The notes beneath the pieces were generated by a model. The model had not been told where the DNA came from. It did not search any database and saw only the letters and a program-made list of their open reading frames with translations. Below are positions 1 to 44,080 of a stretch of DNA of 44,080 bases, one piece after another. The DNA comes from Lachnospiraceae bacterium (GTDB lineage Bacteria; Bacillota; Clostridia; Lachnospirales; Lachnospiraceae). The translations under genes were made by a program, and so were the position numbers. The stretch's first letter is position 1. Each line of letters starts with the position of its first letter. The stretch lies in contig JAILAF010000008.1 of the NCBI GenBank assembly GCA_024681775.1, positions 1 to 44,080 of the forward strand. The letters are read 5' to 3'.

Positions 1-100
1 GTGCGCCGGTTCCCTTTTTGGACAGGACACAGATGATGGCGACCAGGTAGACCAGGAACGCGCACAACAAGAAATCCGGATTATACATGCTTCGTCTCAT
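1..100 (-). CDS. N-terminus of an unidentified membrane protein, cut by the left edge
   Basis: An open frame begins with ATG at 100 and runs off the window; 33 residues are visible. They start MRRSMYNPDFLL and form one hydrophobic stretch (about residues 9-27) followed by SKKG, which looks like a first transmembrane segment. An in-frame ATG at 88 is an alternative start. Neither start has a well-spaced ribosome site: a GGGGA touches the first ATG, and a GAGGGGAG lies inside the hairpin just upstream. A promoter with an extended -10 (169-177) and a hairpin with a T run (106-134) precede it, so it is probably a separate transcription unit from the glycosylation block. The function cannot be told from 33 residues. 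Confidence 0.45.
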   Translation of the reverse strand, partial: MRRSMYNPDFLLCAFLVYLVAIICVLSKKGTGA

Positions 101-105
101 TCCCC

Positions 106-134
106 AAAAATGGGCTCCCCTCGGGGGATCCCAT
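106..134 (-). terminator. Hairpin plus T run in the leader of the left-edge gene (terminator or attenuator)
   Basis: On the minus strand an 11-position stem with one mismatch (arms 110-120 and 124-134, three-base loop) is followed directly by a run of T. This is the form of a rho-independent terminator. It sits between a good -10 element (169-174) and the start codon at 100, so it may be an attenuator rather than only the end of the upstream operon. Its 3' arm also contains a GAGGGGAG ribosome-site-like sequence. Confidence 0.55.
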
Positions 135-168
135 GTCGCAATCCAAACAGCAGATTACAACAGAGAAT

Positions 169-177
169 ATTATAGCA
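169..177 (-). promoter_or_regulatory. Extended -10 promoter for the left-edge gene
   Basis: On the minus strand the bases read TGCTATAAT, a perfect -10 hexamer (169-174) with the TGn extension (175-177). No convincing -35 is seen at 16-18 bases, which is usual for extended -10 promoters. Transcription would start near 162 and give a leader of about 60 bases containing the hairpin at 110-134. Confidence 0.5.
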
Positions 178-212
178 TACGAATTTTTAAAATACCACAG
201 TACAAAGTGCCC

Positions 213-239
213 AAAACAAATATCCCGGGGATCCTTGTT
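213..239 (-). terminator. Possible rho-independent terminator after the yfhO gene
   Basis: On the minus strand AACAA (235-239) can pair with TTGTT (215-219), and inside it ATCCC pairs with GGGAT around 222-232. The 3' side reads TTTGTTTT. It lies about 80 bases after the stop at 321, where the glycosylation block would be expected to end. The stem is imperfect and the T run is broken by a G, so this is a moderate call. Confidence 0.35.
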
Positions 240-320
240 ATATCCCAATGTTCACCATTTCGATTCGACACATATTCACAGGAAAAGGGATAAACATTTA
301 TTTATTCAGCCATATTCAGA

Positions 321-2756
321 TCAGGCCTCAATCCGCTCCTTACGTTTCACACCTACCCTGCCAAAAAATGAAAGCCACATAGCTGCGATGATAAGGCACA
401 TCACGGAAATGACAGTCCCTGCCTTCACGCCCGGCGGCACATAAGTGATCTCCACCCGGTGGTCTCCTGCAGGTACCGGGATCAGGAGCAGCGCATCGCG
501 GTAGCTGCCGTAACTGACTTCGGACCCGTCCACGGTAATGCGGAAGTCATCTTCATAGGGCAAAGTGACAAGCAGGTCAGAATCCTCCGGCATGGTCACA
601 TTTCCGGCATAATGCCCACCCTCGATCACGTCCGGGGAGAACTGCGCCTGTTGCAGCCTGGAGATGGCTGCCGAATACGCCTCCCGGTCGAAGGACACTA
701 CCATCGCATCCCCGAACTCCTTGGTTCCGGCGGCCACGATGCGGACTTCCTCTCTGGGAGTAAAAGTGCCGAGGCAGACGGCGAAAGGACAGTATTCTTC
801 CATGAATTTCACGTTTCCTTCGCCATTGATGGACAACTTTCCGATGTAATACGGGATACGCTCCTCGTCTTCCCGTTCGATTGCCTTCGGTGCCTCATAT
901 GCAAAATACAACCAGACAGGATTGTCATCACGCGCTGTAAAAGTGATGACGCTCTCCCGAAGGATCAGATCCGCTTCTTCCTCCGTCTCAAAGGGAGGCT
1001 CAAACCGAACCTCTTCCGTAAAGTCAACAGGAACGAACACCTTGCTATCCTGATCCAAATAATCCCCCAGCACCTCGTTCTGTGCCTCAAAAGGATCCTC
1101 TGGCAATGCAAGCGCACTCTCCCGCGCCTCGTCGGACACAGCATATCCGAGACCAAGCGCATCAGGATTTTCATACAGCTTCAATGTCTTACCGGTGAAT
1201 AACTGATCAAGACCAGGAATATCCACATAATAACTCAGGTAATACTTCACTCCGAAAAGTGATTCCGTCACAGGTGTCAGTCCATTGTCCGACATCATAT
1301 TATAGTTCTGCGCCAGGCCCAAATCTCCGAACAGATTCATCACATTGAGATGATAGCTGGAGGAAAAATAAGATATCCCATTGTACCCGAACAGGAAGGA
1401 GTCCTCATACGAATACGCATAGTTCTTACCGATCCGATAGAAGGAATCATCCTCCGGGATATGAGAAAGCGCTTCCTGCGTCCGTTCGATCAGGCTGTCA
1501 TATTCCCTGCGGTTGGCATAATGCAGGTCATTGTTCAGCCCTGTCATAAAGACATTTCCATTCAAGAAAAGCTCTATGGCAGTAAAGAGGATCCAGATTA
1601 CCAACAGACCGGATGCCTGCTGTGAACGGCTCCTCAGGAAGGAACTCACCTCCGGATATGCTTCATATGCCAGCACCAGCACAAAGAAACAAATCACGTA
1701 AGAAAATCTTCCCGGGAAACAATTGGGCAGACGGAATCCATGCAATGCCATGTAAAGCGGCTCAAAGCAAAAGCCAACAATGTAAAAAACAAAGATTCCA
1801 AGAGCAAAAAATCTCTTCTTCAATGCAATCTTCCTGCAGAAGAAAAAGCATAAAAACAAAAGCAAAGCACCGGTTCCGCAAAACAAAGAGGGCAGACCAT
1901 CGTTTCCGAGAGTGTCATAATGCGAAGAAAAGAACTGCCCCAACACTTTCAACAGCGGCATCTCAAAAACAGTGATTCCTCCATCGGCATCTTCCTTCAG
2001 ACGGCCGCTCAGGAGTCCTGCAATCGTCGGCAACAAAATCGGCAGACTAATCCCAATGGACAAAATGCCTGCACAGAATGCACGCACCACGTAAACAGCC
2101 TTCTTTTTCTCCAGACAAACAAAGCGCCAGAAAAAATAAAGGACTGTAAAGCAGGCAGACATAAAGGTGATGTAATAGTTCAAAAGAAAAGACAACAAAA
2201 AAGAAATAAAGAAGAGAAACGGCGACCGGTCCTTCAGGATCCGTTCAATCCCCAAAAGGATCAAAGGAAGCAGGATCACTCCGTCCATCCACATCAGGCT
2301 CATCAGATACATCAGATTATAACTCATGAGCGCATAACAAACGGAAAGAAGCACGATCACAACAGGCTTTCTGCGGTCCGGATATGCATGCATCAAAAAT
2401 ACACTGAAGGTCAGACCACAGGCGCCAATCTTCAAAAGAGACAGAAAATACAACACATCAGGAAGCTTTGAAAGCGGGAACGCTGCGGCCAAAAACAATA
2501 GAGGATTCCCGAGATAATACGCGTAGTTCCCGACCGCGGAACTGCCAAGACTGCCAAAGGTGTTGTACCAGAAGCTGCTATGAGAAGACCCCAGATAACG
2601 CAAAGAAGCATACATCGAAGCATACTGATACTTCAGATCATAAATCAATACAGTATATGGTCCACCCGGCCAGATCTGGAGGTGGGCAAAGAAAACGATC
2701 ATATACGCTACAGGGATCAAAAAGGACAAAACATAAATAAGAGACTTTTTCTTCAT
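321..2756 (-). CDS. yfhO: YfhO family membrane protein, putative GT-C glycosyltransferase (first copy)
   Basis: The protein has 811 residues. The chosen start is MKKKSLIYVL at 2756 because GGAAAG lies about 8 bases upstream; an in-frame ATG at 2819 falls inside the preceding gene and is unlikely. The N-terminal half is a multi-pass membrane domain. The first outer loop carries the family pattern: Asp40, then QY at 44-45 and SLRYL near 51. A GNYAYYLGNPL motif follows, as in YfhO. The C-terminal part, from roughly residue 430, is mostly soluble and acidic, and a final membrane helix lies near the end (VISVMCLIIAAMW). In Bacillus, YfhO is known to transfer a sugar from undecaprenyl phosphate to lipoteichoic acid outside the membrane. 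The acceptor here is unknown. It is the last gene of a four-gene glycosylation block, 4 bases after the preceding stop. A paralogue lies at 27938-30472. Confidence 0.85.
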   Translation of the reverse strand: MKKKSLIYVLSFLIPVAYMIVFFAHLQIWPGGPYTVLIYDLKYQYASMYASLRYLGSSHSSFWYNTFGSLGSSAVGNYAYYLGNPLLFLAAAFPLSKLPDVLYFLSLLKIGACGLTFSVFLMHAYPDRRKPVVIVLLSVCYALMSYNLMYLMSLMWMDGVILLPLILLGIERILKDRSPFLFFISFLLSFLLNYYITFMSACFTVLYFFWRFVCLEKKKAVYVVRAFCAGILSIGISLPILLPTIAGLLSGRLKEDADGGITVFEMPLLKVLGQFFSSHYDTLGNDGLPSLFCGTGALLLFLCFFFCRKIALKKRFFALGIFVFYIVGFCFEPLYMALHGFRLPNCFPGRFSYVICFFVLVLAYEAYPEVSSFLRSRSQQASGLLVIWILFTAIELFLNGNVFMTGLNNDLHYANRREYDSLIERTQEALSHIPEDDSFYRIGKNYAYSYEDSFLFGYNGISYFSSSYHLNVMNLFGDLGLAQNYNMMSDNGLTPVTESLFGVKYYLSYYVDIPGLDQLFTGKTLKLYENPDALGLGYAVSDEARESALALPEDPFEAQNEVLGDYLDQDSKVFVPVDFTEEVRFEPPFETEEEADLILRESVITFTARDDNPVWLYFAYEAPKAIEREDEERIPYYIGKLSINGEGNVKFMEEYCPFAVCLGTFTPREEVRIVAAGTKEFGDAMVVSFDREAYSAAISRLQQAQFSPDVIEGGHYAGNVTMPEDSDLLVTLPYEDDFRITVDGSEVSYGSYRDALLLIPVPAGDHRVEITYVPPGVKAGTVISVMCLIIAAMWLSFFGRVGVKRKERIEA

Positions 2757-2760
2757 CTTT

Positions 2761-4716
2761 TTATCTTTCCAATCGAGGTCCGATATCATTTCTTTCGTAT
2801 AGCAGAATCCCATATCCAACCGGATTTTTGGTGTTCACAGGCAGCTGGGCCGATGTTGCCAGATGATAGTTATAATTTAACGCCTCTTCTGTCAAATATC
2901 CGACAGATACGATGTAATCAACGACTCCTTCATCGATATATCTCTTCTTTTCACCGACGATCTCATCAATATCCAACATAAAATGCCCAAAATACTTTTC
3001 CTGGGGATCAATATCCAGATAAGCATACAGGCCGACATCAATTATGTCATTAGAAATAATGTTCGGTTCCTCAATCCCCGATGATCTAATATATTCCCCA
3101 AGCTTATACTGAACAGTAGATTCGATTGGCTGAAACACAAAACCGGCATTCCCGGAGTAGAAATAACAATAAACCGTGCATACCAACAAAAAAGCAGCAA
3201 GAAAAACGTTTCTGCTCAAATGAATTCTCTTTAATCGATCAATTAATGCATTCCCATCCTCTTCCAGGTCGTAGATCAAAAGAACAATGACAGAAAGAAT
3301 AATCCCGCATCTCCATAAATCCGGGGTAAAATAGATCTGCCGTATTTCCAACCAAGTTTCATAATAGTTCAGAATTATATACAGGATCGCATGTGGCAAA
3401 TATCGCAAAAAATATTTTTCCAGTTTCGTCAAATGAGCAGCCTTCGATTTAATCCATTCCCCAAGACGTACGAATATCATCATATAAATCAAAACAAGGA
3501 TCATCCGGTAGGCATTGTCCAAAGCATTCAGAGCAAACAAAAACGCTGCAAGAACACCAAGAGCAATCGAAGCCACTCTGCCTTTATTACGCAAAAAAAC
3601 GGCAATTCTGCCACAAAATGAAGATAAGCCTTCTTTCAAAACACCTTCAATGAATATATAGAGAAACATACAGCCAAAAATCTGGAACAAGTAAACGACA
3701 ATCGTCTGGTAGCATCCATAATAAATTATGCCATATCCCAAAGAAAAGATTGTTCCAAAGAACATTGCACGCAGGGCATTCGTGCAATTCTTTCCAAGCA
3801 GGTCAAAAGGCCTGCAACAGATACAGATTACAAAAATTGCAATCAAAAAAGTCTCTGTAAAAAGCAAAAACGGTAATTTCCCATATCCGAAATAGTTCCA
3901 ATAATTTGAGAGGCCGACCCAATCTGCAGTTTGACCGCCATACTGAAACAGCAGATTATAAAAATACACATGCCAAAGATCACCAAAGGCATGGTTCAAA
4001 CCAAAGTACAAAAGAGCAGGCACTGACCCAAGAAAGAATCCGGCAAGAAACAGCCCTGTAGCGCGCATAAGTTCAGCTACTCTTCTGCCAATGAAATAAA
4101 AAAGCATAAGATAAATAACAATCCCGACAGTAATCCCCAAAAGCGTGTACTTGATCCAAAACATTACTGCGGAAAGGACGCCGATCAGAAGAACCTCTCC
4201 TGCCTTAATCTTACGCTCGCTTTGGAATTTAAAATATCTAAGGACAAGGAAAAGAATAATAGCGTAAATAGGCAGACAGTATTCTTCAGCATACCCTCCT
4301 GTCTGGAAATTCAGAGACGTAAAAAGAATCACAGAAGAAAGGATAATTGAAATCTTGCAAAAGAAATCATTTTCTAGAAATAGTCTCATCGTGCGGTAAG
4401 CAAAGTACATAAAGAAGGACGAAAACAAAATCTCGATGACAAAATCGCCAAAGAAACCGGTTCTGTTCATGAGATAGCCGGCCGCGTAGATCAAATACAA
4501 ATAAAGCCCCTTATGTTCATAAATGTCGCGGTAAAGTACCTTTCCATGTAAGATGGCTTTACCCACGGTCCGAAAGCAAAGAGGATCAACCGTTTCGCAA
4601 AAAGGAAACAAAAATGAAAAATAGGAACAAAATGACAGGAATAATAGTGAAGCTATGAAAAACAGGAAAAACGTCTGTATTTCTTTCTTGAAAAACTTTC
4701 CGTTTAACACCATCAT
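2761..4716 (-). CDS. Multi-pass GT-C glycosyltransferase, GT39/ArnT-like
   Basis: A 651-residue membrane protein with about a dozen hydrophobic segments. After the first helix comes an outer loop with Asp44 (ETVDPLCFR) and the pattern YRDIYEHKG at about 62-70. Such an acidic loop with a Y-R-D-x-x-x-H-K-G stretch is typical of bacterial GT39-like dolichyl/undecaprenyl-phosphate sugar transferases. A smaller outward domain of about 100 residues closes the protein (from about residue 540). Substrate and acceptor cannot be told. The start has an AGGAG 13 bases upstream, rather far, so ATG 4713 is equally possible. The gene is visibly AT-rich beside the GC-rich GT2 gene upstream (see findings), which hints at a different origin. 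It probably uses the lipid-linked sugar made by the GT2 gene, by inference from position. Confidence 0.75.
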   Translation of the reverse strand: MMVLNGKFFKKEIQTFFLFFIASLLFLSFCSYFSFLFPFCETVDPLCFRTVGKAILHGKVLYRDIYEHKGLYLYLIYAAGYLMNRTGFFGDFVIEILFSSFFMYFAYRTMRLFLENDFFCKISIILSSVILFTSLNFQTGGYAEEYCLPIYAIILFLVLRYFKFQSERKIKAGEVLLIGVLSAVMFWIKYTLLGITVGIVIYLMLFYFIGRRVAELMRATGLFLAGFFLGSVPALLYFGLNHAFGDLWHVYFYNLLFQYGGQTADWVGLSNYWNYFGYGKLPFLLFTETFLIAIFVICICCRPFDLLGKNCTNALRAMFFGTIFSLGYGIIYYGCYQTIVVYLFQIFGCMFLYIFIEGVLKEGLSSFCGRIAVFLRNKGRVASIALGVLAAFLFALNALDNAYRMILVLIYMMIFVRLGEWIKSKAAHLTKLEKYFLRYLPHAILYIILNYYETWLEIRQIYFTPDLWRCGIILSVIVLLIYDLEEDGNALIDRLKRIHLSRNVFLAAFLLVCTVYCYFYSGNAGFVFQPIESTVQYKLGEYIRSSGIEEPNIISNDIIDVGLYAYLDIDPQEKYFGHFMLDIDEIVGEKKRYIDEGVVDYIVSVGYLTEEALNYNYHLATSAQLPVNTKNPVGYGILLYERNDIGPRLER

Positions 4717-4743
4717 CTCAATGTATAAGCTCCTGTAAAATAA

Positions 4744-5499
4744 TTATACCTTCTCCAGATCAGCTACTTCTTTCGGCGATTTTACGGTGATGGAAACAGC
4801 AGGTTTCCGGACTTCCCGGTGTCTCAGTTCCCGGAGCTGCTGCAGATACTCCAGCGTCACCTTCATGCTGATCTTAGAAGATCCCGCATTCCGCTCTTCA
4901 AAGGTATAGGGCACCTCGCATACCTTCTCATACTTCGTCATGGCCAGGACCTCCACCAGGATCTTCCATCCCAGAGGCTTCAGCTCGGCCCCTTCCAGAA
5001 TCTCGCGGCGCAGCATAAAATATCCGCCGGTCACATCGGAGAACTTCCGAAGGCTCCGCAAGGACAGATTTCCGATCTTCCGGGCGGTCCAGGAGATAAA
5101 TTTCCGAAGGATGTTCAGTCCTCCGTCGCTGCCGCCAGGCACAAAGCGGCTGGGCAGGCACAGGTCATACCCTTCCTCCATGCAACGAACCATGGGACGC
5201 AGAAGCCTGGGTGGGTGCTGCAGGTCTCCGTCCATTACCGCCAGGAACTCTCCCTCTGCTTCAGAGAAGCCGCGGATCACGGCACTGGACAGTCCCCTAT
5301 CCGTATCCCTGTGGATCAGACGAACCTCAGGAGCGGTCTCCTGCAGTACTTTGATCCGTTCCGGTGTATCATCCACGGAATCATCCACAAAGAGCAGTTC
5401 AAAGGGAATCCCTTCCAAAGCACTCCGAACCCCTTCATATAGAGGCTTCACATTATCTCCCTCGTTAAACGTCGGGACGATCACAGACAGTTTCAACAT
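4744..5499 (-). CDS. Polyprenol-phosphate sugar synthase, GT2 family (DPM1/CsbB-like)
   Basis: A 251-residue soluble GT-A enzyme. The N-terminus reads LSVIVPTFNEG (4-14), FVDDSVDDT follows at 38-45, and the metal-binding DxD is in MDGDLQHPP (89-97). GGYFMLRR and the late W-K-I-L-V-E-V segment match the dolichol-phosphate mannose synthase branch. The family moves a sugar from a nucleotide donor to a polyprenyl phosphate on the inner face of the membrane, supplying GT-C enzymes outside. The protein ends without the two C-terminal membrane helices found in CsbB or GtrB, so it resembles the soluble DPM1 type. The start ATG lies 1 base after the preceding stop, with AAGGGGA as ribosome site. The flanking GT-C genes on both sides are its likely users. 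The sugar is unknown. Confidence 0.88.
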   Translation of the reverse strand: MLKLSVIVPTFNEGDNVKPLYEGVRSALEGIPFELLFVDDSVDDTPERIKVLQETAPEVRLIHRDTDRGLSSAVIRGFSEAEGEFLAVMDGDLQHPPRLLRPMVRCMEEGYDLCLPSRFVPGGSDGGLNILRKFISWTARKIGNLSLRSLRKFSDVTGGYFMLRREILEGAELKPLGWKILVEVLAMTKYEKVCEVPYTFEERNAGSSKISMKVTLEYLQQLRELRHREVRKPAVSITVKSPKEVADLEKV

Positions 5500-5500
5500 T

Positions 5501-7408
5501 TCATTCGTTCCCCTTCAAAAGGTGAGGATTAGACATGGAGATGGTGGCAGGATCAAGATTCCGGAAGAGTATAAAATACTCTCCATCATAGAGCTTCTCC
5601 ATCCCGGTATATTCCCAAAATCCCTGAAAATCGCTTTCCGTTCCGACCACGAAATAATCAACACTTGACAGATGATCGACGATGGCTTTGTTGGGAAATC
5701 GGTAAAAATCCAAAGAATCCACGGAGCAAACAAATTCACGGTCGGGATTCTCCAGCCTTTTTTCACCGATCTGGTCCCAAAACAGTAACTCATCAAATAG
5801 ATAATAGTTCGGAGATTCATCACAGTAGGTAACAAACGGCTTCAGGTCTTCATAATAGGACATGACAAGGACAGAAGTTTCTCCGGTATCAGCCCCCAGA
5901 TCACGCAACATCCCGGAAATCGTAATGATCTCATCTGCCTCCTGATCAGAGCAGTCGTACCAGTCAACAACCTCATTGTATCCGGATACATTGTTCAGAA
6001 TACTGATCAGAATAACAACAGCAAAAAAAGCGCGGATCCCCTTCTCCTTTTTTTTCACAATGCAGTAATACCCGCCGAGGATCAAACCACCCATAACCAC
6101 CAGAACGCTGTACAGGGAAGAAATGGCTGTTCGAAGTGAGGACAACTGATTTTGCAGATCCGGGATCAACCAATGCAGGTCATAATGATCCACACAGCTT
6201 CCTCGGTACATTCCCTTAAAGATCAGCAGATCAATTCCAAGAGTGATCAAAGAGGCGATGAGGAAAGGCTTCTTCTTCTCCTCCGATAGCAGCTGATCCT
6301 TATACCGAAAGTAGATGACCAGGAACAATGCTAATGACAAAAAAATCTGCGGGCCAAAATACCGAAGATGCAAGCGTGGCGTCAGTTTTCCGTAGTCTTC
6401 ATACTGAGCGATCCGGAAAGAGATCATAAAAGCCATCAGGAAATTGCAGATCATAATAAAGAGATAGCTGCGAAGAACCCGCTCTTCCAATTCCTTTAAA
6501 AGGATCAACGGCACAAAAATTGGGAGGCAAAAAACAGACAGCGTAATCCCTACCAGATAATACAAAAAGAAATAAACACCATAGATTGTGTGGTAGGAAG
6601 CAAACATATTCTTCGGATCTGTAAGATCGCTGCTCCACCACTCATTCGGTTCATTGTCATAGGTGATCAGTTTCACAGCAACCAACAGGACCAGAAATAC
6701 AACAAGGATCACTCCCGCATTGATCAGGCGCTTTTTCTCAAAGAGAGGCGTCTTTTGGCCCTCTTCCCTCACAAACAAAAAGCGAAAAACGGGATACGCC
6801 AGCTCGATGCCAACGCAAACCGCAGGCAAAATGATCCCACGCTCTTTGATGTAATATACCAGATAACAGACAACACCACACAATACCGCCAACCATAAAG
6901 AACCCTTCCGCTCAAGCATCAGATAGACCCAGAATCCCAGCATGAACATGGGAACATAGATGCTCTCACACATGAAATTGATGGAATTCAGCTGATTGGG
7001 CCAGAGAAGATATAAGAACGAAACGAAAACCGTTAAACGATAGGACAGCTCCCACTCCCTGCACATCCCAAAGAGGAAAAACACTCCTCCGCAGAGCGTC
7101 AGTACATTAAATAAATTAATGAGCCTGATCCGCAGATAGATATCCTTCACCGCAAAAAGTGGCGAGATTAGAATGCTATAAAGATTCTTCTGATAGGAAA
7201 CATGCTTTCCCTGAATGGAAAAACCGTTTCCCGCCTGCAGGCTCCTGGCAATATCCCAGTCCCGGAGCTCGTCTGGATAAATCTCAACTACTTTCGTAAA
7301 ATCCGCCATCAGGTACCGAATCACGCAAAAAAGGAGAAACATTCCGGTGACAAGGAGAAATGCCTGCCTGGGAGAAAAATCCTTTTTGGTGTCTTGCATC
7401 ATCTTCAT
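5501..7408 (-). CDS. Multi-pass GT-C glycosyltransferase, PMT/ArnT-like
   Basis: A 635-residue membrane protein. I place the start at ATG 7408 (MKMMQDTKKDF), preceded by GAGGGATTGGG; a longer frame from a GTG at 7447 begins in the hairpin region and is less likely. After the first helix comes the pattern YPDELRDWDIARSL (from about 44), close to the P-D-E loop of ArnT/PMT-type enzymes, then a G-N-G-F stretch. Roughly ten further membrane helices follow. The C-terminal domain of about 150 residues (from about 485) is predicted to face outward. By family it would transfer a sugar from a polyprenyl phosphate to an acceptor outside the cell. It opens the glycosylation block and is separated from the pilus operon by a strong hairpin (7447-7467). 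The acceptor is unknown; pilins or a wall polymer are both possible. Confidence 0.72.
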   Translation of the reverse strand: MKMMQDTKKDFSPRQAFLLVTGMFLLFCVIRYLMADFTKVVEIYPDELRDWDIARSLQAGNGFSIQGKHVSYQKNLYSILISPLFAVKDIYLRIRLINLFNVLTLCGGVFFLFGMCREWELSYRLTVFVSFLYLLWPNQLNSINFMCESIYVPMFMLGFWVYLMLERKGSLWLAVLCGVVCYLVYYIKERGIILPAVCVGIELAYPVFRFLFVREEGQKTPLFEKKRLINAGVILVVFLVLLVAVKLITYDNEPNEWWSSDLTDPKNMFASYHTIYGVYFFLYYLVGITLSVFCLPIFVPLILLKELEERVLRSYLFIMICNFLMAFMISFRIAQYEDYGKLTPRLHLRYFGPQIFLSLALFLVIYFRYKDQLLSEEKKKPFLIASLITLGIDLLIFKGMYRGSCVDHYDLHWLIPDLQNQLSSLRTAISSLYSVLVVMGGLILGGYYCIVKKKEKGIRAFFAVVILISILNNVSGYNEVVDWYDCSDQEADEIITISGMLRDLGADTGETSVLVMSYYEDLKPFVTYCDESPNYYLFDELLFWDQIGEKRLENPDREFVCSVDSLDFYRFPNKAIVDHLSSVDYFVVGTESDFQGFWEYTGMEKLYDGEYFILFRNLDPATISMSNPHLLKGNE

Positions 7409-7446
7409 AAATCCCAATCCCTCATAAAGCAGTAAACAGAATATCA

Positions 7447-7467
7447 CCCCCGCCTGTCAGACGGGGG
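7447..7467 (-). terminator. Strong GC hairpin between the pilus operon and the glycosylation block
   Basis: On the minus strand CCCCCG pairs with CGGGGG and, allowing a T-G wobble, the stem extends to 9 pairs with a three-base loop. It starts about 40 bases after the stop of the DUF5057 gene. The following bases (TGATATTCTGTTTACTG) are only loosely T-rich, so it may be a weak terminator or an RNA-stabilising hairpin that lets some transcription through. I find no clear promoter between it and the next gene. Confidence 0.45.
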
Positions 7468-7506
7468 CGATCTGAAACGTTTTGAACTTATCGAACTATT
7501 AAATCA

Positions 7507-10500
7507 TTAATCCAGATCAAAGAGCTCGATGGTGGTGTAGGTCACAGGCGATACACTCCAGGGCGTATGGTTGGTCACGGTACCTCCCAAAGCGGTCCTG
7601 ATAGTGATCTCATCCTGTACCGCGATGTAGAAGTTCGAATCAAAGTTGGAGACGGTATTGCTCGACTCGTTCTCCACTCTGGAGACGAAATCGCTGAGCT
7701 TGACAATGACACAATAGTCAACGCCGTTCTCCAGACTGGTCTTGGACTGGGCGGCAGCACCGGTACCGTGGGCCTTGTAATCCTCCCAAAGGTAAACGGT
7801 ATAAGCATCAGTACGTTCATCTACCCCTTCCAGTAATACGCCATCCAAATCCACATTTCCAGCACCGGGCTTCTCGCGGAAGAATCGAACGGTTCCCTTC
7901 TTCTCACCCTGCAGGTTCATATCTGTGACTCTGAAACGAATGGTAACATTCTGATCATTCTCACCGGTAAGACCGATCTCCAGGTTCGGATCATAGTAAC
8001 CGTAGATCGCGGAAGTGGATACACCGCTCTCATCCATGATATCGACATTCGGGGTACGCATACCGGTATTGTAGGATGCGATGATGGTGTTCAGGAACAG
8101 TTTCGCCTCATCCACAGATACAGCATTCGTTGTTCCGTTGGAAGCATTGTGTCCCATTCCGGTATACATGACATTCCCCTTGGAATAGAGGTAATAGTCA
8201 TTCTTGGGATCGTTATCTACCAGGTGCCCTCTTTCCACATTGGTGTCGAGATTATACCAGACCACAATGTCGGACTCACCATCTCCATCGGAATCTCCGG
8301 AGAAATCCAACGTAAAGTACTGCGGGTGCGTCAGTCCCAAGGTGATCGTATTCGATCCGTTCAAATTGAACGGGAAGGTCGTGATCTGACCGGCATTGAT
8401 CCTCACACCCTTCTGTGTATCCAGTCTGGCCATACCGCCATCATACCTGGAATTCAGATAATTCTGCCAATTTCCATCCTCGTGCGTGATCAAATGGGCA
8501 TAAGCATAACCCTGCACCTGAGGAACCGTAGTGTTTCTTCCGGATCCGGGCGTATAAGCAATATCGTGCTCATTGTAGAGATAGTATGCACCATCTCTGG
8601 AATTTGCATCCTTGGAAGGCTCCACCAGTTTATAATTTCCATTCTGCAACTCACCGGCAGAATTCCTGGTATAAGAGACACCACGATACAAAGCAGCACT
8701 GTTGGTATTGTACTCACTGTCTGAAATGCCGTAAGTGTCCAGTCCCACATAGGAACGGATGTAGGCATTCATCTGATAACCCCAAATATAGTTATTAATA
8801 TTATTTTTTGCTATATTAGCGGGCATTCCGATATAGGATGTCATATCATGGGCAAAAAGGACACTCTTACCGGACTGGATGAAGGATTTCACAAAACTGG
8901 TCTGCCATGGTTGCAGATCTGCTCCGTCCAGCGCATCGGAGAATCCCAGGATCAACATATCAAAATCGGAAATCTTATAATCATTCTCCTCCCAATTGCT
9001 CATACCTACTGTCGTGATATCCAGAATATAATCATCGGAAATCTGACTTGCAAGCTCTTGGAAATAATTCGTTTTATGCCTGTTATGAGCAGGTCCCGCA
9101 GAGGTGGCATCTACATACCGATCACCGTTCCAGTGACCGATGCTTTCCTCAAGATTGATGACATCATTTCTGCCGGTGGTAAGCATATGAACCTGCAGAA
9201 CCTTGATGGTCCGATCAGCAACAGGAATTTCCTCCATGGGCTCCAGTTTCAAGTACCCAGTCGTGGAATTCCGGACATATTCATTATCCGACTGGCAGAC
9301 CTCCAGTTTCCAGGTAATACAGCCATAGTAGGTGCTGGGTACCTGAACTGTGATCTCATTCTTGTTATCTGCGGACAGTCCGTTATACTGTGCTACCAGC
9401 TCATTCAGATCCGAGAATTTACCATCTGCGTTGGAATCTACAAACACCTTGCAAATATAATCGGATTTCGAAGAAACGGCACCGAGGTTTCGAATGGTGA
9501 AGGAATAAGGAATGTAATACTTCTGATCGCTGCTGGCTCTCAGGATCTTAACTTCCCCATTCGGGTTTCCATTCACAGTATAATACTCTTCACCAAGCAT
9601 CAGACAGTTTTCATACTCGGAATCCAAACTCAGCTTTGCCCTATTGGCATAATACTTAAACAGCGCGGAGCGATCCTGGTAACCCTGCGCACCGTTAAGC
9701 TCACCGCTGGAGAAGACATTCTTGTCGCCCTTCACAAGATCCAGGAACTCGTAAAGGTAGGAGGAACTATCAACTCTGTATGCATTTACGGTATAGCTTC
9801 CGTCGTTCGGATTCACAGTCAAGAGCTGTTGGTCAATGATGATCGGATAAGATGCATACTTAAAGTCAAGTAACTTATTGTACGCCTCTCTGGACAGATC
9901 ATTTCCGGAAAACCGATGAGTTGCATTCCTGTAGGGCCTATTAGAATTTTCCCATTCCGTCGCCAGGAACCCTACCGTCTCTATTCCACCTCGAGTCATG
10001 TCTCCGACATTGAAATACCGCAGACCATTCATGCCGGTATCATTGAATACCGTCTCATTCATCAAGGTGGTACTGTTATATTGGGTGCTCATGTTGGTGG
10101 TGGAAGCATCGAAATAGATCACATCATAAACATTGTTCAGATCATCGATCTTACTGATGAAGAGGTTCATGTTCATACAGGTGATGGTGATATTATCCTG
10201 CTTCACGCCGGTGAGGGCAGAAAAACGAGCCTTGTCCAGACCGCTGCCGGCATTATAAACCTGTGAAGCAGGCTCCACCACAAGGATGTTCAGCGCTTCC
10301 TTCACTTTCGCGATCTCGGTAGCGGACATGATGTGCCGGATGATGGTAGCATCATAGACTTCCGTAGAGAGTCTTTCGTCGCTTTCAAAGGACACATCGG
10401 AATCACGCTGCAGGTTCTCCTGGATGATCAGATTCACCACATCAGCGAGACCGCCGGCGATATGGCCATTGGTATCGTCCGTATCGGAACCGTAGAAGGT

Positions 10501-12231
10501 GCCGACATAGTTCTGTACATCCAGAAGGGGCGCAGTATTCCCATCAAAGAACCATGCACAGCCTCTAACGAACATAAGATCATGCTCCGTATCGATAGAG
10601 AAGGAAGGCAGGATCGCACCGTTCGTCAGGCCATTAAAGGCTCCATCATTCGCAAATCCGGACTGATCCGCATTCAGCAGGCCGATCTTGTTCATCTCTG
10701 CGCTACCCGGAACCGGATTCTCGGAAAGCATCATAAAGTTCAGGGCTCTCGTGAGGTTGGTATCCGTTGCGGTACCTGCAAGAGCAGTTCCCGCAAACCG
10801 ATCGGAAATGTCCACCTGAACAGGGATATTCTCATGATACAGATGCAATGCAAAGGTCCGGGCATTTGCAACGCTCAGGTCGTCAGATGCATTGTAATAG
10901 GCGGTCAGAGGCACGCCGGTGGAATCCCCATTAGCATCCAGGGTCCAACCCATAGTTCCAAAGGTGTCATCCGTCACCGTAACTCTGGCGTTACCGCCTG
11001 CAACCACAGAAACATAATCAAACTCGGAAAGGACTCTGCCGGAGGTAGTATCGGCATTACCGATCATTGCATTCAGCTCAGAAGGCGTCACCACATAGAC
11101 CTCGATACCAAAGATCGGAATCTCAGAGTAGGAATCCAGACCAAAGACTTCCCGCAGGAAGGTGTGGTGGTTCACCAGACCGCCGCAATACCAGAAGGAT
11201 GCGCCGGATACGATGACGGTATCACCGGCCTCTCCGTTTTCCTCATAAGTATCAAAGAACTCATACTCGCCATCGTTACTGGTGTAGACATCATAGAGAT
11301 TGGCCATGTAGACCCAGTCTCCTACCTTCACCTGGTTGTCCTGGTTATTGGTTATATACTGGAACTGCACGGAGTAGTACTCAGAAAGCTCCACGGACCA
11401 ATCGAAACTCGCATCATTACCGGTGACAGAACCGGACATATCATCCCAAACTGCCTTTGCATTCCCGGCATAGATATAGTATCCACTGGTTGCCTTGGTA
11501 TAGATGGGAAGCTCGGGATGATTCGCTGCCAGGTCAGAAAGATCAGCATAGGTCAACTGAGCATCAGAAGCCACATTGTAATAAACCGTTCCTGTTCCGT
11601 TGTTGACATCGATGAGACGGATGCTTCCATCGGAGACAATGTTAAAGGAAACATGCCACTTGTCAGAAGCACTGCCTGTGTGCAGGCGGAATTTACCTCT
11701 CCGCTCGGTCTGCTCGAAAGGTACCTCCGTGTAGAGTCTGTCATCATCAGCCGCAACCTCAGACAGGTCAGAGACCTCATTGTAGGGCTCAAACCGGAAG
11801 GGAAGATCTGCCTGGGACTGATTCGCATAATCCGAAGCGATGGAAGAAAGGATCTGGTCCGCCTCAGAGGAAAGCTCTGCCATAAAGGCTGCGCGATCCT
11901 CCTTGGTAGCAATCCCTGCCAGTTTCTCACTCCAGGGCTGATAGGTATTGGTGGTAGCATCATAGAGTACCGGGAAAGGTTCACAGCCATCAATGGTATA
12001 TCCCATCTCGGCCATGGAATGGTCCGGAACAATCTCCAGGATGCTAAACTTCGCACTGGAATCGGAAAGGATCTCATTCCGGATGCGCTGAATGGAAAGC
12101 AGAGCGTCCTCAGCTGCCTGAGCATCGATGGTATTTCGGTCAACGGCATAATAAATCCCTCCCGCCGTGACAGAGACAACCAAGGCAACCGATAATGTCC
12201 TTTTTAAAAATGTTGACAGTTTCTTACTCAT
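7507..12231 (-). CDS. Secreted DUF5057-domain protein, candidate pilus-tip partner
   Basis: A 1574-residue protein with a signal peptide (basic start MSKKLSTFLKR, hydrophobic core about 12-30, likely cleavage near AQA-AE at 37-39) and no C-terminal membrane helix. Residues about 60-75 read FSILEIVPDHSMAEMGY. Later come YDVIYFDAS and a stretch with FDMLILGFSDA and GKSVLFAHDMTSY. Near the end come DIVVWYNL, KNDYYLYSKGNVMYTGMGH and an EAKLF-N-T-I-I-A-SY segment. Together these are the hallmarks I know for DUF5057 proteins of Clostridia; the biochemical role is unknown. An EF-hand-like loop, D-S-D-G-D-G-E-S-D, lies at 1313-1321. The gene follows the giant minor pilin by 11 bases with GAGGA as ribosome site and ends the pilus operon. 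By position it could be an adhesin or assembly factor carried at the pilus tip, as PilY1 is in Gram-negatives; that is inference. Confidence 0.8.
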   Translation of the reverse strand: MSKKLSTFLKRTLSVALVVSVTAGGIYYAVDRNTIDAQAAEDALLSIQRIRNEILSDSSAKFSILEIVPDHSMAEMGYTIDGCEPFPVLYDATTNTYQPWSEKLAGIATKEDRAAFMAELSSEADQILSSIASDYANQSQADLPFRFEPYNEVSDLSEVAADDDRLYTEVPFEQTERRGKFRLHTGSASDKWHVSFNIVSDGSIRLIDVNNGTGTVYYNVASDAQLTYADLSDLAANHPELPIYTKATSGYYIYAGNAKAVWDDMSGSVTGNDASFDWSVELSEYYSVQFQYITNNQDNQVKVGDWVYMANLYDVYTSNDGEYEFFDTYEENGEAGDTVIVSGASFWYCGGLVNHHTFLREVFGLDSYSEIPIFGIEVYVVTPSELNAMIGNADTTSGRVLSEFDYVSVVAGGNARVTVTDDTFGTMGWTLDANGDSTGVPLTAYYNASDDLSVANARTFALHLYHENIPVQVDISDRFAGTALAGTATDTNLTRALNFMMLSENPVPGSAEMNKIGLLNADQSGFANDGAFNGLTNGAILPSFSIDTEHDLMFVRGCAWFFDGNTAPLLDVQNYVGTFYGSDTDDTNGHIAGGLADVVNLIIQENLQRDSDVSFESDERLSTEVYDATIIRHIMSATEIAKVKEALNILVVEPASQVYNAGSGLDKARFSALTGVKQDNITITCMNMNLFISKIDDLNNVYDVIYFDASTTNMSTQYNSTTLMNETVFNDTGMNGLRYFNVGDMTRGGIETVGFLATEWENSNRPYRNATHRFSGNDLSREAYNKLLDFKYASYPIIIDQQLLTVNPNDGSYTVNAYRVDSSSYLYEFLDLVKGDKNVFSSGELNGAQGYQDRSALFKYYANRAKLSLDSEYENCLMLGEEYYTVNGNPNGEVKILRASSDQKYYIPYSFTIRNLGAVSSKSDYICKVFVDSNADGKFSDLNELVAQYNGLSADNKNEITVQVPSTYYGCITWKLEVCQSDNEYVRNSTTGYLKLEPMEEIPVADRTIKVLQVHMLTTGRNDVINLEESIGHWNGDRYVDATSAGPAHNRHKTNYFQELASQISDDYILDITTVGMSNWEENDYKISDFDMLILGFSDALDGADLQPWQTSFVKSFIQSGKSVLFAHDMTSYIGMPANIAKNNINNYIWGYQMNAYIRSYVGLDTYGISDSEYNTNSAALYRGVSYTRNSAGELQNGNYKLVEPSKDANSRDGAYYLYNEHDIAYTPGSGRNTTVPQVQGYAYAHLITHEDGNWQNYLNSRYDGGMARLDTQKGVRINAGQITTFPFNLNGSNTITLGLTHPQYFTLDFSGDSDGDGESDIVVWYNLDTNVERGHLVDNDPKNDYYLYSKGNVMYTGMGHNASNGTTNAVSVDEAKLFLNTIIASYNTGMRTPNVDIMDESGVSTSAIYGYYDPNLEIGLTGENDQNVTIRFRVTDMNLQGEKKGTVRFFREKPGAGNVDLDGVLLEGVDERTDAYTVYLWEDYKAHGTGAAAQSKTSLENGVDYCVIVKLSDFVSRVENESSNTVSNFDSNFYIAVQDEITIRTALGGTVTNHTPWSVSPVTYTTIELFDLD

Positions 12232-12242
12232 ATCTTCCTCAC

Positions 12243-15200
12243 TTAATTATAAGCTGTAAAGCGATCCGGATACTTATAATAGTATGCCTTATTATACTTT
12301 TTCGCATTGTCATCCCATCTTAAGAAAGTAAAATCACCATCTCGATCATACCAAGACTGAAGGAATCCATCCTTATTATTTCCGGTTTGATAAGTCAAAT
12401 AATAATATGAGAAAGAACCGAAATAATAGTCATAAGTTACTTTTCTTAAGTAATAACACTCCGTTGCAGAAATCTCATACCTCCAGTAGGTTATACCATA
12501 CTCTTGCCCCTTAATCCAGCGAGAATCTCCGGGAGCAGGCGCATACAGGCTGGAGGGTTCGGGCTTAACCGTTATCACGGAGCGCCTACTAAGCTCATCA
12601 TAGACGATATTATCGGGATAATACACAGAACCGGTGCCTTCAAAGAATCGGTACTCTGTCCCATACTCTCCATCAGAATACTCAAGGTATCCGGTATAAG
12701 GCGTCTGCCAATTGCCTACAATGGTTCTATATCTCCACTGATTTACCCAAACGCCATTATCCTTGAACAAATAGGTGAGATAATATTTCCCTTCTTTTAA
12801 GATCAATTCATATCTCTCATTGGAAGAAGGCTCGTAGTAGCTTACACCGCTCTGAGAAGAATCGGTCTTCCATTCACCGGAACCAGGAAGAGGCGCACAA
12901 AGCACCGTAGGTGTCTTATTATCTCCCGTTAAGTTGCTGTTATCCTTGATCAGTTTATCCGGGAACACATTATTTCCGACAATATTAAATTGGATGGAGC
13001 CAACACATCCTTTCATTACGGACCAGGCAGCAGCCTGGGAATGGCCCATGTATGGATTCTCTTCATACTTAAGGGTAACAGTCTGACCGGAATTGTTGTC
13101 CGCAAACGCTTTATCGATAGTGAAATCAAGATAACCAATCCTGGAGTCGCTATTGGAAACCCCCTGAGTAACACTAAAGAAGTTTGCAATCCTTCCAAAA
13201 TTCTTAGAAAAATCGTATTCTGATAATGCTACAGTACGACCATAATCCGAGATCTTGTAGTAATCATTGTGAGAACTGTGCTCATAAAACCCGCCATTCA
13301 AATGAATAGGATTTTCTGTATCCAGATGCCAGTCTCCGGAATATCTTTCTCTTCTATACCATTTTTCGTTCGTATAACCTTCATCCTTGAAGAAATAAGA
13401 CGAACTGATCTTTGTATTTGGATTAAAAATCGTAGCATTGAAACGATTAATCAAACCATCAACATAAGCGCTTTCATCATCCTCTAGTGTAAAGATTGCT
13501 TGATTTTTTTTACCTCCGGCATAACCCTGCCCAAGATAAATAACGTAATCAGAATCTCTGTCATACCCTAATTCAGAGGTATTATAATCATCGTCTCCAA
13601 AACGATTAGGCCAGTTACCGGTCTGGTTGAAGAATTGAGGCGTGCCTAATACACCGCCCCAACCACTGGTCAGGCGGAAGTATACGCGAGACTTGATATC
13701 TCCGGTTCCTCTGAGCAGACTCACATCGAGGTCGGAGCTCCAGGTTGCGCCATCTGCAGAATACTCGATCTGAACAGGATCTACCGGAACAAAGTAGGTC
13801 TTATCAAAGGCAACTTCACCGCCATTGTTGGCAGTGATCTTAATCTGAACCTCCAGGCAATCGTTATCATTCACATTACCATAACGATCTACCAGGATGC
13901 CGGAGTAAGGGAATACCACAGAATTGTCCAGATAAAGCTGCACATCATAATATTCGTTCTCAAAGACAACCTGGTTATCCACCACCTGGGTCAGCAGATA
14001 GACATCCCCGGCATTGTTATTGTACTTATTGTAAGTCCTACCACCAATCGTAATTCTTTCCGCCCCGGCCTGATTATAGGCACCGTTGTTGCTGATGGTG
14101 TTGTTAAACACTCTCGGGCAATCCGGATCGGATCTTTGCATGGCAGTTACAATGCCTTCCTCATCCACCTCGGTAGCATGACCGCTGTAGAGTTCAAAGG
14201 AAAGGACAGGGTTCGCCCCTCCGTATTTCTTTGCCATGGACTTCATGATACTGTTCAGCGCATCCATATCCAGGGGAAGCAGTCCATCTCTCTGCAGATG
14301 TGCCTTGGGATCGATGAGATCCTTATTGGCAGACTGCACCATGATGGTCTTGGTCATGCCTTCCGCACTGGTATTGGGCCGGATGGTACGATAACGGATC
14401 ACCACCCTGGTGTCATCGTAGTAGGAAGTATCCTCATATGCCAGATCCTTCAGGTCAAAGCTGATACTACCGGTCGCAGGATCGATGGAGAGCTTCTCCA
14501 CCACATTGCCGGAGCCGGAAGTCACCTTTGCATTCTGCAGAACGCCGTTCGCATCGTGGTAATACTCCGTCACGGAAATCTCGGAGAATCCGCCCACGTT
14601 GTTGATAATGGTGGATGCATCACTGTAATCTGCCTTGATCTGCTCATCGATATGGAACTGACCTTCCGCAGGATTGGGCGCTACGGTAAAGGCATGGGCC
14701 TGATCAGGGCCGGCACTCAGACGGGTAACGATACCGGTGGTCTTCTCCTTGATCTCCACCGTATCATCCGTATAGGTCGTGCCGTCATAAGAAACCGTTC
14801 CAGCCATGGCATTGATCTTGCGGACCCAGACATGGAGGCACTTCTCGGGGGTCATACCATCAGCTTCATCCTTACCGTTGATGTAAAGGCTGCTGACAGG
14901 ATCCTCGGGATCATCGATATAAGCATAGACATAGAAGTCTGCTGCAGTCTCCTCTTTGGAAACGGTAACGATTACCTTACCATCCTTCTTCTCTACGGTA
15001 CTGCCGCCGGCAGTAACGGAAGTGGAGCCCGCTGCTGCAGGATATATGCCCCAGTTTACATTTTTGAACATAAGCAGGCCGCCGGTACTGCTGACGGTAG
15101 CGGTGATGGTCTTACCGTCTTCAGAGCCGTAGGACTCTTCGTTCCAAAGCATGATCTCCTTAGGAGACACAACAATATCTCCCACCTTCACTTCATCATC

Positions 15201-15845
15201 AATGGGATCATCATAGATGTCGGAAGTGATATTGATGGGAACCTCGTTACGCACTTTGATCTTGTGGGTGGTGGTATAGGATCTGTCACCCTTCTCAAAG
15301 GTGATGGTATAAGCAACCGTGCGGTCGCCGCCGGGCTTGATCTCGGACAGATCCACCGCAAAGGACTTCACATATTCTGCCAGGAGGTTACCAACGGAGA
15401 CAGGCGTCTCGTCCTTGGTGGCTTCGTAGGTGGAATAGGTGATCTTTCCGGTGTCCTTATCCCAGTTGATCACGATATAGCCGGACTTGTTGTAGATGTA
15501 GAGAGACTTGGTATACTTCACATACTCAAGCAGGTCGTCCTCATCCACGCCGATCTCATCATCCGTGATGATATATCCGTCCAGGACTTCTTCACCGTCC
15601 GCAGCCTGGGCATTGTACCGATAGGAAATACCCCGGTTCACGTCGATGATCAGGTCCTGCATCTCGTTGGAAAGAAGCTGTGCCTCATACTGCAGGTCGG
15701 TCTCGGTAGAGCCGTTATTGTAGCTCCTCTGTGCAGTCATGATGAAGGCGCCGATGGCCGTGGTTGCGATTCCGAGAATGGCAACGGCGACTATGATCTC
15801 AACGAGGGAAAACCCCTTGTTTTTCAATCTTCTCAACCCTTTCAT
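12243..15845 (-). CDS. Giant minor pilin, PilW/GspJ-like (about 1200 residues)
   Basis: A type IV prepilin start followed by a very large ectodomain. The start is MKGLRRLKNKG at 15845, fixed by AAGGAG 8 bases upstream; an ATG at 15863 overlaps the preceding gene. Cleavage is expected after Gly11, giving FSLVE with Glu5 present and a hydrophobic helix to about residue 38. Residues about 40-200 resemble PilW/GspJ minor pilins (LQYEAQLLSNEMQDLI). Beyond lies an Ig-like beta region (about 225-340), and long beta-rich, Tyr/Asn-rich segments follow. Two modules at the C-terminus each begin with L-x-A-P-x-P-G-x-x-x-W (residues 982 and 1100). Typical minor pilins of this class have about 200-350 residues, so this one is several-fold larger. 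The 3' part (about 12243-13700) is clearly richer in A+T. Probably part of the pilus tip complex with the three preceding minor pilins. Confidence 0.85.
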   Translation of the reverse strand: MKGLRRLKNKGFSLVEIIVAVAILGIATTAIGAFIMTAQRSYNNGSTETDLQYEAQLLSNEMQDLIIDVNRGISYRYNAQAADGEEVLDGYIITDDEIGVDEDDLLEYVKYTKSLYIYNKSGYIVINWDKDTGKITYSTYEATKDETPVSVGNLLAEYVKSFAVDLSEIKPGGDRTVAYTITFEKGDRSYTTTHKIKVRNEVPINITSDIYDDPIDDEVKVGDIVVSPKEIMLWNEESYGSEDGKTITATVSSTGGLLMFKNVNWGIYPAAAGSTSVTAGGSTVEKKDGKVIVTVSKEETAADFYVYAYIDDPEDPVSSLYINGKDEADGMTPEKCLHVWVRKINAMAGTVSYDGTTYTDDTVEIKEKTTGIVTRLSAGPDQAHAFTVAPNPAEGQFHIDEQIKADYSDASTIINNVGGFSEISVTEYYHDANGVLQNAKVTSGSGNVVEKLSIDPATGSISFDLKDLAYEDTSYYDDTRVVIRYRTIRPNTSAEGMTKTIMVQSANKDLIDPKAHLQRDGLLPLDMDALNSIMKSMAKKYGGANPVLSFELYSGHATEVDEEGIVTAMQRSDPDCPRVFNNTISNNGAYNQAGAERITIGGRTYNKYNNNAGDVYLLTQVVDNQVVFENEYYDVQLYLDNSVVFPYSGILVDRYGNVNDNDCLEVQIKITANNGGEVAFDKTYFVPVDPVQIEYSADGATWSSDLDVSLLRGTGDIKSRVYFRLTSGWGGVLGTPQFFNQTGNWPNRFGDDDYNTSELGYDRDSDYVIYLGQGYAGGKKNQAIFTLEDDESAYVDGLINRFNATIFNPNTKISSSYFFKDEGYTNEKWYRRERYSGDWHLDTENPIHLNGGFYEHSSHNDYYKISDYGRTVALSEYDFSKNFGRIANFFSVTQGVSNSDSRIGYLDFTIDKAFADNNSGQTVTLKYEENPYMGHSQAAAWSVMKGCVGSIQFNIVGNNVFPDKLIKDNSNLTGDNKTPTVLCAPLPGSGEWKTDSSQSGVSYYEPSSNERYELILKEGKYYLTYLFKDNGVWVNQWRYRTIVGNWQTPYTGYLEYSDGEYGTEYRFFEGTGSVYYPDNIVYDELSRRSVITVKPEPSSLYAPAPGDSRWIKGQEYGITYWRYEISATECYYLRKVTYDYYFGSFSYYYLTYQTGNNKDGFLQSWYDRDGDFTFLRWDDNAKKYNKAYYYKYPDRFTAYN
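12253..12902 (-). repeat. Two diverged tandem modules at the C-terminus of the giant minor pilin
   Basis: Two protein-level modules of about 100-118 residues lie head to tail, starting at residues 982 (base 12902) and 1100 (base 12548). Both open with an A-P-x-P-G-x-x-x-W motif, continue with a Y-x-E-x-S segment and have a YYLTY strand. They are too diverged to show as a DNA repeat. Confidence 0.55.
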
Positions 15846-15850
15846 TTGCG

Positions 15851-16429
15851 TTACTCCTTCCAAGCGTAAGTTACTTTACCGGTAAGTTGCACCAGATCCA
15901 GCTGCATGGTCCAGTTTCCTTTGGTGATATAGATCGTTGACACGCTGTTTCCCAGGTCCGTTGCGCCGACAAAAGCATTCTTAAAGCTGCCGGCAGACCG
16001 GTCAAAGGAAAAGATCAGGCTCTCATCCATAGATCCGGGAAGGGATCCGTAGGATACCACGTTCAAAACATGCTCAGCAACGGACTCGTCCTCTCCCAAA
16101 AGCTTATAGGAGACAGTCAGATTCTTCTCTCCGATCTGCTCCGGAGCGGATATCGTCACATCACTGCCCTTGGTGGTCTCCAGAGAAGCACAGACACCCA
16201 GATCCGTATTGGTCAGGATCAGTCTGGCATCCTTGAAGCTCATGGCATTGGTCCTGGCCTTTTCCAGGTAATAGACCACCTGCTTGGTACATCCTGTCAC
16301 ATGCCTTCTGGGTACCACCCCCAGGAGGGTGATGGAACCGATTCCGACGATGGCCAGGATAGCGATCACCGTAATGAGTTCGATCAAAGAATATCCATGA
16401 TTATTCGGTTTGCGAAGATTCCTGTTCAT
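15851..16429 (-). CDS. Minor prepilin, GspH/FimT-like
   Basis: A 192-residue prepilin. The leader MNRNLRKPNNHG is expected to be cut after Gly12, leaving YSLIE with Glu5 and the helix LITVIAILAIVGIGSITLL. The next segment (TGCTKQVVYYLEKARTNAM) resembles the start of GspH/FimT minor pilins, whose helix is followed by residues of the type L...L..AR..A. The C-terminal part is a small beta domain with a short basic/aromatic tail (TYAWKE). Its size is normal for the family, unlike its neighbours. The stop lies 5 bases before the giant pilin start, so the two are probably translated together. Minor pilins of this kind join the complex that primes pilus assembly at the tip. Confidence 0.85.
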   Translation of the reverse strand: MNRNLRKPNNHGYSLIELITVIAILAIVGIGSITLLGVVPRRHVTGCTKQVVYYLEKARTNAMSFKDARLILTNTDLGVCASLETTKGSDVTISAPEQIGEKNLTVSYKLLGEDESVAEHVLNVVSYGSLPGSMDESLIFSFDRSAGSFKNAFVGATDLGNSVSTIYITKGNWTMQLDLVQLTGKVTYAWKE

Positions 16430-16458
16430 TGATGCTTGGTCACTCCTTATGGATTCGC

Positions 16459-18912
16459 TTATCTCTTGGTCCAGTTGACGTAGGTAATGATGCCGTCCAG
16501 ACTGATGTAATCATCGGTGGAGGAGGATACGATCCCTGCGAAGGAATTGCTGTATGCCTCTCCGTTGATGAAGAAGTCCTCAACCAGCGCTCTCTCGGAG
16601 AAGGATGCATCATCCGGCTTGCACTGCAGCAGGTACTTTACCATCTCCTCATCACTGCAGACCAGTCTGCCGGTGGATTCCTTCACGGTGATACGGCCGC
16701 CTGCCAGCACCAGTCCGCAGAAGTTCCGGTCGATCTCTGCATTTCCGGTGCAGATGATCAGCTCATAATCATCCGTGAATTCGGAGAGCTTCACATCGCC
16801 GTTCACAACAGCTGCTCTGGCCTTCGGTGCCTCGGTATTGGGATAGGAGTAGATGACTCTCTGCCCGCTGGTCAGTCTTGTCTTGACCAGATCGTAGAAG
16901 GAACTGGTAGGGTCATCAATACCGATGAGGTTCTCGTATACGCTTCTGCTCTGCTCGGTAACGGACAGGGCACTGAATCTGGTGGTGAGCTTGGAGCACA
17001 GTCCCTTATAAGCATCCAGGTACTCGGACTGCTTGTCATAGTAGTCGTTTAACTGGGTCTCGGACAGGGAGCTGACGGTCTCATCAAAGATGCTGACCTT
17101 CGTATCATCCAGCGCATAAGTCAGGATGCCGCCGGTGCTGCGGATGAAGTCCTTATCATCCGTATCGCCCAGGGTGATGGTGTTCCCGTACTTTTTCAGA
17201 TACGAGAGCATATTGGCGGAATTGGTCATGTAGTCCTTGTAGTACTGCTCTGCGGCAGCCTCGCCCAGATCGCTGAAATCCAGGTAGACATAGACCACAT
17301 TCTCCGTACCGATCTGGCGGAAAATGGTCTTAAAGTCGGAAGAACCGAGGCCGTAATCAGCCAGCTTCTTACCGCCTAAGGTAGCGATGGGTCTGGATAC
17401 ATCGATGCGATAGTATCCGGAATCGTTATGTCCGCTATACCAGTCCTTATAGTCGGTCAGGAGCATGGGGTTGCGTCCGCCGATGAGGTTTCCGTTCAGG
17501 ATACCCATGACCTCAGCGGGAACCAGGAAACACATCTGGTCCGTCTTGGAAGCGACGGAGGATCCCAGGACGATGTTATTGGGGTCCGCCACAAAGGTCT
17601 GTGCATCCAGGTCGGCAGATGCCAGAGAGACAGCGGAGGAGATATAGGCATTACCGGAAAGCATGAGATCCTTCAGCCCGGAGAGATTCACTCTGGAATC
17701 AGCGGCATTTAACAGGATCGCGCTCTGGCCCTTGCCATATCCGTAATAGGAGCCGGAAAGGATCAGGCTGTCTGCATACTTGGACAGGGTGGTATCATCC
17801 TTCACATAGAGGATGGTATCCTCTGCGGTCTGCAGGGAAGTGTAGGAAGAGGTTCCCTTGGCGGATCCGTTGAGACTGATATCCGTGGTCCAAAGCTGCA
17901 TATCATTCAGAGGAGCGCCTGCACTGTTGGCTGCAGTCTTCTGCGCCTCCGTGGGAGAGTTCAGATTCAGAGAGCACAAGGAATCCAGTCTGGTCTGACC
18001 CGCACTGATCAGATAGACGGGATTACAGTAGGTCAGGCTCTTGCCGCCATAGACATAGTCGCCGGTCTCCACAGTCAGCTTCGACTGTCCCGTAAGGACG
18101 ATGCCGGACTTGATCTCATCCGCCTTCGGATTATCGGGGTCAGCGAAATCGGTGGACAGATTCTTCTTACCTGCATAGATATTGCCCATCAGCTTTGCAC
18201 CGGTGGTCTTATCAAAGGTGACACCGGCATCGCCGATCATGCAATAGGTAAACACATTGGGAAGCACCGAGGACTCCGAGAAGGAAATGCTGGGGAATCC
18301 GATGCGGATATCCGTGATGATCTCGGAATAGTAGCCGTCCGCATCCGTATAACCGATGCACAGATCCTTCATGATCAGGCCGTTCTCGGTGATCACGATG
18401 GAGTTCTGATCATCGGGGGTCTGGCACTCCAGGGTCAGGTCGCCTGCATCATAGGCTGCAGTATATTCCTTGGACAGATATTTCAGGACGCCCTTGGTAT
18501 AGACACCGTCTGCATTCAGCACGTCGGAATCATCCTTCACCAGATATCTGCCGGCATGGGCAGGATCCTGGAGCTCGTTGGTCAGGGAAGTCAGATACTC
18601 GTTGCGGAAATTATTCCAGCGGACAGTGTTGGAGATCTGCTTATACTGCTGCATTGCATCGATATAAGCGCTGTCAATGGACTCGGAAGCAAGCTCCTCC
18701 AATCCTACATGGATCTGATCCATTGCGATCTCGGCACTGTAGAAATTCGCCTTACTTCTCTTCTCTGTCGCTTTCATCTGGAAGTTCACCAGAGAGATGG
18801 ACATCAGGACAGATACCAGGATCATCACCAGTGCGATGGCAACCAGCACCATGACGATTCCGGCTCCGCGATTGTCCTTATGGAATTTGCGATTTGCATT
18901 CAAATTGATCAT
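16459..18912 (-). CDS. Large minor pilin without Glu5, PilX/GspK-like
   Basis: About 817 residues. The start is MINLNANRKF at 18912, chosen because AGAAAAGG lies 7 bases upstream; ATG at 18918 is too close to that site. A basic leader ends in NRG at Gly16 and is followed by AGIVMVLVAIALV and a long hydrophobic helix. Position 5 after the predicted cut is Met, not Glu. Absence of Glu5 is known in GspK and some PilX-type minor pilins, which cap the tip complex. QMKATEKRSKANFYSAEIAMDQI follows the helix as in PilX-like proteins (segment about 48-70). The middle (about 220-500) has many short beta runs with repeated G-N and S-G turns and may form a beta-helix; that is a guess. The C-terminal part has two Cys near SCDEE/CKPDD-like positions. 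It sits between the PilV-like and GspH-like genes in one operon. Confidence 0.8.
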   Translation of the reverse strand: MINLNANRKFHKDNRGAGIVMVLVAIALVMILVSVLMSISLVNFQMKATEKRSKANFYSAEIAMDQIHVGLEELASESIDSAYIDAMQQYKQISNTVRWNNFRNEYLTSLTNELQDPAHAGRYLVKDDSDVLNADGVYTKGVLKYLSKEYTAAYDAGDLTLECQTPDDQNSIVITENGLIMKDLCIGYTDADGYYSEIITDIRIGFPSISFSESSVLPNVFTYCMIGDAGVTFDKTTGAKLMGNIYAGKKNLSTDFADPDNPKADEIKSGIVLTGQSKLTVETGDYVYGGKSLTYCNPVYLISAGQTRLDSLCSLNLNSPTEAQKTAANSAGAPLNDMQLWTTDISLNGSAKGTSSYTSLQTAEDTILYVKDDTTLSKYADSLILSGSYYGYGKGQSAILLNAADSRVNLSGLKDLMLSGNAYISSAVSLASADLDAQTFVADPNNIVLGSSVASKTDQMCFLVPAEVMGILNGNLIGGRNPMLLTDYKDWYSGHNDSGYYRIDVSRPIATLGGKKLADYGLGSSDFKTIFRQIGTENVVYVYLDFSDLGEAAAEQYYKDYMTNSANMLSYLKKYGNTITLGDTDDKDFIRSTGGILTYALDDTKVSIFDETVSSLSETQLNDYYDKQSEYLDAYKGLCSKLTTRFSALSVTEQSRSVYENLIGIDDPTSSFYDLVKTRLTSGQRVIYSYPNTEAPKARAAVVNGDVKLSEFTDDYELIICTGNAEIDRNFCGLVLAGGRITVKESTGRLVCSDEEMVKYLLQCKPDDASFSERALVEDFFINGEAYSNSFAGIVSSSTDDYISLDGIITYVNWTKR

Positions 18913-18928
18913 ATCCATGCCTTTTCTG

Positions 18929-20488
18929 TCAGTTTCTGATGGTACTGCTGAGGCTGGCCTTGGCTTCCCCGGCATCCTTCATATCCTTAAAATCATCGTA
19001 ACTCTTGAACGTATCATCCTCATGGAGGAAAACATCGATCTGAATGTCATAGATGCGCTCCAGTGCGGCCTTGTTGGTAAGCGACGTCGTATGAAGCATC
19101 CCCTCCACATCCGTCTTGGGTACACCATTGTAGAGGAATCCCAGGGAGATGCCGTTGGAGGTCATCTGACAATGGCTCATCTTCGGGAACTCTCCCACCG
19201 CATTTCTGGTCATGTAATAACCGATGTTGGTGTGCAGATAGATGGAAGGCTCGTCAAAGACGGAAGGAGATACAGGAGCTGCACCTTTCAGGGTCTCCCG
19301 CTCTTCGAGTTCAAAAACAGGGTGATACATATCATCCCAGGCAAGACCGATGGACTCATAATCATGCGGAAGGAGCTTTACGATGTAGACATCCAGATCC
19401 TGTCGCTTGTCTGCGGGATACACCGCACGGACGATCTTGATCTTATCCTCTTTGTAATCCTTACGAGGATCATAGAAGAGGTAAACATTCCGGAGGCTGA
19501 CATCCAGATCTACAGAATTATCGAAGGGATAATCCTTATGGAGGTTCAACTTCACCTGCTGTCCTGCCTTGTCACCCACAGCGTAGGTATAGGTGTAATT
19601 GTATGCCACCATCACCTTCTGCTCAAAGAAACTCATCAGGTTCTGAGACTCTTCGATCTGGATCAGGATCTCTCTGGAGATATTGGAAACAGAGAAGCTG
19701 GGGTCATTTGCGATGGACTGGAGCTGTGCCTCCGCCTCCGCGTCAAAGACGGTACTGTTGGAGGAGATCACATCGTACTGCGCATCCATGTTGGGGAGCT
19801 GCACCACTTCGTTGTTGTTGTAGCCCTGACCGCTGGCGATCACATTGCCGTTATCGGTATCTTCCTTGTAAGGAAGGCCATCCAGAGTGATCACCGCATC
19901 ATAGACTCTCTTCTCCATCACCAGGTTCTGCAGGTAGAGGTAATACTTACCATCCTTGGTAGTGACATACTTGCCCTGGTAGATGTAGGAATCAGTGTCG
20001 GCATCATAGACGGGATGCAGATTTGCCTCATCGATATAGGAGGTCAGATCATTCCCATCCTCGTCCTTGCTCTTGGCCGCATAGGTGCCGATGAAATCCT
20101 TCACATGAGAGGGATCATCAAAAGCAGCACCGTTGATGAGATCCGGCAGGAGTTCAAAATTCCGATAGGAATAATCACTGCCGCCCACGTTAAATGACAC
20201 ATAGGGATGCTCAAACTGCATCATGAGCTTGTCCATATCCTGGCTCTTGAAGGCCTCCATGATATCCTGCGCAAGAGAGGTGGCCTGATGCTGCACCTTT
20301 GCCTTGGAGTTTACCTTGGCGGAAACGATAAAGCCTTCATAGAAAACCACGACCACAATGCTTAAGATGGCGATGGCAATCAGAACCTCGATGAGGGACA
20401 GGCCCTTGTTATTCAATTCTTCCGGTCTGTTTTTTCTAACCACGATTTTCTTCCCACTTACGGATTTAATAAAATCACAAAAAGACAT
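18929..20488 (-). CDS. Large minor prepilin, PilV/GspI-like
   Basis: A 519-residue prepilin. A fairly long leader of 29 residues ends in ELNNKG and precedes LSLIE (Glu5 present) and the helix VLIAIAILSIVVVVFYEGF. Residues such as ATSLAQDIMEAFKS after the helix match PilV/GspI minor pilins (A...A..I.E). The ATG at 20488 has GGGGGGAT 8 bases upstream; a GTG 15 codons later would give a leader of more usual length and cannot be excluded. The ectodomain of about 450 residues is two to three times the usual size; it contains many aromatic and charged residues and no motif I recognise. It starts the minor-pilin series, about 45 bases after pilO, and its stop is 16 bases before the next start. Confidence 0.85.
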   Translation of the reverse strand: MSFCDFIKSVSGKKIVVRKNRPEELNNKGLSLIEVLIAIAILSIVVVVFYEGFIVSAKVNSKAKVQHQATSLAQDIMEAFKSQDMDKLMMQFEHPYVSFNVGGSDYSYRNFELLPDLINGAAFDDPSHVKDFIGTYAAKSKDEDGNDLTSYIDEANLHPVYDADTDSYIYQGKYVTTKDGKYYLYLQNLVMEKRVYDAVITLDGLPYKEDTDNGNVIASGQGYNNNEVVQLPNMDAQYDVISSNSTVFDAEAEAQLQSIANDPSFSVSNISREILIQIEESQNLMSFFEQKVMVAYNYTYTYAVGDKAGQQVKLNLHKDYPFDNSVDLDVSLRNVYLFYDPRKDYKEDKIKIVRAVYPADKRQDLDVYIVKLLPHDYESIGLAWDDMYHPVFELEERETLKGAAPVSPSVFDEPSIYLHTNIGYYMTRNAVGEFPKMSHCQMTSNGISLGFLYNGVPKTDVEGMLHTTSLTNKAALERIYDIQIDVFLHEDDTFKSYDDFKDMKDAGEAKASLSSTIRN

Positions 20489-20533
20489 TCGGCGTATCCC
20501 CCCGTATGTCTTTTTGCTGATACCGGTGTAAAC

Positions 20534-21292
20534 TTACTGCGCTGCAGACTCTTCGGCAACCTCTTCGGTCTCGGTCAGGACTGCATTACGATCATACTCG
20601 TCCAGCGTTCCGAAAGGATTCTCGGTACCCTTTTCCACAGGAGTCAGGCTGGGCTGAGAGTACGGCTTGTCGGAGCCGAAGACATAGTAGGTGTCCATGG
20701 TGACGCTGCCATTCAGTAGACCATTGGCATTATCGTATCCAAGCGTCACTGCGGTGATACCGCGCTTATCCTTCAGTGCATAGATCTTTGCCACCATATC
20801 CTTTAATCCGGTATAGGTGGAGCTAAGGTTGTAATTCACGACATTGTCAAACAGCGTGTAGTGCGGATAAGCGGAAGTGATATCCATCACAACACCGCTC
20901 TCTTCTGCCACAGCATCGGCTGCGGAATAGTCCGTGGTGAAGACTGCTGCGGGAGCTGCGAAAGTCATGCCGTTAATGTAACGGAAATCAGAACCGAAAT
21001 CGTTATCCAGTTCGTATGCCAGCTTCACATCATCCTCAACCAGTGCATTGGAAGGAAACTCATTGATGCGCTCCGCGATCTGCTGCTGCATCTGCTCGGT
21101 CTCTGCCACATATACCTCACGGTTTGCTTCCCACTCCTGATACTTGGCGATCTCCTCTTCCATGGAAGCGGATTCGGCATTCAGGGAAGCAGTCTGCTGC
21201 TCCATCTTCTGATACAGGAAATAATAGCTCAGGATCGCAGCTGCGATTCCCAGTACGGCGATCAGTAATCCAATCTGATTCTTCTTACTCAT
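20534..21292 (-). CDS. pilO: PilO-like pilus assembly protein
   Basis: A 252-residue bitopic membrane protein. A short cytoplasmic start (MSKKNQ) is followed by one membrane helix (about 7-27), then a coiled coil rich in Glu and Gln (about 28-80), then an outward alpha/beta domain. This is the PilO layout. In the T4P system PilO pairs with PilN as part of the inner-membrane alignment complex, linking PilM in the cytoplasm to the pilin platform. A tail after about residue 210 is acidic and low in complexity. The gene begins 12 bases after the pilMN stop with AGAGGGGG as ribosome site, in the standard order M-N-O. Sequence conservation in this family is low, so context carries much of the weight. 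Confidence 0.82.
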   Translation of the reverse strand: MSKKNQIGLLIAVLGIAAAILSYYFLYQKMEQQTASLNAESASMEEEIAKYQEWEANREVYVAETEQMQQQIAERINEFPSNALVEDDVKLAYELDNDFGSDFRYINGMTFAAPAAVFTTDYSAADAVAEESGVVMDITSAYPHYTLFDNVVNYNLSSTYTGLKDMVAKIYALKDKRGITAVTLGYDNANGLLNGSVTMDTYYVFGSDKPYSQPSLTPVEKGTENPFGTLDEYDRNAVLTETEEVAEESAAQ

Positions 21293-21304
21293 TTCAGCCC
21301 CCTC

Positions 21305-22939
21305 TTACTGTAAAGCAGATTCATAAATGCAGGTGATGGTAAAGATCACGGAAGGAACGCCTTCTGCATCAGTCGTATCGGTAGCTCCGGCGATTTGCAC
21401 ATCACCAATCGAATCAAAGTTTCTCAGCTCCTGGATGGCATTGGCCATCTCTTCCTTGGAACTGACCTTCATGGTCATAGTCACGGAATCCAGCACAGCG
21501 GAGAAGGTCTGAACAGATACGTCAGCAGGGAGCTTTTTCTCCATCTCTGCCAGGAAGTCCAGCAGCTCTTCATTGTGGTTGGAGGTCAAGCCGTACATGG
21601 TCTCCACCTGATCATGCACCACCTTGATGCTCTCGTGGGTCGCATAGATGGTACGGATCTCGGAGAGCTCGTTGAGCTTCTGCACATCGTTATTGTGTCT
21701 GGTCTTGGCCTCCTGCTGGTGCATGAAGGCGATGCCGAAGAGGCCACCTGCAATAGCACATCCGAGGATACCTACCAGGATGCCAACTGCCAAATAACTC
21801 TTAGAGCCGGAAGCACTCTTTGCAGAAGAAGTAGCAACTTCACTGCTACTAGCAGTCATAAACCCTACAGGATTTACTGCAGCGCCCACGCAGGCGATGT
21901 ACTCACCGAATCTGCCGTCCTTGAAGGCCTTCTCGATGGTGTGGCCCTCCAGGTGTTTCAGACCCACGGTCTTGATGCCCAGCTCGTTGGTGAAGAGCTT
22001 GGACAGGCCGGAAAAGTCAGCGCCGAGGCCGGTGATGTAGATGTTATCAACGGTTCTGCCGCCGTTCCGGGATCCATAATAATCCTGAATGCGGGCAACA
22101 CCATTTAAAAGCATGTTCAGAGATGCGGAGACCTCTTTCTTGGCAGAGAGGAGTCTTGCATCATCGGAAGCATCCTCTTCCTCTGCCTCACGAAGCTCCT
22201 TGGCATTGATGGAGACCTTCATGCAGGTCTTCCGGGCAGCCAGATCCAGCGCATCGTCGTAGGAAGAAGCCTCGAAAGCAGGGTTATTCACGATGGTATT
22301 GATGGCATCATTGATACCGTAAGCGATATTTCTCTGGAGAGAGATGGTGGAATTCTCCACGATGGTGATGATGGAACTGTCCTCGTCCACCTTGATCACC
22401 ATCTTCACGCCGTCCTTACAGTCGTTCTTCACCATCTCATAGATGGAATTACCGCTGTAGTCGGCTGCCACCATCTGGAGCCCCAGAGCATCTGCCAGCT
22501 TCTTATAGCTGTCCAGAATGAGGCGGGGCACTGCCAGGAGCAGGACCTTTCTCTCATTGTTTGCCTGGTTCTCGGATAACTGGATGAAGCCAAGCTCGTG
22601 CTGAGACAGATCAATAGGGAAATAATCCTTGATATTGGCGCGGATCAGAGCGTCGATCTGCTTCTCCCTGACATAGGGGATGGTGACCTCTCTGGTAGCT
22701 ACCTTGGAGGAAGTGATCGGGAAGACCACCTGCTTTGCGGTAAGCTTGTTTGCCTTGATCGTTTCCTTGATCAGATTGACGAATTCGGGAGTGGCCTGCA
22801 CTTCACCATCCATCAGGATGTTGTCAGGCGTCTCAACCTTGGCATACCCATACACCCTGGGAGACTTGACCTTATAGTCCGTCTGGCAGATCCTGGTGTA
22901 ATTGGCGCCGATTTCAATACTCAGAACTTTGCTAGCCAT
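21305..22939 (-). CDS. pilMN: PilM-PilN fusion protein of the type IV pilus
   Basis: A 544-residue fusion. Residues 1 to about 350 form an actin-like PilM domain: the first strand VLSIEIGANYTRI, a nucleotide-site strand near KMVIKVDEDSSIITI, and NIYITGLGADFSGL near 300. After a Ser-rich linker comes one membrane helix (about 383-407). A PilN-type outward domain follows, with LDFLAEMEKKLPADVSV, then a strand VTMTMKVSSKEEMANAI and a final strand. Normally PilM and PilN are separate and the PilN N-terminal peptide docks into PilM; here PilM is tethered directly to the membrane. A pilMN fusion is known from Clostridioides difficile, so this is a clostridial trait. The PilN docking motif (NLLP-type) is not visible in the linker, as expected if docking is replaced by fusion. 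AAAGGG precedes the ATG by 6 bases. Confidence 0.9.
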   Translation of the reverse strand: MASKVLSIEIGANYTRICQTDYKVKSPRVYGYAKVETPDNILMDGEVQATPEFVNLIKETIKANKLTAKQVVFPITSSKVATREVTIPYVREKQIDALIRANIKDYFPIDLSQHELGFIQLSENQANNERKVLLLAVPRLILDSYKKLADALGLQMVAADYSGNSIYEMVKNDCKDGVKMVIKVDEDSSIITIVENSTISLQRNIAYGINDAINTIVNNPAFEASSYDDALDLAARKTCMKVSINAKELREAEEEDASDDARLLSAKKEVSASLNMLLNGVARIQDYYGSRNGGRTVDNIYITGLGADFSGLSKLFTNELGIKTVGLKHLEGHTIEKAFKDGRFGEYIACVGAAVNPVGFMTASSSEVATSSAKSASGSKSYLAVGILVGILGCAIAGGLFGIAFMHQQEAKTRHNNDVQKLNELSEIRTIYATHESIKVVHDQVETMYGLTSNHNEELLDFLAEMEKKLPADVSVQTFSAVLDSVTMTMKVSSKEEMANAIQELRNFDSIGDVQIAGATDTTDAEGVPSVIFTITCIYESALQ

Positions 22940-22995
22940 GTTAACCCTTTCCCCGGCTTTCCTTCCGGTCTCCTACATAAGAACTCTATCTGTAA

Positions 22996-23032
22996 CCGTA
23001 CCTCTCACGATGGATTGATTATGAGTGTACGG
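22996..23032 (-). other. Hairpin in the pilD-pilMN gap
   Basis: In the 108-base gap, CCGTAC and GTACGG form an outer stem, and CTCA with TGAG an inner one, around a loop of about 14 bases. No T run follows, so it is not a terminator. It may be an RNA processing or stability element between the abundant pilin part and the assembly-protein part of the operon. Confidence 0.35.
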
Positions 23033-23047
23033 GAACATTCCTATTTA

Positions 23048-23815
23048 TCATCCAAGGCCGGACAGCCTCAGATACCAGTTGATCATGGATTCGCCCCACA
23101 GGGTAGCGATCATGATCCCCACAGACAGGTACGGCCCCATAGCCAGGACTCTGTCTGCTTTGGACGCCTTCATGCGGATCACATGGATGATGGATCCGAT
23201 GATGCACCCCAATCCCAAACTAAGTAAGATCAATTTCCAACCGATGAGCAGTCCGCAGACCGCCATCAGCTTCACATCGCCGCCGCCGATACCGCGGCCG
23301 CCGGTGGCATAATACAAGATCAAAAGAGGAACACTGACAACCAGGAAGCCGATCAAGTATTGCAGCCAGTCAGTGTAATCCGTCGCAACCCTGACCAGCC
23401 CCAGTGTCAGTATAAAGATGTTAAAACCAATTGGAATTTCGTACGTACGAAAATCAATCACGCTCAGTGCGATCAATGCGCTGAAGAGAAAGCAATAAAG
23501 TAGGGATTCTATGCTCAGTCCGTAACGCACTGTGATCAACACATACAAGGCCCCGTTCAGTGCCTCGATAGTGGGGTACTGAACGGATAACCTTGTTTTG
23601 CATTTTCTACATTTGCCCCCGAGTGCGATCCAGCTGAAGATAGGAATCAGATCGGTCCAACCGAGCTGATATCCACAGTTCATACAATGGGAACGCACCA
23701 CCACAAAATCTTCATGCTTTGGTATCCGATAGATCAGCACATTTAAGAAGCTACCAACAACGGATCCAAAGAAAAATATGAATATGTAGAGAAGAATAAT
23801 CGGGAGCATAGTCAT
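23048..23815 (-). CDS. pilD: Prepilin peptidase / N-methyltransferase, A24A family
   Basis: A 255-residue polytopic membrane enzyme that cuts the leader from prepilins and methylates the new N-terminus. The family signature is complete. The N-terminal GSVVGSFLNVLIYRIP is followed by a cytoplasmic zinc loop with two CxxC pairs (Cys44/Cys47, Cys69/Cys72). The first catalytic aspartate is Asp121 in SVIDFRTYEIP, and the second is Asp180 in GGGDVKLM (the GxGD motif). Length and order match PilD/GspO with both activities. The start has only a weak ribosome site (AAAGTAAG), and ATG 23809 is also possible. The gene begins 10 bases after the second pilin stop, so it is probably translated from the same transcript at a lower level. 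It is expected to process all six prepilins encoded here. Confidence 0.95.
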   Translation of the reverse strand: MTMLPIILLYIFIFFFGSVVGSFLNVLIYRIPKHEDFVVVRSHCMNCGYQLGWTDLIPIFSWIALGGKCRKCKTRLSVQYPTIEALNGALYVLITVRYGLSIESLLYCFLFSALIALSVIDFRTYEIPIGFNIFILTLGLVRVATDYTDWLQYLIGFLVVSVPLLILYYATGGRGIGGGDVKLMAVCGLLIGWKLILLSLGLGCIIGSIIHVIRMKASKADRVLAMGPYLSVGIMIATLWGESMINWYLRLSGLG

Positions 23816-23825
23816 GATGATTTAC

Positions 23826-24233
23826 TTACTTTACTGCCTTGTATTCGGAAGCTCCAGCAGCGGTGGTCAGCTCATAAGTACCAGCCTTAACGACGCAGGT
23901 ACCAGCAGTAGCATCATAAGTAACCGTGAAGTTGTTACCCTTCAGAGAGCCAACGTTACCAACAATCTTGGGAACTTCAGTGATAGAACTAGCTTTTACA
24001 GTGGATCCATCAAAAGCCTTATCGGTCTGGGTTCCGGTAAGAACACCGTCTGCAATATCAGCAAGAATGCCCTCACGGATCTCAGTAGCGGTCTGGATGT
24101 CGGTGGATCTTCTGGACTGCTCCACATACTTGATGAACTGAGGTGCCAGAACGCCAACCAGGATAGCCATGATGGCGATGACGATGATCAGCTCCACGAG
24201 GGAGAAGCCTTTGTTGTTCAACTTCTTGTTCAT
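23826..24233 (-). CDS. pilA: Major type IV prepilin, second of a tandem pair
   Basis: A 135-residue prepilin. The leader MNKKLNNKG is cut after Gly9 to give FSLVELIIVIAIMAILVG with Glu5, followed by the amphipathic part of the helix (APQFIKYVEQSRRS). The C-terminal domain of about 75 residues is small, with beta strands and a single Cys (GTCVVKAG), so it has no intramolecular disulfide. Its N-terminal 40 residues are almost identical to the pilin encoded just upstream, which points to duplication. The ribosome site AAAGGAGAG at ideal spacing is among the strongest in the window, in keeping with an abundant subunit. It lies 69 bases after the first pilin, with a hairpin in the gap. I judge it the likelier main subunit because of size, ribosome site and position; this is inference. 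Confidence 0.93.
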   Translation of the reverse strand: MNKKLNNKGFSLVELIIVIAIMAILVGVLAPQFIKYVEQSRRSTDIQTATEIREGILADIADGVLTGTQTDKAFDGSTVKASSITEVPKIVGNVGSLKGNNFTVTYDATAGTCVVKAGTYELTTAAGASEYKAVK

Positions 24234-24271
24234 AATAATCTCTCCTTTTAAATGTTTGTTTTTATCTTACA

Positions 24272-24291
24272 CATCCGTCCCTACCCGGATG
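24272..24291 (-). other. Hairpin between the two major pilin genes
   Basis: CATCCG and CGGATG form a 6-pair stem with an 8-base loop, about 12 bases after the first pilin's stop. The next minus-strand bases are TGTAAGATAAAAAC, so there is no T run. An element that shapes the relative amounts of the two pilin messages is possible. Confidence 0.35.
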
Positions 24292-24302
24292 AGTAATTCA
24301 TC

Positions 24303-24755
24303 TTAACGGGCGTTCTTATAATCGTCCGCTCCTGCCGCATTTGTCAGGCAAAAAGTAGTGGCTGCTCCGCCGCCGGGATTGTCATTATACACATCACAGA
24401 TCCCGTTCACCACATCGTACTTCACATAGAAGTAACCGCCCTTGTTTGCAAGATTCCCTTCGATGGTCGGGATGGAATCGGCAGAAATGCTACCTGCCAT
24501 CAGGGATGCCCCATCAAATGCTGCGATGGTGGATGGGTTCAGGATCAGTGTCCCGCTTCCATCGATCTCCTGGTCAGCCATTTCAGCCAGCATGGCTTCC
24601 TTAAGCTGAGAGGCATTCTGGATATCCTTCGACCTTCTAGAGCTCTCCACATACTTGATGAACTGGGGTGCCAGGACTCCCACCAGGATTGCCATGATTG
24701 CGATAACAATGATGAGCTCCACCAGGGAGAAACCGGCATTCCTTGCTTTTTTCAT
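24303..24755 (-). CDS. pilA: Major-type type IV prepilin, first of a tandem pair
   Basis: A 150-residue prepilin. I set the start at ATG 24755 (MKKARNAG) because AGGAGG lies 6 bases upstream; an ATG at 24779 overlaps the pilC stop and would add only a basic extension. Cleavage after Gly8 gives FSLVELIIVIAIMAILVG with Glu5 and then APQFIKYVESSRRSKDIQ. This is nearly identical to the next pilin until about residue 40, after which the two diverge. The C-terminal domain has two Cys (GICDVYND and TTFCLTN) about 20 residues apart with a Gly-rich turn between, which could form the disulfide-closed D-region seen in many pilins. Both pilins end in a similar pattern (AAGA-x-x-YK). Whether the two co-assemble or are used alternately is unknown. 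Confidence 0.93.
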   Translation of the reverse strand: MKKARNAGFSLVELIIVIAIMAILVGVLAPQFIKYVESSRRSKDIQNASQLKEAMLAEMADQEIDGSGTLILNPSTIAAFDGASLMAGSISADSIPTIEGNLANKGGYFYVKYDVVNGICDVYNDNPGGGAATTFCLTNAAGADDYKNAR

Positions 24756-24778
24756 CTCTCTCCTCCTCGCCATCTCCA

Positions 24779-25993
24779 TTACAGATTATCCAAAGCACTG
24801 TACATGGTAAGCATAGGAGCGATGCAGGCACCCACCAGGACGCCAACGATGACAGCAAGGACGATGATGATCACAGGCTCCATGGCTGCCATCAGGGATG
24901 CCACAGCCATCTCCACCTCTTCCTCGTAGTAGTCAGCCAGCTTATCCAGCATCTCCTCGGTATTACCGGTCTCCTCGCCGATCCTTACCATGTGGTAGGA
25001 CATAGGAGGGAAGAGGCCACTCTCCTGCAGGGGCTGACTTAAGGGCTTACCGATGGTAATGTCCTGCTTTGCCTGCTCCAGGGCTTCCTTAAAGTAAACA
25101 TTGGTCATAGTCTTGGAGACGATCTCCACAGCTTCCACCAGCGGAACACCGGCACCCAGCAGGGTGCTAAGGGTTCTGGAAAGCATTGCACAGGCACTCT
25201 TGACGGTCATGTTCTTCAGCGCAGGAATGCTCAGGGAAAGCTTTCCAAAGAAATGTTTTCCGGTATCCGTAGCCCTAAAGGCACCGAAGGCGAATACCAG
25301 GCCAATAATCACAGGAATGATGATCAGCCAATAGGCTTTTAAAAAGTCACTGACCGCAACCACGCCCTTGGTCAGCGCAGGCAGATCGGTTCCCAATTCC
25401 TTAAACATTTCAGTGTAAGTAGGAATGACCTTCACCAACATAACGATGACCACAGCCACAGCGACGATGCATACAACGATGGGGTAGATCATGGCCTTTT
25501 TCACCAGGGCTCTGGTGTGCTCGGAGCGCTCGAACTGAATACTCATACGCTCCATGGAGACGTCCAGACTACCGGAGGACTCACCGGCCGCCACCATGTT
25601 CACCATCAGCTCCGGGAATACCTTGGGGTGCTTTGCCATGGAGTTCGCAAGGGTTTCGCCCTTCTCCGTGTCCACGCGGACCTCTTCGATGGCGTGCTTT
25701 AACTTCTTATTCTCAGTGGCCTCGCCCAGCATCTTTAATGCATCCAGGATGCTGACGCCGGCGCGGTTCATGGAGACGAACTGACGACAGAACACGCTCA
25801 GATCTCTGGCGGTGGGCTTGCTGCTGAAGTCCACATTCAGGTCCTTGTTCAAAGCGTTCTGCTCGGTCATGTCCAGAACGGTGAGACCGCGATTCCGCAG
25901 CTCCGCTCTGGCTCTGTCCTGATCGTCCGCATCAACGCTACCCTTGACGGTCTTGCCCAGCTTGTCGATTGCTTCATATCCAAAACTTGCCAT
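24779..25993 (-). CDS. pilC: Type IV pilus platform protein PilC
   Basis: A 404-residue inner-membrane platform protein of the T2SSF family. It has the usual two repeats, a cytoplasmic helical domain (about 65-165 and 270-370) each followed by membrane segments: about 168-190, 220-242, and a final one near 375-398. Typical motifs include F.RQF.SM..AGVSIL.AL in repeat one (about 68-87), VAAGESSGSLD, and in repeat two LLGAGVPLVEA and VRIGEETGNTEEML. In the machine PilC binds the ATPase PilB and turns to add pilins. The start has AGAGGGG 6-7 bases upstream. A separate promoter (26042-26071) lies in the 155-base gap after pilB, so pilC opens the long pilin operon. It is full length with no oddities. 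Confidence 0.96.
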   Translation of the reverse strand: MASFGYEAIDKLGKTVKGSVDADDQDRARAELRNRGLTVLDMTEQNALNKDLNVDFSSKPTARDLSVFCRQFVSMNRAGVSILDALKMLGEATENKKLKHAIEEVRVDTEKGETLANSMAKHPKVFPELMVNMVAAGESSGSLDVSMERMSIQFERSEHTRALVKKAMIYPIVVCIVAVAVVIVMLVKVIPTYTEMFKELGTDLPALTKGVVAVSDFLKAYWLIIIPVIIGLVFAFGAFRATDTGKHFFGKLSLSIPALKNMTVKSACAMLSRTLSTLLGAGVPLVEAVEIVSKTMTNVYFKEALEQAKQDITIGKPLSQPLQESGLFPPMSYHMVRIGEETGNTEEMLDKLADYYEEEVEMAVASLMAAMEPVIIIVLAVIVGVLVGACIAPMLTMYSALDNL

Positions 25994-26041
25994 TGGAAAC
26001 CCCTCTCATTAATTGAGTATTCAAAAACCACAATTCATTTT

Positions 26042-26071
26042 ATTTTATGGAAACCAAACGTAATATGTCAA
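26042..26071 (-). promoter_or_regulatory. Sigma-A type promoter of the pilC-pilin operon
   Basis: On the minus strand a perfect -35 TTGACA (26066-26071) and a -10 TAAAAT (26042-26047, 5 of 6) are 18 bases apart. Transcription would start near 26035 and give a leader of about 40 bases before pilC. The strongly AT-rich sequence directly upstream (26077-26120) could act as an UP-like element. Confidence 0.75.
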
Positions 26072-26075
26072 CCTA

Positions 26076-26109
26076 AAATCTTAATTTTTTATAATTTTTT
26101 TTAAGATTT
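26076..26109 (-). repeat. AT-rich inverted repeat after pilB
   Basis: AAATCTTAA (26076-26084) and TTAAGATTT (26101-26109) are perfect inverted copies around a 16-base T/A loop. A smaller stem of GGAAAC/GTTTTCC type lies just before it (about 26112-26133). They might together end the pilB transcript, but the stem has almost no G+C, so I leave the role open. Confidence 0.4.
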
Positions 26110-26148
26110 CTTAAGGAAAACGTTTTAAAGTTTCCATTTTTCACATGT

Positions 26149-27837
26149 TTACAGGTCGAAGCTGATCCTGACGGCCTCTTCGTAGCTGGTGGTGCCGTCC
26201 AGGACATAAGCGCTGGCACTCATGCGAAGGGTATGCATGCCGCCCTTCAGAGCCTCTTCCTTGATCTTCTCCACACCCGCGCGTTTGGCGATGGCGCGCT
26301 TTACATCGGTGTTGATCTCCATGATCTCGTACACACCGATACGACCGCGGAAGCCGGTGTTGTCGCACTGCGGGCATCCCTTGGGACGGTACACGATCTG
26401 CTGTGCATCAGCCGGCAATCCCAGGAAATCAAGTTCTTCCGCTGTCGCCTGATCGGCCTGCTTACAGTTCGGGCAGAGGCGGCGTACCAGTCGCTGTGCG
26501 ATAACGCCGATGACGGAGTCTGCGATGAGATAGGACTCGATGCCCATATCCTCCAGACGGGTGATGGTGCTGACTGCAGAGTTCGTATGCAGGGTGGATA
26601 CCACCAGGTGTCCGGTGATAGATGCCTGCACGGCAATCTCCGCAGTTTCCTGGTCACGGATCTCACCGATCATGATGATGTCGGGGTCCTGACGGAGGAT
26701 GGACCGGAGGGCGCTGGCGAAGGTCAGTTCCGCCTTTACATTGGTCTGGACCTGGTTGATGCCGTCGATATTCGCCTCGACGGGGTCCTCAACGGTGATG
26801 ATGTTTACAAATTCTGTATTCAACTCACTGAGAGCCGTGTACAGGGTGGTGGACTTGCCGGATCCGGTAGGACCGGTAACCAGCAGGATGCCGTGAGGGT
26901 GGCGGAGAATACGGTCAAACATGACCATCTCGTCCGGCTTCAGGCCCAGCTGACTCTTCTCTTTCGTCAGGCCGGTCTTCGATGTAAGTCTCATAACCAC
27001 CTTCTCACCATAGACGGTAGGAAGGACGGATACACGGATGTCGTACTCCATACGGTCTACCACCTGGGTGATACGACCGTCCTGGGGCTTTCTCTTCTCG
27101 GCAATGTCCATGCCGCCGATGATCTTGATACGGGCGACGATGGCTGCCAGGGTTCCTTTGGGGTATGTCTTCTTATTATAAAGAGCACCGTCGATACGGT
27201 AACGAACACGAACCTTCTTCTCAAGAGGCTCGATATGGATATCGGAAGCTCTCTGGCGCACCGCGGAATTGATCATGTCGGTGACCAGCATAACGATAGG
27301 AGAACTGTTGATGTCTTCGGCGCGGAGGTCTTCCTCTTCGGGAAGCCGCTCATTGGCGTATTCCTCCAGGGCTTCATCGAGATCGTTGGAGCCGAAGTAC
27401 TTCTCGATGGCCAGCATGATGTCTCTGGTGGTGGAGACCACAGCCTCGACCCTGCAGTTGGATACGATGGAGATATCGTCCATGGCATACATGTCCATGG
27501 GGTCGGACATGGCCAGACGCAGGAGGCCGGGCATGGGCTCTTCGATGGGGAAGACCACATACTTCTTCAGCAGGGATGCGTTGTCCTCCCAGAGGGCCTT
27601 CATCTCATCGGTGAGGGAATAATCCTGAGGACGGACCAGCTCCAGTCCCATCTGCTGGGACAGGGCCTGTGCGATGGAGTCTTCATTTACGATACCGCGG
27701 TCTACCAGGAACTCTCCCAGCTTCTTACCGCTGCCCTTCTGCTCTTCCAAAGCGGAAGCCAACTGCGTGTTGGTAAGCACACCGCTGTTGACCAGCACAT
27801 CGCCAAGTCGCATCTTTTTTCTGTTATATTCTGCCAT
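26149..27837 (-). CDS. pilB: Type IV pilus extension ATPase PilB
   Basis: A 562-residue hexameric motor that powers pilus extension. The N-terminal MshEN-type domain (about 1-150) contains repeats of the L..G..L....L..AL.EQ type; in some PilB and MshE proteins this domain binds cyclic di-GMP, which I cannot confirm here. The core has Walker A GPTGSGKS (322-329, Lys328), an Asp box and Walker B region with IIMIGEIRD (Glu392), and a His box (GHLVVSTLHTNSA). The PilB zinc motif is intact: Cys455/Cys458 and Cys488/Cys491. These mark it as PilB, not the retraction ATPase PilT, which lacks the zinc domain and is not found in this window. GGAGGA precedes the ATG. Its own promoter is at 27881-27909. 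Confidence 0.97.
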   Translation of the reverse strand: MAEYNRKKMRLGDVLVNSGVLTNTQLASALEEQKGSGKKLGEFLVDRGIVNEDSIAQALSQQMGLELVRPQDYSLTDEMKALWEDNASLLKKYVVFPIEEPMPGLLRLAMSDPMDMYAMDDISIVSNCRVEAVVSTTRDIMLAIEKYFGSNDLDEALEEYANERLPEEEDLRAEDINSSPIVMLVTDMINSAVRQRASDIHIEPLEKKVRVRYRIDGALYNKKTYPKGTLAAIVARIKIIGGMDIAEKRKPQDGRITQVVDRMEYDIRVSVLPTVYGEKVVMRLTSKTGLTKEKSQLGLKPDEMVMFDRILRHPHGILLVTGPTGSGKSTTLYTALSELNTEFVNIITVEDPVEANIDGINQVQTNVKAELTFASALRSILRQDPDIIMIGEIRDQETAEIAVQASITGHLVVSTLHTNSAVSTITRLEDMGIESYLIADSVIGVIAQRLVRRLCPNCKQADQATAEELDFLGLPADAQQIVYRPKGCPQCDNTGFRGRIGVYEIMEINTDVKRAIAKRAGVEKIKEEALKGGMHTLRMSASAYVLDGTTSYEEAVRISFDL

Positions 27838-27880
27838 GCTGTCCTCCGTAGTAAGCAGTACTACACAATTAAGACATCTT

Positions 27881-27909
27881 ATTATCCCACTTTATGACGC
27901 ACATGTCAA
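27881..27909 (-). promoter_or_regulatory. Sigma-A type promoter of pilB
   Basis: On the minus strand a perfect -35 TTGACA (27904-27909) and a -10 GATAAT (27881-27886, 5 of 6) are separated by exactly 17 bases. Transcription would start near 27874, leaving a leader of about 37 bases with GGAGGA before the pilB ATG. This is one of the best promoters in the window. Confidence 0.78.
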
Positions 27910-27937
27910 AGAAAAAATCTCAAATTATTAAATTTTT

Positions 27938-30472
27938 TTAAACTTTTTTTGAATTTTCATGCACTGATCTATGAATAAATATCCATCTTCCTAAAATCAG
28001 GAGTAAAATGGACATTCCGCAGAGTACGCAGCCCGGTACAAAGCCCGGAGAAAGGTACCGGAGCTCCAGGGTGTGCTCCCCTGCGGTAACCGGCACCCCG
28101 AGAAGGGCCCCCGCGTAGGGCACGGTGCTGACCTCTTTCCCATCCACCAGGGCAGAAAAGCCCCTGTCATAGGGAAGCGTCAGGAGGCAGATCCCGTCCC
28201 GGGAAGCACCTATCCTGCCGGTGATGGTCCCACGGGATGCGGTTACATCCGTGAGTTCCCCCGCAGCCAGGGTACTTAAGCCCTGCGCCAAAGCATCTGT
28301 ATTGAATGCAACCAGATGGGGCGTCCGCTCCTCTCCCGCCCCCAGGATGGCGAGGCTCACCGCCTCTCCCGCATCGAAGGTGCCCAGGTACATATTGTAG
28401 GAGCGCTGGTAACCGATGAAGAGATCGGTCTCCGCGCCGTCCACATAGACCCGGATCTCGGGGGAATGGTCCTTCTCCGCAAAGGTCAGGTCCGACTCCT
28501 TCAGAAGGTCGAAATTCAGATAGACCGGTGCGCCGGTGCCTTCAAAGGTCATGGTCCACAGGAGGCCGGAGTAGAGCTCGCCACGGATCTTCCTGTCATG
28601 GACGTACTCTGCCTCGGAGGCAAACGGGATTTCTGCATAAATGTGCTCTTCCCTCATGGTCATGGCAGAAAGGAGCAGCTCCTGGTTTCGGAAGGGATCC
28701 GCCCCGGGGGCGTATACGCCGTCCGGATCTACCAGGTACCCAAGGCTTAGCGCGCCGGGGTTTATCACGGATTTGGAATAGCTCCCGGCGCCGATCTGGA
28801 GGTACCAGTCAGGGAAGGCACTGTGGCAGAGCTTATAGCGGATGCCGAAGAGGGAATCCGTCAGAGGCGTCGCACCGATCTCATAGGATTTGTAATGGTA
28901 TTGCAGGAGCCCCAGGCTCTTTAGGAAGTCCAGGAAGTCCTGCGTATAGGTGGAGCTGAAGAAGGACAGGCCGCGCATCCCCAGGAGCTGCCCATCATTG
29001 GTGCAGAGCTGGTAGTCCTTCTCGGTTCGGTAGAATCCACCCTCCCGGTCAAACTCTCCCAAAGCCTCCAGTTCCGGGATGGTCACATCCAGGAAATAGG
29101 CATATTCCGTGCGGGTGGTCTCGCTCAGCTCCGCCCGCATGCTTTCATATTGGGTGCGGGCATTCAGGGTCAGCTCCGGAATGGTAAGGAGACAGATGAG
29201 CGTCGCGCAGATCCCGGGCAGAGCCTTGCTTTTGCCGGACAGGTAGCGCGTTTCCAGCAGCTCCCATCCTTCCGCCGCAAGGACGCAGAGGAAGAAGCCT
29301 ATGAGAAAGGCAAATCTCCCGGGATATGCCACCGGATCCCGGAAGCCGTGCCAGACCCGGTACAGGGGGCGGAGGCAGAGGGACAGGAGCAGGATCACCA
29401 GGATCACGGCTGCTGCGAGCATCCCGCGGCGTCTTTTTTTTCCGGACAGGGCAAAGTACAGGAGCGCCAGGAGCAGGACCGCAATGGAACAGTACAGGGC
29501 AGGGAGCCCTGCGGAATACAGGGAGTCGTAGTGATCCGGGAAGAACTGCTTTACCAGTTCGTGGGGGAAGTGGACCAGGAATCTCCCGTCCGAGTAAGTG
29601 CCGGGATCCTTCCCCTTGCCTCCCAGCAGGTCCATGATCACCGGAAGCAGCAGGGGCGCTGAAAGGCCAAGTCCCAAAAGACCGCCCAGGCACAGGCGGA
29701 CATAGGTTCCGATGACGGAGCCCGGAGCGAGAGCGCGCCGAATGCCGGAATCTTCAACCTCCTCGAAAGAGCAATCCTCAGATTCTTCCGTCATCTGTTC
29801 CATTTCCCGGGACAGCACCGTCATCCGGTACCACAGCAAATACAATACGGAGAATCCTGCGATCATATAGGCGGTATAGTAATTCAGCACCACCGCCAGG
29901 CCTAAGCTTACCGCAAACGGGGTGATCTTCCCTTCCTCCGCAATCTTCCGCACCCCCAGCATGACGATGGGCAGCATCATCACTCCGTCCAGGTACATGG
30001 GGATGATCCCCGCAATGACGGAATAGCTCATGAGGCCGTAGGCCAGGGAAAGAGCGAGGGTGACGGGGGCAGGGAGGCGCTTCGTCCGCAGGAGGTAATA
30101 GGCAAAGGTGCTACCGCAGAGGGCGGTCTTGATCAGCACCATCACATAGATGCCGTCCGGCAGGCCCTGCAGGGGCCAGAGCCCCGGGATCCAGGAAAGA
30201 GGCCCTGAGAGGTAATAGGCATAAAGCCCCATGTAATTGCTCCCCAGGCCGCCGTTAAAGGAGTACCAGAAGGAATTCCCGTCCTGCCACAGGTACCGCA
30301 GGGAAGCAAAAAAGGCAGCGAACTGCTCGTTCATGTCAAACATGAGTAGCGTATGTTCACTGCCAATGGTGATGCCCTCCAGGTAGAGCGCCAGTGCCAG
30401 GAGTCCTGCGCACAGGACTCCCGCAGCCGGGATCAGGAGATATTTACTTTTTGTGTCCGCCGATCTGTTCAT
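27938..30472 (-). CDS. yfhO: YfhO family membrane protein, putative GT-C glycosyltransferase (second copy)
   Basis: An 844-residue paralogue of the YfhO protein at 321-2756. The same landmarks occur: an outer loop with Asp46 and Gln50 (MFDMNEQFAAFF), SLRYL, then GSNYMGLYAYYLSGPL. A multi-pass membrane domain fills roughly the first 430 residues, and a soluble domain with a final hydrophobic helix (CVLCGMSILLLILG) the rest. By family it would transfer a sugar from undecaprenyl phosphate outside the membrane. It has no GT2 partner next to it, unlike the other copy. Its ATG lies inside the end of the polymerase gene (29-base overlap) with GAGAGAG as ribosome site, so its translation is probably coupled. 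It is much richer in G+C than the first copy, so the two are not a recent duplication. Confidence 0.85.
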   Translation of the reverse strand: MNRSADTKSKYLLIPAAGVLCAGLLALALYLEGITIGSEHTLLMFDMNEQFAAFFASLRYLWQDGNSFWYSFNGGLGSNYMGLYAYYLSGPLSWIPGLWPLQGLPDGIYVMVLIKTALCGSTFAYYLLRTKRLPAPVTLALSLAYGLMSYSVIAGIIPMYLDGVMMLPIVMLGVRKIAEEGKITPFAVSLGLAVVLNYYTAYMIAGFSVLYLLWYRMTVLSREMEQMTEESEDCSFEEVEDSGIRRALAPGSVIGTYVRLCLGGLLGLGLSAPLLLPVIMDLLGGKGKDPGTYSDGRFLVHFPHELVKQFFPDHYDSLYSAGLPALYCSIAVLLLALLYFALSGKKRRRGMLAAAVILVILLLSLCLRPLYRVWHGFRDPVAYPGRFAFLIGFFLCVLAAEGWELLETRYLSGKSKALPGICATLICLLTIPELTLNARTQYESMRAELSETTRTEYAYFLDVTIPELEALGEFDREGGFYRTEKDYQLCTNDGQLLGMRGLSFFSSTYTQDFLDFLKSLGLLQYHYKSYEIGATPLTDSLFGIRYKLCHSAFPDWYLQIGAGSYSKSVINPGALSLGYLVDPDGVYAPGADPFRNQELLLSAMTMREEHIYAEIPFASEAEYVHDRKIRGELYSGLLWTMTFEGTGAPVYLNFDLLKESDLTFAEKDHSPEIRVYVDGAETDLFIGYQRSYNMYLGTFDAGEAVSLAILGAGEERTPHLVAFNTDALAQGLSTLAAGELTDVTASRGTITGRIGASRDGICLLTLPYDRGFSALVDGKEVSTVPYAGALLGVPVTAGEHTLELRYLSPGFVPGCVLCGMSILLLILGRWIFIHRSVHENSKKV

Positions 30473-31697
30473 TTCTCTCTCTGGTGGTCGCGTTTTTCTG
30501 CAGATCCATTCCTTTCAGAATAGCATTGGCGCCGAAGCGCTCCTTGATCTCAATGGCCGCCCGCTGGAGGCGATTCTCCCGCTCCAGCTCCGCCGGGTCC
30601 ATGAAGAGGTCATATTGCAGGTAGGCATTGTCCGTAAGCCGCAGATAGGCGAGATTGATCCGCCTGACCATCGCTCCCGGGATCACGATGCGGTCGTAAA
30701 GCTTCTCCACCGCTGCGATGAGCTCTTTGGAGGAGCTGGTGGGACGGATGGTTTTGTCCGTGCCGTCGGTGGAGGGGAGGTTTTCACTCGTCTCATAGGA
30801 CAGGTACAGGGAGACGGACTGGGTCAGCAGATCCTGCGCCACCAGCTCCAGGGACAGGTTGTCCGCCATCTCCTTTACCACGATCCTGGCATCCTCGGTG
30901 GAGTAGCCGCAGGGCAGGACCTGTCCCGAGGAAAGGGAATGGTCGGTGCTGCGGAATGCCTTGATGTCCGCGATGGTGGTGCTCTCCCGGCCCCAGGCGT
31001 GGTCGATCAGGAGCTCCGCGTCGATACCGAAGGCGTGATAGAGCTTTTCTTCCGGCATTTTGGTGATGCCACGCATGGTGGTGATGCCCATGGTGGCCAG
31101 CCTGCGGGCGGTGCCGGGGCCGATGCGCCAGAAATCCGTGATGGGCATGTGGTCCCAGAGCTGCTCCCGGTAGCTCTCTTCCGTCAGGATCCCGATGTGA
31201 TCCGGGGAGTGCTTCGCCGTAATATCAAGAGCCACCTTGGTGAGGTACAGATTCGTGCCCGCGCCGCAGGTGGCCGTGATGCCTGTTTTGTCATAGATGT
31301 CTTCCATGATGCGGACCCCCAGCTCCCTGGCGGTGCAACGGTACATCACCAGGTAGTCGGTCACATCCAGGAAGGCTTCGTCGATGGAGTAGACATGGAT
31401 GTCATCCTTCGACAGATACCGCAGATAAACGCTGTAGATCTCGGCGGATACATCGATATAGAGCTGCATCCTGGGCACGGCACAGATGTAATCGATGCCC
31501 CGTGGGATCTCAAAGACTCTGCAGCGGTTCCGCACCCCCAGCGCTTTCATGGAGGGGCTCACCGCCAGGCAGATGGTCTTCTCCGAGCGCTCCGGGTCCG
31601 CCACCACCAGATTGGTGGTGAGGGGATCCAGGCCTCTGGCCACGCATTCCACGGAAGCATAGAAGGATTTCAGATCAATACACAGATAATTTCTCAT
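30444..31697 (-). CDS. Y-family DNA polymerase (UmuC/UvrX/DinB-like)
   Basis: A 417-residue translesion polymerase. The first catalytic motif is intact: Asp8 in IDLKSFYASVE, with Tyr13 as the likely steric gate (the FYASVE pattern). The second is Asp106-Glu107 in YSIDEAFLD. A finger region follows (SPSMKALGVRNRCRVFEIP), and GITATCGAGTNLYLTKVALD and RIGPGTARRLATMGI (helix-hairpin-helix) are in place, then the little-finger domain. The C-terminus is basic (QKNATTRERNEQIGGHKK); no clear clamp-binding motif is seen. Length and motif order fit the Gram-positive UmuC/UvrX group better than short DinB. It overlaps the LRR gene by ATGA (31694-31697) and the yfhO start by 29 bases, so a DNA-damage enzyme is translated with surface-protein genes. 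No LexA site was found. Confidence 0.92.
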   Translation of the reverse strand: MRNYLCIDLKSFYASVECVARGLDPLTTNLVVADPERSEKTICLAVSPSMKALGVRNRCRVFEIPRGIDYICAVPRMQLYIDVSAEIYSVYLRYLSKDDIHVYSIDEAFLDVTDYLVMYRCTARELGVRIMEDIYDKTGITATCGAGTNLYLTKVALDITAKHSPDHIGILTEESYREQLWDHMPITDFWRIGPGTARRLATMGITTMRGITKMPEEKLYHAFGIDAELLIDHAWGRESTTIADIKAFRSTDHSLSSGQVLPCGYSTEDARIVVKEMADNLSLELVAQDLLTQSVSLYLSYETSENLPSTDGTDKTIRPTSSSKELIAAVEKLYDRIVIPGAMVRRINLAYLRLTDNAYLQYDLFMDPAELERENRLQRAAIEIKERFGANAILKGMDLQKNATTRERNEQIGGHKK

Positions 31698-34108
31698 CTT
31701 ACTTTTACGAAGAGCAGGAGCAGAGCCACCAGGGTGATCCCCGCAGAGATCATGAGGCGGATGCGATGACTCTCCACCCAGTCCGTAAAGAGCTCTCTTG
31801 CAGAGGGCGTTACCGGCGCAGCGCTCTCCTGGACGAAGACGGTGTCCGCCGTCAGGATCTGCTCAGTGCTTAAGGCTTTGCCGGTGCCATAGAGGGCAAA
31901 GGGACTTAAGTGGTAGGTGGTAAAACGCACATAGGTGGTCTCTCCCACGGTAACGATCTCGGTGGGCAGGAGCTCTAACTGGCCGTTCCGATCCGTCGTA
32001 GCCACGATCACTTCCTGACCGCTGACTGCCAGGGGCACGGGAATGGCCACGGTGAGGCCCTGGCGTCCCAGTCTGGTGACGGGCAGGCCGGTGGCATCCG
32101 TTAAGTTAAGCTGATACAGGGCACTGCCGCCGGAGAGGTTGTAGGTGTGAAGGGATGATGCCCTCTCCATCGCCGCATCCAGGGCGATGTCGGAAGGTGC
32201 GCCGATCATGGTAAGCTGGTAGCCCCCCTTCTCTCCTGCCAGATAGGCCTGCGCATCGGAGACCCCGGTGACGGGGACTTCATACTCGGAGCCCAGGGGC
32301 GCTGCGGGATCGGGTGCGCCGGCAGGATCGCCGGAAACTCCATCCGCGCCGCCGGAGGCCGGATCCTCTGCGCCGCCTGCAAAAGCTCTCTCCACCACGC
32401 CGCCGGAGGCCGCAGGATTGGCGCCATAGGAAGCGTTCTCCTGACGGAAGGCCTTGTTGGAAAGGCGCTCTGCGGTGGGCTCATGGGTCATCTGCAGCTC
32501 TGCGCCTCCGGCATTTACCGTAACGCCACCGTCAAAGGCCTGTAAGCCCAGGGCATTCACGGACTCCGGCAGATCCACAGTGCTTAACGCGCATCCCGCG
32601 AAGGCTCTGTCTTTGATATTTTGCAGTCCCTGATTCAGATACACTTCCCGCAGGGAGCTGCATCCGTAAAAGCTCTCCTCTCCCGCACTCACCATGGAGT
32701 CAGGGAAGCGTACGCTTTCGATCTCGGTATGTCCGGAGAAGGCTCCGGCCGCAATGACCCGGGCGCCTTCCGGCAGGGTCACCTCGGGAACCGTCCCGCG
32801 GTAGGATACGATGACGCCGCCGCTCATGAGGAAGTCCCCGGTGCCGTTGGTGCCGTCCGCCAGGAACTCATTCACCCAGGCCGTATAGCCGAAAGCCTGG
32901 GGCTCCACGGTCATGACGGTAGCGGGGATCTCCACGGACTGGAGCCTGTCGCAATGGTAGAAGGCGCCGTAACCGATCTCCGTCAGTCCCTCCGGCAGAT
33001 CGATGTGATTGACGCTGCTTCTGGCGTAGGAAAACTGCCCGATGGATGTGATGGTCTCCGGCAATGTGATATGGTTCAGGTCAGAACGCTTATAGTAGGC
33101 CTGATCCGCCACGATCCTGCCATCCACGATGGTGTACTTCGGGATAAGGCTGTCGGTCACAGCGGAGCGGGTGCCGTTTTCCGCCACCTGCGCCTCTCCG
33201 TCCTCTCCCTCGGGGCTCACGGGCTGATGGTTGCCGTAGTAGACATTGCCATCCGCATTGTCCATGAAAAAGACGGCGCGGTTGCCCACGATATGAACGC
33301 TGGAAAGCTGCTTTCCCGCAGATCCGCCCGTCACATAGAGGTTGGCATCGGAACCGTAATAGGTGCCGTCGCTGCTGGGCGTAAAGTGAAAGGTCAGGGG
33401 ATCCTCTTCGGGATCACCGGTGGCACTTCCTTCCGCATTTCCGGCTTCCGCTTCATCTCCGGCATCAGAGCCGCCTTCCCCTTCCCCGTTTTCCGGCGTC
33501 GTCTCGTCTCCGGTGTACTCCGCCACATCCTCATACTCCGGCATCTGGGCCTGACGCACATAGAAGTCGGTGGCGTATTTGTAGGCAGCAGTGCCTTCGA
33601 TGGCATGGATCACCAGACGGGAGCACCCGTCAAAAGCGGTCTCGTGGATATGGAAGGTCTGGTAGGGAATGGTGATGTCCGTCAGGTTCACATCATCCTC
33701 AAAGGCCTTGATGCCGATGGTGGTGATGTTCCCGGGAATGGTCATGGTGCTTAAGCCCTTGCAGTTGGCAAAGACATAGTCTCCGATCTCCTTCAGCCCG
33801 CTTCCGATGGACACGGACTGCAGGTTGGCACAGCCCCAGAAGGCGTAGGCTTCGATCTTCTCCACACTGTCCGGGATCGTCACGGAGGTGATGTGGGTAT
33901 TGTCCTTGAAGGCATCCGTCGCCACCGTCAGCACCGAGGAAGGGATGGTGACCTTGCCTTCCGTACCGGTGTATTTGGTCAGGACTCCGTCTGCCGTAAT
34001 ACTAAAATTGGAGGCGGATGTTGCCGCATCCGCCTCCGCGTAAGGAAGCTGCAGCACCACCAGCGCCAGGATGAGCAAAAGCACACCCATCAGCTTTCTT
34101 GTTTTCAT
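31694..34108 (-). CDS. BspA-type leucine-rich-repeat surface protein with C-terminal membrane anchor
   Basis: An 804-residue secreted protein. A signal peptide (MKTRKLMGVLLLILALVVLQ, cut near residue 25-30) is followed by LRR_5/BspA-type repeats. The first block is at about 35-170 (IPDSVEKIEAYAFWGCANLQSVSIG is typical), and the second at about 335-530. An acidic low-complexity linker (about 200-245) separates the blocks, and a Gly/Ala/Pro linker follows. The domain before the anchor (about 650-750) ends in TTYHLSPFALY and matches the corresponding domain of the giant LRR protein next door. A single membrane helix (about 785-800) ends in KVR; there is no LPxTG-like motif, so it is a membrane-anchored rather than wall-anchored protein. 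BspA-type repeats are common in adhesins, but no ligand can be named. AAGGG lies about 10 bases before the ATG, 38 bases after the giant gene. Confidence 0.88.
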   Translation of the reverse strand: MKTRKLMGVLLLILALVVLQLPYAEADAATSASNFSITADGVLTKYTGTEGKVTIPSSVLTVATDAFKDNTHITSVTIPDSVEKIEAYAFWGCANLQSVSIGSGLKEIGDYVFANCKGLSTMTIPGNITTIGIKAFEDDVNLTDITIPYQTFHIHETAFDGCSRLVIHAIEGTAAYKYATDFYVRQAQMPEYEDVAEYTGDETTPENGEGEGGSDAGDEAEAGNAEGSATGDPEEDPLTFHFTPSSDGTYYGSDANLYVTGGSAGKQLSSVHIVGNRAVFFMDNADGNVYYGNHQPVSPEGEDGEAQVAENGTRSAVTDSLIPKYTIVDGRIVADQAYYKRSDLNHITLPETITSIGQFSYARSSVNHIDLPEGLTEIGYGAFYHCDRLQSVEIPATVMTVEPQAFGYTAWVNEFLADGTNGTGDFLMSGGVIVSYRGTVPEVTLPEGARVIAAGAFSGHTEIESVRFPDSMVSAGEESFYGCSSLREVYLNQGLQNIKDRAFAGCALSTVDLPESVNALGLQAFDGGVTVNAGGAELQMTHEPTAERLSNKAFRQENASYGANPAASGGVVERAFAGGAEDPASGGADGVSGDPAGAPDPAAPLGSEYEVPVTGVSDAQAYLAGEKGGYQLTMIGAPSDIALDAAMERASSLHTYNLSGGSALYQLNLTDATGLPVTRLGRQGLTVAIPVPLAVSGQEVIVATTDRNGQLELLPTEIVTVGETTYVRFTTYHLSPFALYGTGKALSTEQILTADTVFVQESAAPVTPSARELFTDWVESHRIRLMISAGITLVALLLLFVKVR

Positions 34109-34146
34109 TTTTCGCTACCCTTGCTTCCTGACTATTTTTACAAAGC

Positions 34147-37100
34147 TTACTTGCCGGCCTTTACAGGCTGCAGGTTTTTCCGGTCTCTCTTCAGGAAGAG
34201 GACCAGACTGATGGCAAAGAGGCCGATACTGAAGAACCACTTGGGATGGATACCGTCCGCCGTCTTCGGGGAGGAATCGATATCACCGCCGGCCACAATG
34301 CTGTTGGTATTGACATAGATCACATAGGGCGAGAAGTGCGTCGCCGTAAAGGTCATGCAAGGCACGTTGTTGATGGTGGTAAACTTCGGTGCCAGGACGC
34401 TGAGCTGGTTGTCGATGATGCAGGCGATCTTGTTGTTGCCCGCATACTGGATCATGGAATCGGGAATGGGCAGGGTGATGGTAATGCTCAGGCCCGTGGT
34501 ATCCGTGATCTTCGAGGTACCGGCTGCGTCGTACAGAGAGATGTCCATGGGGAAGTAGGCAATGTTGTCGATATTGCCGTACTCGGCCATCAATGCCGTC
34601 AGGGCTGCCTGTGCCGCTGCAGAGTTCTCCGTGATCTTGATGGTAAAGTTGTCGGAGGATCCGTTCACCGTTGCGGAGACCACGCCGGTGTTGCTCAGGC
34701 CGTTCTTGTCGATGACCACCGTGGTGCCGCCTCTGGTATTGGTGCCGGAGTTACCTCCGCCGTTACCGCCGCCCTTGCCGCCACCGCCGTTGCCGGAGTT
34801 GCTTCCGCCTCCGCCGCCACCATTGCCGCCGTTAGAGCCGTTCTTAAAGGATGCGGTCACGGTGCAGTTCTCACCGGGCATGGTGATCACGGTTGCGGAC
34901 AGGACCTTGGACGCGATCTTGGTCGCTTCGGGAGATACGCTCCAGGAGTCAAATACCTTGCCGCTGGCGGGATCGTCGGCCACGATGATGACCTGCGCTC
35001 CCTCCACGTAGCTGCCGGAGCCGCTACCGTTCACCACCGTCAGGGTGTAGTACTTTTTCTTGGTGTCGCCGTCGGGGCCGTCGTCATCGCCATCGCCATC
35101 GCCACCGCCGCCGCTGCCCTTGGTGTAGACAGCTCTGGTGTCAAAGCTTGCTGTGACATTGGTCAGGGGTCTGTCCCAGCCGGTGAAGGTGTAGCCCTCT
35201 CTGGCAGGTCCCTGGATGAAGGGTGCGTCCTCTCCCGCTCCCACAGTTGCGGAGTAGAAAAGGCTCAGACCGTCGTAGGTGTAGTAGTTGACAGTGAAGT
35301 CACCGTTGTAATCGGTGTTAGACACGTACTGTGCCACGGTATCCATGTCATTCTTGATATTGGTCAGGGCACGGTCCCATCCGGTGAATGTGTAGCCTTC
35401 CCGCTCGGGTCCCTGGATGTCCGGCGCGTTCTCGCCGTCGATGACCTGGATGGTGTAGTACAGGGTCGCGCCGTCAAAGGTGTAGTAGTTCACAGTGTGG
35501 GTCACCACATCCTCTTCCACGTACTGGGCGTAGGTGTCGATGTCCTGAGTGATGTTGGTGAGGATCTGGTCCCATCCGGTGAAGATGTAGCCCTGCCGCT
35601 CGGGGCCCATGATGTAAGGCGCATCTCCGCCGTACTCCACCTCATAGGTCTTGAAGACATAGAGCCCATCGTAGGTGTAGTAGGTGACGGTGCAGGTCTC
35701 GGTACCTTCCTTGTACAGAGCGATGGTGGAGATGTCGGACTGGACATTGGTCAGGTCCTTATCCCAGCCGGTGAAGGTGTATCCGTCTCTGGCGGGGCCG
35801 TTGATATTGGGTGCGTCCTTGCCCGCTTCCACGATGGCGGTGTAGTACAGGGAACTGCCGTCGTAGTTGTAGTAGCTGACGGTGTAGGTGGTGATACCGA
35901 TGGCGGAATAGGTCGCGTAGGTATCCAGATCCGTCGCCACCGCGTCAATGGGGCGGTCCCAGCCGGTAAAGGTATAGCCCTCTCTCTCGGGCGGGGTGGG
36001 CGCGAGTCTGGTCAGGTCGCTGCCTCTCGCCACCGTCTCGGTGCCCAGGAGGGTGCCGTCGTAATCGTAGAAGTTTACAGTGACGGTATCCTCGGAGTAT
36101 TGTGCAAAGAGGTTCAAGTCACTGTGTACATCCTCGTACCCCAGGTTCTGCTGGCTGTCCCACCACCGGATGAAGAAGTAGCCGGATCTGCCATGGACCG
36201 TGGGAGGAACCGCATCATGGCCCTCGATGACGGTCTGGGAATCCACCATGACCATTTGGTCAGGGGAACTGTCAGTGTAGTCCCAGAAGACCACCGTAAA
36301 GGTTGCAGGCAGCTGGGATACGGTATAACCGTTGGCATCTGCGTAAGCAAAGGTCTGGGAATCCTTCGGTGCGTACACTTCCACCACAGAGTTTCTGGTA
36401 TGGTCGGACTGTTCGGTGAGCCCGTCAAATCCGGTGGACTCCATATGATCCAGCGCATGGGTGGAGAAAATGGTATTGCCGTTGTAAATTTCCAGGTCTA
36501 CCAGCTTCTTGGTTCCGTCGAAGGCGTAGTCCTTGATGGAATTGTTGGAAGCGGGCAGGATCACGCTGGACAGATCTACGGAATCCTTGAAGCAGAATTC
36601 CGGCACGGAGGCGATGCTGCTTCCGCTCAGGTCTACATTGGTCAGCGGCGTGTTGCCGAAAGCTTCGCGGCTGAGGGCGGTCACGCCGGAAACATCGGTG
36701 GAACGGATATTTCTGGAGGCTCTGCCTGCCAGCACTTCGATCAGGGTCGTCTTGCCGCTGCCGTAGATGATGGAATTCTCGCAGGTGTAGTTCGTGTTGG
36801 CCCCGAAGTCCACATGAGCCAGGTTCGTGCATCCCCAGAAGGGAGCCACCGCCATGTCGGAAACGGAGGAGGAAAAAGTAGCACTGCTTAATGCCGCATC
36901 ATTCTCGAATGCATGATATCCCAGCTGGGAAGCATTCTGCAGGGATACGGTGGCCAGGGAAGCGCAGTTACCGAAGGCCCTGTCACCCATGGTGCCGATG
37001 GGACCGGTGCCGGAGACGTCCGTCAGATCAGCGCATCCGAAGAAAGCGCCCGCATCCAGATCCACGGTCTCGGTTCCGCGGAAGGTAAGGGTCTTCAGGT

Positions 37101-39768
37101 AGGAAGCACCCGCAAAATCGCTGGTATTCGGATCAATGGTCAGATCGATCCAGTATTTCCCGGTATCACCGCTGTGATAGCCGAAGGTGGTCCCGTCAGA
37201 ACCGATATTGGCCTGGTGGTGCGTATGGGTGCCGTCAGCTGCATCGCCGGAAGTGCTCACGGTATAACCGGTCTCCACCTTCGTCAGGCCTTCGATCACC
37301 ACATCCATGGCATCGGCCGTGGTGGTTACCTTGGTCTTGAAAAGTCCATCCTTGATGGCATCCACGCCGGAGGGGATGGTCAGTGTCTTCGCCGCATTCA
37401 GGAAGATCTGCTGCTCCTCGGTTAAGGAAGTCGTAGGAGAAGTAGCATTTGCAATGGCATTTGCCGCAGCGTCCTGCTGATCTGCCGTCAGGTAATCCGC
37501 AGTCGCATAGGTCGAAAGTGTGGAATTGGTAGGGAAATCCTGCAGCTCGGGATATCCCGTTCCGGTGCCGCCGTCATAGACATACTTTACGGTAAGGCAG
37601 GTGGGCCATCCGGAATAGTAAGTGATAAAGCTGGTAGCCTGGTTGCGATTGTTGTAATTGCCGTTCACGTTCATCGCATACAGGTACGGGGTGGAGCTGT
37701 CGGAGATCTCTCCCACGAAAGCAAGCGGCACCTTGGGGGTATTATCCGCATTCGTCATCGACCCGCAGTTTGCTGTAGCAGGCGATACGTGAATGGACAC
37801 ATCCTGGGTCTTGAAGGCTTCGTTTCCGATGGAAACGGAAGGATTCTCAAAACGGACCAGCCGCAGGTTATGACAGCCCTTAAAGGCCTCATCTCCGATG
37901 GACTGGATATTGGCAGGAAGGGTCAGGGTCTCCAGCGTACAGTGATCCTGGAAGGTCCTGGCTGCGATGGATCCGATGTAATAGGGTCCGATCCAGTTGG
38001 GGAAGTCCAGGGTGGTGATATTGTTGGAGTTAAAGACCGCAGACAGCAGCGTGTTGCTGGAGTCCACCTGGAAGGTCACGGTATCCGCCGCCGTCGCACC
38101 ACACTTCGTGGTCCGCTCATAGCGGTCTTCGCCGTAATACTTGTAGGAAAGCTCATTGGCGGTACAGGTCTGATGCAATGCGCCCAGAGAATTGGCGCTT
38201 CTGTCCTTGCCCTCGAAATAGAACTTCTCCGTCACCTGCTCCTTGAAATCGTCCCAGGTGAAAGTAACGCCGGAATGGTTCGCTGTCGTAAGAGAGCCAT
38301 CCGTGTATGCCTCGGTAGAGTCATAGAAATCGATGGTGGTATTGCCGGTGGAGATCCAGTTCAGTGCATTACAGCCGGCAAAGGCGCTCATCTCCACCCC
38401 CTCGGTAAAGCCCTGAGGGAAGGTGATATCTGACAGCTCCATGCAATCCCAAAACGCATAATATCCCAGTCTGGTGAGGACCGAACCGGTATTGTTCCCG
38501 CCGGTAAGGTCGCAGGACTGGAGGCTCCAGCCGTTCTGGAACGCTCCGTCGCATATCGTCTCCACGGAGTTCGGCAGAGAGAAGTTCGACATGGAACGGC
38601 AGTCCTTGAAGGCATAGGCACCGATGGTCTTCAGACTACAGACATCCGGAATGGAAACACCGGACATACGGGTGCAGGCGTCGAATGCATGATTGCCGAT
38701 CTCGTTTAAGCCGTTTCCGAAATTGAAATTGGTAAGACCGGTACAGCCATAGAAAGCGTAATCGCCGATGCTGGACAGGTTCCGGCCGGTGATCAGCGTA
38801 CCGATGTTACCGTGATTGGCGAAAATACCCTGATTTGCGCCGTTGGCATCCGTGATATCGCCTGCGATCTCCCAGGACGTGGATCCGGTAGTGCCATCGG
38901 TGGAGGAGGTCAGGTACTGATTTCCGATCCAAATAACAGTAACGTTATGAATCCATTGAAAAGCCTGATCGGTTGTAGCAATCGGAGCTGTTGATCCATC
39001 CGGCTTATAGTTGGCCGTCGGATAGTAATAGAAGGAAGCAGGGTCGTTCGTAAACTGACTCCAGGTACTGTAAGTATCGTAATAGCAGGGATAGTAGGAG
39101 TAGGTAGTGACGGTCTCCTTGGCATAACGCTTTCCGTCATCCGTCTCTGTCGTCAGATCATACAGCGGGTTGTTATCTTCATCGAAAAGAGGAAGATAAA
39201 TTCCACCCTTCAGGACATAATCGCCTACAGGGCTCTCCACATAAAGGCCGGTCTCCGTGGTTTCGGAAATGCAATAGAACAGGTAATTACCACTCTGTCC
39301 AACAGCACAATAACCGCCGCTGCTACCCTGGTTGTCATCGTACTGTTTATAACCGTCCACGGTATCCGGGATGGTCAGCGTGTTGTTTTCAATGGAACCG
39401 TTATGGGAAAAGCCGAGAATAATTGCACTGCGGTTGGTGGCACTGGGATTGCCGTACTCATCCACATACGCAAACTGATACCAGCCGTCACCGGTGGTAT
39501 AGATGGGCGTTTGATAGGTGTTCCCGTTTCTTGTGTAGGTCTCCTGTACATGAGGGATCTTGGTATCGATGGTCACGCCGGTATTGCCGGTGGCACCGAT
39601 CTTATATTTTGTATTTGTGCCAATGGTAAGAGTTGCGGGATCAGCCTGCGCTTCACCTCCCGAATAAGATCCGGTGGGAATCGCAGCCACCACAATACTG
39701 GATGCCAGGAACAGGGCTCCCAGCGTCTTGCGGATCTGCTTCTTCATTACTCTCTTCTTTTTAGCCAT
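34147..39768 (-). CDS. Giant LRR adhesin-like surface protein with InlB-type repeats and sortase signal
   Basis: A 1873-residue cell-wall protein. A basic start and hydrophobic core form a signal peptide (cut near residue 42, AQA-DP). An N-terminal region of unknown type (43-310) is rich in Tyr. BspA-type LRR blocks lie at about 325-470, 590-680 and 850-1110. Six Listeria-Bacteroides (InlB B-type) repeats at about 1156-1550 share EGYTFTGWDR-like cores. Next come a divergent repeat of the same superfamily (YYTLTVVNGSGSGSYVEGA), a Gly-rich linker (about 1640-1680) and a beta domain ending in TATHFSPYVIY. The C-terminus is a sortase signal: SPKTA (1833-1837), a hydrophobic helix FFSIGLFAISLVLFL, then KRDRK. 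The start at 39768 is 5 bases after the sortase stop; ATG 39747 is a possible alternative. The adjacent class B sortase is its likely partner. Ligand unknown. Confidence 0.9.
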   Translation of the reverse strand: MAKKKRVMKKQIRKTLGALFLASSIVVAAIPTGSYSGGEAQADPATLTIGTNTKYKIGATGNTGVTIDTKIPHVQETYTRNGNTYQTPIYTTGDGWYQFAYVDEYGNPSATNRSAIILGFSHNGSIENNTLTIPDTVDGYKQYDDNQGSSGGYCAVGQSGNYLFYCISETTETGLYVESPVGDYVLKGGIYLPLFDEDNNPLYDLTTETDDGKRYAKETVTTYSYYPCYYDTYSTWSQFTNDPASFYYYPTANYKPDGSTAPIATTDQAFQWIHNVTVIWIGNQYLTSSTDGTTGSTSWEIAGDITDANGANQGIFANHGNIGTLITGRNLSSIGDYAFYGCTGLTNFNFGNGLNEIGNHAFDACTRMSGVSIPDVCSLKTIGAYAFKDCRSMSNFSLPNSVETICDGAFQNGWSLQSCDLTGGNNTGSVLTRLGYYAFWDCMELSDITFPQGFTEGVEMSAFAGCNALNWISTGNTTIDFYDSTEAYTDGSLTTANHSGVTFTWDDFKEQVTEKFYFEGKDRSANSLGALHQTCTANELSYKYYGEDRYERTTKCGATAADTVTFQVDSSNTLLSAVFNSNNITTLDFPNWIGPYYIGSIAARTFQDHCTLETLTLPANIQSIGDEAFKGCHNLRLVRFENPSVSIGNEAFKTQDVSIHVSPATANCGSMTNADNTPKVPLAFVGEISDSSTPYLYAMNVNGNYNNRNQATSFITYYSGWPTCLTVKYVYDGGTGTGYPELQDFPTNSTLSTYATADYLTADQQDAAANAIANATSPTTSLTEEQQIFLNAAKTLTIPSGVDAIKDGLFKTKVTTTADAMDVVIEGLTKVETGYTVSTSGDAADGTHTHHQANIGSDGTTFGYHSGDTGKYWIDLTIDPNTSDFAGASYLKTLTFRGTETVDLDAGAFFGCADLTDVSGTGPIGTMGDRAFGNCASLATVSLQNASQLGYHAFENDAALSSATFSSSVSDMAVAPFWGCTNLAHVDFGANTNYTCENSIIYGSGKTTLIEVLAGRASRNIRSTDVSGVTALSREAFGNTPLTNVDLSGSSIASVPEFCFKDSVDLSSVILPASNNSIKDYAFDGTKKLVDLEIYNGNTIFSTHALDHMESTGFDGLTEQSDHTRNSVVEVYAPKDSQTFAYADANGYTVSQLPATFTVVFWDYTDSSPDQMVMVDSQTVIEGHDAVPPTVHGRSGYFFIRWWDSQQNLGYEDVHSDLNLFAQYSEDTVTVNFYDYDGTLLGTETVARGSDLTRLAPTPPEREGYTFTGWDRPIDAVATDLDTYATYSAIGITTYTVSYYNYDGSSLYYTAIVEAGKDAPNINGPARDGYTFTGWDKDLTNVQSDISTIALYKEGTETCTVTYYTYDGLYVFKTYEVEYGGDAPYIMGPERQGYIFTGWDQILTNITQDIDTYAQYVEEDVVTHTVNYYTFDGATLYYTIQVIDGENAPDIQGPEREGYTFTGWDRALTNIKNDMDTVAQYVSNTDYNGDFTVNYYTYDGLSLFYSATVGAGEDAPFIQGPAREGYTFTGWDRPLTNVTASFDTRAVYTKGSGGGGDGDGDDDGPDGDTKKKYYTLTVVNGSGSGSYVEGAQVIIVADDPASGKVFDSWSVSPEATKIASKVLSATVITMPGENCTVTASFKNGSNGGNGGGGGGSNSGNGGGGKGGGNGGGNSGTNTRGGTTVVIDKNGLSNTGVVSATVNGSSDNFTIKITENSAAAQAALTALMAEYGNIDNIAYFPMDISLYDAAGTSKITDTTGLSITITLPIPDSMIQYAGNNKIACIIDNQLSVLAPKFTTINNVPCMTFTATHFSPYVIYVNTNSIVAGGDIDSSPKTADGIHPKWFFSIGLFAISLVLFLKRDRKNLQPVKAGK
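34730..34846 (-). repeat. Glycine-rich low-complexity linker of the giant LRR protein
   Basis: About 39 codons are mainly Gly with Asn, Ser and Lys, with near-repeats such as NGGGGKGGGNGGGN. It separates the repeat region from the pre-anchor domain and probably serves as a flexible spacer or wall-spanning segment. Confidence 0.8.
35119..36303 (-). repeat. Six tandem Listeria-Bacteroides (InlB B-type) repeats
   Basis: Six head-to-tail protein repeats of about 65 residues (about 195 bases) follow the pattern V-x-Y-Y-x-Y-D-G ... G-P-x-R-x-G-Y-x-F-T-G-W-D ... D-x-x-A-x-Y. The first (near 36094-36303) is degenerate, with FFIRWWDS in place of the FTGWD core; the later five are close to each other. 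Protein similarity is higher than DNA identity, so the copies are old rather than freshly expanded. Confidence 0.85.
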
Positions 39769-39773
39769 GTCTC

Positions 39774-40979
39774 TCAGTTCTCCCTTTTTTTGGCTACAAC
39801 CACGAAACGACCGTTGGCCTCCTCATAATCGCAGGTGGACAGCGTGATCAGGTGGTCTCCGTACTCAGCGGTGACACCCGTGTCGTAAAGTGACATGGCA
39901 GCCATCTCATCCATGTAGGAATCGAACTCGACTGCACTGTATGCCTCATAAAACTGATAGTATTTAAAGGCGATGGAGTCCTCCGTATCCAGATGGGTCC
40001 GGAAGACATACATCACATCGTATGTCCCATGTTCATAGATGGAATCAAAGCTGATGGTCTTATGGTTCTCCCAGAAACTCTCCTTCTCATATTTGTCCAG
40101 CTTGCCAAACATGGCGCCGCTCTTCATATGATGCCCGTAGATGATCAGGTTGGTGGAGGGCTTTGCAACATCACAGCCGCTGTCTATGAACAGGGTCCCG
40201 TTCCGGTTATCCTTGCCGTCAAAGCTGTGATTCAGATACCAGGAATCAGCATTCGGGTTATCTGCAGACAGCTGCATGACAGGAAGACCCTCGTCAGAGA
40301 GTATATCGGCTATTTTGATCCATCCGATTAGGTTTCTATTCTTTTTTAATAAATCTTCGAATTCGGGGAGCACCTCCGGCAGAGCGGTATCCACCTCGTC
40401 CAGGGTAAAGGTCGCGGTCTGCTCCTCTTGCGTTTTGTCCGGCTTTGCGGGCTTTCCGCTGAGCTCCGCATCCGCGTTTTCCTTCAGGGTGCTGAGCACG
40501 GAGAAGGTCTGGGAATTCCGATAATCCAGCCAGTAGTAGAACCCGATGTAGCCGATGCAGATCACGGCCACCACGGCGCTCAGTGCCACGATAAGGCGGC
40601 GGCGCTTCTCCTGCTTTTGCAAAATGGCGCGGGCGCCGGCTTCCACCTCGGCGGAGACGGGCTTTTTGGCGGCGCTTTCGTCCTTATCGTTTTTACCTGC
40701 GGTTTTCCCGGCGACGCCTTTCCTGCCGGCAGCGTTCGGGTCCCGCTTTTCCTTCCGGATCAGTTCATCCAGCTCTTCCAGAAAGTCGTCTCCCAGGATG
40801 GTATGGAATTTGATCTTTTTGTTTGCAATGTCATTCCGGAGGGCGGTGAGCTGCTGCAGGTTCATGGATTTTACCTTCTCCCGCAGCAGATCGATGGCCT
40901 TTTTGTCGGTTTCCGCCAGCTTCGCATCCGCAGGGGTCCGAAACTGCCTGCCCTCCACAATGTATACTTTTGGTGCCAT
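39774..40979 (-). CDS. srtB: Class B sortase with an unusual cytoplasmic N-terminal domain
   Basis: A 401-residue transpeptidase that cuts a sorting signal and joins the protein to the wall. The catalytic triad is visible: His283 in IIYGHHM, Cys383 in LSTCDY and Arg391 in NGRFVV. The TLSTC/N-G-R-F-V-V arrangement and the W-Y-L-N-H segment (YLNHSFDGK) identify class B. A single helix (about 130-150) anchors it. Class B sortases usually start near this helix. Here about 128 residues precede it: a Lys/Glu-rich helical domain starting PKVYIVEGRQF, then a Lys/Ala-rich linker. The gene starts 12 bases after leuS with no clear ribosome site and ends 5 bases before the giant LRR gene, whose SPKTA signal is the probable substrate. 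It could alternatively build sortase-linked pili, but no pilin-like substrate is seen. Confidence 0.92.
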   Translation of the reverse strand: MAPKVYIVEGRQFRTPADAKLAETDKKAIDLLREKVKSMNLQQLTALRNDIANKKIKFHTILGDDFLEELDELIRKEKRDPNAAGRKGVAGKTAGKNDKDESAAKKPVSAEVEAGARAILQKQEKRRRLIVALSAVVAVICIGYIGFYYWLDYRNSQTFSVLSTLKENADAELSGKPAKPDKTQEEQTATFTLDEVDTALPEVLPEFEDLLKKNRNLIGWIKIADILSDEGLPVMQLSADNPNADSWYLNHSFDGKDNRNGTLFIDSGCDVAKPSTNLIIYGHHMKSGAMFGKLDKYEKESFWENHKTISFDSIYEHGTYDVMYVFRTHLDTEDSIAFKYYQFYEAYSAVEFDSYMDEMAAMSLYDTGVTAEYGDHLITLSTCDYEEANGRFVVVAKKREN

Positions 40980-40991
40980 AAGGTCTGTAGC

Positions 40992-43403
40992 CTACTTTAC
41001 AACGATATTGACGAGTCTGCCGGGGACATAGATCTCCTTCACGATGGTGCCGGTGATCTTGCCTGCAGCGGCTTCCTTCGCCATGGAAATGGCGGTCGCC
41101 TGATCCACATCTCTGGGTGCTTCGAAGGTGGCACGGAGCTTGCCGTTTACCTGGACTGCCAGAGTGACGGTATCCTCCACGCACTTCTCCTCGGAGTACT
41201 CGGGCCACTGTGCCGCATAGATCCGGCCTTCAAAGCCGCGGAGCTGCCACAGTTCCTCGGTGATGTGGGGTGCCACGGGGTTCAGGAGCAGCAGGAAGGT
41301 GCGGTACTCACCCTTCGTGATCTCGCCCTTCTTGGTAAATTCATTCAGCAGGGTCATGAGCTGTGCGATGCCGGTATTGTACTTCAGGGTCTCGAAATCG
41401 CCGCTGACCTTGCGGATGGTCTGATGGACCTTCGCCTCCAGATCGGCGCTGTATGCATCGCCGTCCTTACAGATATCCTGCAGTTTCCAGACTCTCTCCA
41501 GGAATCTGCGGCAGCCCTTTACGCCGTCCTCGCTCCAGGCAGCCGCCTGATCGAAGGCACCGATGAACATCTCGTAGGTGCGCAGGGTATCTGCGCCGTA
41601 CTCATTTACGATATCGTCGGGATTGACCACATTGCCGCGGGACTTGCTCATCTTCTCGCCGTTCTCGCCCAGGATCATGCCGTGGCTGGTGCGCTTTGCA
41701 TAGGGCTCGGGGGTGGGAACCACCTTCTGGTCATAGAGGAACTTGTGCCAGAAACGGGAGTAGAGCAGGTGCAGGGTGGTATGCTCCATTCCGCCGTTGT
41801 ACCAGTCTACAGGGAGCCAGTATTTCAGGGCCTCGGGAGAAGCCAGCGCCTTGTCGTTCTTCGGATCCGTATAGCGCAGGAAGTACCAGGAAGAACCTGC
41901 CCACTGGGGCATGGTATCGGTCTCACGCTTTGCGGGGCCACCACAGCAGGGGCAAGTGACATTCACCCAGCTGTCCATGGCTGCCAGAGGGGACTCGCCG
42001 TTGTCGGTGGGCATGTAGCTCTCCACCTCGGGAAGTTCCAGAGGAAGCTCCTCTTCCTTCAGCGGCACGAAGCCGCACTTGTCGCAGTGAATTATGGGAA
42101 TGGGCTCACCCCAGTATCTCTGACGGGAGAAGACCCAGTCTCTGAGTTTGAAATTCACCTTGGCATGGCCGATGCCCTTCTCTTCCAGGAACTCGATGAT
42201 CTTCTTCTTCGCATCCGCCACGGAGAGACCGTTCAGGAAGCCGGAGTTCACCAGGGTTCCGGAGACCACATCGGTATAGACCTGCTCGGTTACGGGCACG
42301 GGGCTGCCGGCCACCACTTCGATGATGGGAAGGCCGAACTTCTTGGCAAATTCCCAGTCTCTGTCATCGTGGGCGGGCACAGCCATGATAGCGCCGGTGC
42401 CGTAGCTCATGAGGACATAATCGGAGATCCAGATGGGGATCCGGGTATCGTTCACGGGATTGACCGCCTTCAGGCCCTTGATCTCCACGCCGGTCTTCTC
42501 CTTGGAGAGCTCGGAGCGCTCGAAATCGGACTTCCGGGCAGCTGCCTCGCGGTAAGCCATGATCTCGTCCCAGTTCTCGATGGAATCCTTGTACTTGTCG
42601 ATGTAAGGATGCTCGGGGCTCATGACCATGTAGGTGGCGCCGAAGAGGGTATCGGGACGGGTGGTGTAGACCGTGAGCTTATCCTCGGTGCCGTCCAGTG
42701 CAAAATCCACCTCCGCACCGGTGCTCTTGCCGATCCAGTTCTTCTGCTGGGTGGCGATCCGCTCCACGTAGTCCACTCCATCCAGGCCGGAAATGAGCTT
42801 GTCCGCATACTCGGTGATCTTCAGCATCCACTGGCTCTTCACCTTGCGGACCACGGGCGCACCGCAGCGCTCGCATTTTCCGTCCACGACCTCCTCGTTT
42901 GCCAGACCTACTTTACAGGAAGTGCACCAGTTGATGGGCATCTCGGTCTTGTAGGCAAGACCTGCCTTGAAGAGCTGCAGGAAGATCCACTGGGTCCAGT
43001 GATAGTACCCGGGATCGGTGGTATTGATCTCACGCTCCCAGTCGAAGGAATAGCCCAGGGAATGGAGCTGCTCCTTGAAGCGGGCCACATTGCTCTTCGT
43101 CACGATCTTCGGGTGGATGTGATTTTTGATGGCGTAATTCTCGGTGGGCAGTCCGAACGCATCCCAGCCCATGGGATACAGCACGTTATATCCCTGCATG
43201 CGGCGCTTTCTGGCCACGATATCCAGGGCGGTATAAGGTCTGGGATGGCCCACATGCAGTCCCTGTCCGCTGGGATAGGGGAACTCTACCAGGGCATAAA
43301 ACTTCGGTTTGCTGAAATCATCCGAGGTCGCAAAGGCTCTCTCGTCGTCCCAGATCTTCTGCCATTTCGGCTCTACCTCATGATGATTGTAAAGTTCTGC
43401 CAT
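40992..43403 (-). CDS. leuS: Leucyl-tRNA synthetase
   Basis: An 803-residue class I aminoacyl-tRNA synthetase that charges tRNA-Leu. The start [14 protein letters not shown] at 43403 is set by AAGGAG 9 bases upstream; an ATG at 43442 would leave almost no leader after the promoter. The HIGH motif appears as HVGH (50-53) and KMSKS is intact (584-588). The zinc-1 module has CTSC and CERC pairs, a second pair reads CPCC, and an editing (CP1) domain lies between, with the threonine-rich [11 protein letters not shown] segment. The C-terminal anticodon-binding domain and the small tail domain (VQVNGKLR...[10 protein letters not shown]) are present. Length is normal for the family. It has its own promoter at 43459-43487 with a leader of about 50 bases, too short for a T-box. 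Confidence 0.98.
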
Positions 43404-43458
43404 GATTCCAAATCTCCTTCTGATTTTTACTTGAAACATCAAATTTCATTCAAATTTC

Positions 43459-43487
43459 ATTATAGAAAAATCCGGACCTGTTTTCAA
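43459..43487 (-). promoter_or_regulatory. Sigma-A type promoter of leuS and possibly the surface-protein operon
   Basis: On the minus strand TTGAAA (43482-43487, 5 of 6) and a perfect TATAAT (43459-43464) are exactly 17 bases apart. The -35 overlaps the stop codon of the preceding gene. Transcription would start near 43452. No terminator is seen between leuS, the sortase and the LRR genes, so this promoter could drive all of them. Confidence 0.8.
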
Positions 43488-44080
43488 TCCTTATCTTCTA
43501 TGGTATAGAGTTCGTAGCGCCCTTCGGATATCTCCGTATCCAGGTCCAGGAGGAGAAATCCGCCGTCTGCAGAAGCGCTCTCTCCGGCCTGCCCGGCAGC
43601 CTCTTCGGACTCGATCCCGATGGCGATCTGATACCCTGTCATCTCCTCCGGCTTCTCCACGGGGATCCGGAAAAGGGCGTGTAAGGAGGCTTCCGCCCCC
43701 TCGTAGAGCGCTCGCAGATCGATGTCCTGCTTCGCACGTTCAAGCACCTCTCCCTCCGGACTCAGCAGATAAAGACACACCGGCAGATCCCGGTAAACAG
43801 GAGCGACACCGATATTTTTCAGGGTCACCTCTGCGGTGATGGTACGCTTTACATCATCCCGCGTGAAGGTGCCTTCGGTCACGGTGTAGCGGTAGCCTAC
43901 CCTGCGCAGGATCTGCGGGATCGCCTCCTCCGTCACTTTCTTCAGACGCTTTGACGCATCGTCCTCCGCCCCATCATCGTGGGGGATCTTCGGTCCGATG
44001 AAGCTCATATGGGACGCCTCCAGAAGCTCCAGAGTCCGCTTTAAGTGCCGTCCCAGCATCTCCTCCATGGAGAGTGAGCT
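43484..44080 (-). CDS. C-terminal part of a DUF4832-like protein, cut by the right edge
   Basis: The frame is open to the window edge, so the visible 198 residues are the end of a longer protein. The ATG at 44068 is probably internal and has no good ribosome site. The visible part runs from a helical stretch (LKRTLELLEASHMSFIGP) through QILRRVGYRYTVTEG to a beta-sandwich (TAEVTLKNIGVAPVYRDLPVCLYL) and ends in short strands with an acidic Gly/Ala insert. The order L-G-Y-R-Y, then L.N.G.AP, then a beta domain resembles the C-terminus of DUF4832 proteins, often surface or carbohydrate-related proteins. That assignment rests on a few motifs only. It ends where the leuS promoter begins and is probably a separate unit. 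Confidence 0.55.
   Translation of the reverse strand, partial: SSLSMEEMLGRHLKRTLELLEASHMSFIGPKIPHDDGAEDDASKRLKKVTEEAIPQILRRVGYRYTVTEGTFTRDDVKRTITAEVTLKNIGVAPVYRDLPVCLYLLSPEGEVLERAKQDIDLRALYEGAEASLHALFRIPVEKPEEMTGYQIAIGIESEEAAGQAGESASADGGFLLLDLDTEISEGRYELYTIEDKD

What the first reader, a model, noticed from the sequence alone, without database searches (positions are those of the whole stretch)
7507..12231. DUF5057 protein as a possible PilY1-like tip partner of a clostridial type IV pilus
The sequence shows a 1574-residue secreted protein encoded 11 bases after the last minor pilin, in the place where many Gram-negative loci carry pilY1 beside pilX/pilW. It has an EF-hand-like loop D-S-D-G-D-G-E-S-D at residues 1313-1321; PilY1 is known to use such calcium loops to control pilus dynamics. 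DUF5057 has no assigned role that I know of. A tip adhesin or calcium-sensitive assembly factor for Gram-positive pili would be new. The link is inferred from position and one motif.
Basis: partly seen in the sequence, partly recalled or inferred. Interest (0 to 1): 0.7.

Follow-up and report, generated by a model that had tools for sequence, protein, structure and literature searches.

The report
Likely pilus tip protein family, DUF5057
A large secreted protein of unknown function in gut-type Gram-positive bacteria turns out to travel with type IV pilus genes and probably sits at the pilus tip, doing the job that the unrelated protein PilY1 does in Gram-negative bacteria.

Summary
In detail: a 1574-aa exported DUF5057 protein on the minus strand, 11 nt after the last minor pilin, with a PilY1-type calcium motif (Dx[DN]xDGxxD) at 1313-1321. 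The link is not confined to this locus. Of 135 distinct DUF5057 genes, 118 have readable upstream DNA; 112 of these lie directly or one gene downstream of a minor pilin, and 116 of 118 lie in a type IV pilus locus, including three from another Bacillota family with a different gene order. The proteins have an export signal, no sortase motif and no C-terminal membrane segment; most end in an xFDLD-like tail; a few carry adhesive or lectin-like modules. The cap-type minor pilin (no Glu5) is at least 697 aa in 50 of 50 DUF5057 loci measured, and shorter in 8 of 11 pilus loci without the family. It is not a PilY1 homologue by sequence: no PF05567 match in 62 members; instead three related regions, probably alpha/beta. 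Pilus component: about 0.93. Tip or priming role, a PilY1 counterpart in monoderms: about 0.6, inferred.

The parts
7507..12231 (-). DUF5057 gene, 1574 aa, exported non-pilin, candidate pilus tip/priming protein
   Evidence: PF16480 E 1.9e-36; context
12109..12231 (-). N-terminal export signal (residues 1-41, hydrophobic stretch then AQA/AE); cleavage not shown, could be an uncleaved anchor
   Evidence: family: 118 of 122 proteins with an N-terminal hydrophobic stretch
10432..12069 (-). region R1 (residues 55-600), holds one copy of the repeated fold plus variable insertions
   Evidence: hhalign R1-R2 93.5 % over 105 columns, R1-R3 78.9 % over 101 columns
9517..10314 (-). repeat R2 (residues 640-905)
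   Evidence: hhalign R2-R3 91.9 % over 67 columns
9403..9438 (-). EF-hand-type loop, residues 932-943 (DSNADGKFSDLN)
   Evidence: weak GEVED match 928-969, E 0.01
8032..9234 (-). repeat R3 (residues 1000-1400), best conserved part; invariant H1128 D1129 N1279 H1302 Q1304 W1325 H1361 E1375
   Evidence: 18 members; 31 members; weak ThuA matches
8269..8295 (-). PilY1-type calcium loop DSDGDGESD (residues 1313-1321), an optional insertion in R3
7510..7524 (-). C-terminal tail LFDLD (residues 1570-1574), of a type common at the extreme C-terminus of the family
12232..12242 (-). 11-nt gap between the last minor pilin and the DUF5057 gene, with ribosome-binding site
12243..15863 (-). minor pilin mW (PilW-like place), 1206 aa, Glu5 present
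   Evidence: N_methyl E 1.4e-6
15851..16429 (-). minor pilin mH (PilH/FimU-like place), 192 aa
   Evidence: N_methyl E 7e-6
16459..18975 (-). mX, 838 aa, pilin-like N-terminus without Glu5 (PilX/GspK-type cap; label by N-terminus and place)
   Evidence: no Pfam or NCBIfam match
18929..20488 (-). minor pilin mV (PilV-like), 519 aa
   Evidence: N_methyl E 4.8e-7; TIGR02523 below its cut-off
20534..21292 (-). PilO-like protein (label from place and size, recalled)
   Evidence: no NCBIfam match
21305..22939 (-). PilM-type protein, 544 aa (a PilM-PilN fusion is my guess)
   Evidence: TIGR01175 E 3.6e-25, below its cut-off of 133 bits
23048..23815 (-). prepilin peptidase PilD (label recalled from sequence features)
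23826..24233 (-). major-pilin-like PilA1
   Evidence: prepilin motif by eye
24303..24779 (-). major-pilin-like PilA2
   Evidence: prepilin motif by eye
24779..25993 (-). platform protein PilC (label recalled)
26149..27837 (-). extension ATPase PilB (label recalled)
   Evidence: matches pilT_fam below cut-off, while the pilT of this genome is on contig C26

Best explanation
DUF5057 is a dedicated non-pilin component of the type IVa pilus of Lachnospiraceae and some other Bacillota, and most likely the protein that caps the minor-pilin tip complex: a monoderm counterpart of PilY1 of separate origin. Proposed working: (1) it is exported by Sec and stays at the outer face of the membrane (inferred); (2) it docks on the minor pilins mV/mH/mW/mX, chiefly on the large Glu5-less cap pilin mX, perhaps through its C-terminal xFDLD tail (inferred); (3) this complex primes pilus assembly and is pushed out as the tip (inferred from PilY1 in Myxococcus); (4) the repeated domains and, in a few species, grafted modules contact the target (inferred); (5) calcium bound by EF-hand-type loops stiffens or tunes the head in members that have them (inferred). 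Shown here: gene linkage, export signal without wall or C-terminal membrane anchor, the repeats, the tail, the motif statistics, and the co-occurrence with a long cap pilin.
For: Linkage: 135 distinct DUF5057 genes (72 fetched after genome search plus 80 from the search for related loci, minus 3 weak genes L104-L106 and 14 duplicates); 118 with readable upstream DNA; 108 lie right after a pilin, 4 one gene further, 3 (family f29) between minor pilins and pilB, 1 next to pilC: 116 of 118. Gap to the pilin: median 18.5 nt, 55 of 58 at most 100 nt. Co-occurrence in 299 same-family genomes: 54 of 75 genomes with a long PilM in the listing have DUF5057, against 9 of the 224 others. A second pilus locus of the same genome ends in its own DUF5057. 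Build: 118 of 122 with N-terminal hydrophobic stretch, 0 of 118 LPXTG-like, 0 of 118 C-terminal membrane segment. Strict tail pattern in 30 of 65 DUF5057 proteins but 3 of 928 other ORFs, and those 3 sit in the same slot of pilus loci without a Pfam DUF5057 match. mX lacks Glu5 in 97 of 97 loci; mV keeps it in 78 of 89, mH 95 of 97, mW 97 of 97. mX is 697 aa or more in 50 of 50 DUF5057 loci (median 817), against 189-885 aa (8 of 11 below 697) in pilus loci without the family. Modules: pAdhesive_15 and Big_2, Flg_new, CBM26-like and RicinB-like stretches below cut-off. Literature frame: PilY1 and minor pilins prime and tip the pilus (PMC7541494, abstract); a Glu5-less subunit caps the tip complex and PilC/PilY1 sits on it in diderms (PMC10191384, passages).
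Against: Pilus loci without it exist in the same family, one in the window's own genus (G116, L110): 21 genomes with a long PilM have no DUF5057 match; in 21 loci from 20 of them only 5 hold a divergent relative. So it is not needed by every such pilus. Two of 118 readable genes show no pilus gene next to them (L057; L167, which has only 1.4 kb before its contig end), and L104, dropped before the count, is a weak member outside a pilus locus. The mirror-tree signal DUF5057-mX (partial r 0.57, 51 loci) falls to 0.26-0.33 when mX is cut to 250 aa, and PilM shows 0.51 with the same piece, so it shows no contact. mX was recognised by likeness to the window's own long mX, which may favour long ones in the DUF5057 set, and the length test is not corrected for descent. 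The tail is missing in the three f29 proteins and the named calcium loop in about half of the family. The N-terminal helix may be uncleaved. Module hits are few. No structure or complex was modelled.
Confidence: 0.6

Rival explanations
1. Membrane-held assembly factor: DUF5057 stays anchored by an uncleaved N-terminal helix, helps the minor pilins start a pilus, and never leaves with the tip.
For: N-terminal hydrophobic stretch in 118 of 122; an [AV]xA cleavage-like motif follows in only 94 of these 118; same operon as the minor pilins.
Against: Adhesive and lectin-like modules on some members make more sense on an exposed tip (inference); length varies widely, 652-2417 aa in the set, as in surface adhesins (inference).
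Confidence: 0.2
2. Secreted substrate of a pilus-like secretion system: the locus works as a type II-like exporter and DUF5057 is its cargo, released outside.
For: mX lacks Glu5, as GspK does (recalled); weak similarity of R3 to ThuA, a sugar-utilisation family (2 of 31 segments, best E 0.0029); invariant His/Asp/Gln/Glu set in R3.
Against: A monoderm cell has no outer membrane that such an exporter would serve (inference); the locus has two major-pilin-like genes and a PilM/PilO set, and the genome has pilT, i.e. a T4aP-type set.
Confidence: 0.1
3. Remote PilY1 homologue whose beta-propeller has diverged beyond detection.
For: Same gene place and same motif Dx[DN]xDGxxD.
Against: No PF05567 match in 62 members, none in 66 genomes (but its controls were silent too), no PDB match of the family profile; internal architecture is three related regions.
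Confidence: 0.04
4. Unrelated surface protein or enzyme that merely sits in the operon.
For: Weak ThuA similarity; no experiment ties it to the pilus.
Against: 116 of 118 readable genes are in pilus loci, across many genera and in a second family with a different gene order; a long mX goes with it.
Confidence: 0.05

Closest known systems
PilY1/PilC (PF05567), non-pilin tip protein of diderm T4aP
   Same: Exported large non-pilin encoded with the minor pilins; EF-hand-type motif Dx[DN]xDGxxD; conserved core with modules that differ between members
   Different: No PF05567 match; three related regions, probably alpha/beta; xFDLD-type tail; monoderm hosts; the calcium motif in 68 of 135 members; no vWA or DUF4114 match in the 62 members scanned
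Modular minor pilins PilB/PilC of Streptococcus sanguinis (PMC6916266, PMC10191384)
   Same: Adhesion modules carried by a tip-complex component of a monoderm T4P
   Different: Those are pilins with a grafted C-terminal domain; DUF5057 has no prepilin motif and is a separate protein
GspK/PilK/PilX-type cap pilin
   Same: The neighbour mX lacks Glu5 as these do (for GspK recalled)
   Different: That is the neighbour, not DUF5057; mX is large (median 817 aa in 50 loci)
ThuA / class I glutamine-amidotransferase-like domains
   Same: R3 weakly matches ThuA (2 of 31 segments, best E 0.0029)
   Different: Weak matches only; fold not modelled

Membership tests
PilY1/PilC (PF05567) | C-terminal beta-propeller domain PF05567 | tested here: not met
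   No match among 18+24+20 family members; family profile matches no PDB chain at E<=1. Sequence tests only
PilY1/PilC (PF05567) | Gene beside the minor pilins | tested here: met
   116 of 118 readable genes in a T4P locus
PilY1/PilC (PF05567) | EF-hand-like calcium motif Dx[DN]xDGxxD | tested here: met
   Window 1313-1321; 68 of 135 family members, 3 of 169 other large ORFs
PilY1/PilC (PF05567) | Complex with minor pilins, tip location, need for pilus extension | not testable with these tools
   Mirror-tree attempt inconclusive; structure tool off
DUF5057 (PF16480) | Match above Pfam gathering score | tested here: met
   126.7 bits against 27.9
Type IVa pilus locus | PilM/PilN/PilO, PilB, PilC, PilD and pilins together | tested here: met
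   ORFs 12243-27837; PilM by TIGR01175 (below cut-off), three pilins by PF07963/TIGR02532; PilB, PilC, PilD, PilO labels rest on recall
Type IV pilin | Prepilin N-terminal cleavage/methylation motif in DUF5057 | tested here: not met
   No N_methyl or TIGR02532 match in P0001
Sortase-anchored adhesin | LPXTG-type C-terminus | tested here: not met
   0 of 118 complete proteins
ThuA / GATase-like | Significant family match | tested here: inconclusive
   1 of 18 full proteins at E 0.042, 2 of 31 R3 segments, best 0.0029; no PDB match of substance for R3 or R2

The most novel reading that the evidence does not exclude
Monoderm type IV pili have evolved, independently of PilY1, their own separate tip-protein family: a head built from three GATase-like repeats whose last repeat keeps an invariant His-Asp-Asn-His-Gln-His-Glu set (a sugar-reading or even catalytic site), mounted on an oversized Glu5-less cap pilin through a C-terminal xFDLD plug, with calcium loops and lectin-like modules as optional fittings.
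Probability: 0.25. Interest if true: 0.82.

Novelty: new variant of a known kind. Interest (0 to 1): 0.62.

Why it matters
A 2019 review of monoderm T4P counts ten biogenesis proteins in S. sanguinis and says that late-stage components of the diderm system are missing (PMC6916266, section 6); a 2023 review places the non-pilin tip protein PilC/PilY1 in diderms (PMC10191384, passages). A Bacillota family that fills the same gene slot would mean that a separate tip protein was invented twice, would give a role to a domain of unknown function for which the held library has no paper, and would let one ask what a tip protein must do (cap the Glu5-less pilin, prime assembly, hold the ligand) by comparing two unrelated solutions. 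It also bears on how gut and rumen bacteria attach to fibre and mucus.

Tried and rejected
Plus-strand reading of 7507-12231: several stops inside, rejected. Direct PilY1 homology: not supported. The PF05567 genome search rang in 0 of 66 genomes but also in none of the 14 controls, so it does not show absence. Mirror-tree: 26 loci gave DUF5057-mX partial r 0.52 (p 0.001) and DUF5057-mV 0.27 (p 0.009); 51 loci gave 0.57 for mX with the other partners near 0; length-cut controls removed the specificity, so it is not used as evidence of contact. Fold recognition by sequence profile of the whole family, R3 and R2 against the PDB: nothing of substance. PHROGs: nothing for DUF5057. Competence link: at least one of yifB, dprA, topA, codY lies within seven genes downstream in 13 of 55 and 22 of 72 readable loci; I read this as an old Bacillota neighbourhood (recalled), not as evidence of DNA uptake. 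Rfam: nothing in the window at gathering scores. In one search one of seven intended negative controls (L104) matched R3 at 96 %; it is the weak PF16480 relative, so R3 also occurs outside pilus loci; the other six gave 4 % or less.

Full report
What is there. The stretch 7507-12231 codes on the minus strand for a 1574-aa protein. It is the last gene of a run on that strand: PilB 27837-26149, PilC, two major-pilin-like genes, PilD, a PilM-type protein, a PilO-like protein, then mV (519 aa), mX (838), mH (192), mW (1206) and DUF5057. mV, mH and mW match PF07963/TIGR02532 and PilM matches TIGR01175 below its cut-off; mX matches nothing in Pfam or NCBIfam and is called pilin-like from its N-terminus. 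PilB, PilC, PilD and PilO are labels from recall. The start codon lies 11 nt after the stop of mW, behind a GAGGAAG site. Pfam gives PF16480 at 777-1129, E 1.9e-36. DSDGDGESD is at 1313-1321 as stated.

Is the position meaningful? The family was sought without regard to context. PF16480 rings in 63 of 299 genomes of the window's family and in 5 of 299 of a phylum-wide draw: the own genome, one of the same family, and three of one other family (f29). I fetched 72 genes with flanks and 80 more, with names, by the search for related loci (the best 80 of 293 relatives; mostly records labelled Lachnospiraceae, others labelled Oscillospiraceae, Butyricicoccus, Oscillibacter, Faecalibacterium, Clostridia and the like). 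Three weak genes were dropped before the count (L104, just over the cut-off with its neighbours; L105 and L106 below it; L104 and L106 are not in pilus loci, L105 is cut by its contig), and 14 duplicates. Of 135 distinct genes, 17 have upstream DNA cut by a contig end. Of the 118 others, 108 follow a pilin directly, 4 with one gene or gene fragment between, 1 follows pilC (L062, a 652-aa version), 3 (f29) lie divergently beside pilB with the minor pilins at their other end, and 2 show no pilus gene next to them: L057, which lies between yifB- and dprA-like genes, and L167, which has only 1.4 kb before its contig end. Genes were called by a crude longest-ORF rule and pilins by a regular expression, so single rows may be wrong. 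In 299 same-family genomes, 54 of 75 with a long PilM have DUF5057 and 9 of the 224 others do; the PilM listing was cut at about E 3e-13, my length rule is hand-set, and G060, G068 and G213 of the nine have partial PilM rows.

The window's genome has a second pilus locus, on contig C105, running from PilC to mW and a DUF5057 gene that the contig end cuts at 1022 aa; no pilB was seen in the stretch fetched.

What kind of protein? 118 of 122 distinct proteins have an N-terminal hydrophobic stretch, 94 of these with [AV]xA after it; 0 of 118 complete ones have an LPXTG-like motif or a C-terminal membrane segment. So the protein is probably exported and needs another way to stay on the cell. Profile comparison shows three related regions: R1-R2 93.5 %, R2-R3 91.9 %, R1-R3 78.9 % probability, over 67 to 105 columns; pairs with the other two blocks gave 36 % or less, except R3-C (89.8 %), which share 16 residues by my choice of limits. 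The strand pattern and the weak ThuA matches suggest a Rossmann- or glutamine-amidotransferase-like alpha/beta repeat; this is inference, as structure prediction was off. R3 is the most conserved part and holds residues invariant in 18 diverse members including two from f29: H1128, D1129, N1279, H1302, Q1304, W1325, H1361, E1375; the same are invariant in 31 R3 segments. Pfam's DUF5057 match ends at 1129, inside R3.

The C-terminal tail. Most members end in an x[LIM]F[DNE]L[DEN]-like tail at the very C-terminus: 119 of 147 by a loose pattern (this count still includes L104-L106 and repeated proteins); by a strict pattern 30 of 65 in the genome search set, against 3 of 928 other ORFs over 150 aa in L038-L129. 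Those three (L118, L120, L125) are large exported-looking proteins in the same slot of pilus loci where Pfam found no DUF5057, and all three share R1 with the family (95-97 %). So the slot is filled by divergent relatives more often than Pfam shows: L113, L118, L120, L125 and L128, 5 of the 21 loci that I read from 20 of the 21 PilM genomes without a DUF5057 match (G266 not fetched). L111 shares only a similar tail, L119 is unrelated, and 14 show no such protein beside the pilins, L112 and L126 being cut by a contig end. The f29 proteins lack the tail and have C-terminal extensions instead.

Calcium. The loop at 1313-1321 matches the PilY1 consensus Dx[DN]xDGxxD (PMC8833165, passages; PMC13190605, passages). 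It is an optional insertion: 46 of 91 members readable by regex have it, most others a short turn; at least three of the 91 read a wrong place. A loop of the type DxNxDG, as at 932, is in 110 of 136, at least two off-place. Both motif types are enriched over other large ORFs of the loci: 68 of 135 against 3 of 169, and 78 of 135 (strict 12-residue EF) against 5 of 169; the window's own 932 loop misses the strict form by one place. Calcium binding is plausible for many members but not a family-wide switch.

The neighbours. mX has no Glu5 in 97 of 97 loci, while mV (78 of 89), mH (95 of 97) and mW (97 of 97) keep it (by rule). In reviewed systems a Glu5-less minor pilin caps the tip complex, and in diderms PilC/PilY1 sits on that complex (PMC10191384, passages). 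In 50 of 50 DUF5057 loci of the genome search set mX has at least 697 aa (median 817); in six loci with slot proteins (L111 counted) 728-999; in 11 loci without a family member 189-885, 8 of them below 697 (one-sided p 3.6e-5, not corrected for descent). L114, L126, L129 and L215 were left out for want of a clear mX, though L114 has a 300-aa candidate. mX was recognised by likeness to the window's own long mX, except L117 and L127, set by place. The f29 caps are 599-632 aa, shorter than in the Lachnospiraceae loci. In 10 loci without the family mW tends to be larger (p 0.018), as if an enlarged modular pilin replaced the separate tip protein; the window itself has both. Distance-matrix partial correlation singled out mX (0.57) but did not survive truncation controls.

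Binding modules. Three of the 62 members scanned match an ice-binding-like adhesive domain (pAdhesive_15) and three match Big_2; the tables do not name the members, and I ascribe them to the three f29 proteins from their C-terminal extensions. L203 has six List_Bact_rpt stretches; L072 has a CBM26-like and L085 a ricin-lectin-like stretch, both below Pfam's cut-off; L128 matched nothing. A fixed core with changing adhesive fittings is what a tip adhesin would show, but most members carry no recognised module.

Comparison. PilY1 and four minor pilins form a priming complex, tip and cork in Myxococcus (PMC7541494, abstract). DUF5057 resembles PilY1 in place, export, calcium motif and modular build; by sequence it is not a PilY1 (membership test). 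No paper in the held library contains 'DUF5057', and in the listings I saw no separate non-pilin tip protein for monoderm T4P. Passages of a Ruminococcus T4P paper (PMC3672088), a Paenibacillus one (PMC9765702), a Gram-positive T4P survey (PMC3244431) and a 2026 review (PMC13234629) name none either; I did not read these in full, and preprints and most subscription journals are not held.

Verdict. That DUF5057 is a type IV pilus component: about 0.93. That it is the tip/priming protein: about 0.6.

Noticed in passing
7507-27837, and G000 contig C105 (L091, L214): The genome has two T4P loci, each ending in its own DUF5057 gene; the C105 copy is cut by the contig end.
   Followed up: partly
L218 (G000:C26:43000-58000): The pilT of this genome is not in the window's pilus locus but lies beside dprA- and yifB/comM-like genes on another contig (the last two labels recalled).
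   Followed up: partly
L041, L057, L078, L080, L111: In part of the family the pilus locus is followed by topA, codY and flagellar basal-body genes, in some also yifB/comM and dprA; at least one of yifB, dprA, topA, codY within seven genes in 13 of 55 and 22 of 72 readable loci.
   Followed up: partly
16459-18975 and mX homologues: The cap pilin mX also has a conserved C-terminal end around N-W-K (NW in 27 of the 30 tails shown of 72), in a protein with no Pfam match.
   Followed up: no
L215 7940-18433 (G179:C25) and L114 9222-16649: Giant pilin-like ORFs of 3497 and 2475 aa with prepilin motifs in pilus loci without DUF5057.
   Followed up: no
L104 9678-13307: A 1209-aa exported-looking protein outside a pilus locus shares the R3 domain (96 %), so R3 is of wider use.
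   Followed up: no
8032-9234: Pfam's DUF5057 match (to residue 1129) ends inside the best conserved domain; the model could be redrawn.
   Followed up: no
321-2819 and 27938-30472: Two large membrane proteins lie near the ends of the locus; the second is YfhO (PF09586, E 1.7e-126), the first looks alike by eye; no link to the pilus seen.
   Followed up: no
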